NCBI GenBank assembly: GCA_032622095.1
Contig: CP136064.1
Coordinates: forward strand, 8,115,512-8,179,511
Length of the DNA: 64,000 nt
Direction: 5' to 3'
Origin: Siphonodentalium dalli
Taxonomy: Eukaryota > Mollusca > Scaphopoda > Gadilida > Siphonodentaliidae
The notes below the pieces were generated by a model that was not told the DNA's origin, did no database searches, and saw only the letters and a program-made list of their open reading frames with translations. A program made the position numbers and the translations under genes. Shown here piece after piece: positions 1 to 64,000 of this stretch. Every line of letters starts with the position of its first letter. Position 1 is the first letter of the stretch.

Positions 1-1287
1 ATTTTGTGTAAGTCTGATTTGATCAAATCTGCAGCAATTATGGGATATTCTATAGCAATATAAAGTGATGTGTCATCCGCAAATAATCGTATATTACATC
101 TAATTCCCTCGACTATGTCGTTTATGTACACGAGGAATAGAAGAGGGCCGATTATGGATACTTGAGGCACTCCTGTTGTAACGTCTTTCCATGGCGAATT
201 AAAGTTAGAAATTGTTACTCTTTGTTGTCCAGTAGTTTTTAAAGCTTCCCAGTTATCCCCATTCTTTTTTAGTTTAAAGAGGAGACCCTGTGCCAAACCT
301 TATCGAACGCATTGCTTATATCGCAGAATACACCCCTTATTTCCCTCCCATCGTCAAGGGCTGATATACTATAATGGTAAATATCGATCAATTGGAATAC
401 TGTGCTATCGTTTGGTATAAATCCTGACTGTAGGTCGCTTAAAAGCTTATTCGTTCGTAGGTATTTTGATATATGATAGAATATACATTTCTCGAAGACC
501 TTAGACAGACAACTGAGTAAAGATACTGGTCGATAATTTGATGGATCGCTGGGATCTCCAGTTTTTTAAATTGGGCATACGTTTGCCTTTTTCCATTCTG
601 AAGGAAAGTACGATCGTTCAATGAAAACCCTGAAAGCAAATGCTAGTGGTTTAGCTAGTGATATCGAACAATTTTTTAATACTTTGGGACTAATACCGTC
701 GTAACCGACCGCTTTCGGTGTCTTGATTGAGTTTAAACTTTCGAGTACATGTTCATCAGATATTTCAATCTCGCGCTGCCTTTTCTTCATTTGCGGTTAT
801 TATAAACTGGTCTGTTTTAGGGCTGGTATTGGTTTAGATTCAGGTTTCATGAGGTGGTTTAATGTTTTCCACCAGAGTGAGGAATCAGTGAAACAACTAC
901 CCAGTATTGGCTGTGTTTTCTCCAGAGATTTTTGCTAGGAACGTCTTATTTTTGCTATAACTTCATTTCTTTTCTTTTTATAAATCGTCCACGCTTCAAT
1001 TGTGTCTCTTTGTTTTGCCAATTTGTAGGAACGTCTCCTTTGTCTCATAAGTTTACGAATTTGATATGTTAACCATTCAGGTTCATTTGGCGAATTATTA
1101 CGAGCTTATTTGGTTTATAAAGGTTCGCGATGTCAATTATTTTTTTCGTACGAGCTTCTGCTATTTCATCAGACCGAATTGCTGAGAGATCTCTCATAAA
1201 GTCCCACGCGTTAAAGGCATTATTAATTGCGGAGTAATCGGCTCGATTATAATCCAATATCCTTCTTTTCATGATTGCACTCGGCTT
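1..1287 (-). pseudogene. LINE reverse transcriptase, degenerate and partial
   Basis: Reverse transcriptase that copies the element RNA at the nicked target. The upstream linker (KKPSAIMKRRILDYNRADYS) is at about 1290-1230. The RT begins near 790 with SDEHVLESLNSIKTPKAVGYDGIS split over two lines of identity (KTPKAVGYDGISPKVLK, FPSEWKKANVCPI). It continues in other frames with RPVSLLSCLSKVFEKC, SGFIPNDSTVFQLIDIY, CDISNAFDKVWH (first catalytic aspartate), TGVPQVSIIGPLLFLVYIND and FADDTSLY. The catalytic FADD is encoded at 72-83. Frameshifts occur near 565 and 290-300. The C-terminal part lies outside the window. Confidence 0.88.
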
Positions 1288-1720
1288 CTTAAAGGCACGG
1301 TTGGCCTTAATTGTCGAAAATATTCATATTTGTTCCAAACACCGTAAACAGAAAAACATTAAAACGCATACAGTTTCATCCATATATACCATGACCATCG
1401 CGAAAACAGCATGTTATCATAAAGACCTACTATATTTTACCTAAGCAATAGTCTGATTGTGTTACAGAACACAGCACAATGCTACTGGCTAATCACACCC
1501 AAATGGCATAAACGCTCTTTATTAGCTCCCTATCAGGAATTCACCAACAAAGAACGCTCTTTATGTTTACCATCATAATATAAACAAACGCCAGAAAAGT
1601 AACTTTTTATGCTTTTGTTTACATAACAATGGTCAAACATATGACAATAATATACTGTTTATGCGATATTTCTTATTTGTATACGGACAAAGTCTGTCTA
1701 CATTTTGATGTTCTTTCTGT
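1288..1720. repeat. Dispersed repeat nested in the LINE (copy A)
   Basis: About 430 bp separate the LINE endonuclease (ending KNRHK) from the RT linker (starting KKPSAI). The block is clearly related to 29,221-29,655. Both begin near ttaaaggcacgg, share gaaatattcatatttgttc, a pair of aacgctctttat motifs about 41 bp apart, gcgtttgtttacata-like sequence, catactgtttatgc, and end near tctgtctaca/tattt. It has no coding potential. It is probably a non-autonomous element inserted into the LINE. A target-site duplication was looked for but is not clear. Confidence 0.75.
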
Positions 1721-2450
1721 TTGTGGCGGTTTTTGACGTGTGAAAATATTTTCACAGGATACCCACCACCAAGGCCAACCGTACCTTTAAATTTCAAATT
1801 TAAACGTAGTAATATTGGACAATGAAACCGAGTTAAATCTGAAAAGAATGGATCTAAGTTTTCATTCGATTCAACAACCTCAGGGGTATTTGTTAAATAT
1901 AGGTATATGAGAGAATAAGAACTTTCTGTAAAGTATGTAGCTTGTTTAATTATTTGCTTTAAGCCAAAGCGCTGATTAATATATGTAATTGGTTTTGTTT
2001 CTAATGGTATTTGGTTTGAATTAAAATCTCCAGTTATTATGACATGTGGGATATTAGTACGATCGCCCAACGCCAAATCAATATTTGTATATGGTTTTCC
2101 CATATACTGATGGGTGTATTTGGTGGTCTATAAAACGTACCAAGCAAAAATCTCATTGTGGATGTTGCAATCTCTAGCCATACGCTCTCTACGTCAGTGA
2201 TTTCAAGGTCAGTACGTCTTTTGAAATAAAGTGAATCCCTTACATAGACAGCAATGCCACCACCCAAGGTTAGACGGTCTCTCCTTTGTGGATCATGCCA
2301 TCCTGTTATTAATAATTCGTTATCGGAATTTGCATTTGAGAGCCATGTTTCCGTAAATGAAATTATATCAAAGTTTCTAGCTTCTGCAGTAAGTCTATTT
2401 TCGGTGTCAAACTTTGAATATTAAGACACATTAGGGCCAGCAAATGCCTG
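1716..2450 (-). pseudogene. LINE endonuclease domain, degenerate
   Basis: In target-primed retrotransposition this domain nicks the genomic target. Visible pieces on the minus strand are LMCLNIQSLTPKIDLL near 2440-2395, FTETWLS (encoded about 2337-2351, containing the conserved glutamate), GGGIAVYVRDSLYFKR near 2265, LLGTFYRPPN near 2140, ITGDFNSN near 2040 and a degenerate SLIYLYLTN where SLIDLILTN is usual. Reading it requires changing frame near 2395 and near 2105. The FNSN motif retains the asparagine typical of the EEP fold, while the aspartate of SLIDL has become tyrosine. It is non-functional as it stands. Confidence 0.85.
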
Positions 2451-3011
2451 CCCACATTGCTTTCTGTTGGACCCGGGTTTTGTTCTATGTCAAATGCTCG
2501 GTTTAGAATAGATTTTAGCACCTCAATCACCCATCTTCCAACAGCGAATTTGTAATGTGTAACACTTCTCTTTCAACAAATGTGAAAAATGAAACTATAC
2601 TCCGTGAATTTGTTCGCTTGAAGCCTACATATCGGAGTTTAGAGTTGGATGTGGCTTGAATTATATTTCCAACAAACCTTTTGAAAATAAAACAGGGCGC
2701 ACACGTCAGTTGATATCCCAGCTTATTACAAAATATATCTTGAAATAATGCAGTCGCCTTTCAACATGTAATATTTCAACACAATTACTAGTGCTATGTG
2801 GGTAGGAATCCCCAATTTTCTGATCATAAACTATGACAAAAAGTTTAGTGTGCTCAATCCATCAAGTGGTGTTTCTGTTGTCCCTCTCAATGCTCTCGAA
2901 TAGTACATGCCGATGTGGGTTGTATGGGGAGGGGCACACCTGCAGCGGTCGGGGTGTTAGTGTGTGTGACCATTTTAAAGATAAGATGTCGGAGCAGATC
3001 TTACCGGATAA
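2451..3011. other. No recognised feature
   Basis: This may include remains of the LINE 5' region. No motif, repeat or convincing ORF was recognised in it. Confidence 0.5.
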
Positions 3012-3224
3012 ATGGATCTGACATACCATTATTTGACCCAACCACCTACTAAAAAAGATTATACTCAGTTTATTGGCAACGAGCACTGTCTGTGTATTAC
3101 ACTATGGAAAGGAAAACCGTACTTTCATGTATTTGACAATGGAATGTCAAGCTCGTTTTTTATGACTTTGCCTGAAGCAAAGTATTACAAAACCCTGTGG
3201 AATGAGTTGTTGCTCAGATGCTAA
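3012..3224 (+). pseudogene. Small ORF with possible PC4-like domain
   Basis: A 70-residue ORF. Its middle (YTQFIGNEHCLCITLWKGKP, then FHVFDN, then MTLPEAKYYKTLWNELLL) has the general layout of the transcriptional coactivator p15/PC4 fold: a beta segment with WKGKPYFHV-like spacing, then a helix starting at LPEAKYY. PC4-type single-strand DNA binding domains occur both in host coactivators and in repeat-borne ORFs of invertebrates. The ORF is preceded immediately by a stop and lacks an obvious upstream exon. The assignment is an inference from spacing only. It could be a chance ORF or a decayed exon. Confidence 0.28.
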
Positions 3225-3604
3225 GCATGACCAGCATGCCTGATGATGGGGTAGTCGACTTCCACAGGATGATACTAGCAGAGCGGACCACTCAAAATTT
3301 CGGATGGGAAAAAATGATAATAAAGTATAACGAATTTCAGAATCAAATAATCCAATATGAACCTATGTGAATATTACAGGTCGATTATGAACCTATTTGC
3401 GCGAGGATAGGCTGTCAATGTTCTTTATATAAGATGGAAAGGCAGACAGTATAACGTTACCAAAGATTGTGTAATAGATGTTTAACTCTTAAAGTTACAT
3501 GGAACACTCCCCTGCTCAAAGTGAAATAATCATGTCAAAATGAAATATTTTTATGAATTTAATATCCAGATAGGCAAAAAAACAACGTCATTGTTATCAA
3601 CGAA

Positions 3605-3875
3605 TTATATGCAGTGACTATTGTTGGGAGGTTTATGCAGTGACTATTGTTGGGGGTTTATGCAGTGACTATTGTTGGGAGGTTTATGCAGTGACTATTG
3701 TTGTGAGGTTTATGCAGTGACTATTGTTGGGATGTCATGCAGTGACTATTGTTGTGATGTAATGCAGTGACTATTGTTGTGATGTCATGCAGTGACTATT
3801 GTTGGGATGTCATGCAGTGACTATTGTTGGGATGTCATGCAGTGACTATTGTTGGGGGATTATGCAGTGACTGTA
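3605..3875. repeat. 26-bp minisatellite (about 10 copies)
   Basis: Ten full units and one partial unit built on tatgcagtgactattgttg plus a variable gggaggtt/gggatgtc tail. Flanks (cttaaagttacatggaacac on the left, gttgacgaaatc on the right) match a single-unit locus near 6,908-7,075, so this array looks like a local expansion. The same unit forms the larger array at 17.8-18.3 kb. Confidence 0.93.
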
Positions 3876-4069
3876 ATTGTTGACGAAATCATTGCCGTAT
3901 GTTTATCTTGCACCCGACAATTCGTCCATAATAAAGTGGTAATATATTTTCATAGAGTATCCATATAGTTATAATGAGTATCCATAGAGTATCAATATAG
4001 TTACAATGCTGACATGGTACAGTCGATGTGGTTGGAATTTTTGAGAAACTTAATGTATTGCCATATCGT

Positions 4070-4190
4070 CCCACAGTTATGGAAGGAGTCTGTGTATTAT
4101 CATGATGAGTCGAACGGGGTCCCACAATTAGGGAAGGAGTCTGAGTATTATCACGAGGAGTAGAACGGGGTCTCACAGTTATAGAAGGAG
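4070..4190. repeat. 51-bp tandem repeat, about 2.4 copies
   Basis: Units start at 4070, 4121 and 4172 (cccaca/gttat, ggaaggagtctg.., gaacggggt). Just upstream (3950-4015) is a second short duplication of gagtatccatatagtta-like sequence. Confidence 0.8.
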
Positions 4191-4353
4191 CGAAAATAGA
4201 TGGTTAACACCATCTACCAATATAAGAAGCGAAAAATCGACGAAGTTGTGTTAATGGTTGCGGACAACTAAATATTTATTCTTTTTTTAATTTGTATTAT
4301 TTATTTTCATTTTTTTCTTACATTCTTTAACAATTTGTATCGGGTTTCGGTCA

Positions 4354-4752
4354 GTCGGTAAATTCGGTCACTTTCTCCAACTGACAAGCATTCCCGGATT
4401 GTAAACAATACACAGGCGGAAGCATGTCGGTAGAAAACAGAAATACCACCCACCATACTGATTGGTTACCTGTGGTCAAACCAACCAATGGAATTACGTT
4501 TGGCAAACACCGTTGTCTGCGTGTGCCACGTGACCAATCATCTTCTCGCAAAAATTCAAAAAAATTCACACGGTGTGTCTTTGAGGATCTCCACTATTTT
4601 CGAACTGAATGTAAATTTTCTGATTGATACACCATTTATGTTAATGTTTTGTTGTTTGTTGATGTTTATAGCATTATTTTGACATGTTTTTTCTGAATAA
4701 AAGTGAATACAAATATTTAAAATGGGATTTAAAAGTGACCGAAATTACCATC
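4354..4752. repeat. Inverted-repeat element rich in CCAAT boxes
   Basis: The arms are gtcggtaaattcggtcactt at 4354-4373 and its near-complement aagtgaccgaaattaccatc at 4733-4752. Between them (4455-4545) are three CCAAT boxes (gattggtt, accaatgg, gaccaatcat) and a CACGTG E-box, a promoter-like cluster. The same gaccgaaattacc phrase recurs at 10,640 and 10,862 downstream of the HIRAN ORF, as does the adjacent ttttttcttacattct (4308 and 10,890). It is probably the non-coding part of a dispersed element. Promoter activity is inference. Confidence 0.5.
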
Positions 4753-5778
4753 CTATAAATTTACACTTTGACGGTAACTTCGGTCGGCGGGAATTTCAAG
4801 TGACCGGTCAATATCGATCGAGAGTTATCTGCAGATAAACATACTACAGATGAACTGTTCTTAGTCAGGGGTCGCACGTGTTGGGGAGGGGTCCGTCTGG
4901 AATAGTTGGTCGTGTATACGTGAGCTTATCAACTGATAAACCTGGATAAACTGATAACAATTTCTCTATTAGAGCCTATGTTATGTTGGGATGGTGCATC
5001 CATAGGGCCATAATCCAAATAAATCAGTCGTTGCCTTCATATAGACCCAGACCGTTCATGAATGCCAAATTATGTACCGTAGGTCTACTATACAATATAT
5101 AGTTATATGGGCTCAACATAGGCTCAACATCCAGATGTGCCAAAATATATAGTCACATTAAGCAAGGGCCAATAAATATCCTGAATGGCGCATTCGCAGC
5201 AGTGGGGAGCTATTTGAGTCTATATACCCTATACAATTACACTGCCCCTTCCATCACCGTCCTGAAATTGCAGTGAATCATTCACCAAAAGACTAATACC
5301 CGATAGCCTATTCCAGCTGATATACCATAATGTAACCATATGCATGTGTTTATAATTACTTTTTCTATTGCAGAATGTTTCGTTTTTTTCTTCCCAGCAT
5401 GATGTTCGTGAAATAATTGTTTCCGTTTGTTAACAAGATGCCAACTGAACAAGAGGTTGATAGAGATCCCCGAGCCTAGCTAGGCCTATGCCTCATATCC
5501 TGACGCAGCTTTCAGGAATAATAATTTTATAATAAATAAACTTACCGTACTAATTGCAGAGAATATGGTGTATTCCTAAGCTTGATGTAGATTTATTCGT
5601 AAACCATTCCATACATTCATTTAATATGATTTAAAAAGAGGCCACCGAATCAAATGCTAGCTAAATTAAATGACGTCGTCCGAGAGACAACATCATGTCT
5701 GCATGCCAGTGATCGCTACATTGTGGCAATGAGAATACATTGTGGCAAACACGTGACGCTGAAATAGATGGTTGTTAA

Positions 5779-6734
5779 GGGGGAGACGCACGTTTTGCAT
5801 AAATCACAGTAAACCCCGCTAGAAATGGCAAGTGATTTTCAACAAAGAATTTCTCTGGATCTATCTGGTGAAAAATGTTGAATTTTACATATGATAATTT
5901 TCATTATAAATAGAATCATAGCAATTATAAAGAGACAATAACAATAATGAATTTTAATACATTTGAGAGGATGAAAATATTTGTTTCGTTTCTGTCCCTT
6001 TAGGTACCGAGAACTGGCAGAAAAATTTATAATTTCAAACAACATGTCAACCATCAAATAGCTTATTTTCTTGACTCCATGAGAGGAGGCTTCATTTGTA
6101 TCATAATGTTGAGTTAGCTTTTTAATTGCATATAATAGCATCATACCCCATGTATTATAATGAAGAATAAAGCAGTCACAAATATGCCAGCCCAATGAAA
6201 ACAAATGTTCAAATGTGGTGCTGTCCACTCAAGCAGGGAGCAATCAACAGAAATTAGGCCACAGTGTTAAGAGATATGGTGGTCAGATTTAACTTGGTTA
6301 TGAACCCATGACCCAGAACTCAACTGAGCCCAATTTTTCAATGTCCAACAAGCATGGCATGAAAATTCTCAATAATAAAAAATTATTTATGGTAGTTGTC
6401 TTTCTGAATGAAAATAATCATTTAATTTCATGAATCAAGAAAAATTAAGTCTCCTCTCATGATCTTCAGATAAGATATCATGTATATATGAAATGCACTT
6501 TCGAAAAAAATCTGTTTTACAGTAGTTCTCGGTACCTGAACACAGTGAAATTTTTAAGATTTTTCATGCCAAAAAAGTAAAGTAAATGAGATTATAATAA
6601 CCAAATATCCAATGGTTCTTATGTATGGTACCAATTAATCTCTTGTACAAAATTTCACAAAGATATTCCTGATAGATTTAGAGAAAATACATTTTGAAAT
6701 ACCAGGAAATTTTGGCAAAACGTGCGTCTGACCC
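5779..6734. mobile_element. 956-bp TTAA-flanked inverted-repeat element
   Basis: TTAA at 5775-5778 and 6735-6738 brackets termini GGG(GGA)GACGCACGTTTTGC and, reading inward from the other end, GGG(TCA)GACGCACGTTTTGC. TTAA target duplications with GGG/CCC-type ends are the habit of the piggyBac superfamily. An internal inverted pair, ggtaccgagaact near 6003 and agttctcggtacc near 6523, suggests a nested or fold-back design. No transposase motif is seen. A minus-strand ORF at 5839-6228 has no recognisable domain. Confidence 0.72.
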
Positions 6735-6904
6735 TTAAACCTGGAAAATCCAGCAACGTTATTTCAAACCTGCGACTTGCAATGGGGTCGGAATGTGAAT
6801 GTGCGCATTGTGATGATGTGCGAAATGATTCATAAATCTATAGCAATAGCATCATTCACAATATCATTACATACGCGAGTGCACGATAATAATAAAAAGA
6901 TTTT

Positions 6905-7075
6905 CACTTAAAGTGATGTGAAACACTCCATATGGTGATCAAATTAAAATGGCGAATAATCTTGTTCAAAGTAGTAATTTTTACAAATAGTATATCCAAA
7001 TTGACAACACACACGGTCATATACGGTCTTATATAGGAATTATATGCAGTGACTCTTGACGGTGAAATCGTTTTC
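6905..7075. repeat. Unexpanded homologue of the 3.6-kb minisatellite locus
   Basis: cttaaagtgatgtgaaacac (6,908) and following sequence match the left flank at 3,488. ggaattatatgcagtgactc then runs directly into ttgacggtgaaatcg, matching the right flank at about 3,877. Only one minisatellite unit is present here. Confidence 0.65.
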
Positions 7076-8025
7076 GTTAGTTTGACGTCGACAGATGCGT
7101 CCCGAATCGAGTAGTAAATATTTACAATTGAGCTGAGTCCACCCCAGTAAGTAGGCTACATATACATAGAGGATCTATAACGAGTTTTGTCAGTATATCA
7201 GCTGCTATGAAATGAGTTTTAATGAAATATACCACGCGGGACAATCATAACTTTCACGATGGTGAGTATATTTCCCTCAAACTTGTAATGCCACAAATTT
7301 AGTTATTGACAAACTATTTATTTCGAAAATCGTGCCAGAATTATGATTCAAAAAAAGATCAATATAGATTTACTTTTACAGATAATTTGTATATGACCTA
7401 TCTGAAAAGCTCAAATTCATATATGTCAGTTACATGAATTATATATACTACAACATGAACATATCTTAAACCATAAAAACTTTCACATTTAACATTTTGA
7501 TAAGTAGTGCCTATACAGTCAGCATATAGGCCTACTCTCGGGGGCTCCAAAATAATGGGAGAAAATGTTTTAAGAATGCTTCTATTAGGCCTATGTAATA
7601 GGTATGCACTTGACTCTTGGTAGGTGGTTTGAGTTTACCATCAGTTAATATTGAGGGATGGCACCAAGGGATTTCAAATGTCAATCCACCAGCATACCCT
7701 ACAGGCTACAGCCCACATTTATTGGAGAATTGTTTTGAAACTGTACAGTCTTGTTGGTACATGAAAAGTAGGCATGCTTCTATTATCATGATACGGAACA
7801 TTCATCGGATAAGATCAAGAAAACTGATTAAAATAGTCATTTGAAGCAGTTTGGAGGGGGTGGATCCCTATCCCAGAATCCGAAAAAAAACAAGTATAGG
7901 GTGGTGGGTACCCATAGTGCGGAACAAATAAAAAAAGCGCCTAGTGTCCGGAAAAAGTTTCCTGACACCCCCCTCCCCCGGGGGTCCATTGCGTTTTTTA
8001 CTTCGATAATATTTCTTTCCAGAAA
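7076..8025. other. Upstream part of Tigger-like element or unassigned
   Basis: No coding signal was recognised. 7,850-8,000 is unusually G/C-tract rich. Terminal inverted repeats of the adjacent transposase gene were looked for here and in 9,704-10,020 and not found. Confidence 0.4.
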
Positions 8026-9703
8026 ATGCCCAAAAAATCAAAACACCTCTATGGCAACTACGACGAAAAACTTCTCGAGGAGGCAGTTGCTAATGTTAAG
8101 GGTGGTACGATGTCGTTGAGGAAAGCTTCCAAAGTCTTTGGTATTCCCAGATCGACGGTATCAGACCACGTCCTGGGGAAGATTACTCATCGCCCTGGAC
8201 GGCCCCAGATTATACCAGAATCAATCGAGAAACAAATAGTAAGGAGCACTCTGAATGCAGCGGACATAGGTCTTGGTCTCAGCAGATGTGGGCTGATGCA
8301 GAAAGCTGGGAGAGTTTGCAAGTGATTGAGTTTAAAAACTCCCTTCAAGAAGGGGATCCCTGGAAAAGCATGGCTAGCCGGCCTCAAGCATCGTCACCCC
8401 GAGCTTTCCTTGAGGAAACCTTCCAAGCTTTCCGCGGCGAGGTGTCTCTTGGACAAACCTGCAGTGACTGATTATTTCGGAAAATTGCAGGACATTTCCG
8501 ACGGAATTCGCGCCGAACACACGTGGAACATGGACGAGAAGGGGGTCCGACTTGAACACAAACCACAGAAAGTTTTGGCAAGAAAGGGTTCTAAAACTGT
8601 TGCCGGTCGTGTGAGCGACAGTAGAGAAAATATTACAATAGTTGCATGTATAAGCGGAGATGGTAGGAAACTACCCCCACTGTTTGTCGTCAAAGGAAAA
8701 ACAGAGAGATGTCTCCATGCATACAACACTGACGAGGGACCCGAGGGGTCTTTGTGGACCTATCAGTCAAACGGTTGGATGGAGGATGTGCTAGGTGAAA
8801 GCTGGTTCGCTGATGTTTTTCTTAAACACTGTGGTCCACATAGACCGCAGTTGCTGATCCTGGATCAACACAAGACCCATGAAGTAACAGGGCTTCTGGA
8901 TAAAGCAAAGGCCAACGACATCACAATTCTTGCTATGCCTGCCCACAGCAGCCACATCCTTCAACCTTTGGACAAAGGAGTGTTTGGGCCCCTTGAGAAA
9001 TATTACAATAATATTTGCTCTGCCTACACGAGCAGTTCGGGTAGGATAATAACAAAATGTTTCTGGCCCAAATTGTTCAAAGAATCATGGTTTCTAGCAA
9101 CAACAGTTGAAAACATTAAAAGTGGTTTCAGGATGACAGGAATCGTTCCATTCAACCCGCATGTGATATCTGCAAATGCATGTGTTAGGCCTAATGAACC
9201 AGTGACATCAGATGATGAACGTCCAGGACCATCAGGTGACGGACTACCAGGGATATCAGCATTGCCTGGACCAGCTTTAACTTCCACGTGTGCAGCTGAG
9301 CCGCAAATTCCGGAACCGGGAATAATGTCTGAATTGAACAACGTTTTGGAAATCGACGACCTCGATCTGTTTCCAGAAAATTGCAGCACCACCACCGTCG
9401 TCGATCTGTCCCCAACTCCCCCATCTGGGTGATGGAGAATCGATCAACCTCACGTTGGACTGGAATGCGGAGGTGACAGACATATTTGCACCGAGTGAAC
9501 AGTTAAGTGGAATAAGGTCAGTGGCTAGGAGCCGCATCCTCACCAGTGAGGATATCATCACAGAAAAGCGCCGAAAGGATGCAGAAAAGTAAGAAAAAAA
9601 ACAGAAGGCTGCTGAACACAAAAAAGTTAAAGAAGAGAAACAAAAGGCAAAAATGTTGACTACTCTACTGGAAAGATTGATTGCACAATCTAATGCACAC
9701 TAG
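8026..9703 (+). pseudogene. Tigger/pogo-type DDE transposase, broken
   Basis: This protein would bind its element's ends through an N-terminal helix-turn-helix and cut and paste via a DDD catalytic core. Visible in order: MPKKSKHLYGNYDEKLL and an HTH (TMSLRKASKVFGIPRSTVSDH, residues about 28-48), then KTPFKKGIPGKAWL and HPELSLRKP typical of Tigger proteins. The DDE_1 core follows, with NMDEKGV (first D), LLILDQHKTHE (second D) and HILQPLDKGVFGPLEKYY (third D). The same frame runs 8026-9432, interrupted by one TGA at 8323-8325. A frameshift near 9430 is needed to reach the usual SRILTSEDI tail (about 9532-9558). A further TAA lies at about 9591, then a lysine-rich end to 9703. All three catalytic aspartates persist, but the gene is disabled. 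Terminal repeats are not identified. Confidence 0.93.
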
Positions 9704-10194
9704 TTGCTAAGTTTTATGTATAAATTCATTAATCCATAATGCATCCATACAGATACAATCAACCCCACTATGATTTCATATTTCCTTCCTATTTCCTTCC
9801 TTATTTACATGTAGCATCATTGAAGTAAAAACGAAACGACAACGACGATCTATAGGCCTACATATCGCATTCTATAACGTCTATTATATATATAGCCATT
9901 TCCAAACCTCTCATATACATATGTGAGGCTATAAAAACTTTAGAAGTTTTACTAGTCTATAGTTCTCCTGCTTATTCAAGATTTATAACAATATTTAGTA
10001 TTCGACTTTTCTAATAATCTGAAAATTGTGAAGATTTCTAGATTGAATTGTCCTAGACCAAATGGAATTCGGAATAAAAAAATTTGGAGAAAAAAATCCC
10101 TACCTACCCTAATTATTTTTCACCATATAACCCTAAATACAGGTATATTATTTATTTATTTTTTTAATAAATTGCAATATCCATATTTACAGAT
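9704..10194. other. Spacer with ccctacctaccc motif
   Basis: No gene. At 10,088-10,110, aaaaaaatccctacctaccc is the inverse of gggtaggtaggga followed by a T-run at 45,525, so this may be one terminus of that repeat family. Just before the HIRAN ORF, a T-rich tract ends in atttacag at about 10,193, compatible with a 3' splice acceptor. Confidence 0.4.
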
Positions 10195-10573
10195 GAATTC
10201 CATCATCATCAAAGGCGTGTGGGCGGTAGGCATGCACCACTATGGCCCGACAAGCCTTAGGGTTGGATGCCGTTATACTATAGAGCGGGACCCGGGAAAC
10301 AGATATGACGAGAATGCGATAAAAATTAAAGAGTATCCAGAAGGGCAGGTGCGAGGTTACATTAGACGAGAAATGGCAGGGAGGTTATCTGAAGTGATAA
10401 AGTCGGGATTGATTATCAAGGATTTGGTCTATCTCAAGCCCACGGAAGCGCCAACCATAGGCAGACGAATGCCACAGCAGTCGTGCAACGTTGGATTTCG
10501 TGTTGCAAATAAAGATGCTACTGCCATAAGAATAATATTGCAATCGATTTCAATCCCATTCACCATTTTATAA
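10195..10573 (+). CDS. Small HIRAN-domain protein or exon
   Basis: HIRAN is a small beta-rich domain that recognises DNA 3' ends or damaged forks. In eukaryotes it is usually found in HLTF-like SNF2 helicases and also occurs alone. Visible signature: IIIKGVWAVGMHHYGPTSLR, GCRYTIERDPGNRYDENAIK (the RDPxNxYDxNAI core), then EYPEGQVRGYIRREMAGRLS, i.e. the GY-hR-hA pattern, ending near residue 126. The frame is open from 10,028, but the domain starts at the ATG at 10,195, immediately after a splice-acceptor-like tract. It could therefore be an internal exon, a single-domain gene, or a transposon passenger: it lies between a repeat-like terminus (10,088) and gaccgaaattacc repeats (10,640). No other helicase domains are nearby. 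The domain is confident; gene status is not. Confidence 0.68.
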
Positions 10574-10619
10574 TATCATTAATCTTGTCTTCAATATGAT
10601 GATAAAGTACACTAATATT

Positions 10620-10985
10620 TTTAAAAAAAGTTCAACTGACCGAAATTACCATCACACTGACCGAAATATTGAGCATCGCGACCGGAGTTACCGTCACACA
10701 CATGGGCTTGTTTACCGTTGATGTTTACGACATTAACCAATCAAAATGCTCGACATATACATTTTTTTGACAAGGCTAAAAGGATGACTGACTCTGTAAC
10801 AACAAGCTTCCATGCGTTAAATGATTTTTCTTTTGTTATTAACGAAACACGAGGGAGGTGACCGAAATTACCAGAACAATGTTGTGAATTTTTTCTTACA
10901 TTCTAAAAATAGGGCTTCGGTAAAAGAATCAACGAAGCGCTTGCGCCGAGTTGATTCTTGACCGAATTCCCGACGCTGAGCAACT
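10620..10985. repeat. gaccgaaattacc repeat cluster with hairpin
   Basis: Copies of gaccgaaattacc at about 10,638 and 10,862 and diverged gaccgaaata/gaccggagttacc at 10,661-10,692 match the element at 4.35-4.75 kb. 10,916-10,966 is a hairpin (ttcggtaaaagaatcaac against gttgattcttgaccgaa). Confidence 0.55.
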
Positions 10986-11104
10986 TAAAACCCAGACATC
11001 GAACTGTCATTGAAGCCAACTATCCATTTGATCTGGTCACATCTCTGTCTTTATTACATGAGTATACGCCCACAGTTCAGCAATATAGCGTCCCGTAGGT
11101 CATT

Positions 11105-11590
11105 TGTTTGACTTATTATCTAAATATTTCCCTAAAGAAATCCCCCCCAATGAATAATCGACCAATCTGATGTATACTGTTTAACTGACTGGGAGAATTT
11201 ATTTAATATATAAATGGTTAACAGACCAGTTTGAATTATCAGATTGCACCCAGTTGATTTCAGGAACATAACAGCAGTATATTCTGTTTATATATTATAA
11301 TTACATGTATATATGCACGCCATGTTCTGTCCATTTAAACGGTTCTGTCGTTTTAAATTACGGTGCCTAGGCTATTTGCCGAATACACCCGAATAGCGCC
11401 GGTGGAACTCGGCGTATCAGTTGGATAAAATAACCAAAATGTGTTGTAAACTGCGATAAAACCTCGAACAAATCAAAGACGAGACGCGAAGTGATTATAT
11501 GATTACGGTAAGTCGGTAGGTAATGCGATGTGATATCTGGTGAAATATTCCGAAAACCTGACAATTATGCTTTTCGTGTTCAAATTTATG
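11105..11590. repeat. Dispersed duplication, copy 1
   Basis: Closely matches 18,330-18,655. Shared blocks include gaataatcgacca.tctgatg, gaccagtttgaattatcag and aaaacctgacaattatgc. This copy retains about 200 bp (about 11,310-11,512) absent from the other. The other has about 55 bp extra after ccctaaaa. Confidence 0.85.
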
Positions 11591-12311
11591 GGTCGAAATG
11601 GGGGTGTCGTTGATAACTCGAAGTTATGCTTCCTTTCTTCTAAACCCTGATACTAAACACCTAGATAATCTCCAAAACGTGGCATAAAAGTCAGTTATTC
11701 CAGTTTCGGTGCTGAAGACTGTGTACTTTCGGTTGAGCCTTGGATACAGAACACTCACCAGACGAGCGACGAGAACTCTGCGTGCCACAGCTTCGGGCGA
11801 CAGACGATACCCGCTATTGTTTTGTTTCCCTCCAAACAGCACGAATGTGCATTGCTCCACCGCGAATTTGCAGGGTTTCCATGACCAATGCTACCGAGCG
11901 ACACCAAAACAACTCGAACATGTTTTGTCAATTTTAGATTCAGTGTGCCCTCTGTTAACTACTATATATTCGTTTTACAGCGCAAATGCGGCATAAATAT
12001 TGTGGCCGATCAAAGAAGTTGGAGACTCCGGGAATCGATCACGTATACCTCTCACATGCTAATCTGAACGAAATTGATATAGTAGTAATACAGCAAAAAG
12101 TTCACTAAAATGACAATTTGGACATTATTTGTGCTAATGGTTGCTATGGAATCTAGATTATATTATATACATGTCCACCGTTTTGTTGCGAAGTGGTTGA
12201 AACTAATTTTGGACAAAATTGGGGAAAGTATTTGAAAATATAGTCATTTTCAATCGAAAATGTCATTTTGCAGCATTTACGATTACAATTGCCATGGTAA
12301 CAAGATATAGA
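11591..12311. other. No recognised feature
   Basis: Short overlapping ORFs at 11,624-11,996 on both strands show no recognisable domain. They are not called. Confidence 0.4.
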
Positions 12312-12468
12312 GGATATCCACACTTTTTCAGTGGATATGGGTTATATCTCATGAGTGATGACAAAACATTGAATTTCCAGGAGTGGCTTTAGCCACAAGT
12401 GGAAATTCAAATGTTTTGTCATCACGAATGAGATTTAACCCATATCCACTGAAAAAGTGTGGATATTC
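12312..12468. repeat. Hairpin MITE-like palindrome
   Basis: Arms of about 65 bp (gatatccacactttttcagt.. and ..actgaaaaagtgtggatat) flank a short loop with its own palindrome (gtggctttagccac). Arm identity is high, so it looks fairly young. Confidence 0.85.
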
Positions 12469-12469
12469 T

Positions 12470-12617
12470 GTTTATTATATACTTTAGTTACTTGCCTATG
12501 GCCCCCAATTAATGCCAATACATAAGAAATTTCAAGCTGATATCACTCACTGGTGGGATATCAGTTATATCTCACTGCTAAAACCTTATAATTCATGGGC
12601 AAGTATATAATAAACGT
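12470..12617. repeat. Second inverted repeat beside the hairpin
   Basis: gtttattatatac..cttgcc at 12,470 is mirrored by gggcaagtatataataaac at 12,597. Its centre carries gatatcactcactggtgggatatc. Confidence 0.6.
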
Positions 12618-12634
12618 TTTTATCAGGAAAATTA

Positions 12635-14809
12635 TAGCACATGCATGTCATTAGACAACGGAAAAGGGTACACAAAACCGCAAAAGCGAGGAACAACCCA
12701 GCCATGTGGCAAAAATATCGGACAATCCGCAATGAAGTAATTACTGAAGTACGAAACTCAAAGAAAATTCATATACAAAAAATGGAATCAATCCTTCAAG
12801 ATCCAGAAACTGGCGACTCAAAATAGTGGAAGATCTTCAACAAACTGTCCCGCAAAAAAGTAAACTCGGTCCGACCCCTCTCGTGGAATGGAATCGTTTC
12901 TTCCTCAGATTATGAGAAAGCAACTGTAATAAATGATTATGTTTGCAATATTGCCTCATTGAATATGACCTTCGAACTGCCAGACCCGCCTGTCGACGAG
13001 ATAAACACCCCATGCTAAATAATATCCTAACTAGTGAATTTTACATTTTTAATGCCCTGAAAGTAATAAAAGCCGACAAAGCCTCTGGACCCGACCAAAT
13101 AAGCCAGCGTATTCTGAAGAATGGTCTCAGTCTCAGCACCCCCTTTCTATAATATACAATCGTATCCAACTGAATGGAAACGCGCAAATGTAGTCCCAAT
13201 CCATAACAAAGGGGACCGCAGTAATCCAGAAAACTACCGACCAATATCCTTATTAGGAGTTTTTGGAAAGGTTTTTGAAAAGTGTGTTGCAAAGCATTTA
13301 ATGTCATATCTCCAGTCAAATAATATCCTAACCGAACGACAGTCGGGATTTGTGCCAGCAGATTCAACATTATACCAGTTATGCGACATATACAATCACT
13401 TGGCGAAATCACTAGGTGTTGAATGCGACGCCCGCCTACTATTCTTCGACATCAGCAAGGCATTTGACAAAATGTGGCACGATGGCTTAATATATAAGCT
13501 ATGCGCGGTGTGTATCCGCGATAATATTTTTAAGTTGTTCGGATCGTACCTCCGCGGAAGACAACAACGTGTAGTTATGGGATTCGAAGCCTCAAACTGG
13601 GGAACCATTACAGCTGGAGTTCCACAAGCTATGTACTAGGCCCGTCCTATTCCTTGTTTTTATTAACGACATTGTTAACGACATATCATGTAATATCCGC
13701 CTCTTCGCTGACGATACATCTATATCCGACTGTCTGTGCACTAAGATTACAACATGATGTCAAACGACTTGAATCCTGGTCAAACAAATGGCTCGTAAAA
13801 TTTAATGTCTTAAAAACTGAAGCGTTAACTTGCATTAGGAACAGCTAGGAAGAGAACTCTAATCGACCACCCAACCCTTTATATGAATAATGAACCCATC
13901 ACGGAAGTAAATCTTCATACACATCTTGGGGTCGTTTTAAGTAGCGACGGAAAATGGAAGCCACACATAGATAATTTATTAAGATCACCGTGGAAAAGAA
14001 TAGCCCTCATCAGAAAACATCGTTTCTCGTTGGATAGAGCATCATTAGAAAGATGCTACTTTATCCTGGTATGCACTGTATTAGAATACGCTTGTGTTGT
14101 CTGGGATGGTTGCACCAAAGAAGAAAGCGACGACATAGAAAAAGTACAATATGAACCAGTTCGTACAGTAACAGGTGCAACCCGATCTGCCAGTAACAAA
14201 TCTCTCCGCGCGGAAACCGGGTGGGATATCCTCGCCGGCCAAGCCCCTCTTTATCTGCGAAATATAATACCCCCAACAAACGTTGAAATAACAAATGTTA
14301 ACACCCGACAGGCTAATTCCCTGAGAGCCACGAAGTTCGATTCCACTTCCTTCAAAAACTCTTTCATCCCCTCAACGATGTACCTCTGGAATAAACTCGA
14401 CCCGAACACAACAAGTTACGAGTCCCTTGCATCATTCACAAAGTCCTTAAACTGTACTAGAGAGGGAGTACCCCGACATTACTATGAAGCTATTACCAGA
14501 AAAACACAAATTAACCACACCCGCCTCAGACTCAACTGCAGTGATTTAAATTATCACAAATACACTAATTTCATCGCCGATCACCCATATTGTTTATGCG
14601 GACAATTAGAGGACAACGACCATTACGTAATGAATTGCGATAGATATACATCTGAAAGAAACTCACTTTTCCAGTCACTAAATGATATCTGCAACCTGAC
14701 AACGCATAAGCTTCTTTATGGATGCCCCGAATTAACACCCAAAACCAACGCAAACATTTTCAGAGAAGTACAGAATTACATCTCCAGGACAAAGCGTTTC
14801 GCCAACTAA
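12635..14809 (+). pseudogene. LINE reverse transcriptase relic, 5'-truncated
   Basis: Non-LTR retrotransposon coding remnant lacking the endonuclease. Blocks in several frames: linker (PAMWQKYRTIRNEVI, about 12,700), ADKASGPDQISQRILK (13,075), YPTEWKRANVVPIHNKGDRS then ENYRPISLLGVFGKVFEKC (13,155-13,290), SGFVPADSTLYQLCDIYNH, and FFDISKAFDKMWHDGL with catalytic D at 13,448-13,450. These are followed by WGTITAGVPQ, a frameshift near 13,627, then PVLFLVFINDIVND and RLFADDTSIS (FADD at 13,704-13,715). An open segment at 13,883-14,809 carries the thumb/C-terminal region (LHTHLGVVLSSDGKWKPHID, LEYACVVWDG). It ends with a zinc-knuckle-like YCLCGQLEDNDHYVMNC motif near 14,588-14,640 and a stop at 14,807-14,809. 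The C-terminal 308 codons are unbroken, but the RT has at least four lesions. Confidence 0.93.
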
Positions 14810-15587
14810 GTTTGTGTATCGCCATGTTACATGATCTAATACTCTCAGACTTAACAGAACGAATGTATACTTAGCAATAACTCGCGCGAGTATCAATGCC
14901 ATACAGTCCGTTTGTGTGAGGTTACCGAGTCATTTAACAACACTAAAAACCAATTATAAAACCACTAAACCTTACCTGACATAACCCAATATACTACTCT
15001 AAGCTCACTTCTTTCCTATCCTTAACTTAGACTTATACCGCATTACCATTACCATTACTGATGATCTATCTCTTCCCATTAACATTGTCAGCAGCATTTC
15101 GAACATGGTGCGTTATTATTATTTCCTTTAAAAATAGACTCAAAAGACCCTCTTATATGTCACTTTTATATCTATTTAATATATATATTCCATATATAAT
15201 ATAACACGTTAATGAAAAGAAGTGGAAAGAAGAGCCAGTGAAAAGAAATATGTTGGATGCTTTTGCGACATGAAGTTTATTCTACATGTACATATCTGAA
15301 TATATACAGAACATAGGGAAGAGAAACACCATCATTATCTATAAACATTAATTATTCTGCATGCCTATGCACAATTACACAATGCCATTACCTGACGTAC
15401 ATATACCCACCCCACCTCGCGAGAGTAATAATCGGCTACACGGAACGGCAGTAATATCTGGACACAATCAGACAGTCGCTCTCTCGCTGGGTGGGATGGA
15501 TAAAAACTGATTCCCGGAAACGACTCACATAAGCACACGCGCTTGATGTGGAATCCGGTCCATGATGTTATATTCTGATATGTTGTA
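14810..15587. other. LINE 3' flank and unassigned DNA
   Basis: Probably begins with the LINE 3' UTR. No clear poly-A tail or target duplication could be fixed, and no other feature was seen. Confidence 0.4.
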
Positions 15588-15690
15588 TATGGTCGACTCG
15601 CATATATAAGAGAATGCATTGGCACAGGGCAAAAATATCCCGACTTACGACTGGATTTGATATGGCGCGTCACATATAAATGAATTTCAG
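15588..15690. repeat. Fragment of the double-hairpin MITE plus a shared block
   Basis: tcgactcgcatatataagag through cattggcacagggc equals one hairpin arm of the 392-bp MITE family. It is followed by atcccgacttacgactgg..ttgatatggcg, which recurs at 20,679-20,712. Confidence 0.75.
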
Positions 15691-16039
15691 CTACTGAAAC
15701 CTCTTGTTTACAATTGCCTTACTCTTCTATAGCCAACTTTACGCACAGATCCAGTGCTGGGATTTTTCATAAATTCTAATCAACATTATTATACATATCA
15801 ATACAAAATTATATATGTATCGGAAAAGAGTGATATATTACAGTCATAATGATTATTATAATATAACAATTATGCTAAATTACGCACAGAATATGCAGTG
15901 TAATTAGGAGTAAATTGCGACCTTACTTCAACGTAAACCGGTATCATCCCTGCCGTTTTCACTAGCTGATTTACTGCGCAGGAAACTTGGGGCATGGCGA
16001 TAACTTATGTCTAAAAGGTGTCACTTCTCCCTCTTTTGT

Positions 16040-16270
16040 GGGCCTCGGTGGCTCAGTCTGCTCCAGACCGACGCACTCTCCAGCTCTGGCAATATAGTAT
16101 AAATTCCCGGTGGAGTCATCGCTGACTTTATATCCTATATCGCTATCTGGGGGGAGTTACCAGTTACTCACTGATGCGCATGGTCAGTGGTTTCGCCGAA
16201 TACAATGGGTTAATCTTCCAGCCAATGAAAGCACTGCTATATTTACCTTAGTGCACTGATTCCCCCCCCC
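16040..16270 (+). repeat. Possible tRNA-derived SINE head
   Basis: ggcctcggtggctcagtctg resembles a tRNA 5' end with an A-box (TGGCTCAGTC). About 55 bp later aattcccggtggagtcatc resembles a degraded B-box and acceptor region. A body of unknown sequence follows. No anticodon arm could be folded with confidence, so a functional tRNA is not claimed. Confidence 0.4.
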
Positions 16271-16328
16271 CCCACCAATAAAACTGGAAGCGTCGTGATA
16301 TAGTCCTGGGTGCTGAAAGCGACGTTAA

Positions 16329-16719
16329 CCATTTACCCAACAAACCGGCCAAAACCGGCCAATAAAGCTTCAACAGCCTAAAATATCTTCGGTCTGTCTC
16401 AATAGAACCATACAAATATGGATATCATTGGAACCGGCTCCTTGACCACATTGTGATAGTTACAGTTATGCCCTGTGCCAATGCATTCTCTTATATATGC
16501 GAGTCGACCATAGGTCGCCTCGCATATATAAGAGAATGCATTGGCCTAAACAAAATCTGTTTTTAACACCTTTTACCATTTTTTCTTACATTCTTTAACA
16601 ATTTTATAATTTTTAATGTGTTAAGCCAATGCATTCTCTTATATATGCGAGGCGACATATGGTCGACTCGCATATATAAGTGAATGCATTGGCACAGGGC
16701 CGTTCTGTTGGGTAAAGGG
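16329..16719 (+). mobile_element. TTAA double-hairpin MITE, copy 1
   Basis: 391 bp between TTAA at 16,325-16,328 and 16,720-16,723. Termini (C)CATTTACCCAACA / TGTTGGGTAAAGGG are near-inverted (consensus CCCTTTACCCAACA). It contains two near-perfect palindromes of about 67 bp, ccaatgcattctcttatata..gcgag(t/g)cgacc and mirror, separated by an A/T-rich spacer. TTAA plus CCCTTT ends point to mobilisation by a piggyBac-type transposase. Same orientation as copy 4. Confidence 0.9.
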
Positions 16720-16809
16720 TTAAACCACAATAAATAAATATACATGTAAAATCTCCCTCCACTTGTTCTAGAGATAAGTGACTTTTCCATTTTGCATATG
16801 TTCAAACGT

Positions 16810-17010
16810 TTAAAGGCGCATAATTACTATTTCTTTGGCTTCGGGTGTAAAAAATATTTGATTCCATTGATCAGATATAAATTTTTGAAATTTGTTATTT
16901 CTCATTATTTCCGACTGGAAAAAATTTGTCAAGGCGATGGTCTTGGACCAAATTGCGGATGGAGATGGATAACTCCAAAATCAAGTGGTTTTGTGTGTAT
17001 ATATTTGACA
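16810..17010 (+). repeat. Half-copy of the 918-bp fold-back family
   Basis: tttaaaggcgcataattact.., tcttggaccaaattgcggatg and gatggataactccaaaatca match 39,900-40,130 in the same order. An ORF across 16,792-17,103 is a by-product of this repeat. Confidence 0.65.
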
Positions 17011-17140
17011 ATCCGTCCATATTTGGATTTGATTATGCAATGTGTCATCTGCCAATTTGGGTATATTGAGAAATTAACTAAAAAAGAAATAGAATCTATG
17101 TGAAGAAGTTTCTATAAAAAAGAAACTTTCCAGATAATAT

Positions 17141-17215
17141 GAGGCCTAAGCAGAATGAGGTCCCCAGAGGGTGAATTTTGTGATGCTAGCCCACTTAAAA
17201 CCTCTAAGGTGGTCT
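17141..17215 (+). repeat. Fragment of the gaggtccccag hairpin family
   Basis: gaatgaggtccccagagggt and gaattttgtgatgctagccc match the hairpins at 57.8 kb and 63.1 kb. Confidence 0.55.
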
Positions 17216-17821
17216 CTATGCTTTACTGGTTGTTGTTCCAAATATAGTTTTAATGGAATGTGAAAACCAAAACTTCATTTTTGATTGCATTGAGAACCTC
17301 ACTCTCTTTAAACACTAACGATAATCTCAACAGAACTACGTCTGGAACTGTGAATAAAATTTGATTTGTATTGGACGATGGGGCTCTCCCAAGAATGTAT
17401 TATCTATACGTTAAAATTATATATGTTCATGAAACTTGGCAAATACGCGGGGACAAGGACCATTGTTGCCAATGCTATCCCTTTATCATCTCACGTTATA
17501 AACATGTGAAATCTTACCGTGGGGAACGGATGGAGGGTGTCCAATTGTTAAATTCATATAAGGCTTTATGACAAGAGATTATGTATCAATGTAATTTTGC
17601 GAAGAGATAATTATATTGATATACATTTACTATGTTTGGGGTGATAGAACAACCTGCTACAAGAAATATAATCTTAATAAAAAATATCCTTGGCTGCATT
17701 GCTTAGCTAAATAAGGCTAAATAGATTTAACAATTATGGCACATAATTAGCCATGACATAACTATATGTAAATAGCATTTATTGCACACCATTGGCTGAT
17801 TTTGACTATTGCTGGGAGTAT

Positions 17822-18330
17822 TCATTGACTATTGTTGGGGGGGGGGGGGGTTATGCAGTGACTATTCTTAGGGGGGTATTCCATGACTATTGTTTGGGGG
17901 TTTATGCAGTGAATATTGTTGGGGGGTTTATGCAGTGACTATTGTTGGGATGTTTATGCAGTGACTATTGTTGGGGGTTATGCAGTGACTATTGTTGGGA
18001 GGTTTATGCAGTGACTATTCTTAGGGGGGTATTCCATGACTATTGTTTGGGGGTTTATGCAGTGAATATTGTTGGGGGGTTTATGCAGTGACTATTGTTG
18101 GGATGTTTATGCAGTGACTATTGTTGGGGGTTATGCAGTGACTATTGTTGGGAGGTTTATGCAGTGACTATTGTTGGGGGGTTATTCAGTGACTATTGTT
18201 TGGGGGTTTATGCAGTGCCTATTGTTGGTGGGTTTATGCAGTGAATATTGTTGGGAGGTTTATGCAGTGACTATTGTTGGCGGTTTATGCAGTGACTATT
18301 GTTGTGAGGTTTATACAGTGACTATTGTTT
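17822..18330. repeat. 26-bp minisatellite, about 21 units with 6-unit higher-order repeat
   Basis: Same unit as the 3.6-kb array. A block of six distinguishable units (ctta-type, ccatg-type, gaata-type, ggatg, ggggg, gggagg) is present twice, starting near 17,852 and 18,006, period about 154 bp. The array ends flush against the duplicated segment beginning tttgtttgactt at 18,330. Confidence 0.92.
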
Positions 18331-18655
18331 GTTTGACTTGTTATCTAAATATTTCCCTAAAAACAATAGGGCTTCTTCTGCACTTTCATTTATCTATCTA
18401 CTGTCTGCTTTTATCACCTAAATCCCCCCAATGAATAATCGACCATTCTGATGTATACTGACTGGGATAATTTATTTAATATAGAAATGGTTAACAGACC
18501 AGTTTGAATTATCAGATTGCACCCAGTTGATTTCAGGAACATAACAGCAGTATATTCTGTTTAGATATTATAATTACATACATAGGTAACGCGATGTGTT
18601 ATCTAGTGAAATATGCCGAAAACCTGACAATTATGCTTTTCGTGTTCAAATTTTA
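18330..18655. repeat. Dispersed duplication, copy 2
   Basis: Partner of 11,105-11,590, with an internal deletion and a 55-bp insertion relative to it. Confidence 0.85.
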
Positions 18656-18775
18656 AAAAGTCATGTTGCACAGTTGGGAGTCCAATATGACATTCGGGAG
18701 TCCAATATGACTTTTTCCCGGATTATCACGTGGCGGCTTTTGTCCAATCTTAAATAGTGTTAGTTATACAAATGT

Positions 18776-18873
18776 AAGTGTGTCTTTGTTCGCGTACGAT
18801 GGGTTAATGATACGTGTTTGTTACAAGTGTGTCTTTGTTCGCGTACGATGGGTTAATGATACGTGTTTGTTAC
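18776..18873 (+). repeat. 49-bp satellite, left part (2 units)
   Basis: Unit aagtgtgtctttgttcgcgt then acgatgggttaatgatacgt then gtttgttac. It is separated from the remainder of the array at 19,783 by an inserted block. Confidence 0.93.
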
Positions 18874-19782
18874 ATATAGAATACACCCATAGTAGCCGAG
18901 AATAACAAATTTTCACCACGAGTGGTATTGTGGTTTTAACCACGAGCCTTTGGCGAGTGGTTAAAACCACAATTCCACGAGTGGTGAAAATTTTGTATTC
19001 TCGGCTACTATGGTTGTATTTTGTTTATACCATAATTATTATTCTTCGGTCGCTTCGTAAATGTATTGCTACTATGTTGGTGGCTGTTAACATGTATGTG
19101 CACCGAGTGACCCAAATATGTTAAGCTATCAATGAATGTGGGTCACGCGTAGTAATACATATTTCTAGGAAATTCGGTGATTCGCCACTTTCTTGGGCAT
19201 CAGTCAGCTGATGTGAACACACATTCAGATTTCCCACATTGCAGATACCATTAACAATCTATACGTTGTTGTCAAAATGTAGAGCCGTCGTTCGCTTCAC
19301 ACACGGAAAGGCAGACGAACACGTGCGTTTGTTTGTTTACATTTCCAACAGCTATCGCCGACCTGTATAAAACGTGTACTTTGTCGGTGCATGCACCTAT
19401 CATAAAACATCATTAAACTAACCTTATGTGTCATTTTTTGACAAGTAAACCCAGTAAATGGAATTGGATAGTATATATCTCTGTGTTTAGAACACTTATC
19501 GCATTTCAGTGTGTTTTGAGTCGGAAAAATTGTGTATTTACTTCGCGAAGCGGGCGTGACGAAAAATTGGGCTAAATTTCGACAGCGAGGTCACCAGAGG
19601 TCAAATGACGGGTCGTTCTACTATGGGTATAAACTTTTAACACATTAAGTGCCGTTGAAACATTTACACAACAGTAGAAATTTATACCAATAGTAGGAAT
19701 CGTTATACCCACAGTAGGGTGTAAAGATGAAATTTACAAAACAGGTGTTATACACACAGTAGCATAGCCAATTATGGTATAA
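18874..19782. mobile_element. 909-bp insertion splitting the 49-bp satellite
   Basis: Begins tatagaatacacccatagtag inside a satellite unit and ends ccaattatggtata, after which the array resumes in phase. It contains a long palindrome at about 18,878-19,019 (gccgagaata.., accacgagtggt.., mirrored) and scattered tatacccacagtag-type motifs in both orientations near its ends. Terminal repeats are not simple, so superfamily is unassigned. Confidence 0.6.
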
Positions 19783-20066
19783 AAGTGTGTCTTTGTTCGC
19801 GTACGATGGGTTAATGATACGTGTTTGTTACAAGTGTGTCTTTGTTCGCGTACGATGGGTTAATGATACGTGTTTGTTACAAGTGTGTCTTTGTTCGCGT
19901 ACGATGGGTTAATGATACGTGTTTGTTACAAGTGTGTCTTTGTTCGCGTACGATGGGTTAATGATACGTGTTTGTTACAAGTGTGTCTTTGTTCGCGTAC
20001 GATGGGTTAATGACACGTATTTGATACAGGTGTGTCTTCGTTTATTTACGATGGGTTATTGATCAA
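19783..20066 (+). repeat. 49-bp satellite, right part (about 5.8 units)
   Basis: Units start at 19,783, 19,832, 19,881, 19,930 and 19,979. The last full unit and the following partial are diverged (gacacgtatttgatac), as expected at an array edge. Confidence 0.95.
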
Positions 20067-21230
20067 GTCTGCACTTGCATACGAGGAAGTTCCAAACAGG
20101 ATAACAACCAGGAGTATTACAGTGTAGCCTTGCTGGATCTATTCAAGAATACACGTTATGCAAACTTGACGGTTAATTAACATTCATTACGGAGTCCGGG
20201 TAGAATCGGGGTAGAAATCGGGTAGAATCCGGGTAGAATTCGCCTAGACCATTCCCGAAAACAAGCAAAACTGCGCAGTTTGTGTTGGAGTGAACACAGA
20301 TATAAGATGTGACAATATGTCACCCGTCATATCAAAACTAGTCGTAAGTCGAAACATATATTATTTGAGTTACGTGCTGCATGTTATGGAGTGTGATAAG
20401 ATCTTTACATAGGTCGCACACTTAATGTGTTGTTGCGGTCCAAAGTTATAGGATTTTGAATGTCAGCATAAACCGATTCCAGAGATAATCAGAGATAATC
20501 GCATTTAAGGACAAACAAATTAGCTAATTCTTAATATATATACACCACTCTATGTCCAAATTACAAAAGCACATTAATAGACTTCACTTTATGCTACTTT
20601 ATGTCGACAGAGTAGAACTATATACAAATGTGTTGGCATTTGTTTTATATATTTTATGTATTTACTCAGTATTAGAAATCCCGACTTACGACTGGTTTTG
20701 ATATGGCGGGTCACATATGTGAGATATTAAATAATTTTTCCTTTGTTTAATTTACATTTACGCAATACATGTACCGTTGATTAATAGCTAGGTTCAGCAA
20801 CACGTACGTATCCTGTAACCTGCTATGTCATTGTCAACGGGAGACACATGACTTGCGTGACTATTTAATCTACACATACACCGCCAAACAGTATAGAAGT
20901 GTTATTTCCAACGTGTAACATTCCGGACTTATAACAAAGAGGATTCATCTAATCTTCTGATAACCTAATGAGAGACCATCACTAAAAAGGCGGCGGGAGA
21001 ATGGGATTTGCCTGCGTGGGAAGATCTTACTTTGAGGGCAATTAAACGTATCGGTGGTCGCAGTGTGGACGCTGTCCTCACCGCCCTCTATTAATGACAA
21101 GTTTCTGTATTATATATATTTCTGTATTACAGGTGTATCAATTATTTTAAAAATATGATATTATTGACACTGTATAGAAATTACAATTTCGATTCATCGG
21201 CTGAGCTGAACCTGTGTCACACGAACATAA
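20067..21230. other. Unassigned; short gggtagaatc repeats
   Basis: 20,191-20,247 holds four diverged copies of ggGTAGAATCcg. A block at 20,679 repeats 15,647. No gene recognised. Confidence 0.45.
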
Positions 21231-21630
21231 CAATAGAGACCTTTCGCAAAATCACGAATACGATTACGGATTTGGAAATATCCTGCCAGTATACGGCCAA
21301 AATTATATCTTTACGCACGGGGGTTCTTATGTGAGACGAAATATACCCAACTCAGTCTAATTATGTGCAGATGTATCAATGATTTGCCACCGGTCCTGCT
21401 TGGGACGCTCTAATAGTATCCGTGGGATGTATAACACACGGATAAGAAAATGGGATCTGAAAGAGGCACACATTAATTTTCCATTAAATATATGTGTAAC
21501 TGAATAAAGTGGGCCATATGCCGTCTCACCAATTAGCCATCGTAGGTAAATTGTGGTGGTATCGACCTTACTAGGACAATATATCCTATCCGTAATCGTA
21601 ATAGTGATTTTTTGCGAAAGGTCTCTATTG
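21231..21630. mobile_element. 400-bp terminal-inverted-repeat element
   Basis: Ends caatagagacctttcgcaaa and, from the other side, the same 20 bases. Similarity continues about 45 bp (atcacgaatacgattacgga against atcactattacgattacgga). No clear target duplication and no transposase. Confidence 0.85.
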
Positions 21631-23605
21631 GTCAAGCCACTGCTCATTAAGCATCATCCCTGATGAGGTTCTCAAATTCAGTATAATGATAATACGCTTT
21701 GTCCGAGCCCTTATATAACAAAAGAGGAGGGGTAGAAATCATTATGTGTAGGCATTGTCAATTATCATTATATGTAAATATGAACGATAAACGTTTTCGC
21801 AAACATTATATGCGAAATAAACACAACGATAAACCTGTCTACTTCACAAATTGCTAAACCCATTTAAATAGACAAGGATGTGCCCTTTCCGTCGATGCAT
21901 AGCACGTCCTCGTATGTTAATCCACCGTGTAGATATCGCGTTGTGGAAGAAACCACCCCGGCTTTCAGTGGGATTTACCCCTTCGAGCCAGATAAATATC
22001 GCACCAACCCTGCAAGGCGAACATCTTTCATGAGTTCCTATCGCGCGAAAGAAATAAGCGCCGCCGGGCATATCTGGTCGGGGTGGAAAAAATTGTTTTT
22101 CCGGGCACGTATGCCGGAGTGGGTGGGTGGTCGATAGGACCAACAAACAATTTTTTCCGCAACTCAAAAATATTTGTCCTGCAAATCTTTTTGACTGTTT
22201 TTGCAATGAGTTTGGCTTAAAACACATCTATATGTCAATATTAACATACATGACAAATTTCTTGATGATCAGACAAACAGTATAGCCTGTAGCCCATGCT
22301 AATGGATTGATTTTTGAAATCCAAGATGGCCGCTGGCAGCCATGCTTTGTTTTGGCCGAATGACCCCAAAATGACTCGTTCCTATTTACATGTCAATGTT
22401 AACATCCATGAATAATAGTATGCACAGAAATTCATATACAGCTGTTTACAGTGAATTTCCCCCCGCAAATCTCTGTTTTAGTGTTAAAAGGGGGTGGGTG
22501 TCCAAAAATGTTCGGAAAAAACTGCCGAAAACGGAAAACAAATTTGGACGCGGGGGTGGGTGGGTCCCAACAAGGATCGAAAGTCAAAAATCATCATACG
22601 TGCCTGCAATTTTTCCGACCCCCCCCCCCCCCCCCTCCTAGTCAACAGAGAAACGCAGGTTGTTTTTTTTAAATGCTTCTCGCCCTCGATGGCAGCGTAG
22701 GAAATACGACTAGGAGTCCATCCCCACATATGAGGACATCGCGGGCCAGGAAAGGATCAGACCTCACATGGGTATGTTGTCAGGTTGATGTTGGGGCTGA
22801 ATGAACTTGACCCTAAGATGACCTCGACCTCTGATAATCGACATCATGGCGAAATGGCTATATTTTGCAAGATATATATAGCGACATACGCGCTTATGAC
22901 AATATTCAGAGGCCCTATATATGCTAGGCTATGGTGATTTGATCAAACACATATTAACACAAGTAAACCATAGTAACCATGGTAACGCTATCTATGTCAT
23001 ATTATTAGGCATATCAAATATATTGAAATTGAGTCATATATAAAGTCATATATAACGTCATAATTCGGAAAGCCTGACTGCACAGCTAACTCGTGTAGTC
23101 TATGTGCGCCTATAGTTATACACAATTGACATATAATTCAACAGCGAATGTCTAACTACACCCCCCCCCCCCCCCCCCCATTGACCATCCTATCTTTCTG
23201 ACCTTTCTTAAATCTAACTATTCTCCTTTCATCCCATTGGTTACCTTTAATTCCCAAATCTTACCCCACCCCGCTCTTATCTTATCTCTTGCTATCTGTT
23301 GTTGAATGTAATCTATATTAAAATAACCACTAAGTTATCTAAAGTACAAACCAGAACAAAGTCCCGCCTGACTCGCCCGAACGGCCTTATGTAGTTCGGG
23401 AAATTTAAGCGATCTGGGAGAGGACTTACAAAAAATCCACAATAGGCTATTTGAAAAATGTCTGTAGCCACAATAGGCTATTTGAAAAATGTCTATATAG
23501 GTAATGCATATGTATATATACATGTAGTTGATTATATGTAATTGTTGTGTATATGTATCTATTATATATTTTGGAAGATCTGTGTGTGTGTCTGTGTGTG
23601 TGTGT
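21631..23605. other. No recognised gene; homopolymer tracts
   Basis: Contains C-tracts at about 22,620 and 23,161. There is a ccaagatggccgc motif at 22,321 related to the 35-36 kb repeats, a palindromic atagtaaccatggtaac patch near 22,972, and a direct repeat cacaataggctatttgaaaa at 23,439 and 23,470. Confidence 0.45.
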
Positions 23606-23609
23606 TCGC

Positions 23610-24295
23610 GATGAACTCGAAAACGGCCGACCCGATTTCGATGAAACTTCGTATGTGGGGGTATTTTCGGCCGGGGGTGGCATGGGCCTATTAATTTGTC
23701 CGTGCGACGTGACATTGACCTTGAAATGGGGTCATTTCAAGGTCAAACGCCCGAATATCACGGGATTTCGATGAAACTTGGTATGTGGGGGTACCTTCGG
23801 CCGGAGAGTGGCATAAACCTATTAATTTGCCCGTGCGACGTGACCTTGACCTTGAAATCGGGTCATTTCAAGGTCAAACGCCCGAATATCACGGGATTTC
23901 GATGAAACTTGGTATGTGGGGGTACTTTCGTATGGGGAGTCTCATAAGCATATTCATTTGCCCGTGCGACGTGACCTTGACCTTGACCTTGAAATCGGGT
24001 CAATTCAAGGTCAAATCGCATATTTTGATGGCATTTCGACGAAATTGTATACATTGGGTTACTTTTGTCCACTGTGTGTTTTGGACGGGTCAAATCGTGA
24101 CCCCGACCTGACCTTGACCTTCAAAATGATCAATTCAAGGTCAAATCGGGTAAATCCGGATGGATTTAGACGGGTACTTTTGTCGGGTACTTTTGTTCGG
24201 GCAGTGTTTTGGACAGGTCAAATCGTGACCCCACTTGACCTTGGCCTTCAAAATAGACAATTTAAGGTCAAGCCCGGACGAAGTCGGGTCACCTT
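23610..24295 (+). repeat. 131-bp tandem repeat, about 5 units, rich in TCAAGGTCA
   Basis: Units share gatttcgatgaaacttggta, tgtgggggtac, gcccgtgcgacgtgaccttg and catttcaaggtcaaacgccc. The first three are spaced 131 bp (about 23,638, 23,769, 23,900) and later ones are diverged. Each unit carries two or more TCAAGGTCA/TGACCTTGA motifs. ORFs here are repeat artefacts. Confidence 0.92.
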
Positions 24296-24510
24296 CTAGT
24301 ATTATATATGTATATAGTATGTGCTTGGTGCGAAAACATATCAACACATTTTTAAAAATCGGACGTGCCAAACTAAAGTTATGATAATTATGAAATATGT
24401 ACACCCATACGTCACGTATGATGTGTTCACAAAGGGCGCATACTTTCCGATTGGTTGAAAGGTTCGTCGCCAAACATGCAACGGCCATTGCATTGATACA
24501 CCAATATGGA

Positions 24511-25030
24511 GACTAATCTCGGTATCCTAATGTAATTACACAGTCTAAAGGCATATCACAAACCTATAAATCGCGACCTAATGTAATTACACAGTCTAAA
24601 GGCATATCACAAACCTATAAATCGCGACCTAATGTAATTACACAGTCTAAAGGCGCATCACAAACCTATAAATCGCAACTAATGTAATTACACAGTCTAA
24701 AGGCGCATCACAAACCTATAAATCGCGACCTAATGTAATTACACAGTCTAAAGGCGCATCAAAAACCTATAAATCGCAACTAATGTAATTACACAGTCTA
24801 AAGGCGCATCACAAACCTATAAATCGCGACCTAATGTAATTACACAGTCTAAAGGCGCATCACCAACCTATAAATCGCAACTAATGTAATTACACAGTTT
24901 AAAGGCATATCACAAACCTATAGATCGCGACCTAATGTAATTACACAGTCTAAAGGCATATCACAAACCTATAAATCGCGAAGCTATGCCATTAGACTGT
25001 GTAATTACATTAGGAAACCGAGATTATTCC
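24511..25030. mobile_element. Inverted-repeat element with tandemly expanded arm
   Basis: gactaatctcggtatcctaa followed by tgtaattacacagtctaaag at the left is mirrored by ctgtgtaattacattagg.. and ccgagattattcc at 24,997-25,030. Within the left arm (24,525-24,982) a 50/51-bp segment is repeated about nine times, the right arm having only one. Units after the second alternate between aatcgcgacc (51 bp) and aatcgcaa (50 bp) ends, a dimeric higher-order pattern. Confidence 0.88.
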
Positions 25031-25200
25031 TTATAATTATGCCATTGATTGTTAAATATTGATTTTAAAAACATATTCGCCCTTAAAATACGATTGAAAC
25101 AGGGAACTATATTTTCTCAAATAACGGACCGAAAGAGATTCACCGTCCGAACAGGATCTGTGACGACTTGAGCCGAAAACAATCTCCCCATTCCCGTCCG

Positions 25201-25462
25201 AATAATATCGATCCATATGCAGATCGAGCGGGGAATAATATCGATCCATATGCAGATCGAGCGGGGAATAATATCGATCCATATGCAGATCGAGCGGGGA
25301 ATAATATCGATCCATATGCAGATCGAGCGGGGAATAATATCGATCCATATGCAGATCGATCGGGGAATAATATCGATCCATATGCAGATCGAGCGCGAAT
25401 AATATCGATCCATATGCAGATCGAGCGGGGAATAATATCGATCCATATGCAGATCGAGCGGG
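25201..25462. repeat. 33-bp minisatellite, 8 units
   Basis: Unit aataatatcgatccatatgc plus agatcgagcgggg, period exactly 33. Because 33 is divisible by 3 and the unit lacks stops in several frames, it yields long open frames on both strands (for example NNIDPYADRAG repeated). No start context, domain or neighbour supports a real protein. Confidence 0.95.
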
Positions 25463-25589
25463 TTTTTTCCCGAACGTATGTCAAGGACGAAACAAAACAT
25501 TAATAAACTTTTGATGAAAATTAAACATTATTAGCAGGAATTTTGGAAGAGGAAAACATGCAGTTAGGCGGGGTGTGACTAATTACCGC

Positions 25590-26400
25590 CCGGGGACCGT
25601 CCGGGGACCGCCCGGGGACCACCCGGGGACCGCCGGGACCGCCCGGGCGCTCCCACGGGCCCGTGGACACTATATCTCGACGTTATAACGTAGCGACATA
25701 CCACCTGAGGGCAACCTAGAAATTTTTACTTGCTCGCTCGTCTCCGGTCGGTGATATTAACCCCACAAATGCCGATATTGGCTAAGAGAGCACGGGTGAA
25801 TACGGGTGTCTTCGTGTGTTTCATACAGTGTAATTTGGTGATGCGTGGTAATGCAATACACATGAGTGTGAATTCCATATATTGACTCGTTGACGCGTCC
25901 ACGGCCGATGTTATTAACCCCTCAATATCCGGTAAAATAATATATAAACAAAAAGAGCCCGAAACCGCCCGGGCCCGCCCGGGCGCCCCGATGGGCCCAT
26001 GGACACTATATATATCTCGACGTTATAACGTAGCGACATACCCCACGAGGTCAACCTAGAAAATTTACTCGCTCGCTTTACTCCGGTCGGTGTTATTAAC
26101 CCCTCAAAATCCTGTAAAATAGTATATAAACAAAAAGAGCCCGGGACCGCCCGGGCGCCCCCATGGGCCCGTGGACACTATATATCGACGAGATAACGTA
26201 GCGACATGCCCCACAAGGTCAACATAGAAAATGTTAATCGCTCGCTCGACTCCGGTCGGTGTTATTAAACCCTCAAAATCCATAAAATACTATATAAACA
26301 AAAAGAGCACGGGACAGCCCGAGCGGGCCCATGGGCCCGTGGACACCATATTTCGACGTTATAGCGTAGCGACATACCACATAATCTACCCCACAACGTA
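25590..26400. repeat. Complex repeat family X, tandem units of about 170 bp
   Basis: Repeated blocks: accgcccggg.., gggcccgtggacactatat, cgacgttataacgtagcgac, actccggtcggtgttatta and tatataaacaaaaagagcc. At least three adjacent units occur near 25,950-26,330, preceded by a longer version at 25,640. The first 60 bp are short ccggggaccg repeats. Inverted relatives lie at 27,309-27,490 and 36,120-36,480. Confidence 0.8.
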
Positions 26401-26916
26401 ATATCGTGTGATTGGTCGGTAAGTAAATTAAGTATACGGGTTTCCAGTATCACAAATACTCTCTTCGTTATCTTGATCGTTATTGTCTAGCATCAAGAAG
26501 ATTTTGGGATTACGACCATTTTCGATTGCAATAAAAACACGGAAACCTCATCGCAAATCTCCACTGTTGTCACGAGATTCCCTGTTGGTCTTCCTTAAGT
26601 GTTATGAAAACACAGTTTCGGTTTAAATCCACCAATATGTCTTTTGATTATTGTGAAGTGGTCAATGTATACAATATAACAATTACGATACCGTTTTATT
26701 GCTAACTGATATTAACACGTTCTCCCATCTGCCGCGGCTCTCTTCATACAAGCAGTTGCTGTCGAAATCAACATAATTACACCCGCTCAAAATATAAAAA
26801 TTATAGGTGTAAAGTTATTAATTTTTATTGGAAACTTTCAACAAAATTGCGATATTTACGATCAGAGACGAATATTTATGATGATATGGTATTTTGCGGA
26901 ATTTTGTGGGGGTTAA

Positions 26917-27308
26917 CCCTTTACCCAACAGAAGGGCCCTGTGCCAATGCATTCTCTTATATATGCGAGTCGACCATAGGTCGCCTCGCATATATAAGAG
27001 AATGCATTGGCTTAACACATTAAAAATTATAAAATTGTTAAAGAATGTAAGAAAAAATTGTAAAAAGTGTTAAAAAAAGATTTTTTTTAGGCCAATGCAT
27101 TCTCTTATATATGCGAGGCGACCTATGGTCGACTCGCATATATAAGAGAATGCATTGGCACAGGGCATAACTGTAACTATCACAATGTGGACAAGGAGCC
27201 GGTTCCAATGATATCCATATTTGTATGGTTCTATTGAGACAGACCGAAGATATTTTAGGCTGTTGAAGCTTTATTTGGCCGGTTTTGGCCGGTTTGTTGG
27301 GTAAAGGG
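26917..27308 (-). mobile_element. TTAA double-hairpin MITE, copy 2
   Basis: 392 bp bracketed by TTAA at 26,913-26,916 and 27,309-27,312, with ends CCCTTTACCCAACA/TGTTGGGTAAAGGG. Orientation is opposite to copies 1 and 4. It has inserted into the TTAA of a family-X unit: the flanks joined across the TTAA match 25,904-25,935 in inverse orientation. Confidence 0.93.
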
Positions 27309-27490
27309 TTAATAACATCGGCCGTGGACGCGTCAGCGAGTCAATATTTGGAAGTTACTATCAGGTGGTATTAGACAGGTGCAGCTCAAAAATTATGGAA
27401 CGTTTTTTTTTTTTGGTCAAACTGTTCTATAGTGGTTATCATACTGGAGGTTATACTAAATAAAATCAGACTCGGGGCCACCTGGGAAAT
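27309..27490. repeat. Family X, inverted segment
   Basis: taacatcggccgtggacgcg is the inverse of 25,892-25,911. tggttatcatactggaggtt and gcagctcaaaaattatggaa are inverse to about 36,170-36,230. Confidence 0.65.
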
Positions 27491-27780
27491 CACCTGGAAT
27501 ACGAGATATGAATCGATGACGATTATTTAATGTTTTTATTACGGCGCACCATACAGAACAGGAGAGTAACCCAATAACGTTATCAACGTGATTGCGGTTC
27601 GCAAAATATTCAATGTTTGTCTAGCAAAAGTAGCTGCAACCAGGTATCTGTAACTGGGAAGAGGTATCTGTAACTGGGAAGCACTGTATTGACGAATGCT
27701 AACTAGTCGTGGAAGAGAGTTTTCTCAAGGGAGATAATTGTCCGTCGCGCAATGATTGCCTAGCAAAAGTAGCTGCTCTC

Positions 27781-28230
27781 AAGGTTACAGTGAAGTAATT
27801 ATTTCCCATAGGCCTCAGTGTTAACATAAAATGACCTGCAGCCCTGACTATCCACGAATTGTGATAAATGAGTACACGGTCACCAGGATTGGCATCTGCG
27901 CAAAGTTTCTGCATGAAAAAAATCATATCGTCGTGCATGGAATGTACCTTTAAATTTGGGATTTATAATCGAGAGTCAGAATTGCATGAAACAAAATTGA
28001 CATTTTTTACCTCACACCAAAAAAAATCAATTTAGGAACCACGTGCTTTACAATGTGCCAATGTTTTGTTTGGAGTCTGAAATTTCAAGAGGAGTGATTG
28101 CATGTATTTTATATGTTTAAATATCGAAACTACTATTAACCAACCAGAGCCCAGAATTGTTTTTTAATTCTCTCCTGCATCCAAAATCCGTTGGAGGGCG
28201 CCACCAATCGAATTACTTCACTGTAACCTA
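27781..28230. repeat. Inverted-repeat-bounded segment
   Basis: aggttacagtgaagtaatt at 27,782 and its exact complement aattacttcactgtaacct at 28,211. Nearby direct duplication of ggtatctgtaactgggaag at 27,643/27,662. Confidence 0.6.
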
Positions 28231-29220
28231 AAGTGACAGCAGCGTCAATGACATGCCATCTGAAAATGACACAAATCGGTCCCTGGACTCTTCACATTTG
28301 AAAATAAAATACAAAATCTCTATCCATGACTTTGTTTTCGTCTTATTAACCCTTTCCTGACCCCACCCCTGTTTACAATTGAAACACAAAATATCTTAAA
28401 ATGAACACGAAATGTCACCATGTGAGGTCCATGTCGATAAAGTAAACGATGGTAGCATATATACCCATCATTGGTGTTATAGCTGACCGATTTCTCTCTG
28501 AGAAAATATGGACGATGGCTCGCCTGATAAACATGGACACACTGGAGCTTGAATTGGGCGCACTTGACAAATTCTGAGTCCTGGTAAAGGAAATTTTGGC
28601 ATAAAACTGAAGTTTTGCGTGCAGCAGAATTATTCTGTGCCTACATGTATGTGCATCTCTCTCAACAAATCTACGGAAAGCCGTTTCGTTCTAAATGCTA
28701 ACTAATACTACGTTCTATGTAATGTGTGGTGCTTCGTTGTTCTACTCTCGTGTAACTGTATTTATGGTCTGCATTCGTTTATGTTATATTTATGTTTTAT
28801 TTACGCAGAACTGGTTGCTGTCATTAATTTTCGGACATATAGGGGTCCATAATTTGTTATTTGTTCACATTGACCCAACTACATCGATACCGATTGCATT
28901 AATCATCATTTTTGTGTTACTTTTCATTTTATATGCGATTAATTCGAGGCAGGTTTGTTTTTAATTTCTAGAAACAGGAGGCAAACTGAATAAAACGGTG
29001 GTATTGACTGCTCGATGCTGTAGTTCACCAATATTATTCTAGCATTGGTCATCACGGAATCACATACAATGACAAGGGGTAATTACGGTAAATAAACCTC
29101 CAGATTAGTAACAAATCGGTAGTATTCTTGAGATATAGCACGCTTTTTTCCGTGACGGAAACACACCGTAAGCCTACCAAAAATTCCGAAAACGTAGTAA
29201 CAGAAACCAGTTCAGCGATA
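28231..29220. other. No recognised feature
   Basis: An 89-codon ORF at 28,695-28,964 is hydrophobic but shows no family signature or gene context. It is not called as a gene. Confidence 0.4.
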
Positions 29221-29655
29221 GTTAAAGGCACGGGCAGCGTTCGTTCCAGAAATATTCATATTTGTTCAAATCGCCATCAACAGAAGGAATGTTAAAATAT
29301 TTATAGATTTGTTCATATGCCAAACATAATAAGCGCGTAAATGGTATATTGTCGTCAAGGCATACGATGGTGTACGTAAACAAGAGCATGCTCGTGTAAC
29401 ATAAGTTACAGCGCAATTACATTGGTTAATCACACACAAACTTATATAAACGCTCTTTATTATTTCCATATCAGGAAAACAGTAACAAATAACGCTCTTT
29501 ATGTTTACCATATCCGGATCTAAACACAAGCCAGGTTCTGTAACGGTTTTTGCGTTTGTTTACATAGCAAAGGAAAAACATTTGACAATAACATACTGTT
29601 TATGCTATATTTCTACAAAGTCTGTCTATATTTTACTATTATTTCTGTTGGCAAG
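29221..29655. repeat. Dispersed repeat, copy B (partner of 1,288-1,720)
   Basis: Collinear with copy A throughout. Sequence just downstream (about 29,760-29,810, aacatcaagaacatgttaaa) resembles the inverse of 30,938-30,985, so the full element may be larger and fold back across the MITE at 29,932. Confidence 0.75.
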
Positions 29656-29931
29656 GCACCTGGGTATTAACTGTGTATTAACTTCTAAAATTCACGCACC
29701 GAACAAGTCCATAATGTGTCTTTAACTGCATGTTCAAGATGTTAACCAGTTTTATTCTTGTTTGATGTAATTTTGACTTGCCTGACAAACATCAAGAACA
29801 TGTTAAAACTTCACCTGCATCTGCGTTGAACTTTGTTCACTATACACATTATAATGGCAGTGTACTTACACTGAAATTTAGAAAAAAATTATCAGTAGAT
29901 TTCACATGAATGGAGCACTCAGACTAATTAA

Positions 29932-30323
29932 CCCGTTACCCAACAGAATGGCCCTGTGCCAATGCATTCTCTTATATATGCGAGTCGACCATAGGTCGCC
30001 TCGCATATATAAGAGAATGCATTGGCTTAACACATTAAAGATTATAAAATTGTTAAAGAATGTAAGAAAAAATGGTAAAAAGTGTTAAAAAAAGATTTTT
30101 TTTAGGCCAATGCATTCTCTTATATATGCGAGGCGACCTATGGTCGACTCGCATATATAAGAGAATGCATTGGCACAGGGCATAACTGTAACTATCACAA
30201 TGTGCTCAATGAGCCGGTTCCAATGATACCCATATGTGTATGGTTCTATTGAGACAGACCGAAGATATTTTAGGCTGTTGAAGCTTTATTTGGCCGGTTT
30301 TGGCCGGTTTGTTGGGTAAAGGG
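29932..30323 (-). mobile_element. TTAA double-hairpin MITE, copy 3
   Basis: 392 bp between TTAA at 29,928-29,931 and 30,324-30,327. Internally almost identical to copy 2, with one terminal change (CCCGTTACCC). Confidence 0.93.
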
Positions 30324-32785
30324 TTAAAAGATGACGAAGCATGTTCTTTAGAAATATACACACTCAAACAGACTCAAACGCAAAATTAGTTCACAAGGTA
30401 AAACTATTTTTTTACAGACACTGGGCGGTAAGGCGTAATTCCGTTAAAAAATTATAAAATCCATTAGTCGTATATAGTAAAACGAGTAAGTGCAATTTGT
30501 CCAATTCCGTACACTTTATCATCGAGATGATCAGATTCGGTGTATAATATATTGTCCCAGTTTAACATATTTCACTCAAATATGACACCGGGATGTTTAG
30601 CTGGAAGTTAAACTTACGGGGAATTATATACCGATAGCAGTCTACAGCGCAAATAACATTTTTGAATTTTATCTCGAGTCTAGGTTGTTGCTTGTGGACT
30701 CATGGACTAATTCGGGAGATATTATAAACGAGACAATGGTAACAGGTAAGAGCGTGATATATACATGTATATATATAATGCAGGCATTTCTTGGCAAATA
30801 AGCCAAACTTAAAGATGCAATGACCATAAAACCATCATCTGTTCGTTTTCCATACCGCAACAAAAATTAAACCGGACACAAGATCCCATGGATGTGATAT
30901 TTTGATAGCCATATGCCGACTATCCAAAGATGAAGTTTTAACACGTTTTGATTTATTTGTCAGCCTGGCAAACAAATCAATGATCGCTTCTTATAAAGAG
31001 CGTCCAATTTTCGCCGACCAAATGTGTTAGGTTATAAAGAGCGTTCTCAGTTGGAACCTTTTGTACTTATTTTCAGAGTAAAACTTATACCTTAATCGTA
31101 TTTAAATTCGCACAGTGCTATTTTTCACGCACTCATCGGTGTGCGAATTTAAAACCGAGCGAAACATAGTACACTCCTGGGTTTATAGCGAACCACAGGG
31201 GAAAGCAGATGTATATGTTGATGAGTTACATACATTACGGAAGGCTGGACTGAATATAGACAAATATACCTCTTTTATACGGCTATATATTACATGCGGG
31301 TGAACAACATCAAAATCATTACTCATAATTATCCAAAGCAACAAATTATGGTAACATCGACGGTGTTGAAATACTTGTAAGAAATATACATGTGCCAGGC
31401 CTAATGTGCACGAAAGTACGCAACCTGTTATCAACGCTCCATGAAGTGACACCATGACCAAACAGACTGAATTATTTATGCCAAAACAACCCTCAACCAA
31501 GTGTTGATTTTTTTCTGAAGTCAGCTGCCTAGTATGTGGCTGTTGTTTTACTTCTTTCGAGTTTATTCCAATGATGTCTTTAACTATTTCAATTGAGTTT
31601 CACTGAGAATAAGTATTTGGAGCATATTATGATATAAACACACATATTGACAACAGATTGATGATGCAGTCATGTTTTACATGTACGGTGTGAATCCGTC
31701 GTTATTGTGATTAATATACACATATATTTTCAGGAACGATTAAGAACTAAAACCGTCACCAGATCCAAAACCTCTAGGAAAATATTGTGCGCGAATTCAA
31801 AACCAAGCTAAATATATAGTACCGCGAATTTAAATAGTAGTAAGGTAGATGTTTTTGTTTATTTTCGAGATGCTGTGACGTGCGAATGGTTGTGATTGGC
31901 TGATTGCAGGTATTTTTTTTTTCAGTTTTCGTATGATAAAATTCTCGAATAGATCTTGTATGATATTATATAAGCAGATAGTATGAAGATAACTAACATT
32001 TGTTAGGAAATAATTATTCGAATTTAGAGAGCGTATAGTGATTAAGCATGTGTCCACTATTTGTAGCAACACGTTATACTCTGGATAATAAATGCGTAAT
32101 TTCACAGAAAGTATATATAGAAGGTCGGGGGCTATATGTTACATGTATATAGACTAAGTCAAATACAGTTTGTTCATGTATATAGTATAGGAACATTCCA
32201 GGCTTTACATATCAAGTTCTACATGCATATATATCTAACGATAATGGGCTATATGCAGTGATTGATTGTCGTTCAATTCCATACATTATATAGCTCATTT
32301 CAGCCAATGACATAACAATTTTAAGTGTAGGCCTTCATAAAATAACTTCATAATATCGCAAAGTGATATAATACGCAGATTATTTCTGGGGATGGTTGGG
32401 TTTTGTCACCGTTCTTTATTATCCGAGTCGATATTACACGCGGTCACGGTCCCGTACATGGAGAAAACATTAGTATATAAAACTTGATCATGTATGAAGA
32501 CAAACACTGCCATGTCATATATTCTCACATAATCGGTAGATCAAATCCAATAAATTATTACCTCTCTAAATTCTAATATACGTGCAGATGTTACACAAAT
32601 AATGCTCCAGATTCGCGCTCGATGGGTTCAATTTTTGAAAAAATATTTTTTCCGGGGGAGGCCCCTCGGACCCCCACCTGCGGGAAAGAGACAACCCCTC
32701 CTGCGCCTTTACACGGTCCGCGGTCGGAGCTTTTCACCTGGGTCCTGTGCCCCTCAGTTAATATTCGAACCCGCCTTTTACAAAT
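30324..32785. other. No recognised gene
   Basis: Two ataaagagcgt motifs at 30,992 and 31,034 relate to the dispersed repeat at 1.3/29.2 kb. gcgaatttaaa-type phrases recur at 31,144, 31,791 and 31,824. tatatgcagtgattgattg at 32,252 resembles the 26-bp minisatellite unit. Short ORFs show no domains. Confidence 0.4.
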
Positions 32786-34737
32786 GCTGGCTACGCCCAT
32801 GGTTATGGCTAAGGTACGATCAACACTCAAAGAAAAATTGTGTGTTCTCACCACTTCTGCACACAAAGAAACAACAAAAGGGGCATGTAAAATACACGGA
32901 ATCGTGATCGAGAAGCTTGTTAACCATCTGGCTAAGTACTTTGACCCATTTAAAGATGGCCCAGCGAGACATCTGTCGACAGGAGTTGAGATTGAGAAGG
33001 GTACGGTTGATGGATTGTTTGTCTTCAAAAGACCTCGGTGAGAAATTATTTACCGAATTCGTTGACAAGAGGATTAAGGTCACGGAGTCCGTTCGGGTAA
33101 GCCTTTTCGACAGAATTCCTAAGCCGAAAATCAAAACTGGCATGGAGAATAAGAAAAAGGATCCGAAAGTTGTCAACGTTCTGAAGGAAGATCACCAAGC
33201 TTTCGGTTTATTGGTCGGGAAGGCAACAACCCCATGCATCTGAAGCGCATTCACATCCATTGACATCAGTTCCGCTCGCTTTAGCAACACCAGAGCGAGA
33301 CTTTAGACAAGTATCCAAAGCTGCACTCAGAAACCATCTTATTGAGGAAACAAATGCTTGTTCTGACCAACCCGTGAAGAGCGCACATTGGTTGATCGAC
33401 GGTATGGCTGCTGTTAAAGAAATTCAAACATGTGATAGCTGGCTCAATTTCGGGAAGTTGCTACTGAGATTTTGTATGCCACCCAAAGATAGCGAAGCAC
33501 TGAGCCTCTCTCTCGTCTTCGATTCGTATTGTACCACGACAACGAAGCAACTGACACAACGACGGAGGGGGCTGCTAGCAGAAGAATTCACATAATCAGT
33601 GGAAATCAACAGATGCCAACCGGGAGAGAATGGGGATGGTTTCCTAAGCAACGGTGACAATAAGACGGAGCTTATATCTTACCTGCTTGAGCTGTTCAAA
33701 TCCGAAGAAATTAAGAAATATCTCAAAATTCCACTGGTTGTGACAAAGGAGAACGAGACATGGCGAATTACTTCAGATGACACACAACGCCAGGAAGATT
33801 GTAATCATCAAGAAGCCGATACTCAATTGGTGTTGATAGCTTCCAAGATGCCAGGTCATGTTGTGGTTCGAGCGGCGGACACAGACGTTCTCGTTCTGTT
33901 GTGTCATGCATTGGCACAGACAAAGCCTGCATACAAATGAATTATGAAGATTGACCATACGAGATGTATTGATGTATTGCGATCACTCGGGTGATGACGT
34001 GTGTGATGTTCTGCCAGCATATCACCGGATGTGATACAACATCATTCCCGTATGGCGTAGGAAAAATAAAACCACTTAGGAAAATGCTCAAAACAGATCA
34101 AACCAGTCTTCTGAAACAACATGGAACATCATTGTCTTCAGTGCTGAAAATTGAAGAAGCCCAGGTCTTCATGCAAACCGCTATGTACAGTGGGCGTTCT
34201 GGAGAATATTTTGTCGCAACACGCGTTAGGATGTATGAAAAGCAGAAAACTAAATCAAGTGCAAGTTTATGTCCATGCAGATAAGTACAGTGCAGTCGAA
34301 CACGTTAAGCGTAGCGATCTCCAGTGCTTCATATGACGGCAGTGTTTATCCCAGAATATCATCTAAACCGGGCCGTCTGTTGCAAACAGATGATGGAAAG
34401 AGGAGGATGGCCACATAATTCCTGTTTGGTTCATGAGCTCTCAGTTTCCACCAAGCCTCACACGCAGAGATTCAACTGGTCAAATCAACGTGGTAAAAGA
34501 CGGATATGAAGCGGATGCCGACGAGACTGAACAGCCAACTATTCTACCGAAGAAAAGGCTAAATAACTCGCGTGCTTCTCCGATTAAACTAAAACTGTCT
34601 AGTCCTGTTGAAGTGTCCAACAATGCATCTGACGAACTCGTCGCAAACTCATCATCTGGAGAATCTGCTTCTGCAACATGCAGTGTTGGTGATATATCTG
34701 ACGAATCATCCTTCAGTGACAGCATGGGTGACTGACA
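32786..34737 (+). pseudogene. Degenerate ORF with FEN1/PIN-like nuclease motifs
   Basis: A decayed protein gene read in several frames. N-terminal block: MAKVRSTLKEKLCVLTTSAH, KIHGIVIEKLVNHLAKYFDP (about 32,806-32,950). Middle: PERDFRQVSKAALRNHLIEE, SAHWLIDGMAAVKEIQTCDS, FGKLLLRFCMPP (33,288-33,484), then an in-frame stop at 33,593. Nuclease-like part: HQEADTQLVLIASK (33,806 on), VVRAADTDVLVLLC (33,866 on) and, after a frameshift, HITGCDTTSFPYGVGKIKPL (34,018 on). The EAD..DTD..GCDTTS..GxGK series parallels the acidic triad and helix-hairpin of FEN1-type PIN nucleases. Uncharacterised repeat-associated proteins with this series occur in many invertebrates. An acidic/serine-rich tail ends at about 34,735. 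At least one stop and three frameshifts disable it. Whether it came from a transposon or a host gene is open. Confidence 0.6.
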
Positions 34738-35329
34738 CATTACAAATTCTTTGGGCAGACAATAATATGTACGTTTGCATACCAATAGTCATATATAGAA
34801 CAACGCTTATTTTGAGATATTACTAGACGAGAGCAAGGTCCAATAGGCTCGAGTGGTATAATTGTGCAACTTACTTGAGTGTGGTAGTTTCTAACTAATT
34901 TCAACATACGTGTGCTTCTATTATTATTACACATCTCGCACATACGTCATATACATTATAATTGATATCGGCTGATTCATAACAATTTTTAAAACAAATG
35001 GTAATTTTTTCGTATGCAATAACCAATAATCATAAAATAATAATACTTCAGAATATTACCACACACATTGGAAATGTGCAATCCTATGATAATGGATATA
35101 AGTAATACAATAAGTGAATAACATAGTACTGAGAATGATGAGACTTGAGTATGGATGAATGGAAACTATATGTTGGAGTCTCTGAGTTGTATACATTCTG
35201 AGGAATTTGGCAGACAAATGAATTTTAATAGCCATTTTGGATGGTTTATATACCCATGTACCATATGGTACTATGGATCATTTGTTTATATGTATGGACC
35301 CTTATAATAACCCGCAAAGAAAATAATAA
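34738..35329. other. No recognised feature
   Basis: AT-rich, and leads into the ggcggccatcttgga repeats. Confidence 0.4.
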
Positions 35330-36180
35330 TTTTACATACCGTTCAATAAGCCTACACTGATTCTATTGATTCTGAGAAATTTTGGCGGCCATCTTGGAAT
35401 TTGGCGGCCATCTTGGATAGTTAACCAGGTGGTACTGTCGCTCATTTTTTTCATTATGGACAGCGATATAATAATTATCAAGACGTTTTTGTGATGTATA
35501 CATTCCGTTCACTTAGCCGATGCAATTGATTCTGAGACATTTTGGCCTCCATCTTGGATTTCGGTGGCCATATTGGATTTTAATGGCCATCTTGGATGGT
35601 TACTCAGGTGGTACTTTGGATAATTTGTTTTATGTATGGACCCTATTATAATAACCGGCAAAGAAAACAATAGTTTGACGGCTTTGGTGTATACATACCG
35701 TTCACTAAGCCTACATGCTATTGGTTTTGAGAAATTTTGGCGGCCATCTTTGATTTTGGTGGCCATCTTGAAAAGTTAACCAGGTGGTACCGTCGCTAAT
35801 TTTGTTCATTATGGATAGTATTATAATTATAATCAAATAAAACAATAATTTGACGTATTTGGGATGTATACTTACCATTCACTAAGTCTACACGCTATTG
35901 GATCTGAGAAAGTTTGGCGTCCATCTTTAATTTTGGCGGCCATATTGGATTTTTAGACGTCACCAAGGTGATATCAATGTCCATTTTGTTAAGTATGGTC
36001 CCTAGTATGATAATTATCAAAGAAAACAATATTTTGAAGTCAGTGAGTTGTATACATACCTCTCAGTAGACCAACTTCCTTTTTATTCCGATGCAATGGC
36101 GGCCATTTTGGATTTTGGCGGCCATCTTGGATTTCAGGCGATTTCTCGGGTGGCCCCAAGTCTCATTTAGTATGACCCCC
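35330..36180. repeat. About 185-bp imperfect tandem repeats with ggcggccatcttgga
   Basis: About five diverged units, each with tttggcggccatcttggatt, caggtggtac, a ttatggac/tataataat block, and gtatacataccgttcactaa. The ggccatctt core also contains the YY1-like half CCATNTT, but no function is claimed. Confidence 0.75.
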
Positions 36181-36455
36181 AGTATAATAATCACGAAAGA
36201 AAAAAAAAACGTTCCATAATTTTTTAGCTGTACCTGTCTATATTACACTACAATGCATCACCAAAATATACTGTCCGAAATCACAAGAAGACACCGGTCT
36301 CCCCGTGACTGTTAGCCAATATCGACATTTGCGGGGTTAATAACACAGATCGGAGTCGAGCGAACGAATAAAACTTTCTATGTTTACCTCTTGGTTTACA
36401 AACTTTTCTTTCGTGATTATTATACTGGGGGTCATACTAAATAAAATGAGACTAG
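36155..36455. repeat. Fold-back pair inside family X
   Basis: gtatgacccccagtataata then atcacgaaagaaaa at 36,168 is inverted at 36,408-36,445 (ttctttcgtgattattatac then tgggggtcatac). Between them lies cggggttaataacacagatc with gagcgaacg, the inverse of the family-X core at 25.75 kb. Confidence 0.75.
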
Positions 36456-36618
36456 CATTTGATGTGCAGACAATAGCATTTGAAACTGTAAATAGTGGTA
36501 ACTGATTTTGCTATGACCGGTAAATAGCTCTGTAGATACACCACCATTTAAACCAAATTTGAAGTTTGAACTCGAAAACACACACACCCAAAGATGGTAT
36601 ATGTGTTGCTTTCGTGAT

Positions 36619-36886
36619 ATGGTATAGCCTGGGGCCTATACTATGGACCATAATAATTGTAATCACAAGGTTATGGGAGGTACACAGGAGGCGTCAAGTG
36701 CAATAATCAAGTCACATGTGGAAAACCTATTATTTTATTGGTCACCATGCATGTGAACGCGGCATTACAAGAAGTCGCCTTTTCACTGTTAGAATAAGAG
36801 TGGATGTCTATGGTAATCGACACCTTTTGTGTGCCCCACAGAAGCTTGTGATTACAATAATTGTGTTCTATAGTATAGGGCCCAGG
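36619..36886. mobile_element. Inverted-repeat MITE with possible 7-bp target duplication
   Basis: Arms cctggggcctatactatgg.. with aattgtaatcacaag (36,628) and the mirror cttgtgattacaatt..ctatagtatagggcccagg (to 36,886). TCGTGAT occurs at 36,612-36,618 and 36,887-36,893 and could be the target duplication, leaving nine unpaired bases at the left end. Confidence 0.7.
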
Positions 36887-36914
36887 TCGTGATGCTGTTC
36901 TAGAACGTTGATTT

Positions 36915-37284
36915 TATCTCGGATACCTCTAAATGCACATGTGGATACGAAGTCGAAGATGCCTTTCATTATTTCTTTGAGTGCCCCCTGTATGCTACCG
37001 AAAGATGCGAACTCTTCAATAATATTGCAGCCCACCAATTTATAATATCTAACATTTCCTCCTTACTCACAGGGATATCATCAGAATCGAATCGACGCAA
37101 TGAAATTCTTTTCCATTTTGTTTATTCATACATTTCATCAACGAAACGCTTTAATTAGGCCCCCTCCGCTAACAAATATAGGCGAGATCCTCCTTTGCGT
37201 TACAAATGTTGACTACCTCAGATGAAATTTCAAAAGCAGGATAGGACTGACAGCAATCACAACCACACCATACATCATCCTGTA
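36915..37284 (+). pseudogene. LINE 3' end, part 1 (5'-truncated, split by 13.6-kb insert)
   Basis: Encodes the C-terminal zinc-knuckle region of a non-LTR retrotransposon: FISDTSKCTCGYEVEDAF then HYFFECPLYATERCELFN, ending YSYISSTKRFN and a stop at about 37,156-37,158, then 3' UTR. Compare YCLCGQLEDNDHYVMNC in the LINE at 14.6 kb. The left boundary is set by an 11-bp target duplication AACGTTGATTT (36,904-36,914) that recurs at 51,032-51,042 after the A-rich 3' end. The rest of the 3' UTR lies at 50,903-51,031. Confidence 0.85.
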
Positions 37285-37505
37285 TACCCATATAAAAATG
37301 TACCTGGGTAAATCCACCCAGGTTTTTTGGGCCGAAACCCAGGTAAAAATCTATCTACCAAGACATCCACCAACCATTAAGACCCCGCGAAACCTGGGTT
37401 TTACCATGATTTACCCACCTGAAGCTGGATAAAAACCCTGGTATGGGTAAACCTGAATGTAATTACCCAGGTGACCACACCCAGGTGTACCTTAAGGAAA
37501 CATTA

Positions 37506-39000
37506 AGGAAACTGATTGTGCAGCAATACAAGTTTATTCAAGGACAACAAACTAACTAAAGATAAAATACATGTATAGAAACACATGTAATATATAAATA
37601 TATAAACTCATTAAACTGCATGGGTTAAAACTTACTGACAACAAGAGTTGGGTTAAAATTTTGATTAAAAAACACTTGCAAAGTCCCTCTGCATACATGT
37701 ATATGGTATGTTAGGCAAGTTACATGTACATGTAGTTGCAATGTATACTAGTACCGGTACATGACATACCGGTGGACACAAAAATCATTATTTTAGTTCC
37801 AATGTCATTTACCAGAATACATGTACATGTTGTACCTTGCAACTACATCTACAGTGAGGTAGTTTTGTCTCATTTAAACTTTCTAAATGGGTTTCTCCCT
37901 TTGAATGACATAAACTAATGTGAGTATACACATGAGCTGTGGTGTGAAATACACACCAAAAAAATATTTCTTAGTCTGAGGACATGTTTCCTGTCATTAT
38001 CTTACTGCTTACAAATATAGATTTGTAATAATGTGCTGTAATGCTCCAGAAATAGTCATATTTTGTCCTGGTTCATAAGAACATATTATTTCTTAGTGTT
38101 AGAAGGACATGTTGTCTGATATTATTTGACTCATAAACCCCCAAATGTACATGTAAACAGAACATTCGGGAAAGAGACACACCATCTTTATCCTGTTTTA
38201 TATCAGTACTAAGTAGCAATATTGATCAGATAGCAAAATATGCTATAAATAGATTTCAGATGGTAGAGATTAAACAATCACATTAATTGCACCAACTCGA
38301 AACAGTTAACATACCCTGTAGAATACAGACTATGATCAAGGAGGGTGTCACACACACCCCACCCCGCTTTGGTATGTGATATTCAAGCCATTTTCAGGTG
38401 GTATGCTATATACATGTACATACCCAATGTTATCTGGTACTAGGATTTCACACGGCAATATAACCGGCATTCACGATTCAGCAAAAAGGCTAGTATGCAG
38501 ATATAATAGCAGAAAATTATACAAATTTTGAGTATTTTCCAGCTTAAACAGACCCAAGTGATATATTTTTATCTAATTCAGTCTAATGGCTCTTGATATG
38601 TTGATGTTTTGGATACTATTTCAGCAAATGTGAGAAAAAGTGGCTTCTTTGGGGCATCAGCTTGTCTGAAAAATATATCAAGGTCCCCTAAATCCGATAC
38701 TACATTTCAGAACAATCCAACCAGTGTCCCATGAAATGGTGGATAATAAACTATCATACCAAATTTGATTCAGATTTGATCACACAAACTAAAATTATGA
38801 TGCGGAAACCAGAAATTAACACGATTCTAAGTCGAAACAGGGCCATAACTCTCGCAAAAATGAGCGGAGCACACCTATATTCGAACTTGACCTGTATTTT
38901 GGTCTGATAAACTTACATACCACATTTGGTTCAGATATGATCACACAAACTGAAGTTATCATCCGGAAACCTACAATTTTCAAAGTTTAAATGTCTATTA
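37506..39000. other. Inside the block: tacatgta-rich DNA and a direct repeat
   Basis: No gene. atttgattcagatttgatca..acaaact (38,763) is repeated as atttggttcagatatgatca..acaaact (38,924), 161 bp apart, with gggccataactct between. tacatgta and accggtac words are frequent here and to 47 kb. Confidence 0.5.
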
Positions 39001-39390
39001 GGCGACACCAATTTTTAAGTCTGGTTTACGAACATGTGGGCTGATGTGGGGAGAAAAAAAGTAGATGCAGGAGGGGAAAAAAATAAAAATAAAAAAAATT
39101 GTCCCCCCCAATTTATATCAAGTAAATCTTGAAATTTTACATAAATTTTACAAAAATTGTGAAAAAAAACTTTTCGAATGAAATTCTGAACCAAACAAGA
39201 CATTTCTTGTCATGAAATACATGAAAATATGGATCTGCAAATGATCATAAGCAGAACCGGATGCGACAGCACATGAAAATCAGTACGCGTGTAAAATTAT
39301 TTGGGACAAAAAAGTAAAAAAAAAAATTCATGAAATGGAAAAAAAGTTGTAGGAGGTGTTCGTAAACCGGACTTAAAAATTGGTGTCGCC
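39001..39390 (+). mobile_element. Harbinger-like MITE, copy 1
   Basis: 390 bp with inverted termini ggcgacaccaatttttaagt then ctggtttacgaaca. It is flanked by TTA on both sides (38,998-39,000 and 39,391-39,393). A 3-bp TWA target duplication is characteristic of PIF/Harbinger elements. No ORF of significance. Confidence 0.82.
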
Positions 39391-39424
39391 TTATGTGTAT
39401 ATAACTCATATAGCTAACTATTAA

Positions 39425-40342
39425 AGGTGCTCAATCAGATTCGATGGTCCCCATATAATTAGATTCCAACAACAAATTTTTTTTTAGAAATGATGCTTCA
39501 GTAATATCAGAATCGATTAATTGCCCAAAAATAATGCTAACCACTGTCAACTACATGTATAGTATAAAATCGCCTGATACGTTATATTTATCAACATGCT
39601 GTTCGACGAAGTTTGACCTTATTATCAACACAAAGCCTCTTCATTTTAGAGTTATCCATCTTCATCCGTCGGCTCGTCAAATTTTTCTGGGCCACTATTA
39701 AGTATCGATGGTGATAAATATTAAAATTTCAAAAATTGATATCTAATAACTCTGAGCTTTGATACATGTAGGTGGGTCCCTCGACTTGATTAAAATATTG
39801 TTACCCCCCCCCCCCCGATTCCATATACATGTATATGTAAATAGCAAATGAGGGGCACTTAATCGGATTATGCATCTTTAAACTGTATTTGAATTTAAAG
39901 ATGCATAATCTGATTAAGGGCCCCCTGAATTAATGCTCGCACATTACTCTTTATTTGGACTTGGGGGGTAAAAGATATTTGGTACGAGTCGAGGAACCCA
40001 CCACCTATCAAAGCTCAGAGTTATTAGATATCAATTTTTGAAATATACTATTTTTCACGATCAAGAATTAATAGTGGCCCACGGTCTCGGACCAAATTTC
40101 AGATGAAGATGGATAACTCTAAAATCAAGAGGCTTTCTGTTGATAATAAGGCCAAATTTTGTAGAACAACATGTTGATAAATAACATATGTCAGGCAATT
40201 GTATACTTTAGTTGACAGTGGTTAGCATTATTTTAGGGCAATTAATCAATTCTGATAACGTAACTGAAGCAGCCTTTCTAAATACAAATGTATGATGTTG
40301 GAATCTGATTATATGGGTATCATCGAACCGGATTGAGTACCT
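39425..40342. mobile_element. 918-bp TTAA-flanked fold-back element
   Basis: TTAA at 39,421-39,424 and 40,343-40,346 flank aggtgctcaatcagattcga and its mirror tcgaaccggattgagtacct. The arms pair over several hundred bases, including the gataactctaaa-type block at 39,645-39,680 and 40,115-40,135. The centre holds a smaller palindrome, aagatgcataatctgattaa with mirror at 39,855. A diverged half-copy is at 16,810-17,010. Confidence 0.82.
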
Positions 40343-40954
40343 TTAAAATGAACTGTATCCAGTATAAACATGTTAAACCTGATAATTAATTAGAGCATGC
40401 AGTCCCTGTTGACATGCGGTATCCGCTGGTAATCTTACCACAGTAATATGTGTTAACTGTGATAACCAAGTTAATTGTTTTTACCACAAAAATTCTGAAT
40501 TCTATCTAGACATTTTGAAACAATAAAAAAAAAATTCTGGTGTGATTACAATGTCAACTTTAAAACAAAATTCATATAAACATCGCATGAAAAATACAGC
40601 CTAACTGCAAATGTGAGGTGGACCACATTCTGCGGCGGTATAACTGACTGCGGTTGATCGCATGAACACGCCTGAATACTGCAGTAATACCCGAGTAATA
40701 TAAGGCGAGTTGATTAATTAAAGCATAGCTGTAATTTTACATGTATGTTCTATAGACTTTGTTGGGAAAGAGAATATAGCTGTGCGACAATGTTAATCCT
40801 GATGAGCTAAGTTAGAAATTTTTCAATCGAAACCTCATAAAAAAAAATATAAATTCAGTTCTCAATTTTCGAACACTTCTAGGAAATTGTTCAAAAATAT
40901 TGTTAAAAGATGCCCATTCGATTTGACACTGTAAATATACCCTGTTCAAGTGTT

Positions 40955-41062
40955 CCTGCTAATGTGCTATGATGCGGTTGGGTCCTGCTTAATTGCTATG
41001 AATTGCACTACCCGCATCATAGCAATTCAGCAGGACCACCAGCATCATAGCATATTAGCAGG
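40955..41062. repeat. Nested double palindrome
   Basis: Outer arms cctgctaatgtgctatgatg / catcatagcatattagcagg; inner arms ggtcctgcttaattgctatg / catagcaattcagcaggacc. Confidence 0.82.
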
Positions 41063-41488
41063 ACCACTTGGCCAGTGGTAAAATAGTTTGTTTTCCATAC
41101 GGATATGTGTTTTCAAATAATCATGTAATGATATCTAACATACATGTATATGATCCCATTTATAGGTTTTATTCATCACGGCCAGATAAACTTTGTATAC
41201 AGACAGTTTTACCAAACTTAGAATTTGTATTAGGTGCTTTCATTGTAGCTGTAATTACTAGTATTAAAAGAGTGCTCAATAAAGTTTGTTTTATCATTTA
41301 TGCTCATTTGGAATTTGGATGCTATTTAATTCTGTTTATCTATATAATTGGCTGCACTGCTAAATTTTGACTCATTTCAGTCATTTGATGTCAGTACATG
41401 TAGTTGTCCATCGAAATGGCGAACACAACCAAAGACAAATTACAAGAGGAAAGACAACAAATACATTTGATGTGCACTAAAACAGATA

Positions 41489-41653
41489 CAGTAGTGCCCT
41501 AATAAATCGACCCCTTAACCACAGCAGAATTATGTGTAACTTTCAGGATTTAGTCGGATATATGGCTTGTTGCCATTCATCGGAAAGCTCTCCCCGAGTT
41601 TAATACCCGTAATTCTGCTGTGGTTAAGGAGTCGATTAATTAGAGCATTACTG
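41489..41653. mobile_element. pogo-like MITE, copy 1 (deleted centre)
   Basis: 165 bp between TA dinucleotides at 41,487 and 41,654, with ends CAGTAGTGCCCTAATAAATC and, inverted, CAGTAATGCTCTAATTAATC. CAGTA-type ends with TA duplication fit the Tigger/pogo group. Arms pair through ccacagcagaatta. The right half of the inner palindrome seen in copy 2 is missing. Confidence 0.82.
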
Positions 41654-43158
41654 TAGTTACAAATGTATGTCTAGCCTCCTGTTGTGTCACTAATAAGATC
41701 TTTAATTCACATACGGTACACATGTACATGTACATGTACATGTACTATATACCCGTTCAAGCGTTTACAAGTGTCAGTCGTCGAGAAACTGACCAAAAGT
41801 TTTGGTAGTATATAATATAGGCTAGCACTGCACTTGGGCTACATGTACATGTACTGTAAGTGATTATAATGTACTATTTTTATATTCTGCTGTGAAAGTG
41901 TTGCTGAATGAAATTTAAGTTTACCCCGATATTCTAAGTCCGCTCGACTAAGATGGGTTTTTTCTCGAAAACTGATATCTGAATATACATGACTTTTTGT
42001 ACGTCTTCCACTGGTTGGTATTCCCTCTAAAATGACTAATTTTAACTGATTAGATTAGCCCTGGTATGGAAAACTCTAACTGTTATAGCCCGATGAGCAG
42101 TTTACTGCCAACAGCGGTGATGATATGATGACCAGCGTTGTGCATGGCATATGTTGATCCAGGTAAGAATGCTACCATACATTCCAAACATTCATTAAAT
42201 ATCTTATTAATAGTAACCCAAACTACACAAGAGACTAGTATAACTAAGATTGGGCTCGATTAATGATGTGACACTTTCAGTACTTCATTTACTAGTAGCC
42301 TGGTACTGGTGGGCCTGGCTACAGATACTTGTTTGGCGTGTTTGAGGCCTGTGGCACAAGGGCAGCAGAATCAATTAAAATTTCTCTTATTGTAGTGTAG
42401 TACATGTACATGAATAGTACCGGTAGTACAGCACACAAAGAGGTATATAGTACCGGCACATGTACATGTATTCTCTCTGTTTTCACACATGTTTTTTTTC
42501 AATTTAACAACATGAGTCTTTTATGACACATACATGTACTAAAGTGAAAGTAGGCCTACATGTATATAATGTGCACCCAGTATACCGGTACATGTACTGA
42601 TATATTACATTGCAATACAGTCCGAGTACAATGATATAGCAATATTATGCATAGTAGAATAACAACCTTTTGTACAAACAGTCCTGACAATGATATACCG
42701 GGATATCATGGTGATAGTTCATACATTTGGAATTACCGAATACCTGAGTTTGTGGATAGACCGCTTCATGCGATGTTTATGTGAATTTTTATTTTTAAGT
42801 CGGCATTGCATACGGTAGTCCTATAAACCACACCAGAGAATAGCAATTGTCGGTCAGTGACCAACTTCTTATGTTTATGCAATCGATACAATCCGGTTCT
42901 GCTTTTGATGTCCAGTTCGATATTTGTGGTGTGTTCTTGTGCAAAAATATAATTCTAACTAATGCGCCAAAAATCAGGTTTATAAATTTATCCTTTCTTG
43001 AGCAAGAGCAACTCGTAAAACTTGTATGGTATAACATTCCAAACTGAGTATTTCTGCTATCAAACCATATGATAATAATGTTGAACCGGACATCGAAATC
43101 TGAACCGCATTTATGGATTGCAGCACGTGATGTTGAATAAATAGTTATAGAGGATATA
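41654..43158. other. Inside the block: microsatellite and dispersed repeat, no gene
   Basis: 41,718-41,745 is a (acatgt)n run. 41,885-41,995 (gctgaatgaaatttaagttt, ctcgactaagatgg, aaaactgatatctgaat) matches 55,900-55,995 and, more weakly, 56,695-56,775. Confidence 0.5.
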
Positions 43159-43375
43159 CAGTAATGCTCTAATTAATCGACTCCTTAACTACAGCAGAAT
43201 TATGGGTAACTTTTCAGGATTTAGTCGGAAATATGGGTTGATGCCATTCATCGGAAAGCTCTCGGTGAGAGCTTTCCGATGAATGCCAACAAGCCATATT
43301 TCGGACTAAATCCTGAAAAGTTACCCATAATTCTGCTGTAGTTAAGGAGTCGATTAATTAGCTCTAGAATTACTG
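43159..43375. mobile_element. pogo-like MITE, copy 2 (full palindrome)
   Basis: 217 bp between TA at 43,157 and 43,376. Near-perfect fold-back from cagtaatgctctaattaatc to its mirror, except an inserted gctcta near the right end (attagctctagaattactg). Confidence 0.87.
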
Positions 43376-44488
43376 TAACATGGTTTATAATATACAAATG
43401 TATACTGTATGGGAAACATCAGAGGTTTACAAAGTAATAAAAACAGTTGATTTGTTCTTTATTCTTGTGGTTATATACACGTACATACATGTATTCTAAA
43501 AATAAATGTCCTTTACAACGTGGATCAATGAAATGCGGTTGTTGCATTTAAAATGCATTGAGGGTGCATTGTATCACGCCACTTTGTAAATGCCTTAATG
43601 ACAGCATTTAAATTAAATGCACTGCATTGGGAATAATCGCAGTCGCATTGAAATTACCGATCATTGCGCCGAAAAAGTATACTAGTATGAACACCCAAAT
43701 AACGATACGATAGTGTATTTTGCAATTTTAGTTATAATTTTGTTTAATTTAAATTCACATCTGAATAATTCTGTGTTATTTTCCCACTCCTGGTGTACAT
43801 GTATATGTTCGGAATCGGACATTCATGATGTAGTTTTCCATTCAAAATGGAATAAACATAAATAAACACTGTTGACATTAATTGTTTTATAATCAGAATC
43901 TGATAATCATGACTCTCATTTTGATTCTAGTAAAAAGTCTTGATTCCCTGTAGAAAGTGAAACACTAACATTTTGATTATTGCCAAAAATCTGATGGATT
44001 TTAAGGCCTGCATCAAGACATTTGTTTGTGAATAAATCAAGGTAAATGTGTTAAAATATGAACGCATTTACAAATGCGTTGCTCCAAAATCGCAAAGTAG
44101 ATTCGAACATGTGGTCGCTTTTCTAAGAAATTTGTGAGTGGTCTGTACATGTACATACATGTAAGTTACTTGACCAATTACACAAGGAGAAGGAGTCGAG
44201 GGACACAATCAATGAGGACGTTAGTACTAAAAAATATTTTTTTACGCAAGGAACGAACACAAGGCCACTTTCTTAATTTATATTAAGAGCCAACAAGACA
44301 GATCGTAAATCGCTGTTATATGACAATATATGTGGCCATCATAATGGTCGACAGGCATGACGCCAACAAAAACCAATCTGTCAGGCCAATATAAAGAAGT
44401 CGCGACTTATTGCTGGTGGAACCTATTAAAGGCATCGTTCCATTTCGTTAATAACAACTTACATGTAACATTCACCTCCACCTCTTTA

Positions 44489-45438
44489 CTCTTGGGCTCC
44501 AAATAAATATGCATACACCAGCTGCATCCACGTTTATTATTTTTCTTGGGAAATCCCCCCCTCCCCGCACAGTGCTTATTTGGGTCTGCACGTTTATTAA
44601 TATTTTGAAGCTATGAAAATTTAAATCAGCACAAATTCAAGATTTCTATATGATTCAGATGTAAAAATGATCAACACGTCTACATTAGTTACTATAGCTA
44701 AACAAGACATTTTGTCATATGTTTATACTTTACTGTGAAATTGCGTTTCTTCCGTTCTCCATGAACGGATTCTCAAAATGTTTGGTTTTCCAAAAAACAA
44801 GGATTCGAACTGTCTGAACTGAACTCCATCCGTTCGTTTAAATAGATGAATAAATAGTGGGAAAGACATACAATCCTAATTCATAATGAATTTAAGTATA
44901 TAAATATAAATAATAAACGGCGGATTCAACGTGGTCATGGGTTTTGACCGCTTTAAAAAATCAGCAAACTCCGCATGAACCCCTTCGGGGTTCATGCAGT
45001 TTGCTGATTTTTTTCTCGCGGTCAAAATCCCATGACCACATTGAAACCGCCGTTCATTTCTTATATGAATAACACAATTTAAGATTGGTGAATTATTTCT
45101 TTTGGTTAATTTAATAAACGTACAGGACCAAATAACGATCGTACAGGTGGGAATTTTACCTCGATTTTAATAATCGTACATTAGGCACTCAAGAGTACAT
45201 ATTCAAGTATGTGGCAAACCAAAAAAACACCACATGATACATACATGTACCTGTACTACATGTTGACTCGTATACCTGAACCTGCTATAAAAATTATTTG
45301 GTTAACCACAGTTGATGTTTTGCTCAGAGTTCCCCCTGCACTATTATTTGGGTCTGTACTTTTATTAACTTTCAATGGAATTTCCCCCCCCCCCCCGCAC
45401 TATTATTTGGGCCTGCACTTTTATTTGGAGCCTGAGAG
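44489..45438. mobile_element. 950-bp TA-flanked inverted-repeat element
   Basis: Ends ctcttgggctccaaataaa and inverted ctctcaggctccaaataaa, bracketed by TA at 44,487 and 45,439. Subterminal atttgggtctgcac/gtttatt motifs recur at 44,578, 45,347 and 45,403. It contains the hairpin at 44,918-45,052. Confidence 0.65.
44918..45052. repeat. 135-bp hairpin
   Basis: cggcggattcaacgtggtca.. pairs with ..tgaccacattgaaaccgccg. The central loop tip is gaaccccttcggggttc. Arms are about 60 bp with few mismatches. Confidence 0.88.
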
Positions 45439-45480
45439 TAAGTTGCATTGACATTTATTTTCACGAATTACCATGCTAAA

Positions 45481-46174
45481 GGCCAAAGAAAAAAGATTGT
45501 ATGTTTCCGGTAAATTTTTTTAGGGTAGGTAGGTAGGGAAATTTTTTTATTTTGATATTTTTTATCCAGCTGCAGAAATATTGAACTACCTCGACCAAAG
45601 TGACATAAAATGCCAACCCGTGCCATGGGGAAAGTATTACTTGATCAACACAGTGGAAATATACATTAAGATTGATAAAAAATCAAACTTACTTCATGCT
45701 TACGTATGTTTTTTATTATATATAATACCACATTTTCATAAATTTGGCTATAAACTTGGTACAAAATTGATGTCACTAACTTTTTATAAGAATTTTACCA
45801 ATAATACCGCCATTATACCGTACATGTATTGTGACGATTACATCCCATTGTCTGGGGGTAGCCAGTACACCCACCGAGCATGCCTGGTTTTTGGAAACAG
45901 TAGCTACTAGTACATGTATAGTGACTGTATACCCCTAATATATGCAGTGATAACCTCTTTACATGTATATATACAGATACACACCCACCATGTCTGTTGA
46001 TAGTGTTCCATAAGTCCCAAACAAGACATAAAGCAGGCAGGAGATCCACTCTCAGGAAATTAAAATTGCGAAAATTTTGACTTTTTCTCAAAATATCAAT
46101 ACAAAGTTTAGGGTCGGCGGGTTATTTTTAGGGTCGGTCGATGTACGGAAACATAGTATCTTTTTTCTTTGGCC
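45481..46174. mobile_element. 694-bp terminal-inverted-repeat element with gggtaggtaggg
   Basis: ggccaaagaaaaaagattgt then atgtttccg is mirrored by cggaaacatagtatc then ttttttctttggcc. Subterminal gggtaggtaggtagggaaat (45,524) and gggtcggcgggttattttta (46,111) resemble each other and 10,088-10,140. The internal 109-codon ORF (45,581-45,910) has no recognised domain. Confidence 0.72.
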
Positions 46175-46360
46175 TAAGGAACATTGCAACTGGTTTGAAG
46201 TAACATGACCGCGTTGCGTCAACACTGGAACTGCATTGATGGTAATTTTCAACATGGTCTCACTGAGGTTCTATCAAATATAAATACTAGTATGGTTGAG
46301 GCCAACTTGAGGGAGACAATTATTTTGAGAATATGTGATCCTGTGTTAACATGAGCCTAA

Positions 46361-46739
46361 GGCGACACCAATTTTTAAGTCTGGTTTACGAACACCTCCT
46401 ACAACTTTGTTTCCATTTCATGAAAAAAAAACCAACTTTTTTTGTCCCAAAATATTTTACACGCGTACTGATTTTCATGTGCTGTCGCATCCGGTTCTGC
46501 TTATGATCATTTACAGATCCATATTTTCATGTATTTCATGACAAGATATGTCTTGTTTGGTTTGAACAGAATTTCATTCAAAAACATTTTTTCACAATTT
46601 TTGTAAAATTTATGTAAAATTCCACGATTTACTTGATATAAATTGGGGGGGACAATCTTTTTTATTTTTATTTTTTTCCCTCCTGCATCTACTTTTTTTC
46701 TCCCCACATCGTAAACCAGACTTAAAAATTGGTGTCGCT
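46361..46739 (-). mobile_element. Harbinger-like MITE, copy 2
   Basis: Same family as 39,001-39,390 but inserted in the opposite orientation (tcctgcatctac on this strand against gtagatgcagga there). Flanked by TAA on both sides (46,358-46,360 and 46,740-46,742), again a TWA duplication. Confidence 0.82.
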
Positions 46740-47055
46740 TAAATATCATCTGATGGTGTCAAAATCATTGAACCGTCACTTACATGTATGCATGCACATG
46801 TTGTCTTGATGTTGAGTCTGGCTTTCATCATTTTCATTAGTTTTACTGTTAATATCCACCAAAGGTTGAGGTGTTATGGAACAACTGTATGGCATCGTAT
46901 ACTGTTATCTTCCGAGTAAATATGGAGTCTCTAATTCTTTTATCAGTCACGCATCTACTCATCAAATAGTATAATCCTTAAATATTTGTAGTCCAGGTGA
47001 TCTCGACTGCACAGTACATGTATAAACATTCATCTGTGCACAGTGTGTTTTAAAT

Positions 47056-47262
47056 TTCTTTGCCGTGTAACAACTGTTGTCCCAAGTTTCAATGCCTTGT
47101 CCTCCTGGTATGTAGGGATTACCAATTTACCATTGCCGTGTTTTAATTTGCAATTTTGATGATGACGCTCACTAAGCTTGTTGATCATTTTCTTTGTCGT
47201 GTAACAACTGTTGTACCAAGTTTCTACGCCGCGTCCTCCTGGTATTTAGGGATTACCGGTGC
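47056..47262. repeat. Direct repeat, two diverged copies about 133 bp apart
   Basis: gtgtaacaactgttgtccca..gtcctcctggtatgtaggga and gtgtaacaactgttgtacca..gtcctcctggtatttaggga. Confidence 0.8.
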
Positions 47263-47439
47263 CTTTAATAGCGTCAGATGCATCATTGCCAGTTAATGTA
47301 CATTAGAGTGGAACTGAATTAACAATGTCACATTGACACAGTACTCAGTTAAGACCAGTAAAACAGCAAAAGTAGTATTATTGTACAGCAGGCTTATCAC
47401 TATCAGTACTTACTACATGTACTGACTGACCCCTTACTA

Positions 47440-48040
47440 TCGTGGATCAATCTGAATCTGAATGGTTACGCTGCAGATCCCAATTATGGTAATTTCGCAG
47501 CGGGCGAGAGAGTCTCAGATCTTTTCCTTCAGCGCACTCTTGAAGGAATCCACAGGCTGTTGTTGTAGGATTAAGGATTCCTCCAGCTGATTCCAGTCGC
47601 ATATAGTTCGAACAAATGTGGAATTAGCGAACTGAGCTGACACGTATGGTATAGCCTCGTAGCACTGACTGTTGTTCCTTTAAATTAGGTGCCGAGGAAT
47701 TTGGCTGGTGACGTAGCCTGTCAGAACTTTGCTCTGCGATCTAAGACGCCTTGTTTCGGGTGTAAAGTATTGATTAGGTGGTATAGCCGGGACCAATCCA
47801 CCCACCACCTTACTCATGAATCCCAGCCGATTTATTTTCCGCCGTTTCTGCAATGTTGGTAAATCTAGCTCGTAGAGGATCTTGGTCATATATCCATCTT
47901 CTTTGCTCTTATAGTCTCTTTTAATCAAACGGGCTGCTCTACGCTGGATTCTTTCCAGCTTGTCGGTGTGATTTTGTTGGTAGGGGTCCCAGATGGTGTC
48001 TGCGTAGTCCATGATCTTCAAACTTCTCAATTCTTCTTCT
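47440..48040 (-). pseudogene. LINE C-terminal fragment
   Basis: Minus-strand 3' end of a second type of non-LTR retrotransposon. Open segment 48,030-47,680 reads IMDYADTIWDPYQQNHTDKL, ERIQRRAARLIKRDYKSKED, LYELDLPTLQKRRKINRLGF. After a break it continues with ANSTFVRTICDWNQLEESLI and VDSFKSALKEKI, a stop near 47,515. The leading YADTIWDPY is the usual post-RT LEYASxVWDP block. The element end carries attcagattcagattgatcc near 47,450 (minus strand), a short tandem 3' terminus as in CR1/L2-like elements. There is no zinc knuckle, so it differs from the LINEs at 12.6 and 36.9 kb. Confidence 0.88.
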
Positions 48041-48740
48041 TCTGGACATGTGCATTATGAGCAGGCCACTGGCACTACATCATGATTGTACCGGTACCAC
48101 AAATTCAATTTTGAGAAAATATTCTGGTTATGGCCAGGTAGCTGAGGTACTGTTCAATACTATAGTTGATCCGTTTCGTAATATCGTAGCTTAATTCTTA
48201 CTGTTCCGGGAATTGAAATATTTTTTGTCACATGAAATTCAGTCTTTTTCGATATTTGCGCACATCCAAGGGAGAAATCGGCGAATCTTATATATAAGTC
48301 CACAGTTTATCCGTTTGTAGCCAATACACCATTTCCTTCTGTCAATCCGCGTTGATTCGCGACAAAATTAACTCAAAATACCACAAGGAATTATCCGCGC
48401 TTCATTTTGAAGAACGATAACTAAAAGTTAAGATTGTAATTTGGCTGCAGAAACGAAACGAAACGAATTTTGAAACACAATAATTGTATTCACTAATATT
48501 GGTATATGGTCTACTATAGTATATGCAATCATTTATTTGAAATAATAAGTATCACTTAGAGAATAATTCTTACTGATAATTAGAAATCTCTTTATTTTGT
48601 ATCCCTTTAATATTAAATAATGGCCCTGAAAATTGTCTGTTTGTCAGTTTAATGTTCACTAATTATAGCTAGGCTGTTAGATAAAGTATGATATTGCTTC
48701 ATTTGTCCGGGGTGGTGTATTGTCATACTGTCATAATAAA

Positions 48741-50575
48741 CTTCAAGTAATAAGGTAACTACTCGTCAATGATGCTTGAATACATAAATGATTAATAAGG
48801 TAACAACTACCTGTCAATGATCGACGTCTTAATATAGAAAGGTTTTATAAGGTAACTAACTACACGGCAATGATACTTATTATAGAAGGTTAATAATTTA
48901 ACTTCTTGTCAATGATGCTTTAATATAGAAAGGGTTAATAAGGTAACTACCCGTCAATAATGCTTTAGTGTAGAAATGGTTACTAAGGTAACTACATGTC
49001 AATGATGCTTTAATAAAGAAAGGGTTAATAAGATAAAGTTCTACACGTCAATGATGCTTAAATATAGAAAGGGCTAATAGGGTAACTACACGTCAATGAT
49101 GTTTAATATAGAAAGGGTTAATATGGTAATTACACGCCAATGGTGCTTTAATATAGAAAGGGTTAATATGGTAACTACCGTCCATGATGCTTTAATATAT
49201 AACTGGCTACTATGATAACTACATGTCAAAGATGCTTTATTGTAGAAAGGGTTAATAATGTAACTAATCACCAATGATACTCATTATAAAAAGGGTTTAT
49301 AAGGTAACTGCCTGTCAATTATTGCTTCAACGTAGAAAGGGTTAATAAGGTAATTACACGCCAATGGTGCTTTAATATAGAAAGGGTTAATATGGTAACT
49401 ATCAGTCAATGATGCTTTAATATAGAAAGTGTTATAATATGGGAACTGCACGTCAATGATGCTTTGATACAAAAATGGTTAATAAGGTAATTACCCGTCA
49501 ATGGCACTTTAATATAGAAATGGTTTATAATGTAACTACTCACCAATGATACTTAGTATAGAAAGGGTTGTTTAATGTAACTACCTGTCAATTAATGCTT
49601 TAATATAGAAAAGGTTAATAAGGTAACTACACGCCAATGATACTTAGTATAGAAAGGGTTGGTAAGGTAACTACACGACAATGATACTTTAGTATATAGA
49701 GGGTTAATTAGGCAACTACCCGTCAACGATGCTTTAATATAGAAAGGGTGAACATGGTAACTACACGTCAATGATATTTTAATTAAGAAAGGGCTAATAA
49801 GGTAACTACATGTCAATGCTGCTTTAATACAGAAATGGTTAATAAGGTAACTTCACGTCAATGATGCTTTAATATAGAAAGGGTTAATACTGTAACTACT
49901 CACCAATGATACTTAGTATAGAACGGGTTAATAAGATAACTACCCAGCAATAATGATGCTTTAATATAGAGAGGGTTATAATAAGGTAACTACACGTCAA
50001 TGATGCTTTAATACATAAATGGTTAATAAGGTAACTACCCGCCAATGGCGCTTTAATATAGAAAGGGTTAATAATGCAACTACTCACCAATGATACTTAG
50101 TATAGAAAGGGTTAATAAGGTAACTACCTGTCAATTAATGCTTTAATATAGAAAGGGTTAATAAGGTAACTACACGCCAACGGTACTTAGTATAGGAAGG
50201 GTTAATAAGGTAACTATATACGACAATGATACTTTGGTATATACAGAGTTAAGGAGCCAACTACCCGTCAATGATGCTATACTATATAAAGGGTTAACAT
50301 TGTAACTACACATCAATGATATTTTAATATAGAAAGGGTTAATAAGGTAACTACGCGTCAATGATGCTTTAATAAAGAAAGGGTTAATAAGGTAACTTCA
50401 CATCAATGGTGCTTTAATATAGAAAGGGTTAATAATGTAACTACTCACCAATGTTACTTAGTATAGAAAGGGTTAATAAGGTAACTACCTGTCAATTAAT
50501 GATTTAATATAGAATGGTTAATATGGTAACTACACGCCAATGGTGCTGTAATATAGAAAGGGTTAATAAGGTGAC
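48741..50575. repeat. 45-bp minisatellite, about 40 diverged units
   Basis: Consensus approximately ggttaataaggtaactacac then gtcaatgatgctttaatata then gaaag. Single units vary by substitution and small indels. Since 45 is divisible by 3 and minus-strand units read LINPFYIKASLTCSY, the array creates many short minus-strand ORFs that are artefacts. It ends against the ACCTGGGT-rich right arm of the 13.6-kb block. Confidence 0.93.
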
Positions 50576-50902
50576 TTCAATGCAGATTATACAGTTTAAC
50601 AAAATACCACAGGTGTATATATCCGGGTGAACACTGTAGTAAATACCTGGGCGAAACCCTGGTGTAAATACCTGGGTGTAAATACCTGGTGTAAATACCT
50701 GGGTGTAAATCCGTAAAAACCCGGGTAAACTGGGGTTTATACCTAACATATATAGAAAACACCTGGGTAAATCTATATAAATCCCTGATTTACCTGGGTG
50801 TAACCTGGGTGTGACCTGGGTGGAACCAGGGTAAAACCTATATGTACCGGGGTATACCTAGGTAAACACCAAGATTTACCCAGGTACATTTTTATATGGG
50901 TA

Positions 50903-51031
50903 TATGTTATGTTCGTCATCTACTTTGTATTTGTTAAAATGTATATGGGAGAGAGGCGATTTGAGTTGTTAAAACTTGTGTCCCGATCCCTTGTGTAATA
51001 TTATATTACAATAAAATATGTTTAAACAAAA
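50903..51031 (+). mobile_element. LINE 3' UTR, part 2
   Basis: Continuation of the LINE at 36,915-37,284 after the 13.6-kb insert. Contains AATAAA at 51,010-51,015 and ends in an A-rich tail (tttaaacaaaaa), followed by the duplicated target AACGTTGATTT. Confidence 0.78.
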
Positions 51032-54000
51032 AACGTTGATTTCGAGTCTAATATAATGCATTGGCCGCTAGTTCCTTCTTCTTACATATAACATAAGAGC
51101 AGACGACAGACAGAAACACATATAACATAAGAGCAGGCGACAAACAGAAACACATATAACATAAGCATTGTTGATGCTGTTCTAGAACGTTGATTTCGAG
51201 TCTAATATAATGCATTGGCCGCTAGTTCCTTCTTCGTTGATTTCGAGTCTAATATAATGCATTGGCCGCTAGTTCCTTCTTCGTTGATTTCGAGTCTAAT
51301 ATAATACATTGGCCGCTAGTTCCTTCTTCGTTGCGATATTAATTTCGAGTCTAATATAATGCATTGGCCGCTAGTTCCTTCTTCGTTGCGATATTAATTG
51401 CGAGTCTAATATAATACATTGGCCGCTAGTTCCTTCTTCTTTGCGATATTAATTTCGAGTCTAATATAATACATTGGCCGCTAGTTCCTTCTTCGTTGCG
51501 ATATTAATTTCGAGTCTAATATAATGCATTGGCCGCTAGTTCCTTCTTCGTTGCGATATTAATTTCGAGTCTAATATAATACATTGGCCGCTAGTTCCTT
51601 CTTCGTTGCGATATTAATTTCGAGTCTAATATAATACATTGGCCGCTAGTTCCTTCTTCGTTGCGATATTAATTTCGAGTCTAATATAATGCATTGGCCG
51701 CTAGTTCCTTCTTCGTTGCGATATTAATTTCGAGTATAATATAATACATTGGCCGCTAGTTCCTTCTTCGTTGCGATATTAATTTCGAGTCTAATATAAT
51801 ACATTGGCCGCTAGTTCCTTCTTCGTTGCGATATTAATTTCGAGTCTAATATAATGCATTGGCCGCTAGTTCCTTCTTCGTTGCGATATTAATTTCGAGT
51901 CTAATATAATACATTGGCCGCTAGTTCCTTCTTCGTTGCGATATTAATTTCGAGTCTAATATAATACATTGGCCGCTAGTTCCTTCTTCGTTACGATATT
52001 AATTTCGAGTCTAATATAATGCATTGGCCGCTAGTTCCTTCTTCGTTGCGATATTAATTTCGAGTATAATATAATACATTGGCCGCTAGTTCCTTCTTCG
52101 TTGCGATATTAATTTCGAGTCTAATATAATACATTGGCCGCTAGTTCCTTCTTCGTTGCGATATTAATTTCGAGTCTAATATAATGCATTGGCCGCTAGT
52201 TCCTTCTTCGTTGCGATATTGATTTCGAGTCTAATATAATGCATTGGCCGCTAGTTCCTTCTTCGTTGATTTCGTGTCTAATATAATGCATTGGCCGCTA
52301 GTTCCTTCTTCGTTGCGATATTGATTTCGAGTCTAATATAATGCACTGGCCGCTAGTTCCTTCTTCGTTGCGATATTGATTTCGAGTCTAATATAATGCA
52401 TTGGCCGCTAGTTCCTTCTTCGTTGCGATGTTGATTTCGAGTCTAATATAATGCATTGGCCGCTAGTTCCTTCTTCGTTGCGATATTTATTTCGAGTCTA
52501 ATATAATGCATTGGCCGCTAGTTCCTTCTTCTGTGCGATATTGATTTCGAGTCTAATATAATACATTGGTCGCTAGTTCCTTCTTCGTTGATTTCGAGTC
52601 TAATATAATGCATTGGCCGCTAGTTCCTTCTTCGTTGATTTCGAGTGTAATATAATGCATTGGCCGCTAGTTCCTTCTTCGTTGCGATATTAATTTCGAG
52701 TCTAATATAATACATTGGCCGCTAGTTCCTTCTTCGTTGCGATATTAATTTCGAGTCTAATATAATGCATTGGCCGCTAGTTCCTTCTTCGTTGCGATAT
52801 TAATTTCGAGTCTAATATAATGCATTGGCCGCTAGTTCCTTCTTCGTTGCGATATTAATTTCGAGTCTAATATAATACATTGGCCGCTATTTCCTTCTTC
52901 GTTGCGATATTAATTTCGAGTCTAATATAATGCATTGGCCGCTAGTTCCTTCTTCGTTGCGATATTGATTTCGAGTCTAATATAATGCATTGGCCGCTAG
53001 TTCCTTCTCGTTGATTTCGAGTCTAATATAATGCATTGGCCGCTAGTTCCTTATTCGTTGCGATATTGATTTCGAGTCTAATATAATGCATTGGCCGCTA
53101 GTTCCTTCTTCGTTGCGATATTGATTTCGAGTCTAATATAATGCATTGGCCGCTAGTTCCTTCTTCGTTGCGATATTGGTTACGAGTCTAATATACTGCA
53201 TTGGCCGCTAGTTCCTTCTTCGTTGCGATATTGATTTCGAGTCTAATATAATGCATTGGCCGCTAGTTCCTTCTTCTGTGCGATATTGATTTCGAGTCTA
53301 ATATAATACATTGGTCGCTAGTTCCTTTTTCGTTGATTTCGAATCTAATATAATGCATTGGCCGCTAGTTCCTTCTTCGTTGATTTCGAGTGTAATATAA
53401 TGCATTGGCCGCTAGTTCCTTCTTCGTTGCGATATTGATTTCGAGTCTAATATAATGCATTGGCCGCTAGTTCCTTCTTCGTTGCGATATTGATTTCGAG
53501 TGTAATATAATGCATTGGCCGCTAGTTCCTTCTTCGTTGCGATATTGATTTCGATTGTAATATAATGCATTGGCCGCTAGTTCCTTCTTCGTTGCGATAT
53601 TGATTTCGAGTCTAATATAATGCATTGGCCGCTAGTTCCTTCTTCGTTGCGATATTGATTTCGAGTCTAATATAATGCATTGGCCGCTAGTTCCTTCTTC
53701 GTTGCGATATTGATTTCGAGTCTAATATAATGCATTGGCCGCTAGTTCATTCTTCGTTGATTTCGAGTCTAATATAATGCATTGGCCGCTAGTTCCTTCT
53801 TCGTTGCGATATTGATTTCGAGTCTAATATAATGCATTGGCCGCTAGTTCCTTCTTCGTTGATTTTGAGTCTAATATAATGCATTGGCCGCTAGTTCCTT
53901 CTTCGTTGATTTCGAGTCTAATATAATACATTGGCCGCTAGTTCCTTCTTCGTTGATTTCGAGTCTAATATAATGCATTGGCCGCTAGTTCCTTCTGCGT

Positions 54001-54345
54001 TGATTTCGAGTCTAATATAATGCATTGGCCGCTAGTTCCTTCTTCGTTGATTTCGAGTCTAATATAATGCATTGGCCGCTAGTTCCTTCTTCGTTGATTT
54101 CGAGTCTAATATAATGCATTGGCCGCTAGTTCCTTCTTCGTTGATTTCGAGTCTAATATAATGCATTGGCCGCTAGTTCCTTCTTCGTTGATTTCGAGTC
54201 TAATATAATGCATTGGCCGCTAGTTCCGTCTTCGTTGATATCGAGTCTAATATAATGCATTGGCCGCTAGTTCCTTCTTCGTTGATTTCGAGTCTAATAT
54301 AATACATTGGCCGCTAGTTCCTTCTTCGTTGCGATATTGATTTCA
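51032..54345 (+). repeat. 55/47-bp satellite array, about 60 units
   Basis: Long unit: cgttgcgatattaatttcga, gtctaatataatgcattggc, cgctagttccttctt (55 bp). The short unit lacks gcgatatt (47 bp). One isolated unit (51,032-51,083) is followed by about 90 bp containing two near-copies of cacatataacataagagcag, then the continuous array from about 51,186. Between about 51,360 and 52,190 the gcattgg/acattgg variant alternates g-a-a, giving a three-unit (165 bp) higher-order repeat. A gagtata variant recurs every 330 bp (51,731 and 52,061). The right half is richer in 47-bp units. Confidence 0.97.
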
Positions 54346-55059
54346 TTGATACATTCCGTTGGAAACTTAAATCACAGACATCTCTTAGTAGCTATAGGCT
54401 TATATTTGTCGATCTCTGGGCTAGAAAGTTGTTTCTGTCTGGGTGGAGATAACACCAATTCGTACGACAGTAAATCTGATTTGCCGTACACTAGCATCAC
54501 ATATTTATATATGACTTTTTGCGAACGCACTGAAAATTACCCTACAAATAGCCACGCTGTTCTTCAGTTATGTGATCTCTTCAGATATACATTGACGACA
54601 CGAGAAAAATTAATAGGATGTACTATGTACTTAATAAGGGGCGTTTTAGATTTCATGGTGCATATTTTCTCATGCAGGAACGCACTTTTATTAACCATTA
54701 CTCTGGGCGCGTTAAACTTTTCAATTCATCGTCGATAAGCCATCAAGACCATTGTGCATGACGGACATATCCAGCGAGAGATTTTGCCAAAATGATTACG
54801 AATTACAAATGCAATAGATGAAATTATGACGTTGGCATATACACAATCAGCAAAATTCCGGCGTAATTTCAGGTGTCCGATATACGCGATAATTAGTGTA
54901 CTGTCCTGGTCGGCTTTTTGTGCACAAAATGCATCCTCATTTTGACTTCAGTTGTTGCGGACAACTAGGTAGATCCATATATATTAGTGGCATGTCCATG
55001 CTTCATAGCCCCTAAAATATTAAACAAACTGATTGTAACCTTTCTATAAAGTGACGAAA
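54346..55059. other. Unassigned; hydrophobic ORF leaves the satellite
   Basis: An open frame of 143 codons (54,307-54,738) starts with a non-ATG codon inside the last satellite unit. It is hydrophobic with several cysteines but has no recognisable family. I do not call it a gene. Confidence 0.35.
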
Positions 55060-55995
55060 TTCTCGATGCATTGTGAGAATAAGCTTCCATGTTTCAATTG
55101 TGTGTGTTTTCAGCTCCAAGATGAGTGCGAGGTGATAAATTTGGACAACATTGTCAACGTTCCATTGTTATAGATAGTTTAGGAAACTAAATCTACAATC
55201 ACATTGGAATTTGCTGCACTTAACCCTTTACCCAACAAACCGGCCAAAAACGGCCAAATAAAGCTTCAACAGCCTAAAATAACTTCGGTCTGTCTCAATA
55301 AAACCATACAAATATGGATATCATTGGAACCGGCTCATTGACCACATTGTGATGGTTACAGTTATGCCCTGTGCCAATGCATTCTCTTATATATGCGAGT
55401 CGACCATAGGTCGCCTCGCATATATAAGAGAATGCATTGGCCTAAAAAAAATCTTTTTTTAACACTTTTTACCATTTTATCTTACATTCTTTAACAATTT
55501 TATAATTTTTAATGTGTTAAGCCAATGCATTCTCTTATATATGCGAGGCGACCTATGGTCGACTAGCATATATAAGAGAATGCATTGGCACAGGGCCGTT
55601 CTGTTGGGTAAAGGGTTAAGTAGGAAAATATTGAAAATTGCATGTGACACTCCACATTTTCGGAGCAAACCACGAAGCGGTCAAGAGTTTTGCCCGCATC
55701 GCAGTTTACTCCTGCCCGAATATCGTTTTACTTTATCGATGTTCGGCATGTTTGGAAAGATGCATGTCTTTATTCGAGTTACTGGATAGGGATTTGGTGT
55801 TTTTAGTATCAAAAACACGTCACGGGTAGAGTGTTCCATATAGATTGCTCCATGTTTTCAGAAAACAAAATTCTCGAAAATGTCGGTGCACACTGAAAGT
55901 GATGCTGAATGAAACTTATATTTACCCCAAAATTCCGAAAGCGCTCGACTAAGGTTGTGTTTTTCTCGCAAACTGATATCTGAATTTGCTCTGAA
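55060..55995. repeat. Duplicated segment, copy 1 (carries MITE 4)
   Basis: gcattgtgagaataagcttc.., ctaaatctac.., ggaatttgctgcacttaa [MITE] gtaggaaaatattga.., agttactgga.., gctgaatgaaacttatattt. Collinear with 56,286-56,775, which lacks the MITE. Confidence 0.82.
55224..55615 (+). mobile_element. TTAA double-hairpin MITE, copy 4
   Basis: 392 bp between TTAA at 55,220-55,223 and 55,616-55,619, with exact CCCTTTACCCAACA inverted ends. The related empty site at 56,431-56,450 (gcatttaagcaggaaaatat) and an inverted one at 56,186-56,214 (cctacttaagtgcagcaaat) show a single TTAA, confirming the element's limits. Confidence 0.95.
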
Positions 55996-56285
55996 CTCCC
56001 GCCACAGCATAAATAAGCATTGCCTATATCATATACGTCTTATATTGCGCTGGTCTGACCACTGCCATCATGTGCAATTTTGTAATTAAATATAACATTT
56101 TTAAAAGAGTTTTGTCAGTTATACAATGCATTGGAGACTACGGGTGAGTTTGTTTTGAGGGAAAGTTTGTTATTAATTGTTTTTCCTACTTAAGTGCAGC
56201 AAATTCCATTTTGCTCTGTGAACCTACATTTAACCAAATTTCAACAGTTGAAGGAAAAAAAGCTCCATAAAATTACAAAATGCTC

Positions 56286-56775
56286 CATGCATTGTGAGAA
56301 TAAGCTTCCATGTTTCAGTTTTGTGTGTTTTCTGCTCCAAGCTGAGCGTATGACGATAAATTAGGAAAATGTTTTTCCATTGATATAGATATTTTAGTAA
56401 GCTAAATCTACATTCACTTCACAATTTGTTGCATTTAAGCAGGAAAATATTGAACATTTCATGTCAAATAAATCACAACGGGCACGATCCCCCCCCCCCT
56501 ATCCCGCGTCGCGGTTTACAGCTGCCCGCATTCCGTTGTACTTTATAATTGTACGATATGTTTGGAAACTGTCTATTTGAGTTACTGGGTAGGATCGATG
56601 TTGGGTTCTTAGTATCAAAACACGTAAATTGATGATTGTCCCATGTAAATATAAATAGCTCCATGTTTTCAAACAATTTCTCGAGTAGTCAATAGTTTGC
56701 TGAATGAAACTTCAAGTATATACCCCGAATTCCGAATGCGCTCGACTAATTAAGATTGTATTTGTATCGGGAACT
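56286..56775. repeat. Duplicated segment, copy 2 (empty of the MITE)
   Basis: Second copy of 55,060-55,995, about 1.2 kb downstream. Similarity includes gtgagaataagcttccatgt, gcaggaaaatattgaa and gagttactgggtagga. Confidence 0.8.
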
Positions 56776-56859
56776 GCATGATATCTATACTTTTTCTGAA
56801 CTAAATTATCACAGCATAAATAGGCATTGCCCATCATATCACTCTAAGAACAGTCAAGA

Positions 56860-56980
56860 ACCCTGCGGTTCTTCACGCCTTCAAGAACCGATATTATGGG
56901 GATTTGGTTCTTCGCGCTCTCTAGACCCGAACATTGACTCGCGCTTTTTGAAGAACCAAATGAAGAACCAAATTTGTATA
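56860..56980. repeat. gaaccaaat hairpin repeat, copy 1
   Basis: cggttcttcacgcc..aagaaccgatattatgggg, atttggttcttcgcgctctc, gaagaaccaaatgaagaacc. The atttggttctt / aagaaccaaat arms pair. Copy 2 is at 57,362-57,475. Confidence 0.82.
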
Positions 56981-57116
56981 ACATGAGTTGCGGTTCGTAA
57001 TAAATGCATGTCGCCCATATGGAACAGAACTACGACCTCGTTTTGAGTTTTCAGAACCGCCATTTTCGATCGCTGATTTTGTGGGAGTCGATGGAACAAA
57101 ATCCTACATAACAAAG

Positions 57117-57182
57117 GAACCGGCCGTGTGGAGTGCTGGCGATGTGGAGCAATGGTTGATCGAGTGCCAGACTGCCCGTTGA
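57117..57182 (+). pseudogene. Possible start of a SAM-type domain (exon remnant)
   Basis: EPAVWSAGDVEQWLIECQTAR then a stop, at the end of a frame open from 56,988. W-s-x-x-D-V-x-x-W-L is the usual beginning of a sterile alpha motif domain, but only about 15 residues are present and no continuing exon was found. It lies between the two hairpin repeats at 56.9 and 57.4 kb. It could be coincidence. Confidence 0.22.
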
Positions 57183-57361
57183 CAGCACGTGTTGCTACTT
57201 TTGAAGGTGATTATATTGGTTAGCTTAATTTATATTTAGGATGTTTTGTAAAATAATCTCAGTTGAATTTAAATAAGACCTAATTTAAGTAAACTAGAAA
57301 GCTTTCAGATTGTAGATCTATGTCACTTAATTTACGGTATTGGCTATTATTAGAGGGCGTT

Positions 57362-57475
57362 CTCTACAGTTCTTCACGTCGCTAAGAACCGATATTATGG
57401 GGGTTTGGTTCTTCGCGCTCTCTAGAACACTGACTCACGAATTTCGAAGAACCAAATGAAGAACCAAATTTCTAT
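57362..57475. repeat. gaaccaaat hairpin repeat, copy 2
   Basis: Collinear with 56,860-56,980 with one short deletion (ctctagaacactgactcac). Confidence 0.82.
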
Positions 57476-57592
57476 GCTAAACTGAACTTAAGTGAAACAA
57501 AAAATCAAGGCATAAACTTATCACCAAGCACTCTGACTGGCTTCAGAGCAGTAATTCATCGACAAATCAGCACCGATAGTATTATCATTCTG

Positions 57593-57900
57593 CTTAGGCC
57601 TCATCTGGGAAATATCTGTAGTCTCAAATTAACATTGATTTTATTTTAGTAACTTTTTCCCTTCTTAGAAGTTTCTATATCCCCTAATTTGCAGAAGATC
57701 AAATGCATAATCAAAGTAACTAATGGGTGAACATCACCAACTTCAACTGGGGAACCTCAATAGGATCCTAGATCTCCCATAGCAGTTGAGGCTTAAGCTG
57801 AATGAAGTTCTCAGAGTGTGCATTTGATGATTCTAGCCTGCTGGGCAGGATAGTGTCACTAAATTCATGCTCTGGGGACCTCATTCTGCAAATGACATAC
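57593..57900. repeat. gaggtccccag hairpin family, diverged copy
   Basis: gcttaggcctcatctgg at the left and ggggacctcattctgcaaat at the right. Centre tgatgattctagcctgctgg then gcaggatagtgtcac pairs imperfectly. Confidence 0.5.
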
Positions 57901-58354
57901 ACAATAATGCGAGCTTGCTCGCCAGCGAATACAAAGTCATTAACCCTTTCTGTACTAAATAATCATTGACGATAATAACAACAAAGTTTTACATGTAGGC
58001 CCTAATTGCTGATTGACATAGAATAATAATTATACAATATAGAAATGAGCGGTGCCCGTTTGTCTGCGTGGTATGCATCCATGTCTTGTCATCATCTGTT
58101 GTCCGCATGATAACTTTAACAGTAGTCAGTAACACAATTTTATGAAACTTAGCACATGGAAGATTTGGATCCATCCCACCATTTCTTGTGGAGTTATGTC
58201 CCTTTTCGAATTTGATGATTATTTAGTTGTCTGGATGTTAACTCAAAATCATATTTGAGTTAACATCCGATACCTTTCAAATTTACAATGTGGATTAATC
58301 ACACGAAAATACATTGTCAAACAAAGCCACCTTATTTGGGAACTTGTGGCCTTT
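57901..58354. other. No gene; mollusc-like dispersed phrase
   Basis: ttgtggagttatgtcccttt at 58,187 and the palindrome gatgttaactcaaa..tttgagttaacatc at 58,226-58,268. Confidence 0.4.
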
Positions 58355-58533
58355 TAATAACCCTTCCTTGGCTGGGTCTCTTATATATATGAGTCTCTCA
58401 TATGAGATGCATATTAAGAGAATGCATGATCCTAACAATATTTACCATGACTATAAGCCAGTGCATTCTCTGGTATATGCGAGGCTGCCTATGGGATACT
58501 CGCATATATAAGAAAATGCCTGTCACATGCTCT
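58355..58533. mobile_element. Degenerate double-hairpin MITE relative
   Basis: ataagccagtgcattctctg, tatatgcgaggctgcctatg and actcgcatatataagaaaat follow the MITE order, with a decayed first hairpin at 58,375-58,430. TTAA occurs near both ends. Confidence 0.65.
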
Positions 58534-59118
58534 TTAATTCTACATCTGCTGTGCCGATCCCATCATGAAAGGGATATTAAAGCCACAGCGCGGTTTGTGC
58601 TCCATGATAGAAATAATATTTTTAGCTTCAGAATTTTTCCAAGTAGCGAAATAGTTCTTAACTAGAATGCACTCACTGGAGCTGCCTATACTTGCACCCA
58701 TCACACATTTGGCATGTGTTGCGGTGTCTTGCCAACAACAGTTTGAACCACAGGTGCTGGCCCCTCGTTTGAGAGAGATCGATAACAAAATTCTAGATAT
58801 CAAATCTCAGTTCATCCATCGCTGAAATAGTTGTGTGTAGGGACAGAATATCTCTGTTATCTCAAGATGATCTATTACACTAATGCTAGTCTTGTAATAC
58901 GTACGAGTTGTTTGACATATTTATAGAACAATATAGACATCGTCCATATAAAGGCCGTGAACACGATTGGTTGCCGATGATGCCATATTATATATATACC
59001 AATTGGGTTAAATTACTATTTTGACTAGAATGATATAAAGTGTGTATGCCATTGCACTTCAGTGGCAAAAACCATCAAAGTAAATCACAAATACCGACAC
59101 AATTAAATAAACGGAGTG

Positions 59119-59588
59119 GCTAAAGAGCGTTTCACCCCTCTTTAGCACTGAGGGATACAGAACGGTATACCGCTCTTTAGCGACGAGGGCTAAAGAGTGG
59201 TATACCGCTCTTTATAGCCGGACACTAAAGATCGTACAGTACGGGTGACAATGAAAGACCGTTCTTTATCGCGCCAGGACCATGTGTAGCTAAATTGCGG
59301 TATAGACCGCCTGTGTACACAACTCTTGAGTGTTAGACAGGTACACCGTTCTTAGGCGTTTGTCACGAAATAGCAGTATACCGTTCTTTAGCGTATCAGG
59401 CCCATATAGCTAATGAGTGGTATACCACTCTTTAGCATTTGGTACTAAAGAGCGGTATACCGCTCTTTAGCCCCAAATGCTAAAGAGTGGGATATCGTTC
59501 TTTAGCGTGTCAGGCCCATATATAGCTAAAGAGCGGTATACCGCTATTTAGTGTTTGGTACTAAAGAGCGGTATACCGCTCTTTAGCC
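59119..59588. repeat. Palindromic AAAGAGCG array, about 12 sites
   Basis: Repeated whole or half copies of ctaaagagcggtataccgct ctttag, itself a perfect palindrome, spaced irregularly (about 25-60 bp), with variants (gagtgg, cgttcttta). The same ctcttta/taaagag words occur in pairs in the dispersed repeat at 1.5, 29.45 and 31.0 kb. Confidence 0.87.
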
Positions 59589-60129
59589 ACGGCCTTAAAT
59601 AAAAGACACGCGACCATTGGCTAGCCTTTGATTAATAGTGTGCCAATGAGAACATTCCATTAGCGACTGATCTGCAGTCTTCGGGAACTTATAATCAGAA
59701 TGTCTATGAGAAAGCTTGTTTTCCCAGTTAATTAATAAGGCATTTTAATAATCTATGTTTCCACATTCACATTTTTCAGTGCAATTGTTTTTCAATTGAA
59801 CCACGCGCTCGAATGTTTGGCCGGACATGATTTATATGCACCAGGATCTTTCGAAAATGTTTTAAACTCTCTAGAAATATGTTCGCACCTCACTGTCTCT
59901 GCGTAAAAAAAAACGATTCCGTACGCATCTTTTAGACTTTATCTCAACTCATTTCCTCGAGTTTCAAGTTACATAAAATAGGCTTCTAATGGGCAGTACT
60001 ATTGCACACTTTTGTTTTCATGCAGTATATATATATATTTATAATAAAACAACACAAAGTTGTTGGCAGATGGAATGGTTCAGCCAGTCCGTGTAATACG
60101 AGTCTCAGCTGTCTGGACATCGACGCAAT
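59589..60129. other. No recognised feature
   Basis: AT-rich, nothing supported. Confidence 0.4.
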
Positions 60130-60470
60130 CATGTCTGGTGTTTTGCGCGCCCATGTAGCTCGTGACGTCCTGATGTGCGTCGTGACGTCATGGCGTCTTG
60201 ATCGGTTTCCAGAAATAAATAATTGAATATTGTTAATTTATGAACGATTTATTACCAAAATAAAACCAGATAGCGATGCAAATTAAGTATATATGTGGAT
60301 TTAAATTACAATTGATGCAACCATTTCATATTTTGCGTGTCCCTTGTTTACAGTATGTACTTCCGGTATGACGTAACATGTTCGCGGAAGGTAGAGGATA
60401 GCTGCTATCCGTGATCAGGCGATACTTCTGCGCATGACTCGCCGGAAGTTATAACACCATAGAAACGAGA
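60130..60470. promoter_or_regulatory. Promoter-like patch: CRE and ETS-type sites
   Basis: gctcgtgacgtcctgatg and cgtcgtgacgtcatggcgtc (60,151-60,195) hold two CREB/ATF-type sites, the second a perfect TGACGTCA. acttccggtatgacgtaac (60,360) and cgccggaagt (60,440) are opposed ETS-type sites with another TGACGTAA. Local CpG is higher than the surroundings. An 80-codon ORF starts 60 bp downstream (60,529-60,771) but shows no domain. Promoter function is inference. Confidence 0.35.
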
Positions 60471-61229
60471 AAGCGTCATGCTCAATATACGTACTTGACT
60501 ACTTTGCGTACATTTTTGTTACGTTACCTTGCGTTTTACAAATTTACATTTACGACAGTTTTGGAAATTTAGAAACGCTAAAACGGCATTATTGCACTTA
60601 AATGAAAAAGTATATAATATCATAGAGTTGTGCGCTGTTTCGAGATATATGAATCATGATTCGATTGTCGATTCTGAACGTTTTCATCACACAGTTCGAA
60701 CTTCTGTGTCAGACTCGGAGGCAATTTTGGCCAAGTCAATACCAATTACCATTGTTATAATTTTATTTTAGAATATAATTTTCTTCTTAATCACAGATGC
60801 GCATATTAATATATTTTTTTCCATCTAATGTTATAATAATTACATTACTAAAACACTGAAAAAACCGCCCAGTTTCAAGTTGCTGTAGTATTTTAAATAA
60901 TTAACCATAAGATATGGTATTTGGCTCATTGAATCATTAATAATTAATTCTGCAAAATTGAGGCAAACACGTATTTGAAGGCATACAATTCGAAAAATAC
61001 TTAACGAAAATGGGAACGGTTTTCAGTTCTGGATTCAGCAAATTGAGTTTGACAAAATAGGCATGATATTTGTATGACATATGAATTTTATTTTTTTATA
61101 CACATCCATGAATATCCATAAATTGATGATTTCAGCAAATTTTCCCAAATTTTTATCACAAAATTCACCTAATTTCTTTTTTTTTCGATTTTTGCTGATA
61201 TTGAGTTTGTTGTTTATGGAGGGTTTCTG
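60471..61229. other. No recognised gene
   Basis: Contains the unassigned ORF noted beside the promoter-like patch and T-rich low-complexity DNA near 61,170. Confidence 0.4.
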
Positions 61230-61815
61230 TATTGGAGGCCCTTTACACATTTATTATTTATTTACGCTCAAGCACAAATATTTGCGCTTAAACCCAAATA
61301 ACCTCTAACATAAATAAAAATAAATATGCATTGATCCCCGCTGAATTAATTTTAAATGGCACAGGCCTAAACACATCACTAAAGTTTATATTTCCCCACC
61401 ATATGAGGGAAACAATCCCCAAGTAACCCCAAGATCTGTTTTATGACCATGGAAATGGTATAGATCTGTGCAGGATATGTCCCTTTAATAAAACATACTT
61501 GAGCTCTGGGAGTGAGGCACCAATTCTTGGGACACCAGGGACAGAGATGCTGATATGCATATGGATTTTTTTTCTTCAACTTTCCAGTCTGTATGGGGCT
61601 ACTACTATATGGGCCCATGATAATATAATATGAGATGGACTCAATCATTCACATCAGAGGGATGTAATGGGGGTGCTAGGTATTTGCGCTTAAGCGCAAA
61701 TAAATTGATAGACACATATTTGCGCTTAAGCGCAAATGATTTGTGCTTAAGCGTAAATGATTTACTACACTTAAGCACAAATAAATAATAAATGTGAAAA
61801 GGGCCTCCCATATTT
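61230..61815. mobile_element. Inverted-repeat element with cgcttaagcg palindromes
   Basis: ggaggccctttacacattta then ttatttattt at the left mirrors aaataaataataaatgtg then aaaagggcctcc at the right. Next to the ends are palindromic atttgcgcttaagcgcaaat units: two perfect and two diverged at 61,681-61,790, two diverged at 61,265-61,300. Confidence 0.78.
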
Positions 61816-63002
61816 ATGTGCCGGTACAAAGACAAGAAACGTGTCAAACTACGTAACTGTTGGGACTATGTGTGCCGGCGATCTGTTTCATTGAGATGTC
61901 ATTTTGGAAAGATATCGCCCATCTAGCGGAGCTGTCTTCAAATGTGATGTGTGTCCATTCGAGATAATTGATGAAAATATATTTAGTAGACAATTTCATT
62001 CTGAAGATTCACATAGGAATGTAGTTGGAATCTAAATGCAGAGAGGTCAGATGAAACCATGTTAACAGAGAACTCTGATATTCAAAATAAGGATGGGAAA
62101 CACTTTTACATTCCCTGCTCTAAGCATATCAGCTATGAAACTGTGGATCAGCATTGTTACCAGAATAGTCAGATAAAGTCCCATTCGTTCTATTAAAACG
62201 TCAAGGAATGTGGATGTTGAGGGCGTCGGATGGGAGCGACTTCAGAATATCTGACCAGTTGTCATACAAATACAAAAGTGTTATGTTTTCTCAAATCTCA
62301 CTGTTTGGTGGCAATTGGTGCAACTGTGTGGCTCAATAAGCTAATTCGCACTATTGGCATATTCGTGATTTGTATATATGGTCTTTGTGATATATGACAC
62401 GACTACTATGTTGCAAAGTGAAATATCAAGATTCAATTGAGCTATTGATATATTCCACCTTATTTTTTTCCTGGGACTAGTCAGAACTAGCTATTTGTAT
62501 GTTCTGGTTTTCGCGCACATGAGGCATGCGTTTGTGTATTAGTCTCTTGCGAGAAGTCTGAACTATCGAAGAAAACAACCAATGGATTCATTTGGAGTGG
62601 AATCTTCCGGAACCATATACTAGTACACTCAAATCTGTGTACACGAATGTCAAGTTCCCAAATAATTAGATCTGGTTTAATTTGTGCATATCATTTGTTG
62701 ACTTTCTGATTGGGCATTTTGCATCAGTAGTTGCACTTCTATTGTGGTTTGACATTGGTTGTTAATGTATACACATCGCAGAGTCGCTATTTTATACTAT
62801 TCTAGATGATGTGTTCATTTTCTAACAACTGTTTGGCGTTGTTCAAACGGGTAAAAATTAATTAATTAATATTATTGGAAAGAACCAGGAAATCGTAAGA
62901 TGAAGTCAACACGTGTCGCATATTTCTAAAACTTCCAGAAAATATGCATCAAGATGATGATGACTACTCCCAGAGAAAATTTAAATGGTACTAGTCTGAA
63001 GT
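61816..63002. other. No recognised feature
   Basis: No repeat or coding signal was recognised. Confidence 0.4.
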
Positions 63003-63265
63003 ATTTCCAGGCAGCTAAATAAGGTCTCCAGCAGATGCATTTAGTGATGCTATCCAGCATAGCGGGCTAACATAACCAAATTCACCCTCTGAGGACCCCC
63101 TTCTGAAGGTAGTTCTCAATAGCTGATTAATATCTAAACAGAGTGGGGGTCCCCAGATGGTGAATATGGTGATGCTAGTCCGCTATACGGGGTAGCATTT
63201 CTAAATTCACCATCTGGAGCCCTCATTCTGCAAATGTCCGGCACCTTATTTTGAGGCCTGATAAT
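63003..63265. repeat. gaggtccccag hairpin family, best copy
   Basis: ggtccccagatggtgaatat then ggtgatgctagtcc pairs with ggggtagcatttctaa then attcaccatctggagccctc. A related pair lies at 63,027-63,105. Flanking phrases recur at 57.8 and 17.15 kb. Confidence 0.7.
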
Positions 63266-63689
63266 TTCAAATAAGGAAATAAATTATAACGGAAGTTTAT
63301 CGTCCCATTAGAAATGTTGCTACAGGGACTAAAATTATTATTAATATCCCATATATTTACATACTTAGTGTTATTATCACTAAATCCAGCATTCTGATTG
63401 GTCGGCGCCCACGTGGCTAGTTGCAGTTATTTATCGGTGAATACGCAACAGCGTATAACTGCAAGAGCATAACAACATCGATACGTCATTTGGGTTTGGA
63501 AAGACGAACGCGTAATGTTTTGGGCGCATTTGGATTCCCGCAGGATTGACTTAATAAATCATCGGGTTTCAATTGTTCCTGTTAACTTTTGCCAAGGGTG
63601 CTATGGGATATTTTGGGCTGGTTTTGTCACGATACACTTTTCGATTTAAATACATTTACAAATGTGGCTTTTTCGCTAAATGAATATAA

Positions 63690-63810
63690 ATATAAGGATT
63701 ACTGTCATGGGGACTGTTTTTATGGAGATTTCGGGTTTTACACAAGTTATGACCACTTACCTCACGGTTACATCTCCACAAAAACAGTCCACATGACAGT
63801 TAATCCTTAT
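63690..63810. repeat. Hairpin of about 120 bp
   Basis: aaggattactgtcatgggga then ctgtttttatggagat pairs with atctccacaaaaacagtc then cacatgacagttaatcctt. The ORF 63,589-63,870 is mostly this hairpin and is not a gene. Confidence 0.83.
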
Positions 63811-64000
63811 TTAACACCAAATGGTATCTCCAATTGGTCATTAAACCCATTTATCTTTTATCTCAAATAAATAAATAAATGTAAACAAATTTTCAACGTG
63901 ACTTGGGGTTCTGGAACAAAATTGGGCAAGAGAATGATGGTGGGGTATTAGTAAACATATTTGAACAAAAGAAACTTGTGATCATCAAAAGTCATCAAAT

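Follow-up and report, generated by a model that had tools for sequence, protein, structure and literature searches.

A gene-less 13.6-kb transposon, probably of the TRC branch of CACTA/EnSpm, nested in a LINE beside a satellite array of Siphonodentalium dalli

Order of insertion at the locus

The window, the whole stretch of 64,000 nt of Siphonodentalium dalli DNA that was analysed, holds a LINE in the leader of a satellite array, and this LINE is split within its 3' UTR by a block of 13,614 bp with inverted terminal repeats (TIRs). The features of the locus are collected in Table 1.

Table 1. Features at the insertion site, in window positions.
Feature	Position	Strand	Remarks
MITE-like short inverted-repeat element in leader	about 36626..36886		arms 36,628-36,705 and 36,809-36,886
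Target: satellite leader, part of a dispersed repeat	36887..36914	+	ends in LINE target duplication copy 1, AACGTTGATTT (36,904-36,914)
5'-truncated LINE, left part	36911..37286	+	C-terminal codons, TAG 37,156-37,158, 3' UTR; ungapped match to L005
2-bp duplication (TA), left copy	37285..37286		placement ambiguous within TATATA; uninterrupted LINE copies read CCTGTATATATGTTATG
13,614-bp non-autonomous transposon, probably of TRC/CACTA type	37287..50900		28-bp TIRs 37,287-37,314 and 50,873-50,900
Left subterminal region	37287..37494		7 ACCNNGGT sites
Internal repeat	39043..39394		inverted copy 46,345-46,749; within the aligned part of compared family copies
Open stretch, 124 aa	47680..48054	-	resembles part of the C-terminus of another LINE; no Pfam match
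45-bp minisatellite, internal	48748..50576		length differs among family copies
Right subterminal region	50656..50900		12 ACCNNGGT sites and right TIR
2-bp duplication (TA), right copy	50901..50902
LINE, right part	50903..51031	+	remaining 3' UTR, AATAAA, A-rich tail
LINE target duplication copy 2	51032..51042	+
Second local copy, leader and first satellite unit, uninterrupted	51173..51235	+
Satellite array, 55-bp unit (and 47-bp variant)	51287..54344	+

The C-terminal codons of the LINE begin at 36,916, and the same C-terminus closes a 580-aa frame at another locus (L005), the upstream part of which matches the reverse transcriptase family RVT_1 (E 2.2e-34). The left part of the LINE aligns with positions 1497-1872 of L005 without gaps and with 2 mismatches in 376 nt, and its 5' truncation is judged against L005 and L010. 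The 3' UTR halts at 37,286 and picks up at about 50,903, and AATAAA and the A-rich tail precede AACGTTGATTTCGAG. A reverse transcriptase (in L005), an A-rich 3' end, a 5' truncation and an 11-bp target duplication are thus all present, and the LINE is young. The duplicated sequence AACGTTGATTT is found three times in the window (36,904-36,914, 51,032-51,042 and 51,186-51,196), as compared to a mean of 0.12 in shuffled windows, with three or more in none of 100 shuffles; the first two of these bear out the 11-bp duplication proposed in an earlier note on this DNA. The same note considered the limits of the LINE to be fixed. The right one is at 51,031, and the left one can only be placed at 36,911-36,915, since LINE and target share the four nucleotides ATTT (36,911-36,914) at the 5' junction.

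The sequence GATGCTGTTCTAG is present at 36,891-36,903 and again at 51,173-51,185, and positions 51,186-51,235 are 100% identical to 51,032-51,081. The site at 51,173 had been called an empty site; it is indeed uninterrupted, but it is a paralogous local duplicate of the leader (51,173-51,196) and not an allelic empty site, and cleaner ones are found at other loci where the target sequence is uninterrupted. L068 holds another array of this satellite, and it has this leader too. The MITE-like element, whose arms form an inverted repeat of 78 nt with 78% complementarity, is missing from the leader there and GATATGGTAGCCAGGTCGTGATG is unbroken. Single copies of the satellite unit sequence occur in a dispersed repeat which, together with the array at L068, backs the suggestion that the LINE hit a sequence that also became the satellite unit. 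The LINE was inserted, 5'-truncated and with an 11-bp target duplication, into the dispersed repeat at a point that also heads the satellite array.

To see the block position in other copies, we used 12 LINE loci retrieved by the left half alone, the window and 11 others. In all of the 11 others CCTGTATATATGTTATG reads unbroken across the position of the block. A broken 3' UTR in these copies had been named beforehand as evidence against the proposed history of site, LINE and 13.6-kb block, and the continuity in every one of them supports that history. A pattern that spans the uninterrupted junction, and therefore finds uninterrupted copies only, has 286 matches genome-wide when up to 2 mismatches are allowed; the reversed-pattern control gave 0. 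Because of the nesting, the order is repeat or satellite leader, then LINE, then block: the TIR transposon later entered the LINE 3' UTR and duplicated 2 bp.

The transposon family

The block ends in a perfect inverted repeat of 32 nt (37,283-37,314 and 50,873-50,904), 28 nt of which per arm belong to the element. Both ends carry CCCATATAAAAATGTACCTGGGTAAATC, that is, a TIR starting with CCC as in the animal TRC elements, and neither the CACTA motif nor the plant combination of CACTA ends with a 3-bp duplication is seen at the ends of the family. The short motif ACCNNGGT reaches a density of 1.39 per kb in the block, at both of its ends, as compared to 0.12 per kb elsewhere in the window. The window copy is without about 0.6-0.73 kb of the left array, between 37,494 and 37,499, which is kept in four compared copies.

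Perfect 28-bp ends occur 863 times in the genome (435+428; reversed-pattern control 0), and the left and right ends of the family are distinct. On contig C1 the 97 ends include 37 facing pairs with a median distance of 14,460 bp (range 8,696-20,312), 20 of the 37 lying within 13.8-14.7 kb. A mid-element marker has 485 genomic matches when up to 2 mismatches are allowed, and 29 of the 37 pairs contain it as an exact match. The compared copies align with the window copy over the whole or most of their length, and five of them differ from it by 0.77-1.21% substitutions (over 37,283-48,282). The family thus consists of hundreds of elements of about 14 kb, with the same ends and, in the copies compared, the same interior, and it is young.

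The longer copies were considered as a possible autonomous form and rejected: the 18,983-bp copy (L031/L032) contains a nested LINE with a 1,158-aa ORF, and in the 20,312-bp copy (L029/L030) the minisatellite is extended and another stretch of about 4 kb has been inserted. The 8,696-bp copy (L033) has both end regions in common with the family and a different middle. Apparently the block is not an internal-deletion derivative. The interior resembles ordinary non-coding DNA, with fragments of old repeats and a minisatellite, that the ends have enclosed and that is carried as a unit; it does not look like a deleted transposase gene.

Coding content and the source of the transposase

No Pfam family, and thus no Tnp2 (Transposase_21), was found in the six frames of the window copy, which means that this element is non-autonomous at best. 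Six-frame scans of L029, which covers about half of the 20.3-kb copy, and of L033 (2500-8801) gave the same result, as did scans of a sibling family described below (L057 and L058 in the three forward frames, L065 in the three minus frames). Whole frames were scanned with X at stops, a procedure that may miss weak single exons; as a control, RVT_1 was recovered by the six-frame route, while the Tnp2 frame of L067 was scanned only as its own ORF. A reverse Rfam search of the window gave no matches.

The elements of the sibling family are about 3.2 kb long and share with the block the outermost 18 bp, a target duplication of 2 bp and arrays of ACCNNGGT. They carry a gene start, which is present at 44 places in the genome. 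Only at L077 do Tnp2 (CACTA/EnSpm) exons come after this gene start in the same orientation, an arrangement expected by chance about 0.007 times (from 44 and 138 places, within 5 kb and on one strand), more if repeats cluster in that region, which several hits near 49.1-49.3 Mb on C3 suggest. No end was found at L077 or L078 at up to 3 substitutions, and ACCNNGGT is seen there only once. At L067 a distance of about 5 kb separates a Tnp2 ORF (PF02992, 29.9 bits, cut-off 28.6) and a CCCATATAAAAATGTACC end that has a ACCATGGT array, and no second end was found in the first 3.4 kb of L067 or in the preceding 10 kb. L067 by itself says little, since about 0.09 Tnp2 places are expected near such an end by chance (133 ends, 78 places, +/-10 kb).

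Another Tnp2 family (L075, L076) has a 909-aa Tnp2 ORF and one ACCNNGGT in 7 kb; its copies agree across the full 7 kb compared, so no end is seen. Among the tested copies of 14 kb and 3.2 kb, none gave a convincing match to the Tnp2 proteins of L067 and L075. An 11-residue match at 44,509-44,541 (E about 1) was considered as a Tnp2 relic in the block and is taken as chance, because the frame is full of stops and the match does not extend.

We consider it likely, with a probability of about 0.8, that the last of the nested insertions was that of a giant non-autonomous transposon of the animal TRC branch, in the CACTA/EnSpm (CMC) superfamily. A CCC-initial TIR, a 2-bp target duplication and subterminal arrays of a short motif are all found in the block, and we infer the TRC type from the CCC ends and the 2-bp duplications, which match published animal TRC elements (PMC1636069). 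The family is probably moved by a borrowed CACTA-type enzyme. A Tnp2-type transposase, produced elsewhere, would bind the CCCATATAAAAATGTACC ends and the subterminal ACCNNGGT sites, excise the element and insert it with a 2-bp staggered cut.

It is unlikely that the mover is instead a transposase outside CACTA/EnSpm, the Tnp2 neighbours in L067 and L077 being coincidental. In its favour, a complete Tnp2 gene was not found together with both ends in any single element, and chance proximity is not negligible at L067, but in L077 the sibling coding start is continuous with the Tnp2 exons in order and strand, and the ends, duplications and arrays fit TRC/CACTA elements. Also of low probability is a reading in which the family normally exists, and actively spreads, as the non-coding form of about 14 kb. 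Although DNA transposition is expected to fall with the distance between ends, the length would then be kept over hundreds of transpositions because the interior or the arrays serve the element, for instance as a spacer, as a platform for multimerisation or as a decoy for silencing. The enzyme would come, or would once have come, from a small related family.

The TA on both sides of the block in the window could point to a Tc1/mariner-type element, which has a TA target duplication at every copy, and TA also flanks 6 of 17 independent copies. Five of these six were, however, picked by a pattern containing TATA. The flanks match at 2 bp in all of the 17 and at 3 bp in one, and the 12 flank-blind copies, not picked by that pattern, all have a 2-bp duplication: AT (3), CC, AA (3), TT (2), TA, TG and AG. 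The siblings vary likewise, with duplications in 7 of 7 (GT, AC (2), AG, CG, TA (2)). The description of the block as TA-flanked is therefore correct for the window site but not as a specificity, since any 2 bp can be duplicated and TA occurs in only one of the flank-blind copies, which rules out a TA-specific element. As the window copy also is without a transposase domain, a Tc1/mariner origin is very improbable. Helitrons have neither target duplication nor TIR, and are excluded by the presence of both; Polintons/Mavericks duplicate 6 bp and are excluded by the 2-bp duplication and by the lack of a Pfam domain in the window copy.

An assembler can be misled by repeats present in several hundred copies, and the joining of LINE and block could in principle be an artefact. 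This is just as improbable: the window is without N characters, so that there is no gap between the two ends, as the earlier note had required, and both halves fit one LINE with a 2-bp duplication as at other copies. Furthermore, 3-11 substitutions over about 125 bp separate the right half of the LINE from other copies, which is inside or adjoining the range of 0-10 among those others. That two short TIR elements by chance flank 13.6 kb of host DNA, as the older repeat fragments and the gene-less interior might suggest, is refuted by the facing pairs, whose lengths show a narrow mode and whose left ends are distinct from their right ends, and by the interior common to the compared copies with its marker.

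Comparison with known elements

The TRC elements of animals, SmTRC1 of Schistosoma mansoni and relatives in Aedes aegypti and Tribolium castaneum, are described as having CCC-initial TIRs and 2-bp repeats (PMC1636069). The block family is like them in both respects, and its end-sharing relatives carry what may be the start of a Tnp2 (Transposase_21) gene. SmTRC1, on the other hand, is about 4.5 kb and encodes a transposase, and its truncated copies are described as internal-deletion derivatives (PMC1636069), whereas the block family is commonly about 14 kb with no gene found and does not have the appearance of such derivatives. Plant CACTA elements also have TIRs and subterminal repeats, but their ends read CACTA with 3-bp duplications and not CCC with 2 bp (PMC8978399, PMC4938662). 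Jozin of Chenopodium includes, like the block, a large element with an internal satellite array, 16.5 kb in size, which unlike the block has coding sequence (PMC8978399). The pvCACTA1 elements of common bean are described as non-coding and abundant with no autonomous partner found, but small (PMC4938662), while the block is long and non-coding at once. Large retrotransposon derivatives and Pack-MULEs are also enclosed DNA moved by machinery supplied in trans, although they belong to other superfamilies and no host gene fragment was recognised in the block; LTR-enclosed DNA of this kind is rarely longer than 10 kb, and the efficiency of transposition falls with the distance between the ends (PMC6431247).

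Among the matches listed for the open-access literature there was no large non-autonomous CACTA element and no giant non-coding DNA transposon from an animal. Most DNA transposons that are non-autonomous are smaller than the coding elements they are partnered with. What is unusual here is the size and abundance of a gene-less transposon and not the nesting, and a young family with hundreds of copies, usually about 14 kb long and with no gene found, offers a natural test of the distance rule within an animal genome. As a nested insertion the locus is ordinary, and to read the order of insertions from target duplications, as for other DNA transposons nested in LINEs, is textbook. In this case the LINE target also seeded the satellite, and a single locus preserves the record of part of a dispersed repeat becoming satellite seed as well as LINE target.

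The family of the 13.6-kb block

The 13,614-bp block inside the LINE 3' UTR is best read as one among hundreds of giant gene-less transposons of the TRC/CACTA type, an identity that the earlier note could not see, and the members of this family are probably mobilised in trans. The arms of the block are TATACCCATATAAAAATGTACCTGGGTAAATC, where the TATA belongs to the flank. In the genome (2.23 Gb in nine contigs, the window being G000:C4:8115512-8179511) the 32-nt arm pattern gave 341+351 matches at up to 3 mismatches, and the 28-nt end 435+428 exact matches, the controls giving 0. Pairing of ends was done on contig C1, where the listing is complete, and ends on the other contigs were counted unpaired. 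Of the 97 C1 ends, 23 were single and the rest made up 37 facing pairs, with partners no more than 60 kb apart; the median pair length was 14,460 bp (range 8,696-20,312), with 20 of the 37 between 13.8 and 14.7 kb. A mid-block marker had 485 genome matches at up to 2 mismatches. On C1, exact markers were found inside 29 of the 37 pairs; of 17 markers that belonged to no pair, 14 were near a single end. From the end and marker counts we estimate that the family has 430-485 copies, which would amount to 6-7 Mb and make up about 0.3% of the genome.

Both flanks were compared in 18 rows, representing 17 independent copies. They matched over 2 bp in all 17 and over 3 bp in one; five of the copies had been selected by a TATA-containing pattern, and the duplicated bases in the other 12 were AT (3), AA (3), TT (2), CC, TA, TG and AG.

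Three further copies (L023/L024, L025/L026 and L027/L028) align across the entire block, as does L031/L032 except for a nested LINE, while L029/L030 aligns with a longer minisatellite and one more insertion. Substitutions relative to the block over 37,283-48,282 were 0.87, 0.78, 0.87, 0.77 and 1.21% in the five copies, counted in alignments of at least 93% identity and 200 bp. No conserved bin stands out along the compared copies, the minisatellite bins being unreliable. The left subterminal array of the window copy lacks 598-728 bp that are found in L024, L026, L027 and L032, and it has 7 ACCNNGGT sites as compared to 51, 49, 43 and 39; the window copy may be less mobile.

The longest stop-to-stop frame of the block is 125 aa. 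Frame scans, which covered L023, L025 and L027, gave at most 127, 154 and 165 aa, the last in subterminal repeats. Six-frame scans of the block yielded no Pfam match, and there was none either to the 124-aa frame at 47,680-48,054 or the 80-aa C-terminus of the LINE, which implies that such a scan can miss short degenerate pieces.

SmTRC1 and its relatives have TIRs beginning with CCC, are filed with CACTA, and show 2-bp repeats in 7 of 14 copies (PMC1636069), and the wider group is reported to have duplications of 2-5 bp and mostly CA..TG ends (2025, PMC12730594). The CCC ends of the block thus fit TRC and not the usual ends of the group. Among plants, a 16.5-kb CACTA element containing a satellite array has been described (PMC8978399), and so has an abundant plant family that is small, non-coding and without known partner (PMC4938662). 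In the open-access literature searched for large non-autonomous CACTA and giant non-coding DNA transposons, the combination of great length, no gene and hundreds of copies was not met.

Sibling elements and Tnp2 genes

Elements of about 3.2 kb have the outer 18 bp of their ends in common with the 14-kb family. The pattern CCCATATAAAAATGTACC with A, C or G as the next base had 60+73 genome matches (control 0), and among the matches listed at least 17 facing pairs, 2.9-3.2 kb long, consist of ends with a final A; those with a final C or G are probably mutated ends of 14-kb elements. Duplications of 2 bp were found in all seven sibling elements compared (L054-L058, L062/L063 and L064). One of them, L054, has 43 ACCNNGGT sites, and its similarity to the block is confined to the ends, where matches reach 60 bp. 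A deleted sibling is thus not what the block appears to be.

A 37-aa gene start from the sibling family had 44 genome matches. At L077 it is 93% identical over 30 aa, with 91% DNA identity to locus L065 over 621 bp; its acidic region contains stops, and downstream of both, on the same strand, are two pieces that share 60% and 57% identity with the L067 Tnp2 protein. The Tnp2 frame of L067 scored 29.9 bits (cut-off 28.6), and about 5 kb past it is an end that shares the outer 18 bp and carries 15 ACCATGGT sites. Some results count against a link between these elements and Tnp2. By arithmetic from genome counts, with 78 Tnp2 places by PF02992 and 138 by the L067 protein, a coincidence like that at L067 is expected about 0.09 times by chance, and one like L077 about 0.007 times. 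A second end of L067 was not found in its first 3.4 kb or the 10 kb before, and no ends were found at L077/L078 at up to 3 substitutions. The Tnp2 proteins of L067 and L075 gave no convincing match to the sibling and 14-kb copies tested.

Coordinates of features in the window and at other loci (window positions unless another locus is named)
Feature	Position	Remark
MITE-like inverted repeat	36,626-36,886	within satellite leader
LINE start	36,911-36,915
Block	37,287-50,900	inside LINE 3' UTR
Gap in left ACCNNGGT array	37,494-37,499	about 0.6-0.73 kb relative to four compared copies
Satellite	51,032-54,344	second array with same leader 231 Mb off, same contig
Palindromic 35-bp repeats (CTAAAGAGCGGTATACCGCTCTTTAG)	59,134-59,588	short array
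LINE nested in 14-kb element copy	L032 52-3525 (-)	1,158-aa open frame
LINE nested in sibling element copy	L064 1301-4820 (+)	open frames of 199 and 989 aa
Two 14.2-kb copies	G000:C1:244441342-244471504	ends in same orientation, about 1.7 kb apart, TAAA before both; possibly a local duplication
Tnp2 (PF02992) matches	G000:C7:18.86-23.97 Mb	12 in about 5 Mb, one TAG each; a single CACTA-like family, clustered locally

The LINE and the order of insertions

The earlier note had proposed the order empty site, LINE, then 13.6-kb element, and this history is correct overall. The three AACGTTGATTT and two GATGCTGTTCTAG sites lie where it placed them, the surroundings of both match its description, and the window has no N. 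With the left LINE part as query, the genome search gave 601 candidates, of which the 40 scored were at 99-100% identity; sequence was taken from 12 loci, one of them the window itself. As the earlier note had expected of other copies, the remaining 11 are all unbroken at the insertion point of the block, CCTGTATATATGTTATG being continuous through the 3' UTR. The junction pattern, which detects unbroken copies only, had 286 genome matches when up to 2 mismatches were allowed, and the reversed pattern had none.

The left LINE half of the window differs from the 11 others at 2-3 of 368 positions, and the right half at 3-11 of about 125, as compared to 0-10 among the others themselves. Both halves thus fit one young LINE. 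L005 and L010 extend further upstream than the LINE of the window, and L005 has a 580-aa frame containing RVT_1. PDB relatives are R2-type proteins (E 3e-9 to 7e-5). The 11-bp target duplication is AACGTTGATTT, in which ATTT also matches the LINE.

Target, leader and satellite

The site at 51,173, taken in the earlier note for the empty site, is instead a local duplicate, since the leader and first unit are present twice in the window, 154 bp apart. The target pattern (26 nt, up to 3 mismatches) had 46 genome matches, located in the window array, in one further array (C4:239.83 Mb) and at five single places; it crosses the LINE insertion point and so finds unbroken copies, the informative part being the upstream sequence. 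Upstream of the target, GATGCTGTTYTAG is found in L068, L069, L070 and L072 as in the window, a close variant in L073, and just CTGTTCTAG in L071. Leader, AACGTTGATTT and CGAG are thus the original order. In L068 the leader is continuous where the window holds the MITE-like repeat, which adds one further insertion to the history of the window.

The satellite has a period of 55 bp. A second TTGATTT in the searched form was not found in L069; the spacing is 48 in L071 and 20 in L073, and exactly 55 bp in L070 and L072, two loci among the five with a single copy, which fits an origin where the satellite unit would have arisen from the stretch between two short direct repeats within a dispersed repeat.
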